Source of the DNA: Buxus sempervirens
Lineage: Eukaryota; Streptophyta; Magnoliopsida; Buxales; Buxaceae
Length of the DNA stretch: 64,000 bases
Direction of reading: 5' to 3'
NCBI GenBank assembly: GCA_947561395.2
Contig: OX387189.1
Span: 23,436,329 to 23,500,328, forward strand
This document shows, piece after piece, positions 1-64,000 of this stretch. The notes beneath the pieces are model-generated. The model was not told the origin of the DNA. It saw only the letters and a list, made by a program, of their open reading frames with translations, and ran no database searches. Numbering within the stretch: position 1 is the first letter of the stretch; every line of letters begins with the position of its first letter. The position numbers were made by a program, and so were the translations under genes.

Positions 1-249
1 AACCTACTCCTAGGAAGGCCGTGGATTCATACAGCTAGGGCCATACCATCTACCCTCCACCAAAGAGTCAAGTATATTAGAGGGCAAAAGGTGATTACCG
101 TCCTGGCCGAAAACTTGGTTCCCCCCATGTGGTCCCCTGATGTACCCTGTATTAACACGGAAATGACAGCAGATAAGATGGCATTTCACTCTTTTCAATT
201 TGAAGCTGTGAATTATATACCTGGGGGTATCAGCAAAAAGAAGGAAAAT
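1..249 (+). pseudogene. C-terminal end of the aspartic protease region of element 1 (partial)
   Basis: Reading from base 1 gives an open frame beginning NLLLGRPWIHTARAIPSTLH, the segment that follows the aspartic protease active site in Tat-type polyproteins. The active-site part lies outside the window. The frame ends at a TGA at 250-252. The downstream G-patch segment continues in the frame one base back, so a -1 shift in the A-rich stretch around 232-249 would join the two. That shift may be a one-base indel or a real recoding site. Function, if intact, would be maturation of the Gag-Pol polyprotein in the virus-like particle. Confidence 0.7.
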
Positions 250-938
250 TGACCTGTGCTGAAAAAATGGTCAAAAATGTATTAGAAAAGTACCATTTTC
301 ACCCTGGAAAAGGTCTGGGGGTTAACCTACAAGGAAGGATAAAACCAATACAGGTTAAGAAGATGGTTCACAGAGCAGGATTGGGGTCCAAACCAAGGAA
401 GTGGAGAAAACAGGGGCAGATAGAAGCTATGAAATTCCCTCATATCAGGGAAACTTTTCCAAAGCTTTCTCACATGATTCAACTGTCTCCTCCTGAGGAT
501 CAATCTAAACCTCCCTACTACAATGTCAACCCATTCCAGAAACCCAAACCCTCCACAATACAACCATATGTTCCACCTCCACCTCCACAAGCATTTGGTG
601 GGCCTGGGCCACAGGCAGAACAAAAGCAGGATTTTTCTGAGGACGTAGGGGCATTCTTTGCCATGACAGAAGGCAACCAAGAAAAAGTAGCGGAGGAGCT
701 ACCTTTTATTGATTGGGCTGCAGTAGAAGTTCCATCTGGAACTGGCCCTACAAAAGAAACAGGCAATGCAACTCACCCAGTACTGGTGATTTCTGATGCA
801 GACCATGAGCTCGAGGAGCAGGCTTGTATCCCTGCCCCAGATTCTTTCATTCTGAATAATTGGGAGGAAACTCCCCTTACTTTTGAAGCCGCGTTTGTTT
901 GGCAAACAGACATGGCTTCCAAAAAAAAACTCCATTAG
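249..938 (+). CDS. Protease-RT linker of element 1 with a G-patch-like motif
   Basis: This 229-codon frame has no internal stop. It opens (without an ATG, so it is a piece of a polyprotein) into a glycine-rich motif around residues 18-30 with HPGKGLG and a later AGLG, which matches the G-patch found after protease in many plant Ty3/gypsy polyproteins. G-patch domains bind nucleic acid or activate helicases. A proline-rich stretch (residues about 85-115) follows. The frame ends in a TAG just after a run of nine A at 921-929. The RT frame (899-4525) overlaps it by about 40 bases and lies exactly one base back. Confidence 0.7.
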   Translation: MTCAEKMVKNVLEKYHFHPGKGLGVNLQGRIKPIQVKKMVHRAGLGSKPRKWRKQGQIEAMKFPHIRETFPKLSHMIQLSPPEDQSKPPYYNVNPFQKPKPSTIQPYVPPPPPQAFGGPGPQAEQKQDFSEDVGAFFAMTEGNQEKVAEELPFIDWAAVEVPSGTGPTKETGNATHPVLVISDADHELEEQACIPAPDSFILNNWEETPLTFEAAFVWQTDMASKKKLH

Positions 939-3900
939 TGGAATGCCCTTTTCCTGAAGGTTTTAATGAGCCTTCGTCTTCAGGGAAAGATTTTGTAGAA
1001 GGCTCTCAAAAAACACAAAAAGATTTTTCAATTTTTTCTAGAAAAGATAAAGTTTTCAAAAAGGTCCAAACCATTTATGAACCATATAAGCAAACGGAAT
1101 TGGATCAGGATGAGTATGACTTCGACCTTGAGCTCGACTTTGACCTAATGGGGGTGGAAGAAGAGACCGAGGACGAAGAAGACGACGTTCCAAAAGAAAT
1201 CACATATCAATTAGAGCGTCATGAAAAGGGGGTCCAACCCAATATTGAAGAGACCATATCTATCAACCTAGGGACCGAAGATGACCCAAAAATAGTGAAG
1301 ATTGGGGTATGCCTATCTGAGGTACAGCGGGATGAAATGATGCGATTTTTGGCTGATTATGAAGATGTGTTTGCATGGTCGTATCGGGATATGCCGGGGT
1401 TAGACACAGATATGGTGGTGCACAGGCTACCCATTCTACCAGATGCCAAGCCAGTTAAGCAGAAACTGAGAAGGTTAAAACCTGAATGGACATTGAAGGT
1501 TAAAGATGAAGTGGTTAAGCAATTCCAAGCTGGATTCTTAGCAGTTTCTACATACCCCGAATGGCTTGCAAATATAGTGCCAGTGCCAAAGAAGGATGGA
1601 AAGGTCAGAATGTGCGTAGATTATAGAGATTTGAATAAGGCAAGCCCAAAGGATGATTTTCCACTTCCACACATAGACATTTTAGTGGACAACACTGCTG
1701 TACATAGCTTGTTCTCATTCATGGACGGCTTTTCTGGTTATAATCAGATCAAGATGGCTAAGGAAGACCAAGAGAAGACAGCCTTTATCACCCCTTGGGG
1801 TACCTTCCACTACACTGTCATGCCATTTGGACTTAAGAACGCTGGGGCAACCTATCAGAGGGCCATGACAGCCTTATTCCATGATATGATCCATAAGGAG
1901 ATGGAGGTCTATGTGGATGATATGATAGCCAAATCATGTGAAGAAGAAGACCACTTGATCAACTTGAAGAAGGTATTTGACCGGCTTAGGAAATACAGTC
2001 TAAGGCTTAACCCTGCTAAATGTGTCTTTGGGGCTACATCAGGAAAATTGTTGGGCTTTATAGTAAGCAGAAGAGGAATTGAGATTGACCCAGCTAAAGC
2101 TAAAGCCATCATTGAAATGCCATCACCTAGAACCGAGAGGGAAGTTCGGGGTTTTCTTGGAAGGATTCAGTACATAAGCCGGTTCATAGCACAGCTCACC
2201 GCTATCTGTGAACCAATTTTCAAACTTCTAAGAAAGAATAACCCGACAGTCTGGAATGATGATTGCCAAGAAGCCTTTGACACAATAAAGGAGTATTTAT
2301 TGAACCCACCTGTGCTAGTACCACCCACTCCAGGAAGGCCATTAATTCTATACTTGTCAGTTTTGGAGACATCAATAGGGTGTGTCTTAGGACAGCATGA
2401 TGATACAGGCAGAAAGGAGAGGGCAATTTACTACCTGAGTAAGAAATTTACAGAATATGAAGCAAAGTATTCCCCCTTGGAAAAGACTTGTTGTGCTTTA
2501 GTATGGGCAACTCAGAGACTGAGGCATTATTTCCTTAGTCATTCCACCTTACTGATATCCCGTATGGACCCTTTGAAGTATCTATTTGAGAAACCGGCTT
2601 TAACTGGCAGAACGGCAAAGTGGCAGTTGTTACTCTCTGAATTTGACCTCACCCATATCACACAGAAGGCCATTAATGGTCAAGCCATTGCAGATCACTT
2701 GGCTGCACACCCTTTACCAGAATACCAACCCTTAAAAACCAACTTCCCTGATGAGGCAATCCTGTTTGCTGAAGAGGAAGAAGATGAAAGCTCATGGCAA
2801 ATGTTTTTTGATGGGGCCGCCAATATGAATGGAAATGGAATAGGGGCTGTTCTGATCAAGCCAGATGGGGCACATATCCCAATCGCAGTGAAGTTAAGGT
2901 TTCAATGCACGAACAATATAGCAGAGTATGAAGCATGTATAATTGGGTTGCAAGCCGCCTTAGACCATGAAGTAGAGGAACTTGACGTATATGGGGATTC
3001 GAGTCTTATCATCTTCCAAACAACTGGTGAATGGAAAACCAAGGATCACAAATTGATCCCCTATCACCAGTATTTGGAAGAAATAAGCAATAAATTTACT
3101 CGAATTTCCTTCAATTATATGCCAAGGGCCAAAAACCAGTTTGCAGATGCTTTAGCAACATTGGCTTCAATGGTCAGTATGCCAGAAGGGGTTGATATTA
3201 GACCATTGGAAATTGAAGTCAGAAATGAACCAGCCTACTGCCTTGTTCTAGAAGAAACCCCAGAAGAAGAAGTACCATGGTTTCAAGACATTAAGAATTT
3301 CCTAAATGATCGAAGTTTACCAGAAAATGTCACCTCTACAGAGAAAAGAACAATACAGAGGCTGGCAGGACAGTTCTTACTAAGTGGTGGGCAGTTGTAC
3401 AAAAGATCACACAATGATATACTACTTAGATGTGTTGCAAAAACTGAGTCAGAAAGGATAGTTGAAACGGTACATGGAGGAGTGTGTCGACCCCATATGA
3501 ATGGGCATATGCTTGCCAAGAAGATTCTGCGATTGGGATATTACTGGTCGACTATGGAGCATGATTGCTATATGCACGTTAAAAGGTGTCATTTATGCCA
3601 AGTGTACGCGGATAACAAGAATGCACCCCCAAGTGAATTGCACAGTATGACATCTCCGTGGCCTTTTTCTATGTGGGGTATAGATGTCATTGGAATGATC
3701 TCTCCAAAGGCATCAAATGGACACAGGTTTATACTTGTAGCAATTGATTACTTCACCAAGTGGGTAGAAGCAGCTTCATATGCAAACATTACGAGTAGCC
3801 ATGTTCTTAAGTTTTTGAAGCACAACATCATTTGCCGCTATGGTTTGCCAAGTGCCATAGTAACAGACAACGCTTCAAACCTTAAGAACAAAGACATGAG

Positions 3901-4525
3901 AAAGATGTGTGAACAATTTCAGATTACCCACCACAAGTCAGCGCCTTACAGACCAAAGATGAATGGGGCAGTGGAAGCAGCGAATAAGAATATAAAGAAG
4001 ATTATTCAGAAAATGGTAGTGAGTTTTAAAGATTGGCATGAAATGCTGCCACTTGCTCTACATGCTTACAGAACCTCAATCCGGACTTCTACAGGGGCAA
4101 CCCCATACTCCTTAGTCTATGGAATGGAAGCAGTTTTACCAGTGGAAGTGGAAATACCTTCACTAAGAGTACTAATGGAAGCTGAATTAGAAGAAGCTGA
4201 ATGGATACAGTCTAGGCATGATCAACTCAATTTAATAGAAGAAAAACGTCTGAAGGCGCTTAGTCATGGCCAATTATATCGGAAGAGGATGGCCAGGGCT
4301 TACAATAAAAAGGTGAAGCCCAGAACCTTCCAAGAAGGAAATTTGGTATTAAAGAAGATTTTACCCTTTTTGGAAGATCCTCGTGGAAAGTTCAAACCAA
4401 ATTGGGAAGGGCCTTATATAGTCAAGAAGGTCCTATCAGGGGGTGCTCTCATCTTAACAGAAATGGATGGGAAGGATTTTCTTGAGCCAATTAACTCTGA
4501 CGCAGTAAAGAGATATTTTCCATGA
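899..4525 (+). CDS. pol: Pol of element 1: reverse transcriptase, RNase H, second RNase H and integrase
   Basis: A 1208-codon open frame. RT spans about residues 130-420, with VDYRDLNKA and the catalytic YVDD at residues 338-341. The RT-linked RNase H region follows. A second, archaeal-type RNase H lies at about 630-760, with FFDGAA, an AEYEAC glutamate, YGDSSL and a late aspartate in NQFADALA, so the DEDD set is present. Integrase begins with an H2C2 zinc site at about 855-905 ending CHLC. Its core shows aspartates in GIDVIG (about 927) and VTDNAS (about 989), and the glutamate in GAVEAANK (about 1024). The C-terminal module with NWEGPY ends shortly before a TGA. Dual RNase H marks the Tat/Ogre branch. 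The first residues before RT are acidic linker. The frame looks able to encode active enzymes; whether it is expressed depends on the -1 shift from the preceding frame. Confidence 0.93.
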   Translation: MANRHGFQKKTPLVECPFPEGFNEPSSSGKDFVEGSQKTQKDFSIFSRKDKVFKKVQTIYEPYKQTELDQDEYDFDLELDFDLMGVEEETEDEEDDVPKEITYQLERHEKGVQPNIEETISINLGTEDDPKIVKIGVCLSEVQRDEMMRFLADYEDVFAWSYRDMPGLDTDMVVHRLPILPDAKPVKQKLRRLKPEWTLKVKDEVVKQFQAGFLAVSTYPEWLANIVPVPKKDGKVRMCVDYRDLNKASPKDDFPLPHIDILVDNTAVHSLFSFMDGFSGYNQIKMAKEDQEKTAFITPWGTFHYTVMPFGLKNAGATYQRAMTALFHDMIHKEMEVYVDDMIAKSCEEEDHLINLKKVFDRLRKYSLRLNPAKCVFGATSGKLLGFIVSRRGIEIDPAKAKAIIEMPSPRTEREVRGFLGRIQYISRFIAQLTAICEPIFKLLRKNNPTVWNDDCQEAFDTIKEYLLNPPVLVPPTPGRPLILYLSVLETSIGCVLGQHDDTGRKERAIYYLSKKFTEYEAKYSPLEKTCCALVWATQRLRHYFLSHSTLLISRMDPLKYLFEKPALTGRTAKWQLLLSEFDLTHITQKAINGQAIADHLAAHPLPEYQPLKTNFPDEAILFAEEEEDESSWQMFFDGAANMNGNGIGAVLIKPDGAHIPIAVKLRFQCTNNIAEYEACIIGLQAALDHEVEELDVYGDSSLIIFQTTGEWKTKDHKLIPYHQYLEEISNKFTRISFNYMPRAKNQFADALATLASMVSMPEGVDIRPLEIEVRNEPAYCLVLEETPEEEVPWFQDIKNFLNDRSLPENVTSTEKRTIQRLAGQFLLSGGQLYKRSHNDILLRCVAKTESERIVETVHGGVCRPHMNGHMLAKKILRLGYYWSTMEHDCYMHVKRCHLCQVYADNKNAPPSELHSMTSPWPFSMWGIDVIGMISPKASNGHRFILVAIDYFTKWVEAASYANITSSHVLKFLKHNIICRYGLPSAIVTDNASNLKNKDMRKMCEQFQITHHKSAPYRPKMNGAVEAANKNIKKIIQKMVVSFKDWHEMLPLALHAYRTSIRTSTGATPYSLVYGMEAVLPVEVEIPSLRVLMEAELEEAEWIQSRHDQLNLIEEKRLKALSHGQLYRKRMARAYNKKVKPRTFQEGNLVLKKILPFLEDPRGKFKPNWEGPYIVKKVLSGGALILTEMDGKDFLEPINSDAVKRYFP

Positions 4526-5479
4526 ATGAATATTACTAGGAAATGATCTGAGGCCATTGTTCTTTATATCCCAAAATTTGAATCCCTAGTCAAACCAATT
4601 TGAGCCTGGTCGTTTTTTTTGTTAAACCCAAACTGGACTTACAGCCTTATACTGGGGCAAAGCCAATAAGGGCAAGGCCAATAGGGGCAAAAAGAAAAAA
4701 ATTTGAAAGAAAAAAAAAAAAAGAGAAAAAAAATAGGGGCAAATAAAAGCCAAATACAAAAGAAGGGGAATGGGATTGAATTCACCGTGACTGTAAGTCC
4801 AGTTGACCCATTTTCACACTTAGAAAATTTTGAGCCTTTAATACCTTTTCTTTCATAAACCGAACCTAGCCTTTGTTTCGTCCTATTATTAAGACCTCGG
4901 TGATTTTAGTATATTCATTCAACTTTCAGAGTAAGATTGGTGATGATGGAATGCAGAAGCCCACCCTAGTGAAAACCGTAATTGGCACTAGGGGCAAGAA
5001 GGGCAAAAGAAAAAAAAAAGAAAAAAAAAAGAGAAAAGAATCAAGGGTTGAGTTGATCATGTGGTCTAAGTTTCAAATCAGCATGAGCACTGGAAACTGA
5101 GCAGATTAGCAAGGCCAATCATGAAGGAAAAATCATTAAGGGATGATTCTAAAGGTCACGGGGTACACAAATTTGGTCTCTCCCTATTGCTTGGACTACC
5201 CTTCTCATTATTCAACCTGATTTTAATTCCTTTAATTATATGTGATTAAGTGTTTTGGATCAGCTTTCAAAAAAAAAAAAAAAAAAAAACTATACTTTGG
5301 CCAGTGATGAGAAATCAAATACTTTTTCATAAAACTTCTGTTTTTATAAGCATCTGAGAATTCTGAGGCCAATAATATAAAACCTATTTTTGAATTAAAT
5401 CTAATATCTTTCCACTAATGGAGTTTGCTTTTGTAAAAAAGTATGGAAAAAATGAAAGAAAAAAAAATGATGAAAGAAT
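4526..5479 (+). other. Spacer of element 1 after pol, A-rich, no gene
   Basis: No coding signal. The stretch holds several A-rich tracts (about 4690-4740, 5010-5040, 5268-5290) separated by short GGGGCAA-like phrases. Parts at 4551-4620, 4860-4920 and 5190-5390 are recognisably the same as 39980-40050, 40470-40530 and 41080-41300 in element 2. This is the shared 3' spacer of the family and shows where the two elements are collinear. Confidence 0.6.
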
Positions 5480-7255
5480 CTAATCCCTACTCCCTAACTG
5501 CTCCTCAAGCTCCCTAATCCTAGCTGCCTGAGTTGCAATGATTCCAGAAGCTCCCTCTGCATCAGGATCACTCAAAAAGGAGATGACCTCATCAGAAAAA
5601 GAAAGCTTGCTCTTCAACGCCCTAAGGTCAGCCAAGGAATCCTGATACTTCTTCCGCATCACACGGACTTCAAAGCGACGAGCCTGCCTTTGTTCTTCAA
5701 GTTTCTTCTCCATGGCAATGCGGCCAGACTTCTGCTCTTCAAGCTGCCTCTCCAGAACAAGGACTTTTATCCTAAGTTCTTGAGCCTCCCGTACCCATAT
5801 TTGTTGAAGCCGTTTATGGGTTGCCCTTTCTGACTCCAGAATATCTTCATAGGTAGGAGGAAGAACTGCAGGTGGATCCTCTGGTACTGGGGCATGACTC
5901 TGCACCTGTTCTTTGATCCAGAAATGATAGTCCTTCACATGGGACTCAGAAAAGACTGGACCCCGCAGAAAGCAAACATAGGACCACTCTTTCATTAATT
6001 GAGCATTTAGCCCCATGGTGGCTGATGTAAGTGGCCCTATAAAGCTCTCATAACCTGTGGGAATCATAATTCCCTGGGTCGCTCCAAATTGCCGAAGAAC
6101 CCTCAAAGGAAGATAGAGAACAGCAGATTTCAAGCCTGCTAGGGCCAGAAAGTTTTTATCCCTAAAGCCAATCACTGTCTCTGGAGTAGGCTGATAAGTG
6201 CCAGGCCATCTCACTTGATCATCCTGGAGAGTACCCAAGAAAGTAAACCAGCCTTGCTTGCCACCTTGGATGTTAGGACATCCCCTATTGCTCATCAAAA
6301 CAGGAACTTTCAATCTTGGAAAGAAGCGGCGAGTTATTTCTTCAACCTGGCTAAGATGGTCAAGCAACCAAAGCTGCAGAAAAAGGGAGTATTTCAATTT
6401 ATTTCCAAAAAGAAAAAAAAAAGAGAAGAAAAAAAAAAGAAAAAGAAAAAAAGAAGAGAGAAAGAAAAATAAAAAAAAAAGAGAAGAAGAAGCAAAGAGA
6501 AGAAAAAGAAAGGAAAAAAGAATAAATAAAAATATATATATATGCATATTTTTTACGTGTAGGATAGGGGCGCAGGCAAGGAAGCGCTTCTTCTTCCTGA
6601 AATAACAATCAGTAAGAGCCTGATATATCTCTGCTAGGATCATAGGGGCTAACCTCTCGCGTTCCCTAACCTGACAGATAACTGAGATGAGAGCCAAATC
6701 AACCTGGTCATCACCCCGTGGAAAAAGCAGCTGATTGACCACTACCAGGGTCAATGCATTAAACCTAGAGTCCTTGTCATTACTCCTCAGAAGTTTTTCA
6801 GTCAAAAAGGTCTTGGACAAGGTCAATAGTGCATCAGAATTTCCTAAGTCCTTCTTCCCTATACCCAAGAAAGTGGAAGCCTCTTTTTTATAACTAAGCT
6901 TTAGGGGTGGGTTCACAACTTTTTCAGAAAATCTTAGGCCAAGGATGGTTTCAATTTCTTCTATGGTGGGAGTCATCTCTTTATCATCAAAACGGAAGAG
7001 ATTCAGCTCAGGTACCCAGTGGCCAATCAAAGCTTCAATGATTTCCCACTTAAAGGGAATTTTAGGGAGGTGTAGGATGTGCCCTAAGTGGATGGAATCC
7101 CAGCGAATCTCCTCATCAAGGGTCATGGAATTAACCCATCTATCATAAAAGGAATCCACAATATTGCACCTGGTAAGATTAGGAGGTTTTGATCTAACAG
7201 GTTGTCTTGCAGGAGGAGATTCAACGGCAGGAGAAAGCGGCGTAGGGGAAGCCAT
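5480..7255 (-). CDS. Antisense gene of element 1: DUF7745-like protein with C-terminal coiled coil, two exons
   Basis: Coding exons read 7255-6557 and 6373-5480 (complement), joined in phase across an intron 6556-6374 with GT and CAG ends. The predicted protein is about 530 aa. The start at 7255 is preferred over an upstream in-frame ATG at 7312 because the homologous copy at 22140 starts with the same MAS and a variable Ser/Pro leader. The N-terminal half carries the pattern LGHILHLPKIP, HWVPELNLFRF and EMTPTIEEIETILGLRF, typical of the plant DUF7745/plant-mobile-domain superfamily. The second exon has FTFLGTLQDDQVRWPG. The last 150 residues are rich in E, K, R and Q and predicted coiled coil. 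The function of these domains is unknown. A TATA-like box at 7347-7354 and a palindrome cluster lie just upstream. The intron is strongly A-rich on the + strand. The frame has no stop, which suggests retention. Confidence 0.82.
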   Translation of the reverse strand: MASPTPLSPAVESPPARQPVRSKPPNLTRCNIVDSFYDRWVNSMTLDEEIRWDSIHLGHILHLPKIPFKWEIIEALIGHWVPELNLFRFDDKEMTPTIEEIETILGLRFSEKVVNPPLKLSYKKEASTFLGIGKKDLGNSDALLTLSKTFLTEKLLRSNDKDSRFNALTLVVVNQLLFPRGDDQVDLALISVICQVRERERLAPMILAEIYQALTDCYFRKKKRFLACAPILHVKNMHIYIFLFILFSFLFLLFASSSLFFLFFFLSSFFLFLFFFFSFFFLFGNKLKYSLFLQLWLLDHLSQVEEITRRFFPRLKVPVLMSNRGCPNIQGGKQGWFTFLGTLQDDQVRWPGTYQPTPETVIGFRDKNFLALAGLKSAVLYLPLRVLRQFGATQGIMIPTGYESFIGPLTSATMGLNAQLMKEWSYVCFLRGPVFSESHVKDYHFWIKEQVQSHAPVPEDPPAVLPPTYEDILESERATHKRLQQIWVREAQELRIKVLVLERQLEEQKSGRIAMEKKLEEQRQARRFEVRVMRKKYQDSLADLRALKSKLSFSDEVISFLSDPDAEGASGIIATQAARIRELEEQLGSRD

Positions 7256-7346
7256 GGAAGCGTCAAAGAAGCCAAGGAAAGCGAGAAAAGACGTGCTCAG
7301 GGAGTTTTTCAATTAATAAAAGTGTCACAATGATGTTCCCTAGGAG

Positions 7347-7354
7347 TTTATATA
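7347..7354 (-). promoter_or_regulatory. TATA-like box of the antisense DUF7745-like gene
   Basis: On the minus strand the sequence reads TATATAAAC about 95 bases before the ATG at 7255. It lies directly downstream of a cluster of GC-rich palindromes, the same arrangement as in the LTRs of this family. It suggests the antisense gene has its own promoter; no transcript evidence is available. Confidence 0.5.
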
Positions 7355-7375
7355 GAAAAAATCGTAAGACAGTAA

Positions 7376-7505
7376 ATTCCGTAATTATATTACGGGCAAG
7401 GCTCGCCCGTATAGGAATTACGGACACGCCTGACCGTGAAACTTCACGGGCAAAGCACGCCCGTAGTAACTTTACGGGCACAGCCTGCTCGTAGTATAAG
7501 TACGG
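7376..7505 (-). promoter_or_regulatory. Cluster of ACGGGC/GCCCGT palindromes upstream of the antisense DUF7745-like gene
   Basis: Four or five copies of ACGGGC or its partner GCCCGT occur in about 130 bases, several arranged as imperfect inverted repeats with 5-10 bases between arms. The same motif cluster is found in the U3 part of the LTRs of elements 1 and 2. Position just upstream of a TATA-like box suggests a promoter or enhancer module; this is inference. Confidence 0.5.
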
Positions 7506-7712
7506 TTCCTTCGAAAAAATGCAAAAAAGTGGGAAGTTTTAATTTCTTTGTTTCCCTAAGCTTCACCTGTCCCTGTTTTAACATTCATCAGGTAATAAAT
7601 ACTGAAAATAAAGAAGAAAGAACACAAATGGAAATAAATCAAACTTCTTTTATATATATGAATGTTTACATCACTTTTGCAAAAAAAAAATACAAAGATA
7701 CATGGAAGAATC
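7506..7712. other. Intergenic spacer between the two antisense genes
   Basis: About 200 AT-rich bases with no coding signal. They should contain the 3' end of the PMD gene and the upstream edge of the DUF7745-like promoter. Both genes point the same way, so the spacing is tight. Confidence 0.4.
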
Positions 7713-10588
7713 CTAATCTAATGGCCATGCAGGTCCGCCCCTACGGCCACGGCCTCGTCCTCTGCTTCGACCCCGGCCTGAAGATCGTCTGCGCTCAAAG
7801 ACATGCCGCACAACATTGCGGGCCGTGCTACGCGTCATCCTGCTCAAAACAGACTGAATATCATACCACATATATAGAGGCACAAGGCCAGCAGTGGGAT
7901 GATCAGGAGGGATGTACCCTGAAGTATCTACATATCCTGTAGAATCGGGATCAGACTCTGTACGGGAAGAATCCGCAGAAGGATCAACAGCAGCATGTGT
8001 CACCTCAACATCCTCCATATCAGGACCAGCAGGAACAGAGATCCCAGGTGCATCAGCATCAACCCCAGGCTCTACAGGATCAGCTGTAGCCTCCTCCATC
8101 ACTGCAGTCTCCACGGTAGGCTCTACCATAGCGGCGTCCATAGCCGAATCCATATCAACATCAGCAGATGTAGCAGGAGCAGTCTCAGCTACTGGGGCAG
8201 ACTCTGGCACGTCCTCAGCAGCAGGTACAATATCAGCCTCGACCTCGGGCTCTGCTGCAGGAACCTCCACTGGACTGGGAGACGTCACGAACTCCACCCG
8301 TGCCACAGAAAACACCTCATCCCGGAAATGCATAGGCACGGGTGAAGCAGGTGAAGAGGGGCCAGCTGTGTACTCCTGAAACTAAGAGAAAAATTCAGTC
8401 AGAACAAGACAAAGAAATACAAAAGCAGGAATGGAAATAAAAAGAAGAAATTAACCTGAGTATCAGATGGACCCGCCTGGTCCTGTGCATCAGATGGACC
8501 CGCCTGGCCCTGGGCTCTGGCTAGCTGCCCCCGGAGATCTGAAATGGTGATATAGAGGGCGTCTCGCTCAGCGATCGCGGCATCACGCTGGCGCTCTAAA
8601 ACAGCATAGCGAGACCTGATCTCTGCCAACTGAGCCTCCTGAAATAGCAAAGAAAGAAGTCATAAAAATGTTAATGAAATAGAAATAGAAGATCAGAGAA
8701 GGAAGAAGGCATACCGTGGTGTCGTAGGCCCTAATCACTACCCCTCCTATCTCCGTGACTCCGCCACGGACAGGCATGGGTGACATGAGGCACCCAACAG
8801 AAGCTCGCCTGAACCAGGCATCATAGTCACCCTCCTCTAATAATGTCTCTGCCTCAGTCCAATCTAAGAACTGGGCAGGATCAGCAGGCATGGGAGGATA
8901 GGAAGGAGTAGTATCTGGCGGGATGGCAGGAATCCGCGGCTCTCCCACATGCTGAAAGAAGAAGCGCCCGCCGCAGTACCAGATGCTGCCCAGCTGACCA
9001 ATAAAGAACTGGTATCTCTGTCGTCTCTGATCAGGGACAAATGCATCTCTGGCTGCCTGCAGGGCTAACACCTCATGAATGTCCTCCATCCTGGGGACAA
9101 ATAGCTGAAAACAGAACAAGACATCAGATGTGCGATCCAGGAAGAAAAGAAAAGAAGAAGTAGAGGAATTAAAGAAGATTACCTCAGACCGGTATAACCT
9201 GTCTAAGTGGGCCCGGGCGGACCTGGGACGACTCTTTTCAGAGTCATGCTCTACATGACACCATCTAAGTGCCATAGGATACGTCTCCGCAGGCATCGTA
9301 GAGGTAGGGCGGAAATAGGGTATATAAACCCTAGCAAAAAACTGCAAGAAAGAAGAAAATAGTCAGAAGAATAGAAAAAGAGAGATAAGGAAAAGAGAAA
9401 GAGTGAAAAAGAAAGGAAATAAACATTTCACCTGCAGAAAAGGCCAGAAGAACCGGCATCCAACTCCAGCCCCTCTGGATGTAGAGAGGCCACTCACTGA
9501 TCGGCGCAGGCCGGCCAGAATGGTACCAAATATGAGAGGGCCCCAGGCGTACCTCCTCGCCCGCTGCAAATCTCCCAGAAGACTCAAGAAGTGAGGACTA
9601 ACTGAAGTCGTGTCCTCTGGGAAGAAGCAGGATCCCATCATATACAGAAAAAGAAATCTGAAGGCAAATGGAAACACATGGTCACCGGCAGCAAGCTGGC
9701 CAAACTGCCTCCTCCGGAAAGTCTCTCTCAACCATGTCAAAGACAATCTAGCTCTCCCCCGATCCCATGCCTCTGGAGGCAGTACAATATATCCAAGATA
9801 ACCAGCAATCTCATCAGCCTCTGGCATAGTCATCTCAGGAATAACATCACCGATCATCCTAATCCCGGTGATGAGCGTGAAATCAGAAGGCCGGATCCCA
9901 ATCTCAATATCTGGGAAGTGGAAGCTCAGTGTCTCTGGGAAAAACCTCTCCAACAATGCGGCAATGAGGGCTCGATCTAAGCGTACGTCCGGGATAGTGA
10001 TAAACATGCCGAAACCATACAAGCCTAGCTCCCGACGATAGGCCGAACTGCAAGCTCTCAAGAATCTAGTAAAGCTGGCCCAGCTCCCTCTATAATGGGA
10101 CATCGGATACTCCAAAGGGATATCCGCCCTAACGCATGCTGAGGGATGAGTCCTCAAACCATGCAGAAGATCGGTATCCCTAATCTGGGCAGCCACCTCC
10201 TCAGGGATCTCAACCCTGGTCCTGGCCTCATCTCTGCCACGGCCCCCTCTGCGGCCTCCTCTATGGCCCTCATCATGGCCTCCATCTCTGCCTCCAGCTC
10301 TGCGTCTGCCACGGCTCCTATCTCTGCCAGAAGCCTCAACAGCCGACTAAAAGAAAATAATTGAAGAATCAGGAAGATGTATTTTGGGAAAGGATAGGAA
10401 ATTGCAGAAAAGTTAGAGTATACCTCTGGGGTCGCCTCACGCGAATCCCCAGAAGGGAAATCTGGGATATCAGAATCAGAATCCCTCTCGGTCCTCGAAG
10501 ACGAGGCCACATCAGCAGGATCTCGCCTAACCCTCGAGGAGGAAGGCTCATCTGCAGGATCTCGGGAAGCCGATATAAGGCGGGCCAT
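7713..10588 (-). CDS. Antisense gene of element 1: plant mobile domain (PMD) protein with RG-rich segments, six exons
   Basis: Six exons on the complement join in phase 0 with GT-AG introns: 10588-10424, 10346-9432, 9341-9183, 9104-8715, 8638-8456 and 8375-7713, about 824 aa. Residues 1-55 are acidic and Ser-rich. The start of exon 2 encodes an Arg-Gly-rich stretch. PMD then follows, with LDRALIAALLERFFPET, LITGIRM and, in exon 3, MALRWCHVEHD. Exon 4 has WYCGGRFFFQHVGEPRIP. Exon 5 is a short coiled coil with a duplicated QAGPSD motif. Exon 6 is acidic/Ala-Pro-rich and ends in an RGRSRGRGRGRRGG basic tail. PMDs occur in transposons and in host proteins such as MAIL1/MAIN that act in transposon silencing and development. 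The RG stretches suggest nucleic-acid binding. No stop codons or broken splice sites were seen. Confidence 0.85.
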
Positions 10589-12271
10589 CTACGGTTCAAA
10601 TCAGGGAGTTGGTTAATTATTCTTGTTAAAAATTTTTAATTGCTTAATTTTCATTTTAACCAAGATTAATTGATGTGCAAGAAAAGAAAAATGGAGGATG
10701 GAAGAAAAGGAGTTTAATTTTCTGTTTGGAGAAAGCCTATTGTTATATTTATCAAGAAAATATATAAAAATTATATATAGGAAGTTTAGGCTTCTTATAT
10801 ATGAATGTGCTAAGAGTGGATTTTAATCATTTTTTTTTTTTTTTTTTTTTGGTTTCAGGATAAAAGTTCAAGCATACTTGTATTGAGACTGAGGTAAAAC
10901 AAGAAAGGCAAAGTCAAAAGTCTATTTTATTCATGCCAAGACAGTTGGACAAGATGATCAACATCAAATCCAGTCAAGAATCAGTTCATATTAAACCCAT
11001 GAGTGTTCGACTCAAGCTAAGGTTTTAAAGCAAAAATCATGCATTGGTTGGCATTTACTACAATAAGAACACCAAGATGAAGGCATAAACAGATACAAAC
11101 AATATGCTAAATGAGGATGAGCTAATGACAATGATAAATTGTTCCATGATGATCAAGGGAATCTAGAGCATACAACAAAGCAGAAATTCAGTCTTAATCA
11201 GAAAAACTGCAAATATCAGTTCAGACAGCTGGGTACATACATGAATAAAATTCAGACGTTTGGGAAGTTGCTCATTCAATCTGCTAGAAGAAATGCATGG
11301 ACATGCAAGCATCCAAAGCACCAATTTTCGGATGCAACAGAGGCATAAAAATCAAAGCAATACTGAACCATTAAGCAAATCAACAGTTGGGAATATTCAG
11401 GAACTTATCAATCAGGAACCAGGAGTTTGTACAAATCACGAATTCACATTCGGCCAAAATGAGAATACCATAAACATGAAGTGAGGTTCGGCCACTTACC
11501 TGTCTCGATTGAAATTAGAAAGTTTTGCAAGCTAAATCTTACTCCACCAAAGCTTCAAGGATAATTCCCAGTCGTTTGGGGATGATTAGAAGCACACCCG
11601 AAGCTAAGACCACAGTCACGGCAATGGAAGAAGAAGAAATGGGAACCGTAGTCGGGAAACAGGGATTCGCCGGAAGAGAACAGTGGTCGCCGGAAAATGA
11701 GAATGGCCGGAGATAGCAAATGCTGCCGGAGATGAAGTCGGACGCTTGGAGAAGAAGAAGCAAGGACCGGAGAAGAAAGCACGGTCGCGGAGGAATTAGG
11801 GCACAGTGCGAGCAGAAGAGAAAGGGTCGCGGTCGCGAGATTAAGAAGGAGTTCAAAATCCGTAAAATCAGTACGGGCATCAGACGCCCGTGAAAGTACT
11901 ACGGTCCCAGTCGCCCGTGAACCCTCTACGGGCAGGGTCTATCCGTAAGCACAATACGGGCAAAGCCAAATATTGCGTATTTTATCATTTTCTCACAATT
12001 TTTAGGAGATTAATGTTTGTATTAGTTGTAAGTTGCAAGGACTGCCACCTTACCTACTTTTGTTTAAAACTTTTGTCTCAAATCTCACTTCATAGCCCAC
12101 AAGTGCTCAGTGAGAGGAGAGAGGAGGATTTGGCCCTTAAGCTGAGGGATTTCTTAGCAAATCTTCCATAATCAATTCTTTTTTTCAAAAATCATCCATT
12201 TAATCCTTGCAAAGTACAATTGATTATACAAAAATCTCAGAAAGTGCAATTGGTGGGTCTTTTTGCTCTCT
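10589..12271. other. 3' spacer of element 1 / probable leader of the antisense PMD gene
   Basis: No sense gene seen. A T-run lies at about 10831-10852, and a minus-strand TATATAAG at about 10796-10803, some 205 bases before the PMD start. From 11600 to 11860 the + strand is purine-rich with repeated CCGGAGA/CCGGAAA phrases. Read on the minus strand this looks like a pyrimidine-rich plant 5' leader. A cluster of ACGGGC palindromes lies at 11870-11970. From about 11985 onward the sequence matches 42225-42550 of element 2 nearly base for base, so this part is the common pre-LTR region of the family. Confidence 0.45.
11870..11970. promoter_or_regulatory. Second cluster of ACGGGC/GCCCGT palindromes in the 3' spacer of element 1
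   Basis: Within 100 bases there are three GCCCGT and three ACGGGC motifs, forming inverted pairs such as GCCCGTGAAC...ACGGGC. The cluster lies upstream (minus strand) of the pyrimidine-rich stretch that could be the PMD gene leader. It may therefore be the promoter module of that gene, as 7376-7505 is for its neighbour. Confidence 0.4.
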
Positions 12272-12297
12272 GCTTGTAATTGGTTCCAATTACCAGC
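12272..12297 (+). other. Hairpin directly upstream of the polypurine tract of element 1
   Basis: GCTTGTAATTGG, a TT loop and CCAATTACCAGC form a 12-bp stem with one T-G pair. CTCT before it and AGAG within the polypurine tract can extend the stem. Element 2 has the same structure at 42516-42541. Confidence 0.6.
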
Positions 12298-12311
12298 AAA
12301 GAGGGGGCAGC
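12298..12311 (+). other. Polypurine tract of element 1
   Basis: AAAGAGGGGGCAG followed by one C ends directly at the TGTAGAC start of the 3' LTR. This is the expected primer for plus-strand DNA synthesis. The same tract occurs at 42542-42554. Confidence 0.8.
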
Positions 12312-14112
12312 TGTAGACACCCCAAATTGCACTACAAAATGAGAAAATAATAAAAACATGTAATTAGAGCTTAAAACAGGTCAAAAAAGCCTAAAAATAG
12401 AATGAACAGGCTTTGCCCGTATTTTCTTCACGGGCCTATCGCGCCCGAAAGTTATCTACGGGCAGGCGCGCCCGTAGTACCAATACGGTCACTATTGGAC
12501 CGTAGTGCATTTACGGGCATTAAAGACACGTGCAAGTTTTGTCCTTCTCTCGATTTCCGAGCTTTATTTGAAGTCCAAGATATCTTTAAACGAGCGGATT
12601 ATGTCTTTTATTCGCTGAAGTCACCTTGGTTGGCTATGGATGGGCATTATCTCTGTATTTCACTCTATCCTGAGAATCAGGATATATCCTTCTGGACCAG
12701 CCTTGCCCCTGGGTGTGTCTATAAATAGAGGCTCATTCCTCTAGCTAAGGGCCACGAAATTTTGAAGAATCAAAAGCTCCAAGAGAAGGAAAGGAATCCC
12801 TGCTGCTCTGCCTGCTCAATCCAGGTAAGTCCCCTATCCTTTTTTATTTTGTCTTCAATTCTAGAAGTAATAGGATCATCTCTATTGCTGTAGAATAAGG
12901 CCATATCTGTTTTTGTATTCCTAAACCTGCCTCCAAGTACCTCAAGGGTCTCTCTAGCCGTAAAACGTGAAGAGAGAACTAGGGGAAAGGGGAACAGGTG
13001 GATCCCTAGAATAGAACCCTATATCTGTTTTTTTTCCTAGAATAAAGCTTGTGATTGTGTTTGTGTAACCAAACTTATCTCTAAGTACCTCAAGAGTCTC
13101 TCTAGCCGTAAAACGTGAAGAGAGAACTAGGGGAAAAGAGAACAGGTGGATCCGTAGGGTAGACCCCCATGTGCTCTAATATGTGAGATGTGGCTGTTTT
13201 AAATATTCTGATCATGTTTTAATGCTTTTTATGATGAATCTGAATGAATACATGAATCCATGATGTTTATAGCATAAGATCCCCTATTTTTGATAAAATT
13301 TGGATTTTTCACATATTTGCACCTACAGCACTGTTTTCGTGATTTTTGTGGTTTTAGGCTAGGATCTTGGATTTATCATGATCAATATGGTAGATCTGAA
13401 TCCAAAAGCCTAAAAGTAAATTCTAGGGTTTCATGATATGGTTTTTAAATCGTTTTTAATTATTGAGAGAAAACCCTACGGTCTAAATTCTCCCCTTTTG
13501 GTGTTTTTCATCAACGTAGGTATTTTCGGTTTTGATTTTCAGATTTAATGTGAAATTTGGGCTTTACCTATGACCTGGACTATTCAAGTTCAATTTTGAA
13601 ATATTTTATAAAAATCATATTTTTCTAGATTTCTAGAATTTTGACTTGAAGCCAGATTTTTGGATTTTTCACTTTAAATTGATTTTATTTGATTTTATCT
13701 CAATTTTGTTTTGATCATGAAACCCTAGGAATGGTATGATCATGTTTAATAGTTCTGGATCAATCAGACTATTCATATGAAAAAACCATACAATTTTTGT
13801 CTTTTTTGTGATTTCGTGTGATTTTTATAGCAAGCTTTTTCCTTTATTTTAAACATGAACAATACCTGGCAACCACCTTGTGTGGATGAATAGGGGTGCC
13901 TAACACCTTCCCTTGTTCATAACTTAATCCCCTTACCCATCTCTGGTTGTTTTTTTTAGGAGGGATATTTTGCCCTAAAATTTGCCTTTTGTGCTTATTT
14001 AATATTTTGGTGTCCATTCACACCTAGATTGAATGGTGGCGACTCTTTGTTTAATTTAATCCCGTGTGATGATTGAGGAAATCATTAGATTGATTTTTTC
14101 CCATGTCTCACA
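12312..14112 (+). repeat. 3' LTR of element 1 (LTR family A)
   Basis: It begins TGTAGACACCCCAAATTGCA and ends CCCATGTCTCACA, 1801 bp. It matches the LTRs of element 2 across its length but is about 138 bp longer, because the segment around CTCAAG..CTAGCCGTAAAACGTGAAG is present twice, 148 bases apart (12941 and 13089). U3 carries GC-rich palindromes at 12415-12525, including CTACGGGC/GCCCGTAG and TACGGTC/GACCGTA. TATAAATA at 12720-12727 marks the promoter, so R starts about 30 bases later. CATAC follows the end. Confidence 0.9.
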
Positions 14113-14728
14113 CATACCTCAAGGGAGGTAAGTGTAATTTACCCTAAAAAAATGAGAAAATTAAAATGAACCATACGTACTATTCTAATGACTAATAATT
14201 AGTTTCAAATTCCGGTTAAGAGTTAAAAAGTCCTAGGTTCTTGTTTTAATTCCTTGATTTGAGCAATTTTGTTGAACACATATTAGTTGTGAATAATTAT
14301 ATTTGGAATCATGGATCTGATATTGGAATTGCTGGAAATATTTTTGTGTATCTTGGAGTGGGTGAATTTCCTCTCACTGGGATTGAGATGAGATGTTATT
14401 ATGAATTGGAAAGCTTTACTTATTGAATGACATTTTTATTTGTAATTGACTTAATAAATATGTTGAGTGTGTATTGTGTCTAGCGGACATAGTGGTATAT
14501 GAATCCATAGGATAAGTTAAATAGTGAAAAGGTGGTATTTACTTTATTTGGTTACTTTGACTCCATGATACACACTTCCTTTTGTAAGTTAGTTTGCATT
14601 GGAGGGTCCTCAAATACAAATGGGACTCATTTTAGATTTATCTTGCTAGTGAGGCTTACGTCAGTGAGGTTATCTTTGTATATGATGACAATGTGGCTAC
14701 ACCCATGATTGTGATTTAGCTTTGTTGC
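14113..14728 (+). repeat. Repeat fragment related to LTR family C, left of the fold-back LTR
   Basis: No gene. The stretch around 14280-14560 (GGAATCATGGATCT, TATCTTGGAGTG, GTGTCTAGCGGACATAG..ATCCATAG) resembles 18290-18510. The fold-back LTR at 14729-17545 was inserted in it; the continuation is 17551 onward, with GTTGC on both sides. Confidence 0.45.
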
Positions 14729-17545
14729 TGTAGACACCCGAAATTGCATAATAAAAATGAAGAATAATTGGCAAAAATCATTATCTCCTTTGAAACCAGC
14801 ACAAAATTTGAGAAAATAAGCATTTTTCCTTGTATCCGACAACTCAGGTCGGATACAAGCATATCCCTTTGTATCCGACATAAGTTGTCGGATACAAGCA
14901 AACCTTAATGTATCCGACATCATATGTCGGATACATATAGATGCTTGTGTATCCGACCTTATATGTCGGATACATGTTTTTTTGCTCCAAATTAGGGTTT
15001 TCCGAGAGTTTTCACTTTTTACCATCATATCATTCATTAAATGAGTGGAAATCTCGGAAATATCCTTAGGGTTAAGGTTGGTGGGCTCTAGACATTAGCT
15101 TGTGTCTACCATCCCACCAAACCTAACCCTAGCCTTTGCCTATAAATAGGAGGCTCCTCCTCAAGCAAATGACCATTAACTCTTGCCAAGAACCTTTGCC
15201 AAGAAGAGCTCCGAGTGAAGAGGGGAACCGCTGTGGAAGTGCTTCCAGAACCTAGGTAAGCCTCAAACCTCTTTTTAATTTTCTGTTTTTACATTTCTAG
15301 ATCTAGATCTCTTCTTCTACCTTTCTGTAGAATAAGGCCTTGATGTGTGTATGAAAACCATTCCCCGGCTCAAAGTATCTCAAGACTCCCCCTAGCCGTA
15401 AAACGTGAAGGTGGGATCTAGGAGAAACGAGACTGGGGATTGATCCTAGTGCTAGAACCTCTCTTGATTAAGCCTTTTGAATCTATGTAAACCGTTTCAT
15501 ATTCAAAGTACCCCAAGATTATCTTGAAGAACCGTGGTTAACGGGGAGAGAGAACTAAGGGAAACGATAATGGAACGGAACCCTAGGTTGTTTTTTAGAA
15601 CCCTATTCTGATTAATGTGAATGAATGCTATCTTTGTTATGTTGTTGGAATGATTTTTACACCTACACATACATAGCACGTGATTTTGGCGGGATAGGCT
15701 CATATTTCGGATTTATTGCATTTATTGTGACAAATCTGAAATAAATAGCCCCAAGCAATTCTGGAATGTTTTTAAATGATTTTCAAAGGATTTTGATCCA
15801 TCTTGCACGGATTACACACACTTTATCACTATTTGGAGTTGGTTTTCTTCAAAAATGGCTTAACTTGACAGCAACTGTACCCTGACTTCGGACACTCATA
15901 ACTTCATCGTCCGGATGAATTTTGGAGTGATTCTAGAACCATGGGAAAGGTGAGGCTGTCTAGTTTATACCTACCAAATTTCATTAATTTCTATCAAGCA
16001 GATTTTTGACACCTCTCTGTCGAAGTTGATAGGTCAATTCAGATCTGAATACGGAACCTGTCACTTCGACCAAGCGCCATGTGTTCGTCTTAAATCCGAT
16101 TCGAGTGATTTTTGTTTCTGGGCACTCCTTTATGAGTCGATTTTCAAATCCAGTTCATTTCATAATTTTTTGATTCCATTTGTGTTATTGGTAACAGATT
16201 TACTCAGAACTGCTCATCAGCACTTTTCTGGGTAAATCTGTGATCTTCGGGGCTTGTTCGGGGGAACACCCAAGGCACATCCGAATGAATTTTTGTATGA
16301 GGCTAGTTTTATTTGAAATATGGCCATACAGACTTCAATCACACCAAATATCATGAATTTATATGGATCAGATTTTCTAGATGGTTTTCCAAACTTGTCC
16401 ACTTGTCACTTTTAATTATCTCCAGCAGCAATTTTAAAAGAGGCATAACTCCTAGGATTTCAACCGGATTTAATTGAAATTTTGCATGAGTCTCTTATTT
16501 ACCATAATCTTTCAAATGGATTTGGTTTGATTCAATTTAAAATTGGATTTGAATGATTTCAAGACAAATGGCATTATCTTTTACCGAATTTTCCAGATTT
16601 GACTCAACTTGGTTTATGCAATTTTTGCTTTGATTTCCATCTATTGGCGATATTCCAGAAGTGATATTGATATAAAAGAGGATTTAGAATTCGTTTGGAT
16701 TACTCATGTGGACATATCACACATTTGTTTTATCCTTTCTCAAGGTTTTTAATGATTTTAGCAAGCTTTCTCATTTTTTTAGCATGAACAACACTTGGCT
16801 ACCACCTTGTGTGGGTGAATGGGGGTGCCTAACACCTTCCCCCGTTCATAATCTAATCCCCTTATCCATCTTTGGATTTGATTTTCAAGTAGAGTTATTT
16901 TTACTCTAGAATTTGCCTTTTAGCCCTTTTTGCTTATTTCGAATCTTTTGGTGTCCATTCACACCCAAAAATCTGAATGGTAGCGACTCTCCCATATTTA
17001 CGTTTGAGCCCGTGTGTTGACGGAGGGAAATCATCCAGGTGATTTTTCCCATGTGTTCACTCGGAGCTCTTCTTGGCAAAGGTTCTTGGCAAGAGTTAAT
17101 GGCCATTTGCTTGAGGAGGAGCCTCCTATTTATAGGCAAAGGCTAGGGTTAGGGTTGGTGGGATGGTAGACACAAACTAATGTCTAGAGCCCACCAACCT
17201 TAACCATAAGGATATTTCCGAGATTTCTACTCATTTAATGAAGGATATGATGGTAAAAAGTGAAAACTCTCGGAAAACCCTAATTTGGAGCAAAAAACAT
17301 GTATCCGACATATAAGGTCGGATACACAAGCATCTATATGTATCCTACATATGATATGGGATACATTAAGGTTTGCTTGTATCCGACAACTTATGTCGGA
17401 TACAAAGGGATATGCTTGTATCCGACCTGAGTTGTCGGATACAAGGAAAAATGCTTATTTTCTCAAATTTTGTGTTGGTTTCAAAGGAGATAATGATTTT
17501 TGCCAATTATTCTTCATTTTTACTATGCAATTTGGGGTGTCTACA
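14729..17545 (+). mobile_element. Fold-back LTR (family B): near-complete LTR fused to an inverted copy of its own first 490 bp
   Basis: From 14729 (TGTAGACACC) to 17055 this is a family B LTR in + orientation, missing only the last six bases (CTCACA). At 17056 the sequence turns round: 17056-17545 is the reverse complement of 14729-15218, ending GGTGTCTACA. Both outer ends are therefore the 5' LTR terminus. GTTGC is present at 14724-14728 and again at 17546-17550, a perfect 5-bp target duplication, so the structure integrated as a unit. The two arms differ by several substitutions, so it is not recent. TATAAATA lies at 15141-15148, with its mirror at 17127-17134. The arm ends about 70 bases past the TATA box. 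Confidence 0.85.
14832..14973 (+). promoter_or_regulatory. Four GTATCCGAC...GTCGGATAC palindromes in U3 of LTR family B
   Basis: Hairpins lie at 14832-14856, 14871-14895, 14910-14934 and 14949-14973. Each has 9-bp arms GTATCCGAC and GTCGGATAC and a 7-base loop that differs each time. They sit about 170 bases upstream of TATAAATA, the same slot as the ACGGGC palindromes of LTR family A. The mirrored set is at about 17300-17445 and another in the solo LTR at about 52558-52700. Confidence 0.75.
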
Positions 17546-17550
17546 GTTGC

Positions 17551-18222
17551 ATGAATGGTAGTATATGTCAAACTCCATATTTCGAGATTTATGGTGCTGG
17601 TATGTGAGTTTCTTGCGCAATAAGCTGATGGTCAAACCCCATATTTCGAGATTTAGCTTTGCTGGTATGGTGAGAACTACGGTTTACTGGCATTGCAATA
17701 AATCGTAAGGTGGCATAATGGAGACTTAGTTACTTTTCAAAGACTTATCTTTCTTCATGAGTCCTGTGATGTCATATATGTTGTTTTGAGCATGTTTTGC
17801 CTTTTTTGCTTTGGATCTATTTATTATAGAACTAAAGTTATTTACTGTTGATTTGATTTATCGTTATACCTCATGACTATTTCATAAAGTGGACTATTTT
17901 CTTGCATACACCTTACTGCCTGTTGAGATTCATATCTCACTCCTGTTTTCCCCTACTTTTCAGGCATGCTTGGAGAGATCATCAAGAATGGGGTAATGTG
18001 CATATGGGTAGAATTATGTACATGAACCTGAAATTAATTCAGCTTTAAAGAACCATTAATTGTAAATTAATTTGTTCAAATAATGGAAATACTTATGCTA
18101 TGCTTCCAATTGAACTCTGATATAAATAAAAGTTTAAATTCCCCCTAAATTTTAGTTTGTTCTAGCCCATTTTCACTAACACTTTGGGTTTGGTTATTTG
18201 AACCGAATCCGGGGATTACAAC
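17551..18222 (+). repeat. 3' part of an LTR of family C
   Basis: 17900-18000 contains GTTGAGATTCATATCTCACTC, a pyrimidine stretch with TTTTCAG, and CTTGGAGAGATC. This block recurs at 45130-45190, 45395-45460 and, inverted, at 29700-29790. It ends near 18222 with CCGGGGATTACA, like the GGGGCGTTACA ends of family C. A 38-base phrase with CCATATTTCGAGATTTA is repeated at about 17565 and 17630. No coding signal. Confidence 0.5.
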
Positions 18223-19278
18223 TGGCATCAAGAATGGGGTAGTGTGCACATAGGTAGAATTACAACTGATTTTCACTGAAAAATAATTTAATAAATTATA
18301 CATGTATCATTTGGATATTATTTATTTCCATGTATCTCTGGGTAAATTTGGTACCTCTCCATGTATCTTGTATTGAGGTTTTGTTTATCCATGAATCTTG
18401 GAGTGAGTTCTAAATTATAATGGTGTATTTGGATTGTTTGGATTTATTTTGGATATTGGGGATGTTTGCTTTGTGTCTAACGAGCATAGCTTGTTATGGA
18501 TCCATAGTTTTCAAGATAGTGAAGTGGATTTTTCTTTGTTTAGTTAACCCCGTGGTCCATTTATAGCATTTAATATTGACAAGTTATCACGAGAATTCAT
18601 TGCATGTGTATAGGTAGAAGAAGGAGCATTACTGTTTATTATGCAAAACAAGCCATTGGATCCGAGTTTCCACCTAGCTAGAGCTTCCTTGACAGTGCAG
18701 TTTCTCCTTTTCTGATAATGCTTCTGTGATCTAAAAGCTCTCCTTCGTGCCTTCTTCTATTTTAGGTGTCCACTGTTGTGCTCACCCCTTACCCTTCTCT
18801 TTCTTCGTCTACTTTTTCTCCACCATTCTCCTCTTGTTTTCCCACAACGCTCCACCGTCTATCTTCTCTCTTTTTTTTATTTTCATTGTAATTTCTCCCA
18901 ACCCATGTGCTCTTCACTTCCTCCCTTTTCTCTCCAAGGCAACCCAATGCCACCTCCCCGTTTACTATCCTTTCTTTGCTTGCCTTTTTTCTCTTGGAGT
19001 GGGACCCCTTTTTAGAGGACAAGAGATGAGATTCCATCTCTCATCATTGATAAGAGAAGGAAACAAATCCTTATCTTCAACAACTCCTATCATATCATGG
19101 CTTTGTTTTAAATTTTTCTTCCTTATCAACAGAACCATATAAGATAACTTCGTTTTTTTTTTCCTTTTTCTTTTTTTTTTTCTCTTTCTCGGTTGGGCCC
19201 TATTTGTATGGGATTGGGTTCAACCCGACTGGGTTATCTAACTTCAATTGGGGTTCAGTCCAAATTGGGGTGTCTACA
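18223..19278. other. Repeat debris; possible start of a minus-strand LTR at its right end
   Basis: I see no gene. 18290-18560 repeats the 14280-14560 type. 18740-19190 is pyrimidine-rich and of unknown origin. The right end reads CCAAATTGGGGTGTCTACA; read on the minus strand this is TGTAGACACCCCAATTTGG, the start sequence of LTR families A/B. A degraded minus-strand LTR may therefore end here. Confidence 0.35.
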
Positions 19279-19686
19279 CATACAATTATAACTATCTACC
19301 ACTATTTTTATTTGCTAATTTATGCCACCCAATAGTTATAAACCCATAAAATCTGTCTTTTCAAACGTTAACTTAATTAACCAGGTAAAACTGAGTAATA
19401 TATCCCAACTAAAGGAAAGTAGGGTTTTTACTTGTTAGAACTTTCTTTTCGGCTAGTTTTCGAGAGAGATGGACAATTTGGTTTTCTTTATATATATATA
19501 TAGGCTCCTTGGGAGGCGTGCCAACAAGGCAACCTTAAAAACTGCCCGGAAAAAAAAAGTCTCCAACCACAAGAAGGTCGAACCAAAAAAAATGGAGAAC
19601 CTCCTGCAATGAAGACTCTCGCGGCTTATATAGGCAAGGGAAATGGGGTGCCGCTCACTTTGGCGCCCAGCTCAAGGTGAGCGCAT

Positions 19687-19717
19687 GCCGCTCGCCACGT
19701 TTGCGCGAGCGGCATAA
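19687..19717 (-). promoter_or_regulatory. GC-rich palindrome upstream of a TATA-like box
   Basis: Arms ATGCCGCTCG and CGAGCGGCAT are perfect 10-bp inverted repeats around an 11-base loop. Further copies of GCCGCTC/GAGCG lie on both sides (19650-19745). The position relative to TATATAAG matches the U3 palindromes of the other LTR families here. Confidence 0.5.
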
Positions 19718-19929
19718 TTATTACAAAACAATAAATGCCGCCGCTCGTTTGTTTTAAAACTCTGAAAATTAGGATATGGTCCCTGGGATATTTAGGTTTA
19801 ATATTATTTTATTCAGATATTTTCAAATTGGTCCCTGGGATATTTTGAATGTTTGGATATTTACGGATTTGATCCCCGAGATATTTTCCTGCGCAACTCG
19901 CCACGTGTGCAGCTTTTTGCCACGTGCGC

Positions 19930-20960
19930 AGATTGTCGGTTTTGCTGCTCGGGAATTTCGTCAGCTCATATCTTCTTCATTCGGGCTCCGATCTGGGCAA
20001 ACTCAGTTGCATTAGAATTGTATCGGAGCCCTCTATCCAATGACATAGGAGTAGGCCTCCGGATCGGATTTTAGCAGAAAGTCAACTTTTGGCTCTGCTC
20101 AAGTTTGACCGCCCGCAGAACCTTCATCCGGACCCCGATTCCTGCAAACTCAGTTGCGTTGGAACCGTGTCGAGATTCTCTATCCAATGACCTAGGGGTA
20201 GACCTCCGGATCGGATTTTAGCAGAAAGTCAACTTTTGGCTCTGCTCAGGTTTGACCGCCCGCAGAACCTTCATCCGGACCCCGATTCCTGCAAACTCAG
20301 TTGCGTTGGAACCGTGTCGAGATTCTCTATCCAATAACCTAGGGGTAGGCCTCTGGATCGGATTTTAGCAGAAAGTCAACTTTTGGCTCTGCTTAAGTTT
20401 GACCGCCCGCAGAACCTTCATCCGGACCCCGATTCCTGCAAACTCAGTTGCGTTGGAACCGTGTCGAGATTCTCTATCCAATGACCTAGGGGTGGGCCTC
20501 CGGATCGGATTTTAGCAGAAAGTCAACTTTTGGCTCTGCTCAGGTTTGACCGCCCGCAGAACCTTCATCCGGACCCCGATTCCTGCAAACTCAGTTGCGT
20601 TGGGACCGTGTCGAGATTCTCTATCCAATGGTATAAAGCTAGGTACTTGGCACGAAATTCGAGGAAAAGTCAACTCTTGGCTTTTCCTTAAGTTTGACCG
20701 CCCGCAGAACCTTCATCCGGACCCTGATTCCTGCAAACTCAGTTGCGTTGGAACCGTGTCGAGATTCTCTATCCAATGGTATAAAGCTATGTACTTGGCA
20801 CGGAATTTGAGGAAAAGTCAACTCTTGGCTTTTCCTTAAGTTTGACCGCCCGCAGAACCTTCATCCGGACCCTGATTCCTGCAAACTCAGTTGCGTTGGA
20901 ACCGTGTCGAGATTCTCTATCCAATGGCATAAAGCGAGGTGGCCAATTTTCACTTGATCA
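19930..20960. repeat. Tandem array, period 147 bp, about seven units
   Basis: Units contain AGTCAACTTTTGGCT, TTTGACCGCCCGCAGAACC, TTCATCCGGACCC, CTCAGTTGCGTTGGAACC and GATTCTCTATCCAATG. The unit boundary GCAGAAAGTCAAC occurs at 20074, 20221, 20368 and 20515, then in a variant form near 20662 and 20809, so the period is constant at 147 bases. The first unit (from about 19930) is the most diverged. The last two complete units share the variant GGTATAAAGCTA..TACTTGGCACG, showing recent unit-by-unit copying. Confidence 0.85.
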
Positions 20961-21052
20961 AAAAGTCAACTTTTCACCCCTTAGGGTTTGACTTTCTGTC
21001 CAGGGTTTGTATTTTTGGTTTTTTGTGGAAGCGCAAAAATGAGGTGCTTACA

Positions 21053-21664
21053 GTCGTAGCCGCCTGTTTGACTCCTCTGCGCCGAGAGATGGGCCGCTTC
21101 ACCATCCAGTTCTCGTACTCTATCCTTTTCCTTAGGAGCTGCAGAGATCCCAGGAGAGAGACTGAGGTGGTGGCCGAGGCTACTTCTGCTGCTGCAGTTC
21201 CTGAGTCAGCTGAGATGCCAGAGGCTGTGCCTGTATCTGAGACTGCTCCTGTATCTGAGCCGGAGACCGCTCCTGAGACAGCGGAGGGTGACTCAGAGGC
21301 TCCTGTGGTTCCTGAGGTGACCGAGCCCGTGAAAGAGGAGGATATGCCAGGTGTAGCTGAGCCTGAGGTGGCAGAGGTGCGTGATGCAGCGGATCCCACA
21401 GATCCCTCTCTTGCTGCCGAGGATTCCCGGGTTCTGGAGTTGGTCCCTTTGGCGACGGATACTTCAGTCTCCTGCTTCATGGACCTGTCCTGGGATGATC
21501 CAGTCCCAATTCCAGCCTCTTCTACCGATCCTGCGCCTCCTGCAGACCCAGAGCCTCCTGCTGGTCCATCTTCACTTGGCGAGCCATCTTCTCCTGCTAG
21601 CCAGCGCTTCTCAGTTCATTTTTTCATCCGGCAGCGACGGCGAGGTCGAGGCGAGGGGGATTGA
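21053..21664 (+). pseudogene. Remnant of a second PMD gene: last exon only
   Basis: The open frame to the TGA at 21664 encodes an acidic Pro/Ala/Glu/Val-rich segment (repeated SEPETAPETAE-like phrases) and ends in a short basic tail RQRRRGRGEGD. This matches in composition and position the last exon of the PMD gene at 7713-10588. All upstream exons are missing. It lies 476 bases before a DUF7745-like start on the same strand, the same gene order as in element 1 but mirrored. It is therefore a remnant of a related element inserted on the minus strand. Confidence 0.6.
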
Positions 21665-21884
21665 CTTGTAGGAGATAGGTTTAGATTAGGATTTATCTGA
21701 TATTTGTATATAAAACATGATGTATCCATTTGCAGTTATATGAAAAAGAGAAAATTATTTATTTTTGTTTCTTTTCTTGTAATTTTTTGTTCTTTTGTGT
21801 ATGTTTATCATGTTGCAACTGCTATACAGGTAACAGGTTTTTTGGGGAACTTGACTTATTAAAAGAAAGAAGAAAAAACTGTTT

Positions 21885-22075
21885 TTGTGCAAAAACCGTA
21901 CATACAGGGCGGTTATGCAAGAACCGTGCTTATCCCGCGGTTTTTAAACTTTGCGGGAATGCAACCGCATTAAGTGCGGTTCAGGCATAACCGTTCTGTG
22001 TATGCAGTTTTTGCCCTTAGGTTATTTTAAAGCCGCGAATTGCGGGCAGGACGTCATTTTGACGTATTGCTTAGG
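21885..22075 (+). promoter_or_regulatory. Palindrome cluster upstream of the DUF7745-like remnant, core AACCGC/GCGGTT
   Basis: The cluster includes AACCGCA-TTAAG-TGCGGTT, CGGTT...AACCG, AACCG...CGGTT, CCGC-GAATT-GCGG and ACGTC-ATTTT-GACGT. It takes the place of the ACGGGC cluster found upstream of the homologous gene at 7255. The core bases differ but inverted pairing is kept. Confidence 0.5.
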
Positions 22076-22139
22076 TCAGAAACCCCCTTTTCGGCAATTT
22101 TCTCTCTCCTAGCTGCCTTTAGTCCAATTTTGCCCATTA

Positions 22140-22553
22140 ATGGCTTCTGATTCAGCTTCTGTGCCCTCTTCATCTTCTGTACCTGAAACATTAACACTTA
22201 GGCCAAAAATTAGGTCCAAACCTCCCAATTTGACTAGGTATGCCATTGTAGATACTTATTATGAGAGGTGGGTTGATTCAATGACCCCACAAGATGAGAT
22301 AGATTGGGATTCCGCCAATCTAGGCCACCTTCTCTCAATCCCAAAGGTTCCTTTAAAATGGGAAATCATAGAGGCATTGATTGGGCACTGGGAACCCCAA
22401 TTGAACCTCTTTAGGTTTGGGGAAAAAGAGATGACCCCTACAGTCGAGGAGGTTGAAACCATCCTCAACCTTAGGTTCTCCAAGAAAGTAGTCAACCCAC
22501 CTCTCAAGCCAAGCTTCAAAAAGGAAGCCTCCACCTTTTTAGGAATCATTTGA
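22140..22553 (+). pseudogene. Truncated DUF7745-like gene, related to 5480-7255
   Basis: The 137-codon frame starts MASDSASVPSS and then follows the element 1 protein closely: RSKPPNLTRYAIVDTYYERW, LGHLLSIPKVPLKWEIIEAL, EMTPTVEEVETILNLRF and FKKEASTFLGI. It then runs into a TGA, where the element 1 protein continues for another 390 residues. The break near 22545 is where unrelated sequence begins. It confirms the true start codon of the family and shows the gene belongs to more than one element. Confidence 0.75.
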
Positions 22554-24026
22554 ACATGTTGGAGAAGCGGATCGAACTGCTAGACTCACTTCCAAAGAAT
22601 CGGCCTAATGATTATCGTCTTGTATCAGCGAAATTGGTATGTAAAGAACTATATAGTGTCGATGTATTACAATGACTTGATATTGAATGGTGCAATTGTC
22701 ATTGCAGACAAAGTTTTTTGCTGCTGTCTTTGAGGAGCCTAAACCTGGTTGTGCAAGAGAGTGCAGGAGTGGCCACTCCAGCCTGTGTATGTGCCTCGTC
22801 AAAGTAGTGCGTAAGTTCCCAACTTTAACACTCATGTGTTACCATAAGTTACATGAGCATACATGTGATATTGGATAATGCCCTTACGTTGCTTACATGG
22901 CTACTTCCATTGACTCCCAATAACCAGGCGTATTTCCACTTATTTGCCGTGTCTACCTTGTCTTGATTCCTTCCATTTGTTGTGTAGTGACAATTGCAGT
23001 GTATTTGTAATGAAGTTCATGGAATATTGAGATGGGCATCAACTGTCGACTAGGTTTGGGCAGGCAAGTATATATTTTCCTATGCAACTTGATGTGGTTA
23101 TGACTTTCACATTTTTCTGTAGCAACTGTTTCATTTGAATTGTAACAGGAAAATATTGGATACTTTCGAAAGCAATTGATAGCATACCTGATGCTTCACC
23201 CTGCAAATGAAATCAAGTACCCGTACTAATTGTGTGTTTCCAACTTGTGAGTATATAGTTTTCTAGGCATTATTATTTTGGAACCTTAACCTTTTTGCAA
23301 CCAAAGGAATGCTATTTCAATTTCTTACTTGGGCCTTTGTCAAAATTAAGGTTATCAGCAGTGTCAGTGACTAGGTTGCATAAAGTACGTTCTTGTTGAG
23401 CCCAAGGTGGAAGGATGAAGTTGGAGTAACAGATGCAACGGATAAGATTGTGAGCCTCCATGTTGTGTCCACCCACAGGTGTGTTGTTGGTTGTTAACAC
23501 AAAACCACTGAATAGGAAAAGTTGATGCAAGGTTGCAACAAATTATTGAATTTTGAATAATTAATGGCATCAGACTAACACATTTTGTGTATTTAGATCA
23601 AATTATTGTTTAGAGCTCAAAAACAACCAACAAAGTGCTTATTTAGATCAAATTTTATGTCATAGTGTGTATTCCTTAGCAATTATAGTGAAGTTTGTTG
23701 TTTCCAATGAGTCGTAGATTTGTGTATTAAAAGGTCTTTTGTAATTGTCTCTGTTAGTTATTGCCTATTTTCCTTTTTTTTCTTTTTTTTTTAGTTTGTT
23801 GAAACTTAGTTTTATTGTGTATACATGCAATATTGAATTTGTTGAAAGAGATTGGGGCTAGCATTTTTGTTTTGTTGTAGTATAAACTATAAAAAAAAAA
23901 TTTCTTTATTGCCTTTATTTTTTTTTTTTTTGGAAAAGGCCAAGAATTCAATATTGGGCAACTTGTCAATTTTTTCCTCAATTTAACACGAAGATTTAGA
24001 TATTTTAATCTTTTGAAAGCCAAGAA
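22554..24026. other. Unassigned stretch, AT-rich
   Basis: Two exon-like pieces are suggested by GT/AG borders (about 22556-22637, and about 22709-22808 ending before GTGCGTAAGT). They have no domain I recognise and may be gene or transposon fragments. From 22810 to 24026 the sequence is AT-rich with T- and A-runs (23768-23793, 23889-23901, 23916-23933) and no convincing coding region. Confidence 0.3.
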
Positions 24027-24860
24027 TGATTTAGATTGTTCTGCTCAAGTCCCACATATGCTACGCTCGAGTCCCATGTATCCTATGCTCGAGTCCCTGA
24101 TATCCTACGCTCGAGTCCCATGTCCATAAAATACCTTGAGTTCTATATTAATGCGCTTGAGCCCTACGTAAACTAGCTCGAGTCTCACGTATACAACACT
24201 CAGGTCCCACATATCCTAAGCTCAAGTCCTTTGTAAAATACCTTGAGTCCCATATTAATGCACTTGAGTCCTACATATGCACCACGCGAGTCCTACATAT
24301 CCTACACTCGAGTCCTACATATCCTACGCTTGAGTCCCACATATCCTAAGCTCGAGTCCTTTGTAAAATACCTCGAGTCCCATATTGATGCGCTTGAGTC
24401 CCACGTATCCTACGCTCGAGTCCCACATATCCTACGCTTGTGTCCCATATATCCTAAGCTCGAGTGCTTTGTAAAATACCTCGAGTCCCATATTGATGTA
24501 CTTGAGTCCCACGTATCCTACGCTCGAGTCCCACATATCCTACACTCATGTCCCACATATCCTAAGCTCGAGTCCTTTGTAAAATACCTAGAGTCCCATA
24601 TTGATGCGCTTGAGTCCTACGTAAACTAGCTCGATTCCCACGTATCCTATGCTTAAGTCCCACATATCCTACGCTCGAGTCCCACATATCCTAAGCTCGA
24701 GTCCTTTGTAAAATACCTCGAGTCCCATATTGTGCGCTCAAGTCCCACGTATCCTACGGTCGAGTTCTTAGTAAAATAGCTTGAGGCCCATATTGATGCA
24801 CCTAAGTCCTACGTAAACTACGCTCGAGTCCTTAGTAAAATGGATTTTTTTTTATGGACC
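24027..24860. repeat. Tandem array of a 21-22-bp unit with CTCGAGTCC core, higher-order period 108 or 130 bp
   Basis: Nearly 40 copies of a unit of the form TACGCTCGAGTCCCACATATCC cover about 830 bases. The phrase TTGTAAAATACCTCGAGTCCC marks higher-order units at 24231, 24361, 24469, 24577 and 24706, spaced 130, 108, 108 and 129. That is five or six monomers of about 21.6 bases. Because 108 is divisible by three, one frame stays open as a 36-residue repeat, but this is a by-product. The array ends about 100 bases before the TATA box of the GRF gene. Confidence 0.85.
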
Positions 24861-24950
24861 TTAGTAAAATGGATTGAGTCCCGTATTTTTGGCCCTCGCA
24901 TCCACTAATACAGCCAACGTGTTTCACGTGGGCCGGACTTCCAAATTCTT

Positions 24951-24958
24951 TATAAATA
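24951..24958 (+). promoter_or_regulatory. TATA box of the GRF zinc-finger gene
   Basis: TATAAATA lies 51 bases before the ATG at 25009, with a short AT-poor leader between, which is a normal plant core promoter layout. Confidence 0.6.
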
Positions 24959-25008
24959 CGAGTGTTTCAAGCAAGCAAATTGTGCGTTACACACTTTGAG
25001 AAGGAAGA

Positions 25009-25681
25009 ATGGAAGTTACGCCAAAGACTACCGATCCCCACGCTCGAGTCCCATGTCCATGCGGGAAAGGGATGCTTAAAAGAAAACTCTCGCACACCTC
25101 GCATAATCTAGGGCGCTATTTTTTCACTTGTCCATCGTCCATAAGTATGCACTATTACAAATCCAGCCATTCAACTATTATAAAACTGTTTAATGTGTCT
25201 TCTTTCTTACAAAGCAATGGTGGGAATGGATGTGGATATTTTGTTTGGTGCGATGAGTTATTTCTGTACGAATGTAGGAGGGGACCATACCGTGTGTTGA
25301 CCGCAAAAACTCCAACAAACAAAGGGAGAAGGTTTTACCGGTGTCCTTTTGAAGTATTTGTGGAGTTATATATAGCACTCAAATGCGTTACTTCCACATG
25401 ACCTATTTTGCAAAATAGGGACTTCCTAATTGATGCGCTTCTTATCATTGTATTTCCAGGGCGAACAAAGCTGCCATTTCTTCTCTTGGTTAAACGAAGG
25501 TGGAGTAGAAAATGGTGAATCGACGAATTCATGCGATACAGAAAACACTGAACAAAGGCAGGCAAGAGCATGGGAACTAGAACAACGACTATTGCAGGAA
25601 GAGCATGGCCATGCGAGAAGGATGTCTGACATATACCATGAGTTGCTTCACGACATTGACAAAGTTAAACTAGATGAATGA
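25009..25681 (+). CDS. Small protein with two GRF-type zinc fingers and a coiled-coil tail, three exons
   Basis: Exons 25009-25136, 25215-25353 and 25460-25681 (introns 25137-25214 and 25354-25459) give about 162 aa. Splicing is chosen so each finger is complete. The first reads CPCGKG...GRYFFTCPS joined to NGGNGCGYFVWCDE. The second reads YECRRG...KGRRFYRCPFE joined to GEQSCHFFSWLNE. These fit the GRF zinc finger, a single-strand nucleic-acid-binding fold. The tail is helical (EQRQARAWELEQRLLQEEHGH). The first intron donor (GTCCAT) is weak, so that exon edge is less sure. Such small GRF genes are common as transposon cargo in plants. A 21-base piece of the upstream tandem array lies inside the coding region at 25040-25060. 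Confidence 0.72.
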
Positions 25682-26214
25682 GTTGGTTTGCCGGTAATTA
25701 AGATGCATGTTTGGTGGAGTTATCGTTGTGTTTGGTTAAAAAGTACTGCTAAAAGTATACTTATGTTTTTTAATGAAAGTACTGTAGTGTTTGGTGGAGT
25801 TCCCACCTAGAATGCAAAATATCCTCCTGCATTCACCCGCATTTCTCCATCACAACCAAACATCCCTCTTAGGATCCTAACTCATGAAGAACAATGACAG
25901 TGTTCCATCATTGGGGAGATCACATGCATCAATGAGTTGCCTAGAAGAAACCACTTTGCATTACAAATTGTAAAAAAATATGACCATATGCTCAACCACT
26001 TTGTAGGCTTCCAACATTCAATGTAAAATCAGTTACATTCATTGCTGAAGGTGGCCCCTCTAGTACCCATCACATGCCATAGCTATCCCCACATTCACAA
26101 AATGAAAACAACAGATCCCACCTCACAAATTGAATTTGATTGGTGCTGCAACTGCATATAAAAAATACTCATTCAATCAATAAAAAACACGTAATTTACA
26201 TTGGGCATTCTTAT
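25682..26214. other. Spacer between the GRF gene and the minus-strand gene
   Basis: No gene seen. 25690-25870 has short phrases such as GTTTGGTGGAGTT repeated at about 25709 and 25790. It is the meeting point of two convergent genes and so holds both 3' ends. Confidence 0.35.
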
Positions 26215-29200
26215 TGGATCTCTTCAAGCTCTTCATCATCTCCTCTCTTACCTGCTTGCTCCTTCCAATATGCCACCAACTTCATTAAGCGAGCAACTAC
26301 TTTTGATGGAATGTTTTTACTCGGGGAGATCACAGTTAACCTCACTCTTGATGCATACCTGCATGGACATGATCAAAAAATCAGTTACTCTTATTAACAT
26401 GCCAACCCTACATAAAATCACTACAAAGCAATAAAGCTGAGTGCATTGATGATTACGAATACAAATAATAAAGAAGTTGATTGGCATGTTGGTATAGGTA
26501 TGGACTTCCATGGGTCACCAGATCCAAACCTGTTGAGGGATTGTCATTACAAGAAGTCATCACATCCAACCTTCTCAAGGAAGTTATCTCCATCATGGTT
26601 GTACAACCATCTTCTGTCGCTGCTTTGCAGTATTATACCATCTTACCAGCAATGCAAATTTTCAATTTTGGAGGAAAAAACAAAAAGCAGCTAACTAAAA
26701 TTTGTGGTAAAAAGTTTTCCAAATTTTACAATGTAAATGGTCCTGAGCATCATGAAGCCAAAAACTATACTATGAAATATATCGAAAGAAAACATTACAA
26801 ATTTTTATCCCCATGAATACATAAATATTGCTACCTTAGTTAATACTTTTAGCACAAACAATGGTGATTACAATCAGAGACGCACCAACAAAATTCCCAT
26901 GGTTGCCACCTAAATACATTTCAACAATCTTATCGTTTTGGAAATTCTGCTCTGAGGCAATCTTTCTGCAAACTTTGATTTTCCAGTTTGCACGTTTCAT
27001 TTGTTCCTTGTTTTCCCTATCCTGCCATTCAATTAAAGGCCTTAGAAAGCAATGGGATGTACTGAAATGTTGACATATAAACATCATATGAACCTGAGGT
27101 CAAATGAAGGTACAATTATGTGCTTCAGATTTGTGTGACCCAATAGCATAAAGTTTCAAGCCAACAATCCTATAAACTAATTTACATTTGTGTGAATGAG
27201 GAGTTTTTTTATGTGCTTCAGATTTGTATGACCCAATAGCATAAATTTTGAAGCCATGCTTTTAGTGATTTAAATCTAAATTAAGAGAAGCCCTTGGCTG
27301 AATGAAAAAAACCAAGCATGAGCCAATACAACCAAACAAAAACAAAAAGGGACTTACACATGTCCCTTACAAATGTCCAAACATTGCTCTCTTTTCTTCC
27401 TCATTTTGCAGCTGCACCTGCATTCACAGATTTCACATTGACTTAAGTAACTATAAAGATTATGACGAAACAAAACAATCGTAATAACAATAACAACAAG
27501 CACATGTTAAGTATTTATACAATTCTGAATAATCTTTTCTAAAGCTCTTGAGTTATGATAAAAGTCAATTCAAGTGTAAGAACTATATGGGCACCGTTGT
27601 ATTTATGGGTATTGCATTACCTTCAACGAACATAAAATAGTGCAAATCCTAAATTTTTACTGAGTAGTTCTATAAATACATTCTACAAACATAAAAGAGT
27701 GCAAATCAAAGTTCAAACCATTCAAAGCTTCAATATCATGCCCAAATGCAAACTTCAATAAAATAGTTACTGTATAATATTAGATAAACTAATAATATTT
27801 TTTGTCTACTGCAAGTCAGGAAGTCTGCAAGATTTGGTTTTTGGAAAGAGGACCAGGGCAAGTCATACCATGTTGTCCACCCATTTGGGATACATAAGCG
27901 ACAGCCATCTCGTACTCGTCCAGCATCATGCGCAACGATGCACGCATGCGATCCAACTCTTGTTGGGATACCTAACAATATCCAACTCATACTTTAGAAC
28001 ACTGTAAAACATGTAAACACCGCCGACGACCCACGTAGGGGGTGACAAGTCTTACCGGATCAAGCCCTGGAATATGTCCTTCATCAACAACATGTCTAAC
28101 TCCTTCCTCAGCACGCACTGTGAGTGGTACCACCTACATGGATTACACTATATTAATAACTCATCCACCGTAGACCATGTAGAATATGAACAAGCATAGA
28201 AAATGATGTTTAACCTCCCCATTGCCGTAACCGCCTGCTAATTTTTCAGCCTTCTCCCATGACTTCACACGGCCGTCGTCCCACCACCCCAAACATGGCG
28301 TTGGATGACTCGAGTCACTCTCACCAACCCATACAACTTCATAATAGAAAAGTGGAAAAGTTAAAAAAACCAAGGAAACCAAAGAGTGCAAATCATCATT
28401 TTACTTGCCGCATTGAACCAATACAACCAAACACAAAAAACGAAGCAGGGACGAACATACCTGTAAAAAAAATGAGGCATCCACCAATGTTGGACTTTTT
28501 CTTTTCCTGGTAAATCACAATTTCGTTAAACAACACATCAAGTACAAAAGTAGCCCAATTACAGTGACCAACCCTACTAATATCAGCTACGGCATGCAGA
28601 AAATGAAGCTTAATGTGCGGGTTTGAACCCGGGCATAACAGAGATCCCACAAGATATAGTACGAATGCCCGTTGGAAGGCATGGTCGGACCCTAGAGTGT
28701 CCAGTCTAGACTCTATATCGTGTAGTGCTATACTATGCCTATCAAAAGTAAAGCTTGCATGAAGCTGGGCAAGCTGCTCACTGGGTTCATCTATGACAAC
28801 TGCGGGGCCTTCACTCCTAAGGCCCAAGATGGTACTCACATCGGTAGGGGTAATGGGGACAACCGAGTGACATACCCTCAAACTACGACTATCTACATCG
28901 ATGTGGTCCACTAACCAGGCGCAAAGCTTCACACAAAGGGATGTGCAGCGCATCTGGAGAAGAGAACCAAATCCTATCTCAACAACTGCACATCGCTAGT
29001 CATCGTCAAGCAAAGTCACGAAATGCACAAATCACTTTGGGGAGCATCTTGTTCCCAAAGAGACCTACACTTATATAAACGTGTGTTAGTATAACGCAAA
29101 TGCATACAAAACATTGATAATGTTCAAGAAATCATATTATACCTTTCCCCTTAATTTTAATTTTGGAGAAGGAGCATCTGCCAACCACTTTGTCATTCGT

Positions 29201-29412
29201 CCATTGTATATGTCTTTGTACTTCTGCTTCGCACTATCATCCATCGCTTTCCAGAGCCCTTGTGCCTCCTATGTGATCTACAAAATAGAAATATTGCATA
29301 TTTTGTACAATTGAAACTATATACATTATCAACTGATATAAAGTACTTTAACCAACTCATGGTAGTGACATTTATGGAAGACCAACTAACTTGGCACTTT
29401 TGAAGTTAATCA
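26215..29412 (-). pseudogene. Decayed gene of a plant transposon: HMG-box-like N-terminus and DUF1985/PMD-like domain (downstream part)
   Basis: Exons seen on the complement: about 29280-29133 (EAQGLWKAMDDSAKQKYKDIYNGRMTKW, like the end of an HMG box); about 29068-28461 with EIGFGSLLQMRC, LCAWLVDHIDVDS, ITPTDVSTILGLR, AFVLYLVGSLLCPG and NIGGCLIF, the pattern of the DUF1985-like domain often seen fused to Ulp1-type proteases; then smaller exons near 28345-28217, 28135-28056 and 27971-27872. Exon-like pieces at about 27060-26900 and 26370-26215 may be the end. In-frame stops occur in the first exon here and twice in the second (near 29019 and 28995), so it is broken. The start exon is at 47579-47670, cut off by the LTR insertion at 29413. 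No protease domain was found. Confidence 0.6.
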
Positions 29413-32400
29413 TGTAACGCCCCGAACCCGGGTCAGTGCAAACCGGCACCCAACCCGAACCCGATTCGCTACTGTAACAACCCAAGTCCGGTTCAACAAC
29501 CAAACTCAAGGCGTTACCACGAAGCTGGGGTCAGATACAAACTAAGATTCACATTAATTTTAAACTTATTAATTACATCAGAGTTCTGGTGGCCAATAAA
29601 AAAAACAATTCTTTAATCAGTATATCCAATTCATTTTACAATCACATTTATCTAGTCAACATGTGAACATTTATATCGATTACAATTCTACCCATCAAAT
29701 AAAACCCCATCTTCGCGATCTCTCCAAGAAACCTGAAAAATAGGGGAAAACAAATTGAGATTTACATCTCAGCAAGTAGCAGGTGCATGCAATTTGAAAC
29801 AGTCCAATGTAAGTAAATAGTCATGAGGTATTCGATTAATCAACGATAAGACGAGAAATCCAAGTTATCCATGGCAATTCCAAATAAAGCGATAAAACAG
29901 ATGATCATGTACAAATACCAGTAATTGGATGTTAACGGGGTAAAACCGACAAAAGGGATAAAACACGTGTCATTGCAAGACTCACAAAGATGACAAATAT
30001 TTGAGATGACACTCAACTAATTGCTATACCACCATGCGGCTTAGGGGCAGTGCTACTTAATTGTAAAATCCCAAATTTTTAATGAAATTAAAAATTATTA
30101 GTTTGGTAATTAATTTAAGGCTAATTAAAATTTCATAGAGGAAGGAGATCAAGGAGTTAAACCGGGGACTCTTGGTCGAACCGGATGGGATAACTATAAA
30201 TAAATAGATATGAGAAATTGCTGGAAATTATTGTTGAAGTGTCAAGCAAGGGTAATTTGGGAACTTTGGAAAATTCGGTTTATATGAATTAAGGGTAAGT
30301 GGTGTTATATTTTAGTTACAATATTAAATAAATATTATGAGAAAAATTTAGAGCTGGAAACAAATAATAATATAAGTGTGTTGTTGGTTAGGATTGTAAA
30401 TCAAATAACCAAGCGTCGATAGGCTATTGGTGTAGGCAATTGGTGGAGTGGAGTTGCACCGGATCTTGAAGAAGTTGAAGAGTTAGGTTGCTGGAGAGTT
30501 AGACCTTTGGGTTTCTAAAGGTTGCTGGAGAGTTAGATTTAGACCCTTGGGATTCTAAAAACCGTTGGAGCATTAAACTAAAAGTCTTGACTCTTGGAGT
30601 TCTAGATACTAGGGAAAGGTCTATTGAAATTATTGCTGCTGGAGAAAGGACTCTTGGAGTCCTTGTTGCTGGAGAGAAGAGGAGCAGCATAAGGGGGAGA
30701 ACCAGAATTCATTTGAAGTCTTTTGGAAGAATTTTCTGTAGCAAAACTCAAGTGGTAGAGTGCTCCAGACGTCCAGATCAGATTTTGAAGGGGTTTTGAC
30801 CATGGTGAATAATTGAGTTCATTGCTGGGTTATTGAAGTTGGGAGGCCAGCAAATATAAGGCAAGTAGCCCTTTCAATTGTCATGATTTTCGTGTGTTTT
30901 GTGGACATCCTGAAATTTAGTTTTGAATTGAACGAAATTGATAGAAACTGTTAAAACCAAGATTCTGCAGAAAATTTCAGAAAGATGGAATTTTTAGACT
31001 GATTTAGAGATATATTTAGGTTTCGGTTTCTAAATGAAAGTTGTTCCATTATTTCTCTATTTTCACTGAAAAATATATTCTGGGATAAAAACCTATGATT
31101 TAGTAATGTTAATTGAATTATTACAGCTGTTGGTCTGTACAGGATTTTGAATTAAAGTAGATTTTGAAAACTAATAATTAATTAACCAAGAGGAATTTTC
31201 CAAAACTGCTATAGGTTATTTTAGTGTATTGAGTTAGAAATCTAACAAACCAGATTTCATGTTATTTTGTTAAGAAATGAATGAGTTATGGGGATTTGTT
31301 TCTCACTAGGTCAGAAAACATAGAATTGATATAGTTATGATTAAAATTCAATAGAAAATAAATATATTATAATTTATGATGGATTTAGGTTTGTTTTATA
31401 TTCTGAAAATTTCCAGATTAATAAGAGGGTAGATTTTAAGGTATTTTTACATCCTGGAGAGTTTAAGTTTAGAGGTTCTTGAAATGTTTGTTTTGGGCTA
31501 AACTAGAGAGTATATTTCGTATAAATTGTTTGAGCAATTCAATTAAATCCAAACCTGTGCAAAAACACTATTTAGAGGATTAGAATTATGCTAGAACTTA
31601 ACCTTATAAAGTGGTCAAATTTCACGAGTCCCGCCTTATTATGTGGTTTGATATTGTTTTGCCGAATTAGTCGGATTAATCGATTTATTCGTGGTTAGTC
31701 GTTGAGTATGTTTTAATCGTGCATGTTTTAGAAATTAAATTAAATATGTTTTGTAGAACCCCAGTTTTGAGTAGAAAAAAAAATATGGAGATTGTATATA
31801 TATAAAATAATATTGATAATAGAAATAATAGTAGATAAAATAATATATATATACATAAATATGGACACCTGGATTTATTGATAGGTTTAATCAAAATTTA
31901 TTTATTGCTGGAGATCGTGGTCATTAGTTGGCAAAGAAAATGAGGTGGAATATTATTACGTAATTAGTTTCGAACTTAAAAATATTGTAGTAAATAGGGA
32001 ATTAGCAAATAAGTAATCCGGGTAAACTCAAGTGAATGAGGGGTAGATAAGGAACCCCGAGGGTTAATTGAACACCAGAGGGGAAATTAGGTTTTTGGTT
32101 TCTAAAGCTCGTATCGTATTTTTGTAACTGAAGACGTTTGGTGTTTTGCGGCTACTGGTGTGGCGATTAGGGTTTCACTGGGAAGAGACGAGAACCGCGA
32201 GAGCTACGACCGGATTAGTGGAGTCGGAGATACAGATTTGAGTGGGTTATTCCTCTCGCGAACAGGGGATCAGTTCGGCTACCTTCGCATCCACGCACGC
32301 GGTTGGAGTCGGTGATCGGCCGTGGTTTGGAATAACCTTCTTCTGGGATATAAGCGTATAAGTGTGAGTAGCATTGATTTACAACTGAGGTTTAAGTTTA

Positions 32401-32639
32401 GTCGTGAATGTATTTCGATTGCATGGTTGTATTCTGAGTTTTCTGAGTTTTCTGGAATAGCATGAGTCCGAGCATGAGAGTGAATTTCAACTTGAAATGA
32501 AATGTGTTTAGATTAAATCCAAAACTGGTTGGGAAGTATTCTGGGGATATTAGGAGTCTATTGGAACAATTACAGACCGAAACAGATCGGCCAGACATAG
32601 AGATCTCGAAATAACAGAGAGTCGAAAATCGCAGTGGGT

Positions 32640-32835
32640 ATCCGCTGAGCTGGCGCCCACTCGCGCTCACTTAGGAAGTAGGCGCCCCGTTGAAGTCTCA
32701 TTATCCACCGAGCTGGCGCCCACTTGGCGCTCAGCTCGCACTCACTAAATAGCATGCGCGAACCTCGCGCGAAACCGGCGCCCATCTCGCGCCCATTTCC
32801 CGCTCAGCTCGCGCTCACTTAGCGTCGAGTGAGCG
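32640..32835. promoter_or_regulatory. GC-rich palindrome block in the family C LTR
   Basis: About 200 bases with repeated GAGCTGGCGCCCACT, GCGCTCA, CTCGCGCCCA and TGAGCGC. GGCGCC and GAGCGC/GCGCTC are self-paired, so many overlapping hairpins are possible. A related phrase (TTGGCGCCCAGCTCAAGGTGAGCGC) occurs at 19659-19684 in the degraded minus-strand LTR. It stands out from AT-rich surroundings. Confidence 0.5.
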
Positions 32836-33293
32836 CAATTTAACTTGCCGAAATTGATTCTTGACTGAACCAAGGGGGATTTCATGTCTTGAGGTTTATA
32901 CCACTTAACCAATCACTTGTTTGGGAACCTTGGAACCTGCATTACCTATTAAATTCCTAGAGGAAAATCTAGTGGCAAATTTTTAAAGACTTCTAAGGTT
33001 GAGTTTAGGTTATTTGTATGTGTTGTGCTGGATACCAAAACAATGGGAGTTCCTAATTAGTTTTCCCTTAAATTTATACACTGTTTTGATTGAGAAATTA
33101 TTAACTTCTGGTTTCACTTGTTTGGAAATTTCTGAATGTATTGTAAGGTTTTTCTTGGTATGAATAACTGTGTTTTGTATTCAAATGGCATGTGTTGCGG
33201 AAATGAGAAAATACTGAAAGTATTTGAGATACTGTTTGGTCCAGAGGGACAGGTGATGAACTGTGATGAGTTATACATGATGTGGAATGAATG

Positions 33294-34956
33294 TGTAGAC
33301 ACCCCAAATTGCACTAAAAATGAGAAAATAATTGAAAATATTAATTGGGATTTGAAACAGGTCAAAAAAGTGTAAAATCTGGCCAAATTGTTCATGACCG
33401 TATTTTGTTTACGGACTGGTCATACCTGCAGTTGATATACGGTCACGGCGTGCCCGTATTAATAATACGGGCAGGGCGCGACCGTAATACATATACGGTC
33501 ACGGGGGTCTTTGTGCGAATTTTACCTTTTTGATTTTTGAGCCTTATCTGCACCCAAATATCTCTCTTGGATAAGCGAATTCTCTTATTTATCTGTTCGA
33601 ATTATCTCATTTATCCTTGTGGATAAAGGATTGGCATGATCTTGTGTTTAACTCAAACTGAAACTCTATCTTGCCAAACCTTGGACCAACCATACCCCTG
33701 TGTTTGCCTATAAATAGAGGGTCTCTCCTCTAGCTAAGGGCCACGAAATTTTGAAGAATCAAAAGCTCCAAGAGAAGGAAAGGAATCCCTGCTGCTCTGC
33801 CTGCTCAATCCAGGTAAGTCCCCTATCCTTTTTTATTTTCTGTCTTCAATTTTAGAAGTAATAGGATCATCTCTATTGCTGTAGAATAAGGCCATATCTG
33901 TTTTTGTATTCCTAAACTTGTCTCCAAGTACCTCAAGGGTCTCTCTAGCCGTAAAACGTGAAGAGAGAACTAGGGGAAAAGAGAACAGGTGGATCCGTAG
34001 GGTAGACCCCCATGTGCTCTAATCTGTGAGATGTGGTTGTTTTAAATATCTTGATCATGTTTTAATGCTTTTTATGATATATCTGAATGAATAACATGAA
34101 TCTATGATGTTTATAGCATAAGATCCCCACTTTTTGATAAAATTTGGATTTTCCACATATTTGCACCTACAGCACTGTTTTCGTGATTTTTGCGATTTTA
34201 GGCTAGGATCTTGGATTTATCATGATCAATATGGTAGATCTGAATCCAGAAGCCTGAAAATAACTTCTAGGGTTTCATGAGATGGTTTTTAAATTGTTTT
34301 TCATTATTGAGATAAGACCCTACGGTCTAAATTCTCCCCTTTTGGTGTTCTTCATCAACGTGGGTATTTTTGGTTTTGATTTTCAGATTTAATGTGAAAT
34401 TTGGGCTTTATCTATGTCCTGGAATATTCAAGTTTAATTTTGAAATATTTTATAAAAATCATATTTTTCTAGATTTCTAGAATTTTGACTTGAAGCCAGA
34501 TTTTTGGATTTTTCACTTTAAATTGATTTTATTTGATTTTATCTCAATTTTGTTTTGATCATGAAACCCTAGGAATTGTATGATCATGTTTGAAAGTTCT
34601 AGATCAATCAGACTATTCATATGAAAAAACCATACAATTGTCTTCTTTTTGTGATTTTGTGTGATTTTTATAGCAAGCTTTTTCCTTTATTTTAAACATG
34701 AACAATACCTGGCAACCACCTTGTGTGGATGAATAGGGGTGCCTAACACCTTCCCCTGTTCATAACCTAATCCCCTTACCCATCTCTGGTTGTTTTTTTT
34801 ATGAGGGATATTTTTACCCTAAAAATTGCCTTTTGTGCTTATTTAATATTTTGGTGTCCATTCACACCTAAATTGAATGGTGGCGACTCTTTGTTTTATA
34901 TAATCCCGTGTGATGATTGAGGAAATCATTGGATTGATTTTTTCCCATGTCTCACA
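33294..34956 (+). repeat. 5' LTR of element 2 (family A)
   Basis: TGTAGACACC...TGTCTCACA, 1663 bp. TATAAATA at 33709-33716. U3 holds a nested palindrome at 33438-33486. The same sequence occurs as 3' LTR 9262 bases to the right, with identical length and the same 62-codon chance frame. It lacks the internal 148-bp duplication of the element 1 LTR. Confidence 0.95.
33438..33486 (+). promoter_or_regulatory. Nested palindrome in U3 of LTR family A
   Basis: The inner arms TGCCCGTATTA and TAATACGGGCA (33451-33473) pair perfectly around one base. The outer arms TACGGTC (33438-33444) and GACCGTA (33480-33486) pair as well. The copy in the 3' LTR is at 42700-42748. It lies about 220 bases upstream of the TATA box. 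Confidence 0.7.
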
Positions 34957-34958
34957 AC

Positions 34959-34977
34959 TGGCGACTCTGCTGGGGAC
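34959..34977 (+). other. Primer binding site of element 2, tRNA-Arg type
   Basis: TGGCGACTCTGCTGGGGAC starts two bases after the 5' LTR. It is complementary to the 3' end of plant tRNA-Arg (ACG) as I remember it, with one mismatch. A tRNA-Arg primer is known for Ogre elements. Confidence 0.75.
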
Positions 34978-36189
34978 TTGTGGATTTGAGCCTTTTTGGT
35001 GTTTTTGTTCATGTTTTTGATATTTTTGGATTTGCTTGCTATTTTGTGTTCTTAAGCTTGTTGAGTATATTTTAAATCTGAATTATTGCTTAGGAATTAA
35101 TGGGGGTAGAAACATGCTTAACTTTGATTTATAGGATTGTTTCTACAAACATGCGTAGGGGAGGTCCGTTTGGTTGAACCATGCTTATTTCTTGCTATAT
35201 TTTTATGATAGCATGTTTTAATTTTCAGCATGATCTCCATGATGATTTTGGGTGTATAACATGATCATATGTTTCCATGATAGATGATTTTTATGAGCAT
35301 GTTGTTTTGGGTGCTATAGGATTGCCTTATTTACTTGTTTATTTTAAATATGCTTTCCTATTATGCCTTGGTTTGTTTATGCATGGCTGCGAAAAGAGTG
35401 GCAAGGGTTTGGGACGTTGTGAATGCACCCTATTTTTTACAATGCACTGTGCACCTTTTATTTTTTACACAGCCTACCCTTAACCTATAGGAAGTTGAAC
35501 CCGAATGTGTGTAGCTTGGCGCAACGAGGTCGATACTTCGGAAAGCGAAAGTGAAAACATTCACCTTAAAACTTTGAGCTAATGATGTGATGATAATGTG
35601 GATCTGGGATTCTGGTCATCACTAGGCTTGAGTACTAAGTTGCCATTAAGCCAAAACCCAAAACCCCTACGCTTGAAGGTGGAGTTACACGTTTTCGGCT
35701 AAATTACACAATTACATGGGAATATGGGGTTGTATGATTGTGGGAAGGCCGTGTGCATGGCTTACAAACCAGGGCATAATGCGGATGCCATATTGAAGGT
35801 AAACAAGGTAACAAGGTAATCCTATTGATCTGCATTATTTTCATGTCATAGGGGTGTCATGGTACCCATTGGTTCGGGATAAAATTGGTCCCAAAATTTA
35901 CATGTTTTAAAATTGGTGCAGCCCATAGGAAGAGTCTCTAACTCTGTTTAGAATCAATCCTACCCTATGTTCATACAAGAGGCAACAAAAGGGTACCAAA
36001 TTCTTGAGTATGGTGTCAATTTGGAGGGTGCATGTGCCTTCCTAAGCATGTGTTTTAGCAAAAAGGCCAAGGTCCACTTTGGGACAGTTTAGAAGCTCTG
36101 CAATGGGTGAACCGTACGTTTGGATGAACAATGAAAGTGATCAGACCATGTAAAAACTGGAAAAACATAACAAGGTTCCGTAAAACCGC
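34978..36189 (+). other. Leader of element 2, first part
   Basis: No coding frame of note. This is the untranslated leader after the PBS, expected to hold packaging and dimerisation signals. I see no strong repeats here. Confidence 0.4.
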
Positions 36190-36312
36190 ATTTAGTACAC
36201 GGGCTGGGCTTGCCCGTATTAGTTATACGGGCTAGGCTCGCCCGTGTTTTCCATACGGTCACGGCTTGCTCGTAATTTGAATACGGGCAGGGCTGGACCG
36301 TACTGTGTATAC
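36190..36312 (+). promoter_or_regulatory. ACGGGC/GCCCGT palindrome cluster in the leader of element 2
   Basis: ACGGGCTGGGCTTGCCCGT, ACGGGCTAGGCTCGCCCGT, ACGGTCACGGCTTGCTCGT and ACGGGCAGGGCTGGACCGT follow one another. Each is an imperfect inverted repeat of 6-7 bp around 5-7 bases. It is the same module as in the U3 of this family, here lying 1.2 kb inside the element and just before the hairpin array. Confidence 0.6.
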
Positions 36313-36477
36313 GGTTTTCTCGGAATATTCAACTTTAATCAGTTTTTTCCACTAAAATCTTCCTTTAACCCTTAAATAATGATAAAGGGAAACAAGTTTG
36401 AATAAAATGCTTCAAAGAAAAAACAAACAAACAAAATAATTAAAAGAAAAAAATGTGAGAGAAAGGTTCCTTGGGCT

Positions 36478-37397
36478 TCTGAAAGCCTTTGAATTTCAGA
36501 CTTTTTCTCAAAAAAAACTCTTTGGGCCTCTGAAAGCCTTTGAATTTCAGACTTTTCCTCAAAAATCCTTTGGGCCTCTGAAAGCCTTTGAATTTCAGAC
36601 TTTTCCTCAAAAAACTCTTTGGGCCTCTGAAAGCCTTTGAATTTCAGACTTTTTCTCAAAAATCTTTTGGGCCTCTGAAAGCCTTTGAATTTCAGACTTT
36701 TTTCAAAAATATCCCTGGGCCTCTGAAAGCCTTTGAATTTCAGATCCTTTTTCCTTTTCGAGACCTGTTGGAAGCCCTAGAATATTCCAACAAACCTTTT
36801 TGGGCCGTCTAAAAGCCTCTGAATTTTAGACAAATCATTTCTTTGGGCCATCTAAAAGCCTCTGAATTTTAGATACAACCTTTTTGGGTGATTTGAAAGC
36901 CTTTGAATTTCAAACATCAACCTTTTTGGGCCGTCTAAAAGCCTCTGAATTTTAGACAAATCATTCCTTTGGGCCGTCTAAAAGCCTCTGAATTTTAGAC
37001 AAATCATTTCTTTGGGCCATCTAAAAGCCTCTGAATTTTAGACATAACTCCTTTGGGCCGTCTAAAAGCCTCTGAATTTTAGACAAATCATTTCTTTGGG
37101 CCGTCTAAAAGCCTCTGAATTTTAGACAAATCATTTTTTTGGGCCGTCTAAAAGCCTCTGAATTTTTGACAATTGATTTCTTTGGGCCGTCTATAAGCCT
37201 CTGAATTATAGACACATATCCTTTGGGCCTCTGAAAGCCTTTGAATTTCAGACATTTTTCAAAAATATCCTTGGGCCTCTGAAAGCCTTTGAATTTCAGA
37301 CTTTTTCCAAAAACACCCCTGGGCCTCTGAAAGCCTTTGAATTTCAGATCCTTTTCTCTTTTTGTAGGACCCGTTGGAAGCCTTAGAATATTCCAAC
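36478..37397 (+). repeat. Array of 21 hairpins with constant loop and covarying stems in the gag leader
   Basis: Hairpins start at 36478, 36529, 36577, 36626, 36674, 36722, 36767, 36807, 36850, 36892, 36933, 36976, 37019, 37060, 37103, 37146, 37189, 37230, 37278, 37326 and 37373, spaced about 40-51 bases. Each has arms of 7-8 bases around a loop GCCTTTGAA or GCCTCTGAA (GCC(C/T)TAGAA in the GTTGGAA type) and is usually preceded by TTTGGGCC. Arms come in matching sets: TCTGAAA/TTTCAGA, GTCTAAAA/TTTTAGAC, ATCTAAAA/TTTTAGAT, TTTGAAA/TTTCAAA, GTCTATAA/TTATAGAC and GTTGGAA/TTCCAAC. Changes in one arm are matched in the other. The array ends 185 bases before the gag ATG. Confidence 0.93.
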
Positions 37398-37582
37398 AAT
37401 TCTAAAAAAAAGAAGCAAATAAAGAAAGAAACAAATCCAAACTCGTGTTCACCCAGCTTGCACATAGGCATACATAGGCATGTGAATGAGATTAAATTGG
37501 CACTGATATTTTCACTTTATTTTTCCAGGTACCAAATACACTCGCAATCATATCTCTTGTAACCAGATCAAGAGCTCGCGCC

Positions 37583-39268
37583 ATGAATCCCATTGAGAAT
37601 GAAGCTGATGCTCCTCACCCAGATTTAGCCCTGCTTCAGGAGCAGGTGGCAGGACTAGCCCGAATGCTAGAGAACATACTATCAGTGCAGGCCGAACAAG
37701 TCGAAGCCCAGAACCAAGCCTCCACTTCCAACCAAGCACCTCCACCTCAAATCAATATTCCACCTCCGGTTCAACCTATTCCTGAACCCACCCCGGAACC
37801 TATACTGATCAGGGAGGAGATGGTTGAGTCTGAGAAAGAGAATGAAAAAGAAAAGATGAGGGATGAAATAGAAAGAAAATTCATGCACAGGCTGGAGATG
37901 ATCCAGGATGAAATGAGGGAGGTGAAAGGGATACGTAACTTTGGGGGCACCAATTTTGAAGATTTGTGTCTATACCCCGATGTATGTCTGCCGGCCAAGT
38001 TTAAATGCCCAGATTTTGAAAAATATGATGGCACTGGCTGCCCAATGAGCCATTTGAAGTTATACTGCGGGGCTTTATGCCAGTTTGGCCGGGATGACGG
38101 CATACTAATTCAACTATTCCAGAGGAGTTTAACTGGAGCTGCTTTGAGGTGGTTTACCACTTTGGATCATGGGAAAATAAGAAGGTGGAAGGATTTAGCA
38201 GATTCCTTTTTGGCACAATACAAGTTTAACTCGGAGATCGTGCCAGACCGGTATGACATGATGAGGATGACAAAGAGAAATGATGAGACCATAAGGCAAT
38301 ATGCTCAAAGGTGGAGGGAGTTGGCTGCTCAAGTCAAGCCACCCGTGGGAGAACCAGAAATGATTTCAACTTTCATCATGACCTTGGGGCAACCATTTTA
38401 TAGTCACTTGGTGGGTCAAACTACCACCAACTTTGCTGCCCTAGTGCAAGTGGCAGATAGAATTGCAGATGGGATCAAGTCTGGGAAAATAGCTGATTAC
38501 TCTGCAGTGTTGAGCCAGGAAGCTTCCACTACTTTCTCTACACAGAAAAATGAGAATGGTAATGGAAGAATAAAGAATGAAGAAAGGAGAGAAGCAGAAG
38601 TGAATATGGTACAACTTCCGAGGGAACCCTTTCAAATCAATGTCCATCCACCTCCTATCAAGCCAACCCATCAAGTTCCTTTGCTGCCTATCCAAATTAA
38701 TGTCCCTTCTGCACAGCCTGTGAAGGAGGAAATAGAAGTAAGGAAGAGAAGGGAATTTTCTAAACTGCCTATGAGACCATCTGAGCTTTTGCCTACTTTA
38801 CTTCAAAAGGGTTATGTGACTTTGAGGTTGCCAAATCCTCATGCAAACAAGGGGAAGAATTATGATTCATCTGCAATCTGTGATTATCATATGAGCACTC
38901 CAGGGCATACCACATATCGTTGCTTGGCCCTAAAGCATGCAATCCAGGATTTGTTGGATAATAACTCCTTATCATTCAATTTAGTCACTCTCATCCCACC
39001 TATTGATAACAATAGGGCAGGCAGCTCAAATGCAATAGGGGCAATTTTCTCTGGAAAAAAAAGATTTGACCCTTCTCAGCTTATCGCTCCTATTGGTCCA
39101 ACAGTCGGGGTTTATCTTGAAAGAAATGCTCCTGGTTATGAGCAGGAAGGCTTGCCTTACTCAGAAGGAGAAAGAAAGTATCTGAAAAAGGAAGAAAAGT
39201 CAATTTTTGCCTTTGAGAACAGGGGCAGTTTTCGAACTCCCATGTTCTCTGAAAAGAAACCTGCATAA
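37583..39268 (+). CDS. gag: Gag of element 2
   Basis: A 561-codon frame without stops. Residues 1-110 are acidic, Pro/Glu-rich and partly coiled coil. The retrotransposon Gag core at about 130-300 has CLYPDVCLPAKFKCPDFEKY, LRWFTTLDHG, FLAQYKFNS, YAQRWRELA and FIMTLGQPFY, all typical of Tat/Ogre Gag. A zinc-knuckle-like CDYHMSTPGHTTYRC followed by LKHAIQDLLD lies at about 431-456. The protein should form the particle and package the RNA. The frame ends SEKKPA-stop where the PR-RT linker of element 1 ends, so protease sequence has been lost. The ATG at 37583 follows a splice-acceptor-like TTTTTCCAG at 37521-37529. Confidence 0.92.
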   Translation: MNPIENEADAPHPDLALLQEQVAGLARMLENILSVQAEQVEAQNQASTSNQAPPPQINIPPPVQPIPEPTPEPILIREEMVESEKENEKEKMRDEIERKFMHRLEMIQDEMREVKGIRNFGGTNFEDLCLYPDVCLPAKFKCPDFEKYDGTGCPMSHLKLYCGALCQFGRDDGILIQLFQRSLTGAALRWFTTLDHGKIRRWKDLADSFLAQYKFNSEIVPDRYDMMRMTKRNDETIRQYAQRWRELAAQVKPPVGEPEMISTFIMTLGQPFYSHLVGQTTTNFAALVQVADRIADGIKSGKIADYSAVLSQEASTTFSTQKNENGNGRIKNEERREAEVNMVQLPREPFQINVHPPPIKPTHQVPLLPIQINVPSAQPVKEEIEVRKRREFSKLPMRPSELLPTLLQKGYVTLRLPNPHANKGKNYDSSAICDYHMSTPGHTTYRCLALKHAIQDLLDNNSLSFNLVTLIPPIDNNRAGSSNAIGAIFSGKKRFDPSQLIAPIGPTVGVYLERNAPGYEQEGLPYSEGERKYLKKEEKSIFAFENRGSFRTPMFSEKKPA

Positions 39269-41350
39269 GAAGAATGCACATTTCCTGAGGATCCTAAGGA
39301 GCCTTGTTCTCAGGAAGTGATTTCAATAAAGGCTCTTCAAAAAAAAAAAGATTTTCCCTTTAACATTTTTCTAAAAAAAAAAAAAAAAGTTTTCAGCAAG
39401 GTCCTTTTACTTATGAATCATATTTCCTATTGAATTTTATTAAGTTGAATATGACTTCGACATTGGGCTCAATTTTGAGACCAAAATCAAAGAAAAAGAC
39501 ATTTTATACAAAAATTCAAATCTTTTAAATGTCATGAGAAGAATATTTTGCAAAATTATGAAGTGACCAATTTTATGGCCTTTGGAACCAAAGATGACCC
39601 ACAGTCTTCAACAGAAAAGATAGAAGAAGATTTGAAGTTTCTTCATTAGAATACAGAAATAATCGCACCACTTGCTGATTCGTTCAAAGGAAAGTTGATA
39701 ATATTGTTTGAAGAAATTTTAGGGCTTTGCATTTGAAAATATGGGAGAAGATTTGACATTTTCATTGGAAATGGAATTGGGCATCATTTGATGGAAAGAA
39801 TCCAAATTCAAAAGATTGATCAAAAGGTGAAGAGCTTGTTCATAACAGAGGTTCTATTTGAAGATGCTTTTATCTTGACAGAAGGTGATTAAGAAGAAAA
39901 AAAAAGAGAAGAAAAAATCCTGAGCCAGTCATGTAGTACAACTTTACCAAGTCTAAAAATTCAATTTTTCTTAAAATGATAAGAGGCCTTTCTTTCTTAT
40001 ATCCCCAAAAATTTTAAAATCCCTAGTTAAACCCTTTGAGCTTGATACATTTTTCCAAGTAACCTAAACTGAGAATTGTAACCCCACACTGGGGCAAATT
40101 TATTAAGGCATAAAAAAGGGAATGAAGGGACAATTATTGAAGTTCAAAAGGGATTTTGAATATGTTTTCAGAAAATGGGGCAAAGAAATGAGAAAAAAAA
40201 AGAAGAAAAAGAAAGAAAAAAAAGAAAAAAAAAAGATAATCAAATGCTATTTGGAGAATGTCTTCAAAATTGTGAAGAAAAGAATGGAAAAAAAAGAAGT
40301 TCAATACTGGAGAATAAGTTTCAAATGAAGAAATCAAATTGAGGGAAGAAATTCATTACTGGGGCAATTTTATATTCATTCCAAGGGAAGAAATGCCTTA
40401 AAAATTACAATTTCAGTTAACCCATTTGATCATATGATATTTGAGCCTTTTATTCCTTTTCTTTCTAAACAAACACCAAGCCTTCGTTTCGTCCCATTCA
40501 TAAGTCCTCTTTGATTAAGAAATTTTGAATTAAGGCAGCTTTGACTATATAGTTGCTGGTGATGAAGGATAAAAAAAAAAAGGGAGAAAAGAAAAAGAAA
40601 ACGGAAAAAAAAATGGAAGGAAATGTAGTGAAAACCCGGGAGGGCGCTACATGGCAAATAATCAGCTATCTACAAGAAGGAAATCGTCAGAGAGGAAAGT
40701 CCAAAATTGGCATAGATCCAGATGAAGTCCTCATGTTGGTGGTTATTTTAAGATACAGTCACTCTTCAAGTGATTGAGGAAAATTCTCTTTTCAAGACTG
40801 AAGCAACATAATCAGAACTATGATATGAATCATCCATGAACAAGTTGATGGCCATCAAAATTGCCATTAGGAAATTGTTACTGAAGTTGAAGTCATAAAT
40901 TCTCATACCATGGATGCAATGGAGAAACAATTGTTCTTCAATTGGATGAAGGAATATGTCTTTCTAGACTGGGGCAAAATAGTCAGATTGAAAGAGTTGT
41001 CATATCAGGAGCATTAATTGACAAGCCGATGGTCATGGGAATGATTCTAAAGGTTCCAAAGGTTGATTTTGGTGTTTCTGCATTTTCTGAAATAATCTTC
41101 TCATTATTCAACTTGATTTTAATTCTTTTGGACTATATGCTAATAAGTGATTGGATCATTTTTTTTTAAAAAAAAATATAAAAACACAAAAAAGCAAAAA
41201 AATATATTTTTGGCCTATGATGAGAATCTATATCTTTTCATAAAACATTGGTTTTGCAAGCATTAGAGAATTCTGAGGCCACTAGTATAAAACCTATTTT
41301 CTTATGTTTGCATTTGCATTCTTCTATTAGGGTTTCTTTTTGGCAAAGGT

Positions 41351-41382
<32 letters not shown>

Positions 41383-42515
41383 AAAAAAGAAAAAAAAGAG
41401 AAAAAGGAAAAAAGAGGATCATCTCTACTGAGGGGCAAATACTTCTTCAAATAATCAAAACCGGGGCATGTTCAGTGTCTTTCCTTCTAGGTTTTCATTG
41501 GAATGAATTCCGACATCTGGAAGAAGCAATCAAGCTTTAGTCTTCGAATTTGAAAGAAAAAAAAAAAAAAAAGAGGCTTCAAAGCAATGGCATGTTTTCT
41601 TCGTTAAACAAGGGTTCCCAATTCTTCAATCATGAAGAAGGATTTTACTGGGGCAGCAAGAAGGCATGAAAGACAGATCATGGGTTGTAAAGGCATGAGG
41701 TTAGATCAACAGATCATGATCCATCAATCAAGATGAGGGCATTCACTTGGGCAATTAAAAAGCATGAAGACAAGTTATGGGCAATAAGAGCACATACATC
41801 GTTATTGAGAGAGCAAGATGATAAAGAAGCAAAAGCAAGTTCCAAAATATTCAAGCACAAGTTCGGGCATCAAATGGCACCCAGGTATATCAAATAAGAA
41901 AATCAATCAGGAAAATTCAAAAAGTGAAAAACATCAAAATCAATTGAGTTTGCAGTGGTCAATTTTAAATCCACATTCTTTTCAAAAATTGCTTGTCTCA
42001 GATTTCTTTTCATAGCCACGAGAGCTCCAAGAAATCTGAGATAAGGAACAGACGCCACCCCACTTCAAGCAGGGGTTTCATTGGCTATCTTCGAATCCAT
42101 GTTTTTATCATTTCTTTGTTGGACCAAAGCAAGTTCAATTAATGAGATGTTTTTCAAATGTGTAATTTTGAGTTGTGTCTGTTCATTGTGCTACAACTGC
42201 AGGCCACCCAGAAAAATTGTCTTTTTCATCATTTTCTCCACACTTTTTGGGAGATTAATGTTTATATTAGTTGTAAGTTGCAAGGATTGCCACCTTACCC
42301 ACTTTTGTTTAAAAATTTTGTCTCAAATCTCACTTCATAGCCACGAGAGCTTAGTGAGAGGAGAGAGGAGGATTTGGCCCTTAAGCTGAGGGACTTCTTA
42401 GCAAATCTTCCACAATCAATTCTTTTTTTATAAAATCATCCATTTGATCCTTGCAAAGTGCAATTGGTTAGACAAAGATCTCAAAAAGTGCAATTAGTGG
42501 GTCTTTTTGCTCTCT
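39269..42515 (+). other. Degenerate pol scraps and 3' spacer of element 2
   Basis: 39281-39470 matches 940-1130 of element 1, the segment between linker and RT, but with small gaps. 39870-39930 recalls the pol end at 4440-4500. 39980-40050 matches 4551-4620. Everything from RT to integrase is missing. From 40100 to 41600 the sequence is A-rich with long A tracts (40192-40240, 41349-41415, 41550-41572). 42200-42515 matches the pre-LTR region of element 1. There is no frame of meaning. Confidence 0.7.
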
Positions 42516-42555
42516 GCTTGTAATTGGTTCCAATTACCAGCAAAGAGGGGGCAGC
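42516..42555 (+). other. Hairpin plus polypurine tract of element 2
   Basis: GCTTGTAATTGG-TT-CCAATTACCAGC forms a hairpin (42516-42541), directly followed by AAAGAGGGGGCAG (42542-42554) and the LTR. It is identical in layout to element 1. This is the start site for plus-strand DNA synthesis. Confidence 0.75.
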
Positions 42556-44218
42556 TGTAGACACCCCAAATTGCACTAAAAATGAGAAAATAATTGAAAA
42601 TATTAATTGGGATTTGAAACAGGTCAAAAAAGTGTAAAATCTGGCCAAATTGTTCATGACCGTATTTTGTTTACGGACTGGTCATACCTGCAGTTGATAT
42701 ACGGTCACGGCGTGCCCGTATTAATAATACGGGCAGGGCGCGACCGTAATACATATACGGTCACGGGGGTCTTTGTGCGAATTTTACCTTTTTGATTTTT
42801 GAGCCTTATCTGCACCCAAATATCTCTCTTGGATAAGCGAATTCTCTTATTTATCTGTTCGAATTATCTCATTTATCCTTGTGGATAAAGGATTGGCATG
42901 ATCTTGTGTTTAACTCAAACTGAAACTCTATCTTGCCAAACCTTGGACCAACCATACCCCTGTGTTTGCCTATAAATAGAGGGTCTCTCCTCTAGCTAAG
43001 GGCCACGAAATTTTGAAGAATCAAAAGCTCCAAGAGAAGGAAAGGAATCCCTGCTGCTCTGCCTGCTCAATCCAGGTAAGTCCCCTATCCTTTTTTATTT
43101 TCTGTCTTCAATTTTAGAAGTAATAGGATCATCTCTATTGCTGTAGAATAAGGCCATATCTGTTTTTGTATTCCTAAACTTGTCTCCAAGTACCTCAAGG
43201 GTCTCTCTAGCCGTAAAACGTGAAGAGAGAACTAGGGGAAAAGAGAACAGGTGGATCCGTAGGGTAGACCCCCATGTGCTCTAATCTGTGAGATGTGGTT
43301 GTTTTAAATATCTTGATCATGTTTTAATGCTTTTTATGATATATCTGAATGAATAACATGAATCTATGATGTTTATAGCATAAGATCCCCACTTTTTGAT
43401 AAAATTTGGATTTTCCACATATTTGCACCTACAGCACTGTTTTCGTGATTTTTGCGATTTTAGGCTAGGATCTTGGATTTATCATGATCAATATGGTAGA
43501 TCTGAATCCAGAAGCCTGAAAATAACTTCTAGGGTTTCATGAGATGGTTTTTAAATTGTTTTTCATTATTGAGATAAGACCCTACGGTCTAAATTCTCCC
43601 CTTTTGGTGTTCTTCATCAACGTGGGTATTTTTGGTTTTGATTTTCAGATTTAATGTGAAATTTGGGCTTTATCTATGTCCTGGAATATTCAAGTTTAAT
43701 TTTGAAATATTTTATAAAAATCATATTTTTCTAGATTTCTAGAATTTTGACTTGAAGCCAGATTTTTGGATTTTTCACTTTAAATTGATTTTATTTGATT
43801 TTATCTCAATTTTGTTTTGATCATGAAACCCTAGGAATTGTATGATCATGTTTGAAAGTTCTAGATCAATCAGACTATTCATATGAAAAAACCATACAAT
43901 TGTCTTCTTTTTGTGATTTTGTGTGATTTTTATAGCAAGCTTTTTCCTTTATTTTAAACATGAACAATACCTGGCAACCACCTTGTGTGGATGAATAGGG
44001 GTGCCTAACACCTTCCCCTGTTCATAACCTAATCCCCTTACCCATCTCTGGTTGTTTTTTTTATGAGGGATATTTTTACCCTAAAAATTGCCTTTTGTGC
44101 TTATTTAATATTTTGGTGTCCATTCACACCTAAATTGAATGGTGGCGACTCTTTGTTTTATATAATCCCGTGTGATGATTGAGGAAATCATTGGATTGAT
44201 TTTTTCCCATGTCTCACA
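42556..44218 (+). repeat. 3' LTR of element 2 (family A)
   Basis: 1663 bp, TGTAGACACC...TGTCTCACA, the same length as the 5' copy and without visible difference in the parts compared. TATAAATA at 42971-42978. Followed by GAATG, the target duplication. Confidence 0.95.
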
Positions 44219-44372
44219 GAATGGTTTTATTTTGATGTTGAAATTGAGATTATACAATGTTTTACTGTTTTGGTTTAGCTTGTCCTAGATCCAAAGTCTA
44301 AGCTTAGTAATGTAATGTTATTGTTGGTTGTTGAAATTGTATGGCCTTGAGTGTTGCCACGACCGGTGTAGA

Positions 44373-44801
44373 GCAACCAGAAACCCTGAGTTGGCCTGGT
44401 TGTCAATGCAGAAACCCGGGGAGTAGGCCTGCATTGGATAACGAAACCCTGAGTAGGCCATCATTTCAGAGTTTCCGAAACCCTGAGTAGGCCGGAACTG
44501 TGTACATGGAGGTGTGGAGTGTCTACTTGGCATGTTTAATTTATCAACTAAACAATAGTCATGACATTAACCAATGTTGGTATTTGATTTTGTTTGACGT
44601 GATATGTTTTATTCGCTGGTTTGTTGGTATTTATGGTTCATGGAATATTGTTTACCGATTATTGGGTATTGTACCTCTCGCCGGTGTAGAGCAGCCAGAA
44701 ACCCTGAGTAGGCCTGGTTGTCAATGCAAAAACCCGGGGAGTAGGCCTGCATTGGATGACGCAGTCATTTCAATATCCGAAACCCTGAGTAGGCCGGATA
44801 T
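44373..44801 (+). repeat. Array of six hairpins with constant loop and variable stems in the family C LTR
   Basis: Hairpins lie at 44373-44403, 44404-44436, 44470-44499, 44691-44721, 44722-44754 and 44773-44801. The loop is AAACCC(T)GAGTAGGC or AAACCCGGGGAGTAGGC. The arms change in pairs: GCAACCAG/CTGGTTGT, CAATGCAG/CTGCATTG, GTTTCCG/CGGAAC (one bulge), GCAGCCAG/CTGGTTGT, CAATGCA/TGCATTG and ATATCCG/CGGATAT. The block occurs as two related sets about 320 bases apart. Confidence 0.8.
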
Positions 44802-45110
44802 ACATTTGGAGGCGTGGGCATGGTTATGAGAAGGCTTTGTGTTATATGACATTGGTATATCTGGAATTATATCTTGAAACACGAAATTATGGTTATTCGC
44901 TATGTTGTTGTCAGTTAATCATTATTTTATCGATATCTTCGGGATTGGAAACGGATTGTTATTGTTTGATTTACCTTATGGTTTTCCGCACTGATATGAA
45001 TTGGATTATTGAAGTTTAGTCGGATTATTCAGAATATGCGTGTTATCATCATTGTATATGGTTTATAACCGTGGCATGTTTTAGAATTGAAATAAATGTA
45101 TTTGTGCATG

Positions 45111-45633
45111 CATGTGCTGCTCACTGGGATATTCATATCTCACCCCGTTGCTTTCGTTTTGTTTTCAGATACTCTTGGAGAGCTCGATACTTGCGGGTAG
45201 TTACTTGGACATGTGAGTTTTATTTTAGTTTGGGAATATTTTAGCGCACTCTGTTATATAGCTATTGTTGTATTCATGTTTTTCCTTCACTCTGATATTG
45301 CGATCCTGTGTTTTAAATTAACCTCCGGGGATGAGTTACGGTGTTATTTCGTGACTCGGATCCGGGGCGTTACATGTTTGAGTATGCATTGCCACTTGCT
45401 GAGATAGTCGTATCTCATTCCTTTTGTTTTGTTTTGTTTTCAGATCTCAGAAAGGACGATACAGGCTGGTTTATGCTTGGTTCAGGTGAGTTGGGGAAAA
45501 TTTTAGTTGACTCTGATTATGTTATTTCCATTTCATGTTTTCCTTACTCTGATATAGCGATCCTGTATAGAAAAGCTAACTCCTCGGGGACGAGTTACGG
45601 TTCCATTACGTAACCTTGTTCTAGGGTGTTACA
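45111..45633 (+). repeat. Tandem duplication of the last ~260 bp of the family C LTR
   Basis: Both copies contain a short self-paired motif (GGATATTCATATC; GAGATAGTCGTATCTC), a pyrimidine tract ending TTTTCAG, GCGATCCTGT, GACGAGTTACGG or GATGAGTTACGG, and end GTTACA. The first ends at 45372, the second at 45633. Only the second end is next to the TTAAT target duplication. Confidence 0.75.
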
Positions 45634-47489
45634 TTAATGATACTCAAGCCCCATGCAGCGTAGCTATAGACAAGAGCCGTAATCACCGACTTATTGCGCA
45701 CAAACTCAACAGAGTTGGCATGTACCACCAGCATTCAGCACCAGAATCAATACATGGAGATGATCGCTTATCCACATGTACAGGGAATCACCAGCGGCGC
45801 ACCGGGGTGTCCCTCCAGACATAGGACCTTCCCAGAGCAAACTAACTTGCAAGGAAAGCGCGCTAGCATATAGGAGTAACTCAACCCAAACTAAATACCA
45901 CTTAGCTAACCAGCCAAAACTATGGATCCATATACAGTTAAGCCCACTGACACAAACCACGATAAAACCACATACGGGAAGACACGCTAATGTAGGAGGC
46001 ATACACACTTTTACCCGTAAAGGATTACACATCTCTACATAGAGGATTACCCATCTCTGCCGTAAAAGTTAGTATCAACTCAACCACAGAAGCCGTATCA
46101 CCCAACCGTAAAAGTAAAGTGAACAACCTTATACCACATACCAAACCATACCAAAGTATTCCATTCCATAGGAAACCATGATTCAATCCTTAATAATCCA
46201 AATAAGCCTTTTTCAGAATTACATATGCAATTTCATAATGATATTCAAATAAAGCTTATGTATCATAAATTCGATAAAAACTAGAGTTTATGCAATTCCA
46301 AAAACCAACATTCATATTGAAAGTTCGAATACAGTGAAACAAATCTTACTTAGAGTTTCCTTTAATTAACCTAGAGCCTTCTAGATTAATTCTTATAAAT
46401 TAAATACCCTCCTACCTTTATTTACATAATCAAACCAAGTCTTCTTCTTTAATTTGACAAATCCATCAAGAATACCCATCATGAAAATATAAGCACTTTG
46501 ATTCCATGTGAATACAGTTCCGACTAATCCATTCTAACCCTATGAAATCACAGAAAACAAAATCATGCAGTTCCTTACGTTTTCCAAGGTTACTACTTGC
46601 CTTATACGCTAAAATTCTTCTTCCATTGAAGCTTCTAATTCTTGACCTTACTTTTGCTCCCAAACGCACTAAGCTAGAGCTCTCTGATTCACATCTCCAC
46701 CGCTCACATTATAATTCCCTCAGTCATGAACAAAACCCCCAAATTTGACGGCGATCCACCGTACGGATTTTCCCCGATCATAATTTGATGATGGCTGGTC
46801 AAACATCTCTATTAGCAACCTCCTTCCTTTCTCTCCCTCTTTTCTCTCAATAATAAACCCACGAAAATTCTCTCTTGTCTAACCTTAATCTCCTATTTAT
46901 ATTAGCCTTTAAAAGTCCTAAACCAACCCACCCTAATAGGCTACTTTAATTTGGGCTAACCCAACCATGGTCTAATTAAAGTCTAACCCATTCTAATTAA
47001 TTCCTACTTTTTCTCTACCTTTTATTTTTCTACTTAAACATTAATAATTTAATCTCTTATCATCTAAACTCCTACTTACAACCTATTTTCGTGCATAATA
47101 TTTAATTAAACCTTAATATCACCTAAAACCTTATTTTCTACAAATTAAAACTTGAAATCTCCTAATTACCCTTTTTCCCACTTTTAGGCTTTTATTAATT
47201 CCTTTTAATTTCTAACTTGTCAAAATAATTTATTTTCTTCTATTTTCTAATTCTAGTTATTATTTAATGATCTGTTTATTAATTACCCTTTTCTGAAAAT
47301 TACCAAAATACCCTTTTTACTCTTTTAGGCTAATTTCATTAAAATTCTTTCTTTATTTACAACTTATGACTCATTCGAATTACTTATCCTCTAAATCTTC
47401 ACTTTTTATTTTAACTAGGACTTAACTCATATTTTCTTTTATTTATTATTTATTTATTTATTTATTAGGTGAAAATTCAGGGTTTTACA

Positions 47490-47670
47490 ACTCATTCCTG
47501 TAAAAAGTAAGCATAACATTAGAAAATCCCCCAAGTTCGTATTTTTAGAGTGAAAAAACAATGCTTTATCACTTTATACTTCATCATCTGAAGATGAGGA
47601 ACGTGTTGGCAGGACGCGGAGGGCAACTAGAAGAACTAGCTGACGCGAAATTCTTCCTGTTCTTACCCAT
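47490..47670 (-). pseudogene. Start exon of the HMG-box/DUF1985-like gene
   Basis: On the complement an ATG at 47670 opens MGKNRKNFASASSSSCPPRP followed by ANTFLIFR, a leader plus the first strand of an HMG-box-like motif (PPRPANTFLIF). The expected donor after the FLIF codons reads AGATGATG instead of AGGTGATG, so splicing is probably lost. A second exon would begin after TTTTTACAG near 47498 and is cut after a few bases by the LTR inserted at 47489. The rest of the gene is at 26215-29412. Confidence 0.5.
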
Positions 47671-48080
47671 TAATGAGCTACAACTAATTAGATTGAGGCT
47701 CACGGATAATAAAACCAAAGAATGTTAGTAGTAATTAGATGCCTAGTAAGATTACAAACACAAACAGTCATAGTATAGCAACATTTGGGAGTATCCAAAG
47801 TCGAAATTAACACGACAAAATGCTTAACAATGTCACTAAAAAACAACCAACAACAAAGTAAATATGTTTCACAACCAACATGTTTCACAATGTCACTAAC
47901 ACAACTATGTGGCAAATTCGATTTCATAAAACAGTAATAAAAATAATCATGGGAATGATCAAATTTTGCCACATACTACGACCCCCACTAGAACACATCG
48001 CGCCAACCTGCAAATTAGACGTCGGTAATTAGAAGTCAATTATAGCAACAACTGAGATGCATGAATAGATGTAAGGTGGA
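47671..48080 (-). other. Spacer between the transposase and the HMG-box-like gene
   Basis: About 410 AT-rich bases. It should contain the transposase 3' end and the promoter of the next gene on the minus strand. The phrase ACAACCAACA...ATGTTTCACAA is repeated at about 47848 and 47872. No frame of interest. Confidence 0.35.
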
Positions 48081-51000
48081 TTACATCAACCTGCAAATTA
48101 TACCATTCCAGTCTCTATATTGGAGCTCTGCAACTTGCTCGGTTGTGTACAACACCCTTGCATCTAGAACAATGCACCTGTCACTTGTCTTGGAATTGCG
48201 ATTGAATGCGCTTCTGTTTAGGCCACCCTGGCATCTTGGTGTCTTTGGTGGAAACGAGATAGATAGGGTTTCACTTGAATCTGCTATGGACACCATATCA
48301 ATGTCTTGAACTGTGGGTAAGTCATGTGTTGGCACACCATGCATCAATTCGTCATATATCAACCCTTGCGTTGCCTTGTGGTAGCATAGGTCGACAAAGT
48401 CATACACATTAAGCCTTACCAAGTTCAGGACGGCACATGCATGTACACAAGGAATGCCCACCTGTTGCCATTGTTTGCACGAACACTCACAACACATTAA
48501 ATGCACGATAATATATGTCTCATCACCTCTAACTTCATATTCGTGTTGTCCACATTGAATGACATCCAACCCCATTGCTCTAGTGAGATTCTCCTGAATC
48601 TTGGCATCAATTCGACCACCGACATTGGACACCCACGTATCAATACAACTCTTCTTCCTCACCAATAGCTCCGTCAGCTTCACTCGATGTGCATCAATAA
48701 ACCGCATTACAGGCAATTTTCTTTCTTCCACCATCCAAGCATTGAATGACTCCACTAAATTTGAATTCAACTTATCCCATCGTTTCATAGGGAACAATGT
48801 ATTTGCCCAATTTTCGAGGGCATTTCTCCTCACCCAGTCAACTAGTTCAGGTGCATATTCATGCATGGCAGCCAATGCCTTATCGTAGTCCTGAGGGAGC
48901 CTTGCGTAAGCAATATCATCAAGTAACTATAACGCAAATTTCTTTCCCTCCCTCAAATGAAAGGATCCGATGAATTTACTAAAGTTTTCCTTAAGATGGC
49001 GAAAACAATGAGAGTGGTTCCTAGAACCAAAGGTAGCACTTACTAAATTTATAATGCTTTGATTCCTGTCACTTACAATGACTAAATCCTCCCTACCACC
49101 TATGGATGACTTAACACATTGTAGAAACCACATCCAATCCTCATTATTCTCACCACTAACAATTGCAAAGGCAATTGGAAACATGCCGTCATCAGTATCG
49201 AGTGCTATAGCAAAAAGCAACGTGCCCTGGTATGACCCACTAAGATGACTTCCATCAATGAATAGCAGTGGTCTGCAACTGACCGCAAATCCCCTCAAGG
49301 AACAACCATAAGCAATAAACAATTGCTTAAATTTTCCATATGCAGTTGCTATCCAACTTACCACAATGCCAGGATTAGTCTCTTGTAACCATTCACACAT
49401 CCATGGGATGAACTTATAAGAGTCCTCCACATTACCATCTATCCTTTGTTTCACCTTTTCCTTGCTCCTCCAAGATTGATGATATGTCAATGGCATTGCA
49501 TGATCATGATAAAAGTCCTTGGAAATTTGTCATGGCAAGTAACTTGGAGTGTTCCTAATTGTCTTCTCAATCACGCTCGCAAGCCACTTCGTTCTCACAA
49601 CCGGTTTCATAGACAATTGGTCTTGGGCTGAGTGTTTATTCTCCTTCTCAAACTTTATCACCCTCATAAAACTCGTATCCTTCACACGTCTTGCAATTAC
49701 CTTCTAAGGACAATCTGTGCCTGCACAACGGACACTAATGTATGATGGACAATTTTTTTTCATCACATATTCAAACCTATTAGCCATGGCATGCTTGTAC
49801 ACTGCTTCTCTAAACTCCTCAAGGGTCTTAAATATCTGGTCCACCTCAGTAATTGCATCCTGCCATAGGCTAGATACAAGCGGACCTCTACTGAATTCAG
49901 TGCAACTTTCAAGAAGCGGTTTCTCCCGATCCTCTCCTTCATCATCATTGCAGGGAAGTACAGAATGACCACTTAAAGGTACACTCATCTTGAAATTACA
50001 AAATATATGACTATCACTACATGCAATATGGAGGAAATGTAATCCCATGTATGGTTAATGTAAATTACCTCCAACAAGAGTCGTTCTTGTGATGATCCTT
50101 CATCATCATAGACATAAATGTTGGCAGCACCCTGTGAGACATGGGAAAAATCACCGGGATGATTTCCCCTCCGTCAACACACGGGCTCAACGTAAAAATG
50201 GGAGAGTCGCCACCATTCAGAGTTTGCGGGTGTGAATGGACACCAAAAGATTCAAAAGTAAGCAAAAAGAGCTAAAAGGCAAATTCTAGAGTAAAAATAA
50301 CTTTACTTGAAAATCAAATCCAGAGATGGGTAAGGGAATTAGATTATGAACCGGGGGAAGGTGTTAGGCACCCTCATTCATCCACACAAGGTAGTTTCCA
50401 AGTGTTGTTCATGCTAAAAGATAGGAAAGCTTGCTAAAAATCATTAAAAACCTTGAAAAATGACAAATGTATGATATCTTCACATGAAAATCTAAATGAA
50501 TTCCAAATCCTCTTTTATGTCAATATCACTTCTAGAATATCACCAAAAGATGGAAATCAAAGTAAAAGTTGCACAAAACCAAGTTGAGTTAAATTTGGAA
50601 AATTCGGTAAAAGCAAGAACCATTTGTCTTGAAATCATTCAAATCCAACCAAATTCATTTGAAAGATTATGATAGATAGAAGACTCATGCAAATTTTCAA
50701 TCCATTCCGGCTAAAATCCTAGGAGTTAGTCTCCTTTGAAATCTACTGCTGGAGATAATTAAAAGTGACAACTGGGCAAGTTTGGAAAATCATTTAGAAA
50801 AATCGGCTCCATATAAATCCATGAAATTTGGTGTGAATGAAGTATGTATGGCCATATTTCAAATGAAACTAGCCTCATACAAAAATTCATTCGGATGTGC
50901 CTTGGGTGGTCTCCCGAACAGGCCCTGAAGATCACAAATTTACCCAGAAAAGTGTTGTTGAACAGCTCTAAGTAAATCTGTTAAAAACAACACAAATGGA

Positions 51001-53075
51001 GGCAAAAAATTATGAAACCAACTGGATTTGAAACTATACTTCCAAAGGAAAACTCAAAAACAAGAATCACTCGAATCGGACTTAAAACGAACACATGGCG
51101 CTTAGTCAAAGTGACAGGTTCTGTAATCAGACCTGAACTGACCTATCAACTTCGACAGAGAGGTGTCAAAAATCCGCTGGATAGAAATTCATGAAATCTT
51201 ACAGGCATAAACTAGACAGCCTCACCTTTCCCATGGCTCTGGAATCACTCCAAAATTCATCCGGACGACGAAGTTACGAGTGTCCGAAGTTGGGGTACAG
51301 TTGCTGTCAAGTTAAGCCTTTTTTGAGGAAAATCAACTCAAACGGTGATAAAGTGTGTAGAATCCATGCAAGATAAATCAAAATCACTTTCAAAATATAT
51401 TGAAGAGCCTCTAAGGAGAAATGGGGCACAAGTTTGGCTCACCATCCTCTCCGATTGGAAAGGATATGCCAAAAACCCCAAAAGTGAGCAAAAATGCCCA
51501 AAACCGATAGGTTGAGCCTAGAGGCCTTCAATACTCAAAACTTGCTTGAAATCACATTGAAAACCAACCAGAAATATTCCAGAATTATTTAATGCCATTT
51601 ATTCCAGATTTATCACAATGAATGCAATGAATCCGAAATATGAGCCAAATCCGACAAAAAAGGTGCTATGTGTGTATGTGTATAAAAATCCATTCAAGAA
51701 CAATATAACAACATATAGCATGCATTTAAATCAATCAAATGTGGTTCTAAAACAACCTAGGGTTCCGTTCCATTATCGTTTCCCTTAATTCTCTCTTCCC
51801 GTTAAACACGGTTCTTCATGATAATCTTGGGATACTTTGAATATGGAGTGGTTTTCATAGAATCACAAGGCTTATTTTCATATAATAACATATAGCATGC
51901 ATTTAGATTAATCAAAAGGGTTCTAGAACAACCTAGGGTTCTGTTCCATTATCGTTTCCCTTAGTTCTCTCTCCCTGTTAAACGCGGTTCTTCAAGATAA
52001 TCTTGGGGTACTTTGAATATGAAACGGTTTTCATAGATTCAAAAGGCTTATTCAAATAGGTTCTAATACTAGGATCAATCCCCAATTTCATTTCCCCTAG
52101 ATCCCGCCTTCACGTTTTATGGCTAGGCGGAGTCTCGAGGTACTTTGAGTAGGAGAAGGGTTTTCACACACATAGAAGAGGCCTTATTCTACAGAAAGGT
52201 AGAAGAAGAGATCTAGATCTAGAATGTAAAAACGGAAAATTAAAGAGAGGTTTGAGGCTTACCTGGGCTTCTGGAAGCAAGACTACAGCGGTTCCCCTCT
52301 TCACTCGGAGCTCTTTGATCTCCAACTTCTTGGCAAAAGTTCTTGGCAAGAGTTAATGGCCATTTACTTAAGGAGGAGCCTCCTATTTATAGGCAAAGGC
52401 TAAGGTTAGGGTTGGTGGGATGGTAGACACAACATAATGTCTAGAGCCCACCAACCTTAACCCTAAGGCTATTTCAGAGATTTCCACTCATTTAATGAAG
52501 GATATGATGGTAAAAATTGAAAACTCGCGGAAAACCCTAATTTTGAGCAAAAAGCATGTATCCGACATATCAGGTCGAATACATGAGCACCTATACGTAT
52601 CCGGCATATGTTGCCGGATACATTAAGGTCTACTTGTATCCGACAACTTATGTCGGATATGAAGAGGTATGCTTGTATCCGACCTGAGTTGTCGGATACA
52701 AGGAAAAATGCACATTTCTCAAATTTTGTGCTGGCTTCAAAGGAAATAATGATTTTTGTCAATTATTCTTCATTTTTACTGTGCAATTTGGGGTGTCTAC
52801 ACACCCTCGTTGTCGCGAAATAGGTACGATAACGCATCTTGATCAGTGAGTGCCAGTAGAACGCTCTTGTCAAACTTGACTGAGTACTTCATACTTACAC
52901 TCACCGAGGATATATTGAATAACCCACAAACAACTTCAATGAACTCAGTATAATTCATGTTGTTATTTAGATCAATACCCTTACTACATCCCCCACTATA
53001 CCCCACTGACCCATCTTTCTTGATGATTACTTGTCCTCCAAAGTGACAAAAACAGAATAGAATTGTTGCTGACAT
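48081..53075 (-). pseudogene. Mutator-like (MULE/MuDR) transposase gene, broken and split by a solo LTR
   Basis: Read on the complement: 53075-52802 encodes the N-terminal MuDR-type segment (VIIKKDGSVGYSGG..., FIEVVCGLF, KYSVKFD). After the solo LTR, the frame resumes at 50132 and continues with DREKPLLE and FKTLEEFREAVYKHAM. The core follows in 49496-48927, with RPLLFIDGSHLSG (first catalytic Asp), VIVSDRNQSI (second Asp) and CFRHLKENF. 48875-48081 carries NLVESFNAW and a SWIM zinc finger CECSCKQW...CVHACAVL. In-frame stops lie at 49704-49706 (TAG), 49530-49532 (TGA) and 48927-48929 (TAG), so the gene cannot be active. The family excises and inserts DNA with long terminal inverted repeats, which I could not locate. 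Confidence 0.85.
50133..52801 (-). mobile_element. Solo LTR of family B inside the MULE transposase
   Basis: On the minus strand it runs from TGTAGACACCCC at 52801 to GTCTCACA at 50133, 2669 bp. CACCC at 50128-50132 and 52802-52806 is a perfect target duplication. It lies in the coding part of the transposase; the two halves of the gene meet in frame when it is removed. It is longer than the family B copy at 14729 because the segment with AACAACCTAGGGTTC..CGTTTCCCTTA is present twice (about 51750 and 51926). The minus-strand TATAAATA is at 52384-52391. U3 palindromes lie at about 52558-52700, one with arms GTATCCGGC/GCCGGATAC. Confidence 0.9.
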
Positions 53076-55129
53076 TGTGTACTGTCCACTGAATTGAATT
53101 CAATTCTTCATATCAAAATATTATGGAAAAAAACTAATTTGAAATATTACAACATAATAAAATAAATATGGCTCGCAAGACAAGAATACGTAGACAGATC
53201 AGGTATATCGGTCAATTCCCCTGAAATTAATTGAAGACAGATGTTGGGGAATGCTTTAGACTAAAAATTTTTAAATTAAAAAAAAAAAAGGTAATGCTTT
53301 AGACTAACACTATGGTCTGAACAAGCAGTAGTTAGGATGCAATCACCTAGAGGCACCTTGGCATTACCATATGGGTTCTCGTGCTCATACTATAGATGCT
53401 TCATTTGGAAGGTGAGGAAGCTTCTTAACTAATGACTCCTTATGATTACAGTTCCTTGTTTTCTGATAATTGATGAAATTTTATTGATAGGAAAAGGAGG
53501 ATAGAGAGAGATACAAGAACAATAAGTAATATAATAACAAAATTAACCCAACAAAAGGAGGCCTTGTAATGGGCACGCAGTGGTGGTGGTGGTATGTTAA
53601 GGGCATATTAAAGTTGATAAATTGCCTCCTAGAAGCTATATTATCACAAAACAACCTAAAACCCTTATCGCTCAAAATGTGAACATCTTTACCATAATTT
53701 CAACAGAAAAATCCATTAGATTTGCCTTCATTTAGAAAGATTACCTCTTAAGAATACTTCAAGAAGACTCAGAACGTCAGAAATATACTTCAGAAGCACT
53801 TCTATTCCAATATAATAACACTTAATGAGTTTTCATCTTATCCTAGTAACCACCAATCCATATATCCTGATTATGGGAATGGCTACTAAAACTCAACATT
53901 AACCAAAACCTAGTAAATCAATAATCAAAGAAGGCAATTGACACAGTTTTTTTCTACCAAAGCAACACTAACCTCCTTCTACATCAATACAACCCACAAA
54001 CATCTCCCCGACGACAAGGATTAGAACTTCTTAACATCAAGTACAAACTACAATGACCAAATAATTCACTGACAAATGAACGAAAAAAATTGAGACCTGT
54101 GAGCTTCTCATTAAATTTCCCATTTCAACTGAGACCTGTGAGCATCTCATTAAAGCAATCAAAGAATAGAACACAGAAACCCCATTAAACGGAAGATTTC
54201 CAAACACCCAAGTCAAAGTACCAAATAAACGAAGAAATAAGGCTGGGGGAGACTGGGATCCATAAACTCGCCATGATTCACATCACTATCTTGAAGTTTA
54301 CAATGAGTATAGTTTGCAAAACCACCGAACATAAAACAATTACCAACATCTTAAGAACAAAAAAATTCAGCTCATCAGGTACTGTTCAAGAAAGGAATTT
54401 TAGCTCAAAAATAATGTATAAAGTGCTTGCTGAATATATTGATCATTTAATCAGCTTTATAAAACGTGTTAGATTTAGTTAATATATTCAATCGACCTAA
54501 GACAAACAAAAAAAAAGTATCTCAACATTTATAATGCTGTAATAACATGGCTGACACCTGGTCAAATTCATCTTCATCAATGGTTAAAGGAAGAGCTATA
54601 ACTACAGAAGATAAATCCCATAGCATTTTTTGTTTTTTTTCTTCTTGGTAGATAACATAAGATAAACCCCATAGATTAGTTTATGCCCGATTCAAATAGA
54701 GAAAGAATCTGAAATAGATATGATAAGTATTCACAAATCTAAATATAAGACTAACCAATGCTATCAGAATTTTAAGCACAAGATGTCAGAATAGAACATG
54801 CATGCAAGCTTCCAAGAAAAAAAATAAAAGAGTATAAAGATGCAAATCAAAAATGAGATTTCAGTCTAAACGAAACATGGAGGCATGAAAAACCTCTCTG
54901 ATGAGATAGCTTTAAACCCAAAATCATAGCTGAATATATAACTGACGAGAATATTACCTCCAGAAATCAAACCAAGAAGAAGAATCCAAAGCAATGATTT
55001 GTCCACCTGTACACAATAAAAAAGGGTTGAGAAGCGCGGAAAAAAAGAAACTGAAATCAAACAAAGTGAGGGGTGACGGATAAGGAAGAGAAGAAGACTA
55101 CCTGCCCTGTTTGTCGAGAGAAAACAAAT
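53076..55129. other. AT-rich stretch without a recognisable gene
   Basis: No domain-bearing frame. An A-run lies at 53279-53290 and short direct repeats (GAGACCTGTGAGC..CTCATTAAA) at 54091 and 54131. On the minus strand about 55008-54960 could be a short exon (VDKSLLWILLLGLISGG) between AG and GT sites, possibly from a small membrane protein gene whose first exon lies in the following repeat. I cannot support this further. The outer end of the MULE may lie in the first few hundred bases. Confidence 0.3.
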
Positions 55130-55575
55130 GAGTCGTGTTCGTCAACGGCGAAGGAGAGGAAGTGAGTGGGGGAGAGGTTGCCGGTGAAGGGGGGACAGCT
55201 CGACTGCGAAAACGGGCAAAAAAAGAGGTCGGCTCCTGCGTTTTCTTTGGAGAAAATGGGATGACAACTCGCTGGAGATGGAGATGGGAAATGGGGAAGG
55301 AGAGCAGTTCGTCGACAAAAAATGTGAGTGGGGGAGAGTTCGCCGGTGAAAGTGGGAAAAAAGGGGTCAGCTGTTCGTTGACCCCTGCATTTTCTTCGAT
55401 GAAAATGGGAAGACAGCTCGCTGGCAAAGGAGATGGGAAATGGGGAAGAAGAACACTTCGTCGGTGGCGAAGGAGAGAAAATGTGAGTGGGGGAGAGTTC
55501 GCCGGCAAAAAGGGGAAGAAAATGGGGTCGGCTGTTCGTCGACCCCTGGTGTTCTTCGAAGAAGAGAGAAACATG
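55130..55575. repeat. Imperfect tandem repeat, about 160 bp, nearly three units
   Basis: GTGAGTGGGGGAGAG occurs at 55162, 55324 and 55483, spaced 162 and 159. Units also share TCGCTGG..GGAGATGGGAAATGGGGAAG and TTCGTCG. The block is purine-rich on the + strand and gives long open frames on both strands, which I regard as repeat effects. Read on the minus strand it may be an expanded 5' leader of an unidentified gene. Confidence 0.7.
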
Positions 55576-56510
55576 TAGGAGAGGAAAACAACTCACGTGT
55601 TTCCCTCTCTTTCCCCCCCTTTTAAGCAAGGGTATTCTGGGCATTCATAAAGTGGCAAATGTGGAATGACCCTTTTGCATAATTATTCCTCAAAAGTGGC
55701 ATGTTTTTATAATTTGCCATCTTTGTGGCATGTTTTTATAATAATTCCTGTAAAGTGGAACTTTTGCATAATTTTCCCATCAAAATAAAGGGACCTACAC
55801 CACACATGTGGTCCCCACCAAGACTTAATCAAATGAGCATGTTGGCATAGGATGGGTGAGATAAAAGTGAGTTGACTCAATCCAAGATTAACCAGGGATA
55901 ACCCATGGGAGCCGTCTCTTTACGGGGGTAGATTGGGGTGTCTACGGACTTCCCCGAATCGTAACCAGGCACTTTTTCAGAATCTCGATGCACAGACCAC
56001 TCAGTAGACAGCCTTTTAGGCATCTAGGTGTCTGCCTGCATCCCATCAGGCAGTTGCGACTCCCCAAACCCCTTTTATCCAAATCTGATATCCCGATCCC
56101 AGAAGCGTACGATCCTTCACGCTTTCACCAAAGAGCATGCTGGGTATTTCCTGAAAGGGAGGTGATCACATCACCGTCCCCCCACGTGCAACACGGATCG
56201 ACATGCGCACAGTGTGGACTCAACAAACCACATATGATTGCAAGTGAATACATCATATTATGCATCTTAATCAAATCAACCAATAAAACATCTATCTAAA
56301 TTCTTATAGATTGTCAGCATCCAAAAGATGGAATTGTAATTCACTTATGATTTTCAAGTAAATTCCATAATCTCAACCAAACTCCAAAATCTAAATATCT
56401 ATAAATTTAAATTCCTTTGATTTTAAATTCATGTGTATTAAAATTTTTATGGATATTTAAATTCACATGATCTAAATGTATTCTTAAGGTATTTAAGAAT
56501 AGTAGTAGTA
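55576..56510. other. Intergenic spacer
   Basis: No gene recognised. 55640-55790 repeats AAAGTGG and GCATGTTTTTATAAT phrases. 55920-55945 contains GATTGGGGTGTCTACGG, which resembles an LTR family A/B end on the minus strand but lacks the final ACA, so it is at most a degraded LTR edge. Confidence 0.3.
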
Positions 56511-56513
56511 ATA

Positions 56514-56514
<1 letters not shown>

Positions 56515-56561
<47 letters not shown>
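56515..56561. repeat. TA microsatellite
   Basis: About 23 uninterrupted TA dinucleotides, in the spacer upstream of the PPR gene. Confidence 0.9.
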
Positions 56562-56565
<4 letters not shown>

Positions 56566-56769
56566 AGTGTTTGGGCACATTTACATTCCAAAAATGTCCT
56601 TCACTTTTTGCTTATTCTTCTGTAAATCCATTACTCCTTTTTAGACACTTGTTCCCCAAACCACTTTTTACGTTGTAGGCCATATTCACGTTACTTGTTT
56701 CTCAAGAAAGAGTTTTGAAGGACGTCTAGCTGTTTGGGACTGTATTCCCTTTTGTTTCGCAAACAAAGA

Positions 56770-57232
56770 GGAGTGAAAAGGACAATGCCCCCTCTGGAAC
56801 AGGTAAGCCGACTCCTCTTCCCCTCTCCCTTCATTCTTCCTCACTTTCTTCTCTCTCTCCCTCTTTCTCACTCTCTTTATTGTTTTTCTTTTCCTTCCAG
56901 ATATGTCGGTTGAGATGAGTTATCGTGCGAAGAACAAGTGGCATCCAAAGTTTAGGTACACCGGCAAACATACTTTCTCCCTCCCCTATTGGTCTATCTC
57001 TCTTCACCTTTTCCTTTTTTTTTTCCCGTTTTTGCAGATTCCACACAGCAAAAGTTGTTGGTGAAGAACAGGCGGCATCCAGAGTTCAGGTATGCCCGCA
57101 ACCATACTTTCGTCTCCCCCCCCTCTTGTCTCCCCTCTTCGTCTATCTCTCTTCACCCTGTTTTTTTTTCTTTTTTCTTTTTTCGTTTTGCAGATTCCAC
57201 ACAGCACATGTTGTTGGTGAATGCAATTGGTT
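56770..57232 (+). repeat. Three exon-like units in tandem, each between AG and GT splice-like sites
   Basis: Units at about 56901-56955, 57040-57090 and 57194-57232 each follow a long pyrimidine tract ending (T)GCAG or CCAG. The first two end (C/T)AG before GTACACC or GTATGCC. The second and third begin ATTCCACACAGCA..GTTGTTGGTGAA; the first and second share AAGAACA..GGCATCCA.AGTT.AG. The 140-155-bp period includes the intron-like tract. A possible first exon ATGCCCCCTCTGGAACAG ends before GTAAGC at about 56802. No protein family is recognised. Confidence 0.45.
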
Positions 57233-57568
57233 GTTTTTCATAAAAGCATATGTGTATAGATGTATTCTACCAAAAAAAAAATATGTGTATAGATGTAATT
57301 TAGACTGTGATTCCCTGGATTGGTTGCAACTGTATAGCTCTCCCATTACCAGTAATATTATGTCATATACTGTAATAAAAACTATAGTTATTAGGAATAT
57401 TATATCACATATTGTATTTTGCTCTAGAAAAGTATTATTAACTGACTATATATATAGGCCACTCTTGGACGAATTTTAGATGAGGGGGAGAAAGCCAGCC
57501 TGGAGCTTGACTTGGCCATGCTTAGATGCTGCCTGGCCTGGCTAAACGCCTAGGAATAATGTACACTT
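57233..57568. other. Upstream region of the PPR gene
   Basis: AT-rich up to about 57480, then a more mixed stretch to the start codon. No clear TATA box at a normal distance; PPR genes often lack one. It contains the likely transcription start and 5' leader. Confidence 0.35.
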
Positions 57569-59581
57569 ATGCCGCGGAGGCCTCTTTCAGCATTTATTTT
57601 TTCCCGAACGAAATTTTGGAGCAAGGAGAAAATTTTTATGGTTACGGTTGTCCGTTATATTACACAAATCAGAAATCCGATCCCTCTTCGCAGTCACCAC
57701 TCCGATACCTTTGTTCCATTCTCTGTACATCAGCAACGACGAACCCTCTTAGAATCTCAACTCATCTGCGTTCTAGATGGCTGCAACAACCTCAAGCAGC
57801 TCAAACAGGTCCATGGCTACCTCCTTCGGAATGGCCTCGAGCAACGCTCCTTTCTTCTCCAAAAGTTCATTCGAATGCTCACCAAGATTGAAGTTCCAAT
57901 GGATACTTACCCTCGGGTCCTCTTCAGTCAAGTCCGTCGTCCAAACCCATTTCTTTGGACAGCACTGATTCGTGGGTATTGTATCCAAGGTTCTGTAAAT
58001 CAATCGGTTCGGCTATATAAATGCATGAGAAAGGAGGGTACCTGCACTGTATCTTTCACTCTCTCGGCTCTGTTAAAGGGCTGTATTTCAATCCTTGATG
58101 TTGATTTGGGAAGGCAGATTCATGCCCAGGTTATTTTGATTGGTGGGTATGAAACTGATCTCTATGTTGGTAACACTTTGATCGATATGTATGTGAAATG
58201 CGGTTGTTTGGATTGTGGGCGCCGCGTGTTCGATGGAATGCCTGAAAGAGATGTGATTTCGTGGACATCATTGATTGTTGCCTATGCAAAGAATGGAGCA
58301 ATGGAGTCTGCAGCTAGATTGTTTGAGGGGTTGCCAGAGAAGGATATGGTGTCATGGACGGCAATGGTGACGGGGTATGCTCAGAATGCAAAGCCGGAAG
58401 AGGCTTTGAGATTGTACAAGAGAATGCGAGAAGCGGGTGTGGAGACGGATGAGGTTACATTGGTTGGTGTTATTTCAGCCTGCGCACAACTGGGAGCAGT
58501 AAAGTATGCTAAATGGATCCGAAGTGTTGCTGAGGAAGAAGGGTTCGAGCCAGCCACAGATGTTGTGGTGGGATCTGCCATGATAGACATGTATTCTAAG
58601 TGTGGGTGTGTTGAGGAGGCGTATTGGATCTTTGAGGTAATGAGAGAGCGGAATGTGTATTCTTACAGTGCAATGATTGTTGGTTTTGCAATGCATGGGC
58701 ATGCTGAAGCCGCAATGCAATTGTTCTATGACATGGTGGAAACAGACACAAAACCGAACAGGGTTACATTCATTGGAGTGCTTACTGCATGTAGCCATGC
58801 AGGGATGGTTGAGGAAGGCAGGCGATTGTTTTCAATCATGGAGGAAACCTATGGGATTGTTCCCACAGTGGACCACTATGCTTGCATGGTTGATCTTCTT
58901 GGCCGAGCAGGACACTTATTAGAAGCTCATGAATTGATCAAAAAAATGCCAATTGAGCCCCATGGGGGTGTGTGGGGAGCACTGCTTGGAGCATGCCGTA
59001 TCCATGGGAATTGTGAAATTTCCGAGATTGCTGCGAGTCATCTATTTGAACTAGAACCCAAGGATATTGGAAATTATATCTTACTCTCCAACATCTATGC
59101 GTTCGCAGGGAGATGGGATGATGTCTCAAGGGTAAGGAAGCTAATAAGAAAGAATGGTTTGCAAAAAAATCCCGGTTGTAGCTTGGTTGAAGGGAAGGAT
59201 GGTGTCATACATGAATTTTTTGCTGGTGATATGACTCATCCAAAATCTAATGAGATCAAGCAAGCATTGAAGGATCTTTTGGACAGGTTAAAGCTTCATG
59301 GCTACAAGCCAATCTTAAGTTCTGTGGTTCATGATGTCAGTGACGAGGAGAAGAAGCGGTTGCTAATGACTCACAGTGAGAAGCTGGCGCTGGCATTTGG
59401 ACTGCTAACTACCACCGTGGGAGGCACCATTAGGATTGTGAAGAACATCAGGATTTGTGAAGACTGTCATTCTGTTATGTGTGGTGCATCTAAGGTCATG
59501 AACAGGGAGATTATAGTAAGAGATAACATGAGGTTCCACCATTTTTTGAATGGATCTTGCTCTTGTAGAAATTTTTGGTAG
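57569..59581 (+). CDS. DYW-class pentatricopeptide repeat protein, like Arabidopsis At5g44230
   Basis: An intronless 670-codon frame. PLS-type PPR motifs run from about residue 75 to 525, for example NPFLWTALIRGYCIQGSVNQ, DLYVGNTLIDMYVKCGCLD, DVISWTSLIVAYAKNGAMES and DMVSWTAMVTGYAQNAKPEE. E/E+ motifs follow (PHGGVWGALLGACRIHGN), then a DYW deaminase-like domain to the C-terminus. HSE at 602-604 and CEDC at 630-633 supply the cytidine-deaminase zinc site. The protein ends CSCRNFW rather than DYW; the Arabidopsis protein, as I recall it, ends DFW. Members of the class edit C to U in organelle transcripts. The N-terminus is basic and Ser-rich, suiting a mitochondrial or plastid signal. A second in-frame ATG at 57638 is an alternative start. 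The RNA target is unknown. It looks intact and is the clearest host gene. Confidence 0.95.
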   Translation: MPRRPLSAFIFSRTKFWSKEKIFMVTVVRYITQIRNPIPLRSHHSDTFVPFSVHQQRRTLLESQLICVLDGCNNLKQLKQVHGYLLRNGLEQRSFLLQKFIRMLTKIEVPMDTYPRVLFSQVRRPNPFLWTALIRGYCIQGSVNQSVRLYKCMRKEGTCTVSFTLSALLKGCISILDVDLGRQIHAQVILIGGYETDLYVGNTLIDMYVKCGCLDCGRRVFDGMPERDVISWTSLIVAYAKNGAMESAARLFEGLPEKDMVSWTAMVTGYAQNAKPEEALRLYKRMREAGVETDEVTLVGVISACAQLGAVKYAKWIRSVAEEEGFEPATDVVVGSAMIDMYSKCGCVEEAYWIFEVMRERNVYSYSAMIVGFAMHGHAEAAMQLFYDMVETDTKPNRVTFIGVLTACSHAGMVEEGRRLFSIMEETYGIVPTVDHYACMVDLLGRAGHLLEAHELIKKMPIEPHGGVWGALLGACRIHGNCEISEIAASHLFELEPKDIGNYILLSNIYAFAGRWDDVSRVRKLIRKNGLQKNPGCSLVEGKDGVIHEFFAGDMTHPKSNEIKQALKDLLDRLKLHGYKPILSSVVHDVSDEEKKRLLMTHSEKLALAFGLLTTTVGGTIRIVKNIRICEDCHSVMCGASKVMNREIIVRDNMRFHHFLNGSCSCRNFW

Positions 59582-60486
59582 CCGAACAAGATGTCATAGC
59601 TTTTCCCAAAGGCTTATCAACTTGCTCCCCAGTATGCCACTGCCTGGAAGGAATCATGGTTCTTACATTGTGTGAACAAAAGTTCATGTGGACTACAGCA
59701 GGTAATCTAAACTGCCAGTAATCATGGTTCTAAATAAATTTTGATTAACTATTGAAGTGACAAATTCATCATACAAAATTGGTTCAATACCAAGTGTGTC
59801 ATAATTTAATTATTTGTATATATTCAAAAGGTGAATTAGTTTTACCAAACGATGGTGAATATGAAAGATATTATTGCAAAATCTATTATGAAATAGTTAT
59901 CAGTTATGCTTCTTCTATGACTGGTCTGGATTATATTATTAGTATAATCTTTTCAATTGCTATAAGAATTTTACAGTTCATCGAGACCGCATTTTTTCAT
60001 GTTTTGAAATTGATCATATTGAAATAATGAATGTTAATTAATTTTTATACATCTTACATGCCCAACATCCGGATCCTATCCTATTTGACAATTTTCATGA
60101 TTTCGTTATATTTATCACTTGCATTTATCATGCAACCTCAAATCTTTATGAATTATTTACCTTTAAGGGATATCATTTTTTAAGCCTTTGAAACTGATCC
60201 AAGCAAAATAATTAACAATAATAAGTTCAAATTCGCATGTCTGAAATACAAAATCTACAAGAATTACACAGTTTTAAAGCCTCTTTAGTTGAAATTGATT
60301 ATTTACATTTATTTGATTTCAAACTCAATGACAAATGATTAATTGAAATATTATGTTACTTAAAGCTCACTCTGTATTGTAATTTCCATTTTATACTAAT
60401 GTTATAAATAGATCATTATGTAGACATTTTTTTCACATGGTAGCTTGGTCATAAGATTAATCTTGTTGGATGGTCCTGGGTATAAG
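59582..60486. other. 3' flank of the PPR gene, AT-rich spacer
   Basis: No gene. The first 200 bases are the probable 3' UTR of the PPR gene; the rest is AT-rich. It ends with GGTATAAG at 60479-60486, the left target duplication of the hAT-type insertion. Confidence 0.4.
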
Positions 60487-60944
60487 CAAGGTTTGACATT
60501 CCGAAATTTCGCTTTTCGTGCCCTTAGCGGCACGAAAAATGACTCCGAAATGATTTTCCAATGTTTCGTCGGCACGCCAGCGGCACGCAGCCGGCACGCC
60601 GACAATTTCGCTAATTTCGCCAATTTCGCCAACATTTCGCCAGAATTTCACCAGAATTTTGCTAATTCTAACGAAATTCTGGCACGTCGACAATTTCGCT
60701 AATTGTTGTATTTGTTTATATTCATGTGCTTGTAGTTGTAGCCTTGTAATTGTTTATATTCATGTACTTGTATTTGTAAATTAGATAAAATACTTCCTTA
60801 TTCTATCTATTTTTGCATATACGCCGGCGACGCGCTGCCAATTTCGCTAAAAACCCTGTTTCGGGCCATTTCAACGAAATTTCGCCCCCATCTCGTTTCG
60901 GCCGCCTGGCGGCGCACCAGGCAGCACCGAAAAGTCAATCCTTG
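60487..60944. mobile_element. Non-autonomous hAT-type element, 458 bp
   Basis: The ends CAAGGTTTGAC (60487-60497) and GTCAATCCTTG (60934-60944) are inverted repeats with one mismatch. GGTATAAG flanks both sides (60479-60486 and 60945-60952), an 8-bp target duplication as made by hAT transposases. The interior is GC-rich near both ends, with GGCACG and AATTTCGC phrases repeated many times (60500-60700 and 60835-60900). No coding capacity. Confidence 0.8.
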
Positions 60945-60952
60945 GGTATAAG

Positions 60953-63752
60953 CGAAAAATTTGTTACCATAAACATTTTTAGAGTCTTCTTTCAAAATGA
61001 TTTTGTAGGTGACCTGGGTAAGCAGTCCTTGCAGTCGTTTGTCATGCCACCTTTTATCCACCAGCACCACATGGCTGCCAGTTCTAAAACATTCTGCCAT
61101 GTGCTATGCACGGATTGGCCCTCTGCGCCATGTAGCTGCCACATTTAATGACATATGACAGGTGGATCCTAGAATCTTCAACCACATAACTCTCATGTAG
61201 CATGACACGTGGCACTCCTGAAAGCTTCTGCCACGTGTCACAATCTAATTGGATAATTTTCCTACTAGATGCCATGTAGTGCCTCTTTGTTTGTCTTCAC
61301 TGTTTCCTTCATAAAATATCCATTCTGAGGCCTCTTTGGATGTGGTTTTTTGTGGCATTCTCCATTTTCAATCTTCTTTCATATGAACTAGTGTTTTCCA
61401 GAGGATTGGGCTGCTGAAATGAACATTTTACCCTTAAGCCAATTTGTTCTTTTTTATGGTTCTGCCCTTCTGCATTTCGTACACATTTCCATCGTGCAGA
61501 ATTAGGGTGTTTACAATCATTTCCATCAATTTCCCAAATTTGATGCGTAACCAGATATGGGTGTTTTTCTCCAGCCTCCATTTCAGAACATCAGCTTTAA
61601 ATGGAAGCAAAACATCTCACACTAGTTATGCTTACAATAAACAAGAGACTTCACCAAACAATGAAATGAAATAACGAGATAGTTCAATCTGCATGAATCA
61701 AATCCCCAATTTTCAAAAAGCTTTTATTTCAATTTTATGATCAACAACCTATTTATATAACCCACGCTATCATCTAAAACCAAAGTGAAAAGGAAATACT
61801 ACACTGGCAATTTAGAAATAGGTTACAACTTTTTGGCCATAGTTTCTATTTTAAGGAAGGCAATATTATTTTTGGAAAACAAGATCAATATGGGAAAGAT
61901 TTTAGTCTATTTTATTTAGCTAGGTTTTGTATTATGAGTTGGGCTAGTCATCATCATGAGAGAAACCAATTCAGCACACCTTCCACCCTGAAAATAATCT
62001 CATAGCTTAGTGACTTTTCCTAATGATGTGCTTGTCCCAGCTTGTGCTTTTGGGTAGGTAATGTAGCTTAAGAATATAGGATGGAATTCTCAAGCTAGGA
62101 TACCCAGGAATTTTAGAACAGAAAATTTAAGAGGAAAAGGAACCAAGGGAAGGCATCTCACCCTCCAAGCTTGCTTCTCACCTTGAGCTTAGATTAAGGA
62201 ATCTGTCCTTAAACAATTGATTTATTGTATAATTCTCCAATAATCCATTATGAAACTATTCCCATTTTTATAGAGATTACAAAACTTCCTATAAAGGAAT
62301 AATAGAAACTTTCTAAAGTTGAAATAGAAATACTCCAACTCTCTTAATACTAAAACAGAATATAGAAACTTCCCTAAAACTGAAATATAAAACCATCAAA
62401 ATAAGAAACTATAGTTACTTTCCTAAACTGAAATAGAAAATAGAAAGACTTTCCTAATATGAAAATAGGAAACTGTTGGAATAGGAAACTACTAAAATAA
62501 GAAACTTTCTAGAAACAAAATTTCTACACAGGTTGTGGCTTTATTTAGTAGCTTCTAAAAATCTCCTGCATCAGTAGGTACTTTGGATAAAAGACTCAAT
62601 AGAGCATTTATCCATGGTTGTAATAAGTTGCTTATTCCCAAAAAAAATTTGTCTTTTGGTAAAGAACTAAAGAAATCTATCATGTCTTCTCTAACACTAA
62701 TTGATTTGAAAATGAGCAAGACTAATGCAAAATATTACTCCTTCATGGCAGTTCCCAAACCATATGGATCAAAATTCTCTTGAGCTCATTGGTTTTATGT
62801 GGTCTCTTTGCAAGTCCAGATGAACTATTTTCATTCACTTGAATGTATCATGCTGCACCAATACAGGGTCTAAATCTATACGTTGTTGGATCATTTAAAA
62901 AGGATGTTTATTGAAATCAATACTGTCAATGAAGATGTTTCAAATACAAATTTTCTTGTAGTTATAACTTGCATCATCAGAATTCGTACTTGTATAGGAA
63001 TTATGTTACATTAACTGTTGGCCAAGAAGGTTCAATTGGAGACCATCATGTAGAGCAGATCAAGTATAATTGTGGCAGCTGAGTAAGGAAAAAAATATGC
63101 AGACTACCATTTATGGTGGTTGGACATAAAAGGCAGGATGGCTATGGTTTATCTATGTTTAAAATAATTATAATTATAATTAGAAACAATAATAATAGTA
63201 ATAATAACATTAATGACCTTTCGATTTTTTTTTTTTTTTACATGTCAAAGGGTGGTTCTGTCATCTACTTTTTTGTACCTAAGAAACTTTCACATTGAAA
63301 ATTAGACAACACTTGTTTTAGATAATAAAGCTTACAATCTCGGCAGTTATACACATAAGATGACAATAAAAGTAAGGTATGCTATAGCAACTTACATTCA
63401 GAAATCACTGTCATCATTATTTTTGGGTCACCACTCAAATTTTTGTCCTCAATCAAGCTTTCTTCTTTTGTTGAGGGTTTGTGGAGAGGGAGGGGAGTTA
63501 GGAGGGGGAGAGGACAAAAACTAACAAAAAGAAGAAAGAGGCTAACGGTTTTCTATGACCTTATTACTTGCAAATCAGAAGCAGAATCAGATGTAGCCCA
63601 TTCTCTGCACTTATATAGGAAAGATGACAAAACTACAGAACAGAAACGACCTCTATCTAGTAAAGATTTTTTTCTGCTTCGGCCGTCTCTCTTTGGTTTT
63701 GCATTTTAGTGAGCCACAGCCCTCTCCTTGTTCGCTTCATTCGCCTTTGTCT
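60953..63752. other. AT-rich intergenic region
   Basis: No gene supported. 61180-61240 has GACACGTGGCA and GCCACGTGTC, two facing CACGTG (G-box-like) sites. 62290-62520 is a degenerate run of GAAACTTTCCTAAA..GAAATAGAAA phrases, a common kind of plant interspersed repeat. 63220-63240 is a T-run. 63470-63540 is purine-rich. The last part should include the 3' UTR of the gene at the right edge. Confidence 0.35.
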
Positions 63753-63849
63753 TCAAAGTGTATAATGTCCTGGAATTGTGTCAAGGTCTATCCCCTTCAG
63801 CTTCACCACCGACTCAACGTGCCCCTTGAGCGTATGCAGCTCTCGAAGT
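63753..63849 (-). CDS. Last coding exon of an unidentified host gene running off the right edge
   Basis: On the complement a good acceptor (TTGTGATTGTAG, ending at 63850) precedes an open exon encoding [19 protein letters not shown] and a short remainder, ending GHYTL and a TGA at 63753-63755. Such a short charged C-terminus with a clean acceptor looks like a real terminal exon. I do not recognise the family. Upstream exons must lie beyond 64000; the sequence to 64000 reads as intron. Confidence 0.45.
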
Positions 63850-64000
63850 CTACAATCACAAAGCCAGAGAGCTTTCTTATATATCGATTGCAGCATGGCA
63901 TGTACTTTTTCTTCCCAACCAAGAACAATTGAGGAAGGGAAAAAATTTGTGTTGTTTAAATGAATGCCAAACACCATAGCATTTCAATTGTGAAAGTAGA

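Follow-up and report, generated by a model that had tools for sequence, protein, structure and literature searches.

A tandem hairpin array in the gag leader of a plant LTR retrotransposon as a candidate RNA packaging or dimerisation signal

Upstream of gag in an LTR retrotransposon of Buxus sempervirens, 21 loop-anchored stem-loops occupy positions 36478-37397 of the window (the whole 64,000-nucleotide stretch of DNA that was analysed). We put at roughly 40% the probability that this array consists of selected sense-strand RNA hairpins, situated in a putative intron and acting as a multivalent packaging or dimerisation signal. The proposal starts from computed features: the hairpins themselves, the difference in conservation between stems and loops on one side and spacers on the other, paired differences between classes and families, and splice-like sites that flank the array. 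In the proposed mechanism, short sense-strand hairpins would have expanded in tandem within the leader that precedes gag in a large group of Tat-like Ty3/gypsy retrotransposons, with selection maintaining both hairpin formation and loop sequence. As part of a probable 5'-UTR intron, the array would be carried by unspliced genomic RNA only. If the RNA folds in cells and the intron is spliced, as we infer, each hairpin would offer a near-constant loop (GCC..GAA) to Gag, the presumed partner, or to another partner protein, and 15-42-fold repetition would raise avidity. Genomic RNA would thereby be distinguished from spliced gag mRNA, packaging being the step presumably served.

Little is known of the way in which LTR retrotransposons of plants select genomic RNA. 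According to one review, decapping as the origin of packaging substrates lacks direct evidence in plants (PMC12786077). A hairpin array upstream of gag, whose 15-base core AAAGCCTYTGAATTT is present in 30,894 copies across the 676.5-Mb genome (the reversed pattern occurs 4 times), offers a concrete candidate for such a signal, with length variants that occur naturally. If the proposal is true, a tandem repeat in a retroelement leader would exert its effect as RNA, and would be neither junk nor a set of DNA sites. A broader version of the same idea, which we consider rather improbable, is that plant Tat-like elements carry a repeated packaging code in the form of a modular, multi-class array of variable copy number in a 5'-UTR intron; unspliced RNA would be recognised by way of tens of low-affinity hairpins with drifting stems and near-fixed loops.

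The preliminary description of this DNA, which had reported 21 stem-loops with 7-8-bp stems and a mismatch in only one or two of them, proved accurate. Twenty of the 21 units carry 7 or 8 uninterrupted Watson-Crick pairs; the unit with its loop at 37154 is mismatched at pair 5, and that at 37027 has an A.C at the outermost pair 8 with its 7 inner pairs intact. Among the 20 units, the loop has 9 nt in 18 and is an 11-nt GCCYTAGAATA in 2. The array ends 185 bases before the gag ATG, as had been stated. When perfect short inverted repeats are counted in 500-bp bins across the window, the two highest counts (11 and 9 of 115) fall in the array, and the bins ranking after them have 8 and 7. Part of it has arisen by block duplication, with 36617-36793 and 37221-37399 being 92% identical. 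Predicted energies of -2.5 to -8.0 kcal/mol (14 strings) indicate that single hairpins are weak. Folding, which had been suggested as a check, gave a modest z-score of -3.1 for the array and -2.7 for the array of a related leader (L072), but a stretch of that same leader outside the array also scored -2.7, so that fold z-scores fail to separate array from leader. A known RNA family was sought with an Rfam scan of 33000-44500 and rejected, the one match being a weak SNORD93 hit outside the array (28.7 bits against a gathering threshold of 60).

Table 1. Positions of the hairpin types and of the surrounding features of the focal element in the window
Feature	Position	Strand	Basis or remark
5' LTR (TG...CA)	33294..34956	+	100% identity to 42556-44218; GAATG immediately before
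Probable primer binding site, TGGCGACTCTGCTGGGGAC-like	34958..34978	+	directly 3' of LTR; sequence
Three tandem splice-donor-like sites (GT at 35799, 35808, 35816)	35796..35821	+	top GT scores
CGG/CCG 28-bp palindromic repeats, distinct from the array	36192..36314	+	just upstream of hairpin array
Six type A hairpins, TCTGAAA-GCCTTTGAA-TTTCAGA	36478..36744	+	loop-anchored stem search
Type E hairpin, TGTTGGAA-GCCCTAGAATA-TTCCAACA (stem type GTTGGAA/TTCCAAC with 11-nt loop)	36766..36792	+	loop-anchored stem search
Ten hairpins of types B (GTCTAAAA/TTTTAGAC), C (ATCTAAAA), D (TTTGAAA/TTTCAAA) and F (GTCTATAA/TTATAGAC)	36807..37213	+	
Three type A hairpins	37230..37348	+	loop-anchored stem search
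Gag-proximal type E hairpin	37373..37397	+	E class also in families X, V and L081
Splice-acceptor-like pyrimidine tract ending CAG	37509..37528	+	sequence, scoring
gag ORF, 561 aa	37583..39268	+	PF03732, E 1.7e-12
3' LTR	42556..44218	+	GAATG immediately after

The element that houses the array spans 33294-44218 and is bordered at both ends by the target-site duplication GAATG. Its LTRs, which the preliminary description had called identical-looking, are indeed 100% identical over 1663 bp each. The segment directly downstream of the 5' LTR, which we take to be the primer binding site, was recovered with at most 2 mismatches in 5/5 fetched family copies. A tblastn search at E 1e-4, for which a related element at the window's left edge supplied the pol ORF as query, detected no pol in 39268-42555, and the same interval holds no ORF of 200 aa; the focal element thus appears to have inserted recently and to be non-autonomous. 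In the left-edge element (249-14112), the pol ORF (899-4525) includes RT, RNase H, RVT_3 and integrase, and the LTR remnants match the focal LTR at 94.8% identity over 1059 bp and 93.9% over 329 bp. We read RVT_3 as the second (archaeal-type) RNase H of the Tat-lineage order. On this reading, the Tat-type succession of RT, RNase H, second RNase H and integrase is seen in the left-edge element and not in the focal one.

Putative splice sites bracket the array. The donor-like trio ranks first to third by GT score in the window leader, as it does in 5/5 fetched copies, and is also present in L066-L071; both donor and acceptor calls are predictions. An acceptor AG before GTAYYA was found in 46/49 main-family copies, at 54 nt from the ATG in 30 and 53 nt in 16, with 3 copies lacking the pattern, and L072 has a similar site. 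Lying between conserved donor-like (35799-35816) and acceptor-like (37528) predicted sites, the array is probably intronic and retained only in unspliced RNA; a retroviral-type packaging signal would be expected downstream of a splice donor. The possibility of coding sequence across the putative exon junction was considered and rejected, because the frame is not kept between the 54-nt and 53-nt classes and because third codon positions are not the most variable over the 36 nt that precede the ATG (0.041, 0.094 and 0.012 by codon position, 49 copies). The stretch from the LTR to gag contains 49 ATGs, of which 33 lie upstream of the donor and 16 inside the proposed intron.

Conservation was assessed within the main family of copies. 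A genome search with the array DNA, in which the best 40 of 2300 candidates were scored, gave 30 loci, and a gag search, in which the best 78 of 11,806 were scored, gave 30 further loci; both lists comprise nearest relatives and hence are no random sample. After removal of 4 overlapping and 7 near-identical copies, the 60 loci yielded 49 copies with 1268 units; the false anchors ATTTTATG and ATCTTATG were removed before counting, and 8 odd-type units were left out of the per-type columns. The fetched stretches contain 15-42 units per copy (median 26), and 1129/1268 units retain at least 7 pairs. In ungapped unit columns, arm positions deviate by 0-4.7%, except for one outermost base at 16.5%, while spacer columns deviate by 2-67% (type A), 1-47% (type B) and 1-22% (type F). 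This contrast favours selection on the stem-loop, although the anchoring of units on their loops, with up to 1 mismatch allowed, overstates loop conservation, and indels inflate the far spacer columns.

The preliminary description had based its argument on stems that change in matched pairs. Such differences are real between unit types and between families, but the window's own paired changes derive largely from a few old unit types spread by duplication. Types A, B, F and E are found in 27-30 of 30 loci, so their differences represent few old events; together with the block duplication within the array, this goes part of the way towards the alternative, foreseen in that description, that duplication alone accounts for the paired changes. 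Within types, double changes occur at only 2/23 pair positions in the 49 copies. Pair 6 of type A shows 10 double changes (9 pairing) and 33 one-sided ones, and pair 8 of type B shows 7 double (5 pairing) and 71 one-sided, 65 units being changed on the 5' side only and 6 on the 3' side only; the corresponding expectations of 1.17 and 2.14 double changes assume independence, which the 49 copies do not have. The change from GTC/GAC to ATC/GAT, at this pair 8, had been presented as compensated and is thus usually one-sided in the family. Over the seven inner pairs, 9 compensated double changes and 1 uncompensated one stand against 50 one-sided G.U, 45 A.C and 36 other mismatches. Newer stem changes are therefore mostly one-sided, and the similar numbers of G.U and A.C, together with the scarcity of double changes, would be expected if inserted copies decayed with no selection on the RNA. 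The main-family pattern looks like neutral post-insertion decay laid over old paired differences. Pair 3 is A-T in 408 units, T-A in 158, T-T in 2 and A-A in 2, a double transversion with rare intermediates, and the F stem-loop with T-A at pair 3 occurs 2,269 times genome-wide (control, 0). Paired transitions at mirrored CTG/CAG sites could account for two of the differences between G-C and A-T, but not for that between A-T and T-A in type F.

Hairpins with other stems persist in a second family of the same genome. In family X (L072 and L074-L076, 4 copies), the gag core shows 80% identity over 173 aa (one copy, L077). The leader can be aligned to the window over the array, the pre-gag stretch and one 97-nt piece, at about 60-73% for pieces of at least 75 nt. 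The stem classes of this family are TTCTAAA/TTTAGAA, CTGGAA/TTCCAG, CYTGAAA/TTTCARG, CTTGGAA/TTCCAAG, T (loop RCTTTTA), W and E. At least 6 pairs, with stems unlike those of the window, are formed in 57/67 loop-anchored units, many of them tandem copies (18/20, 17/19, 12/13, 6/8 in class T and 4/7 in class E). In shuffle tests, which ignore relatedness among alignment rows, class T (7 rows) reached a paired share of 98.4% of its cells, compared with 90.2% after shuffling, and a covariation score of 0.317 against 0.154 (0/500 shuffles as high; at most 0.089 when slid). One of its pairs shows three Watson-Crick states (C-G, U-A and A-U), and 8 of its cells are of G.U type on the sense strand against 1 unpaired cell. 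Its 2 doubly changed pairs were matched by 153/500 shuffles and its pair types by 362/500. Class E (14 rows) gave 88.4% paired cells against 80.8% and a score of 0.227 against 0.090 (0/500 as high; at most 0.120 when slid). The observed number of doubly changed pairs in this class was reached by 19/500 shuffles, and in a second test its pairing of 0.952 was not above every shuffle, the highest being 0.976.

Selection on hairpin structure, as originally suggested, is thus supported mostly by the family X stems and the multi-state pairs, and less by the main family with its largely one-sided newer changes. Families V and Z and L081 were compared through one or two leaders each. In family V (L080), E hairpins alternate with W hairpins, and 4/11 E units exceed 5 pairs while 7/11 have only 5 (one unit of L081, which has a single E-class hairpin, is included). 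In family Z (L078 and L079), the corresponding place in the leader is taken by an array of short repeats, inside which no 6-pair hairpins were found. Taken together, the family X hairpins, the weaker ones of family V and the hairpin-free array of family Z indicate that hairpin formation has been kept over lineage time, though not universally. The family Z leader array is dense in TTTCCACAAGTTGGACCA-type short repeats in both of its leaders.

We rank packaging or dimerisation ahead of a role in leader processing, and this in turn ahead of DNA-level sites and of copying artefacts. That the hairpins govern processing, either restraining splicing of the putative intron or aiding nuclear exit of unspliced RNA, is unlikely in our view; the array takes up much of the intron 35799-37528, and a review describes export elements in mouse IAP and MusD as well as the spliced plant elements Ogre and EVADE (PMC12786077), yet the number of repeats ranges widely, from 15 to 42 units. 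We are more sceptical of palindromic protein-binding sites arrayed at the DNA level, as an enhancer, insulator or chromatin element whose position in the leader would be incidental. Such arrays have precedents in the 5'UTR tandem repeats of Drosophila copia, gypsy and ZAM, which are reported as DNA-binding arrays (PMC7168160, excerpts), and in the palindromic repeated motifs of Sirevirus LTRs (PMC2829016, excerpts). However, the half-sites vary by class and family while their complementarity stays, the loop is asymmetric and conserved, and G.U pairs on the sense strand are retained in class T.

Those stable G.U pairs also speak against an array without function, in which self-templated copying during reverse transcription or repair would have perfected palindromes that block duplication then spread. 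This explanation, which we doubt to the same degree as the DNA-site one, accommodates the few founder types common to nearly all copies, the duplicated block, the mostly one-sided newer changes and the variable number of units; it fits poorly with type A and B spacers far more diverged than stems and loops, and with the persistence of hairpins on other stems in family X. A role in translation, through shunting or internal entry, or in supplying small RNAs seems very improbable. The 49 upstream ATGs make plain scanning of unspliced RNA unlikely, but 33 of them would persist in a spliced RNA, so splicing alone cannot explain gag translation either, and stems of 7-9 bp are probably short for the usual dicer products.

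Among known systems, retroviral Psi lies near the 5' end of the genome. Like the predicted hairpins of the array, Psi and Ty1 signals involve structured RNA near the 5' end, with palindromes tied to dimers and packaging, but they comprise few distinct structures rather than tens of tandem copies (PMC4974528, in part). Tat/Ogre Ty3/gypsy elements of plants likewise have variable tandem repeats in non-coding parts, pol-less copies included; theirs are placed beyond gag-pol, within the 3' UTR, and hairpins go unmentioned in the text available, whereas the present repeats precede gag and are built of hairpins (PMC7004042). Ogre and EVADE are plant LTR retrotransposons whose transcripts are partly spliced, with introns between gag-pro and rt or inside gag-pol, in contrast to the pre-gag intron proposed here (PMC6317226 and PMC12786077, extracts). 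The Drosophila gypsy/copia arrays share the location between LTR and gag but are described as DNA-binding sites, unlike stems that covary between classes (PMC7168160, partial text). Sireviruses, too, are plant LTR retroelements with many copies of a palindromic motif and intervening bases; they belong to Ty1/copia, their motifs lie mainly in the LTR upstream of the TATA box with a CGG-CCG core, and the reading is at DNA level (PMC2829016, partial text). The array units have no CGG-CCG core and lie outside the LTR. Closer to the Sirevirus RM boxes, as excerpted there, are the focal element's own CGG/CCG palindromic 28-bp repeats (ACGGGC..GCCCGT and TACGGTC..GACCGTA), which occur just upstream of the array and in both LTRs (33426-33520 and 42697-42766). 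A pre-gag hairpin array in plant elements was not found in the literature searched, subscription papers being mostly outside its scope, nor is this array described in the portions available of PMC7004042, PMC7168160, PMC2829016, PMC4974528, PMC6317226, PMC12786077 and PMC12218528.

Searches of viral contigs returned L001, a single match without an array, and no confirmed relative for gag; genome contigs returned L002. An exact 23-base match to the E hairpin, in a phage ORF of a metagenome contig (L082:2463-2485), was set aside as chance; its length makes chance unlikely, yet no array surrounds it. Elsewhere in the window, antisense plant-mobile-domain ORFs (5480-10196) lie inside the left-edge element. 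The bins 14501-15000 (7) and 17001-17500 (8) are rich in inverted repeats, with 14728-15219 and 17546-17056 being mutual inverted copies at 97%, and further tandem arrays are present at 19975-20940 (about 147 bp apart) and 24043-24841.
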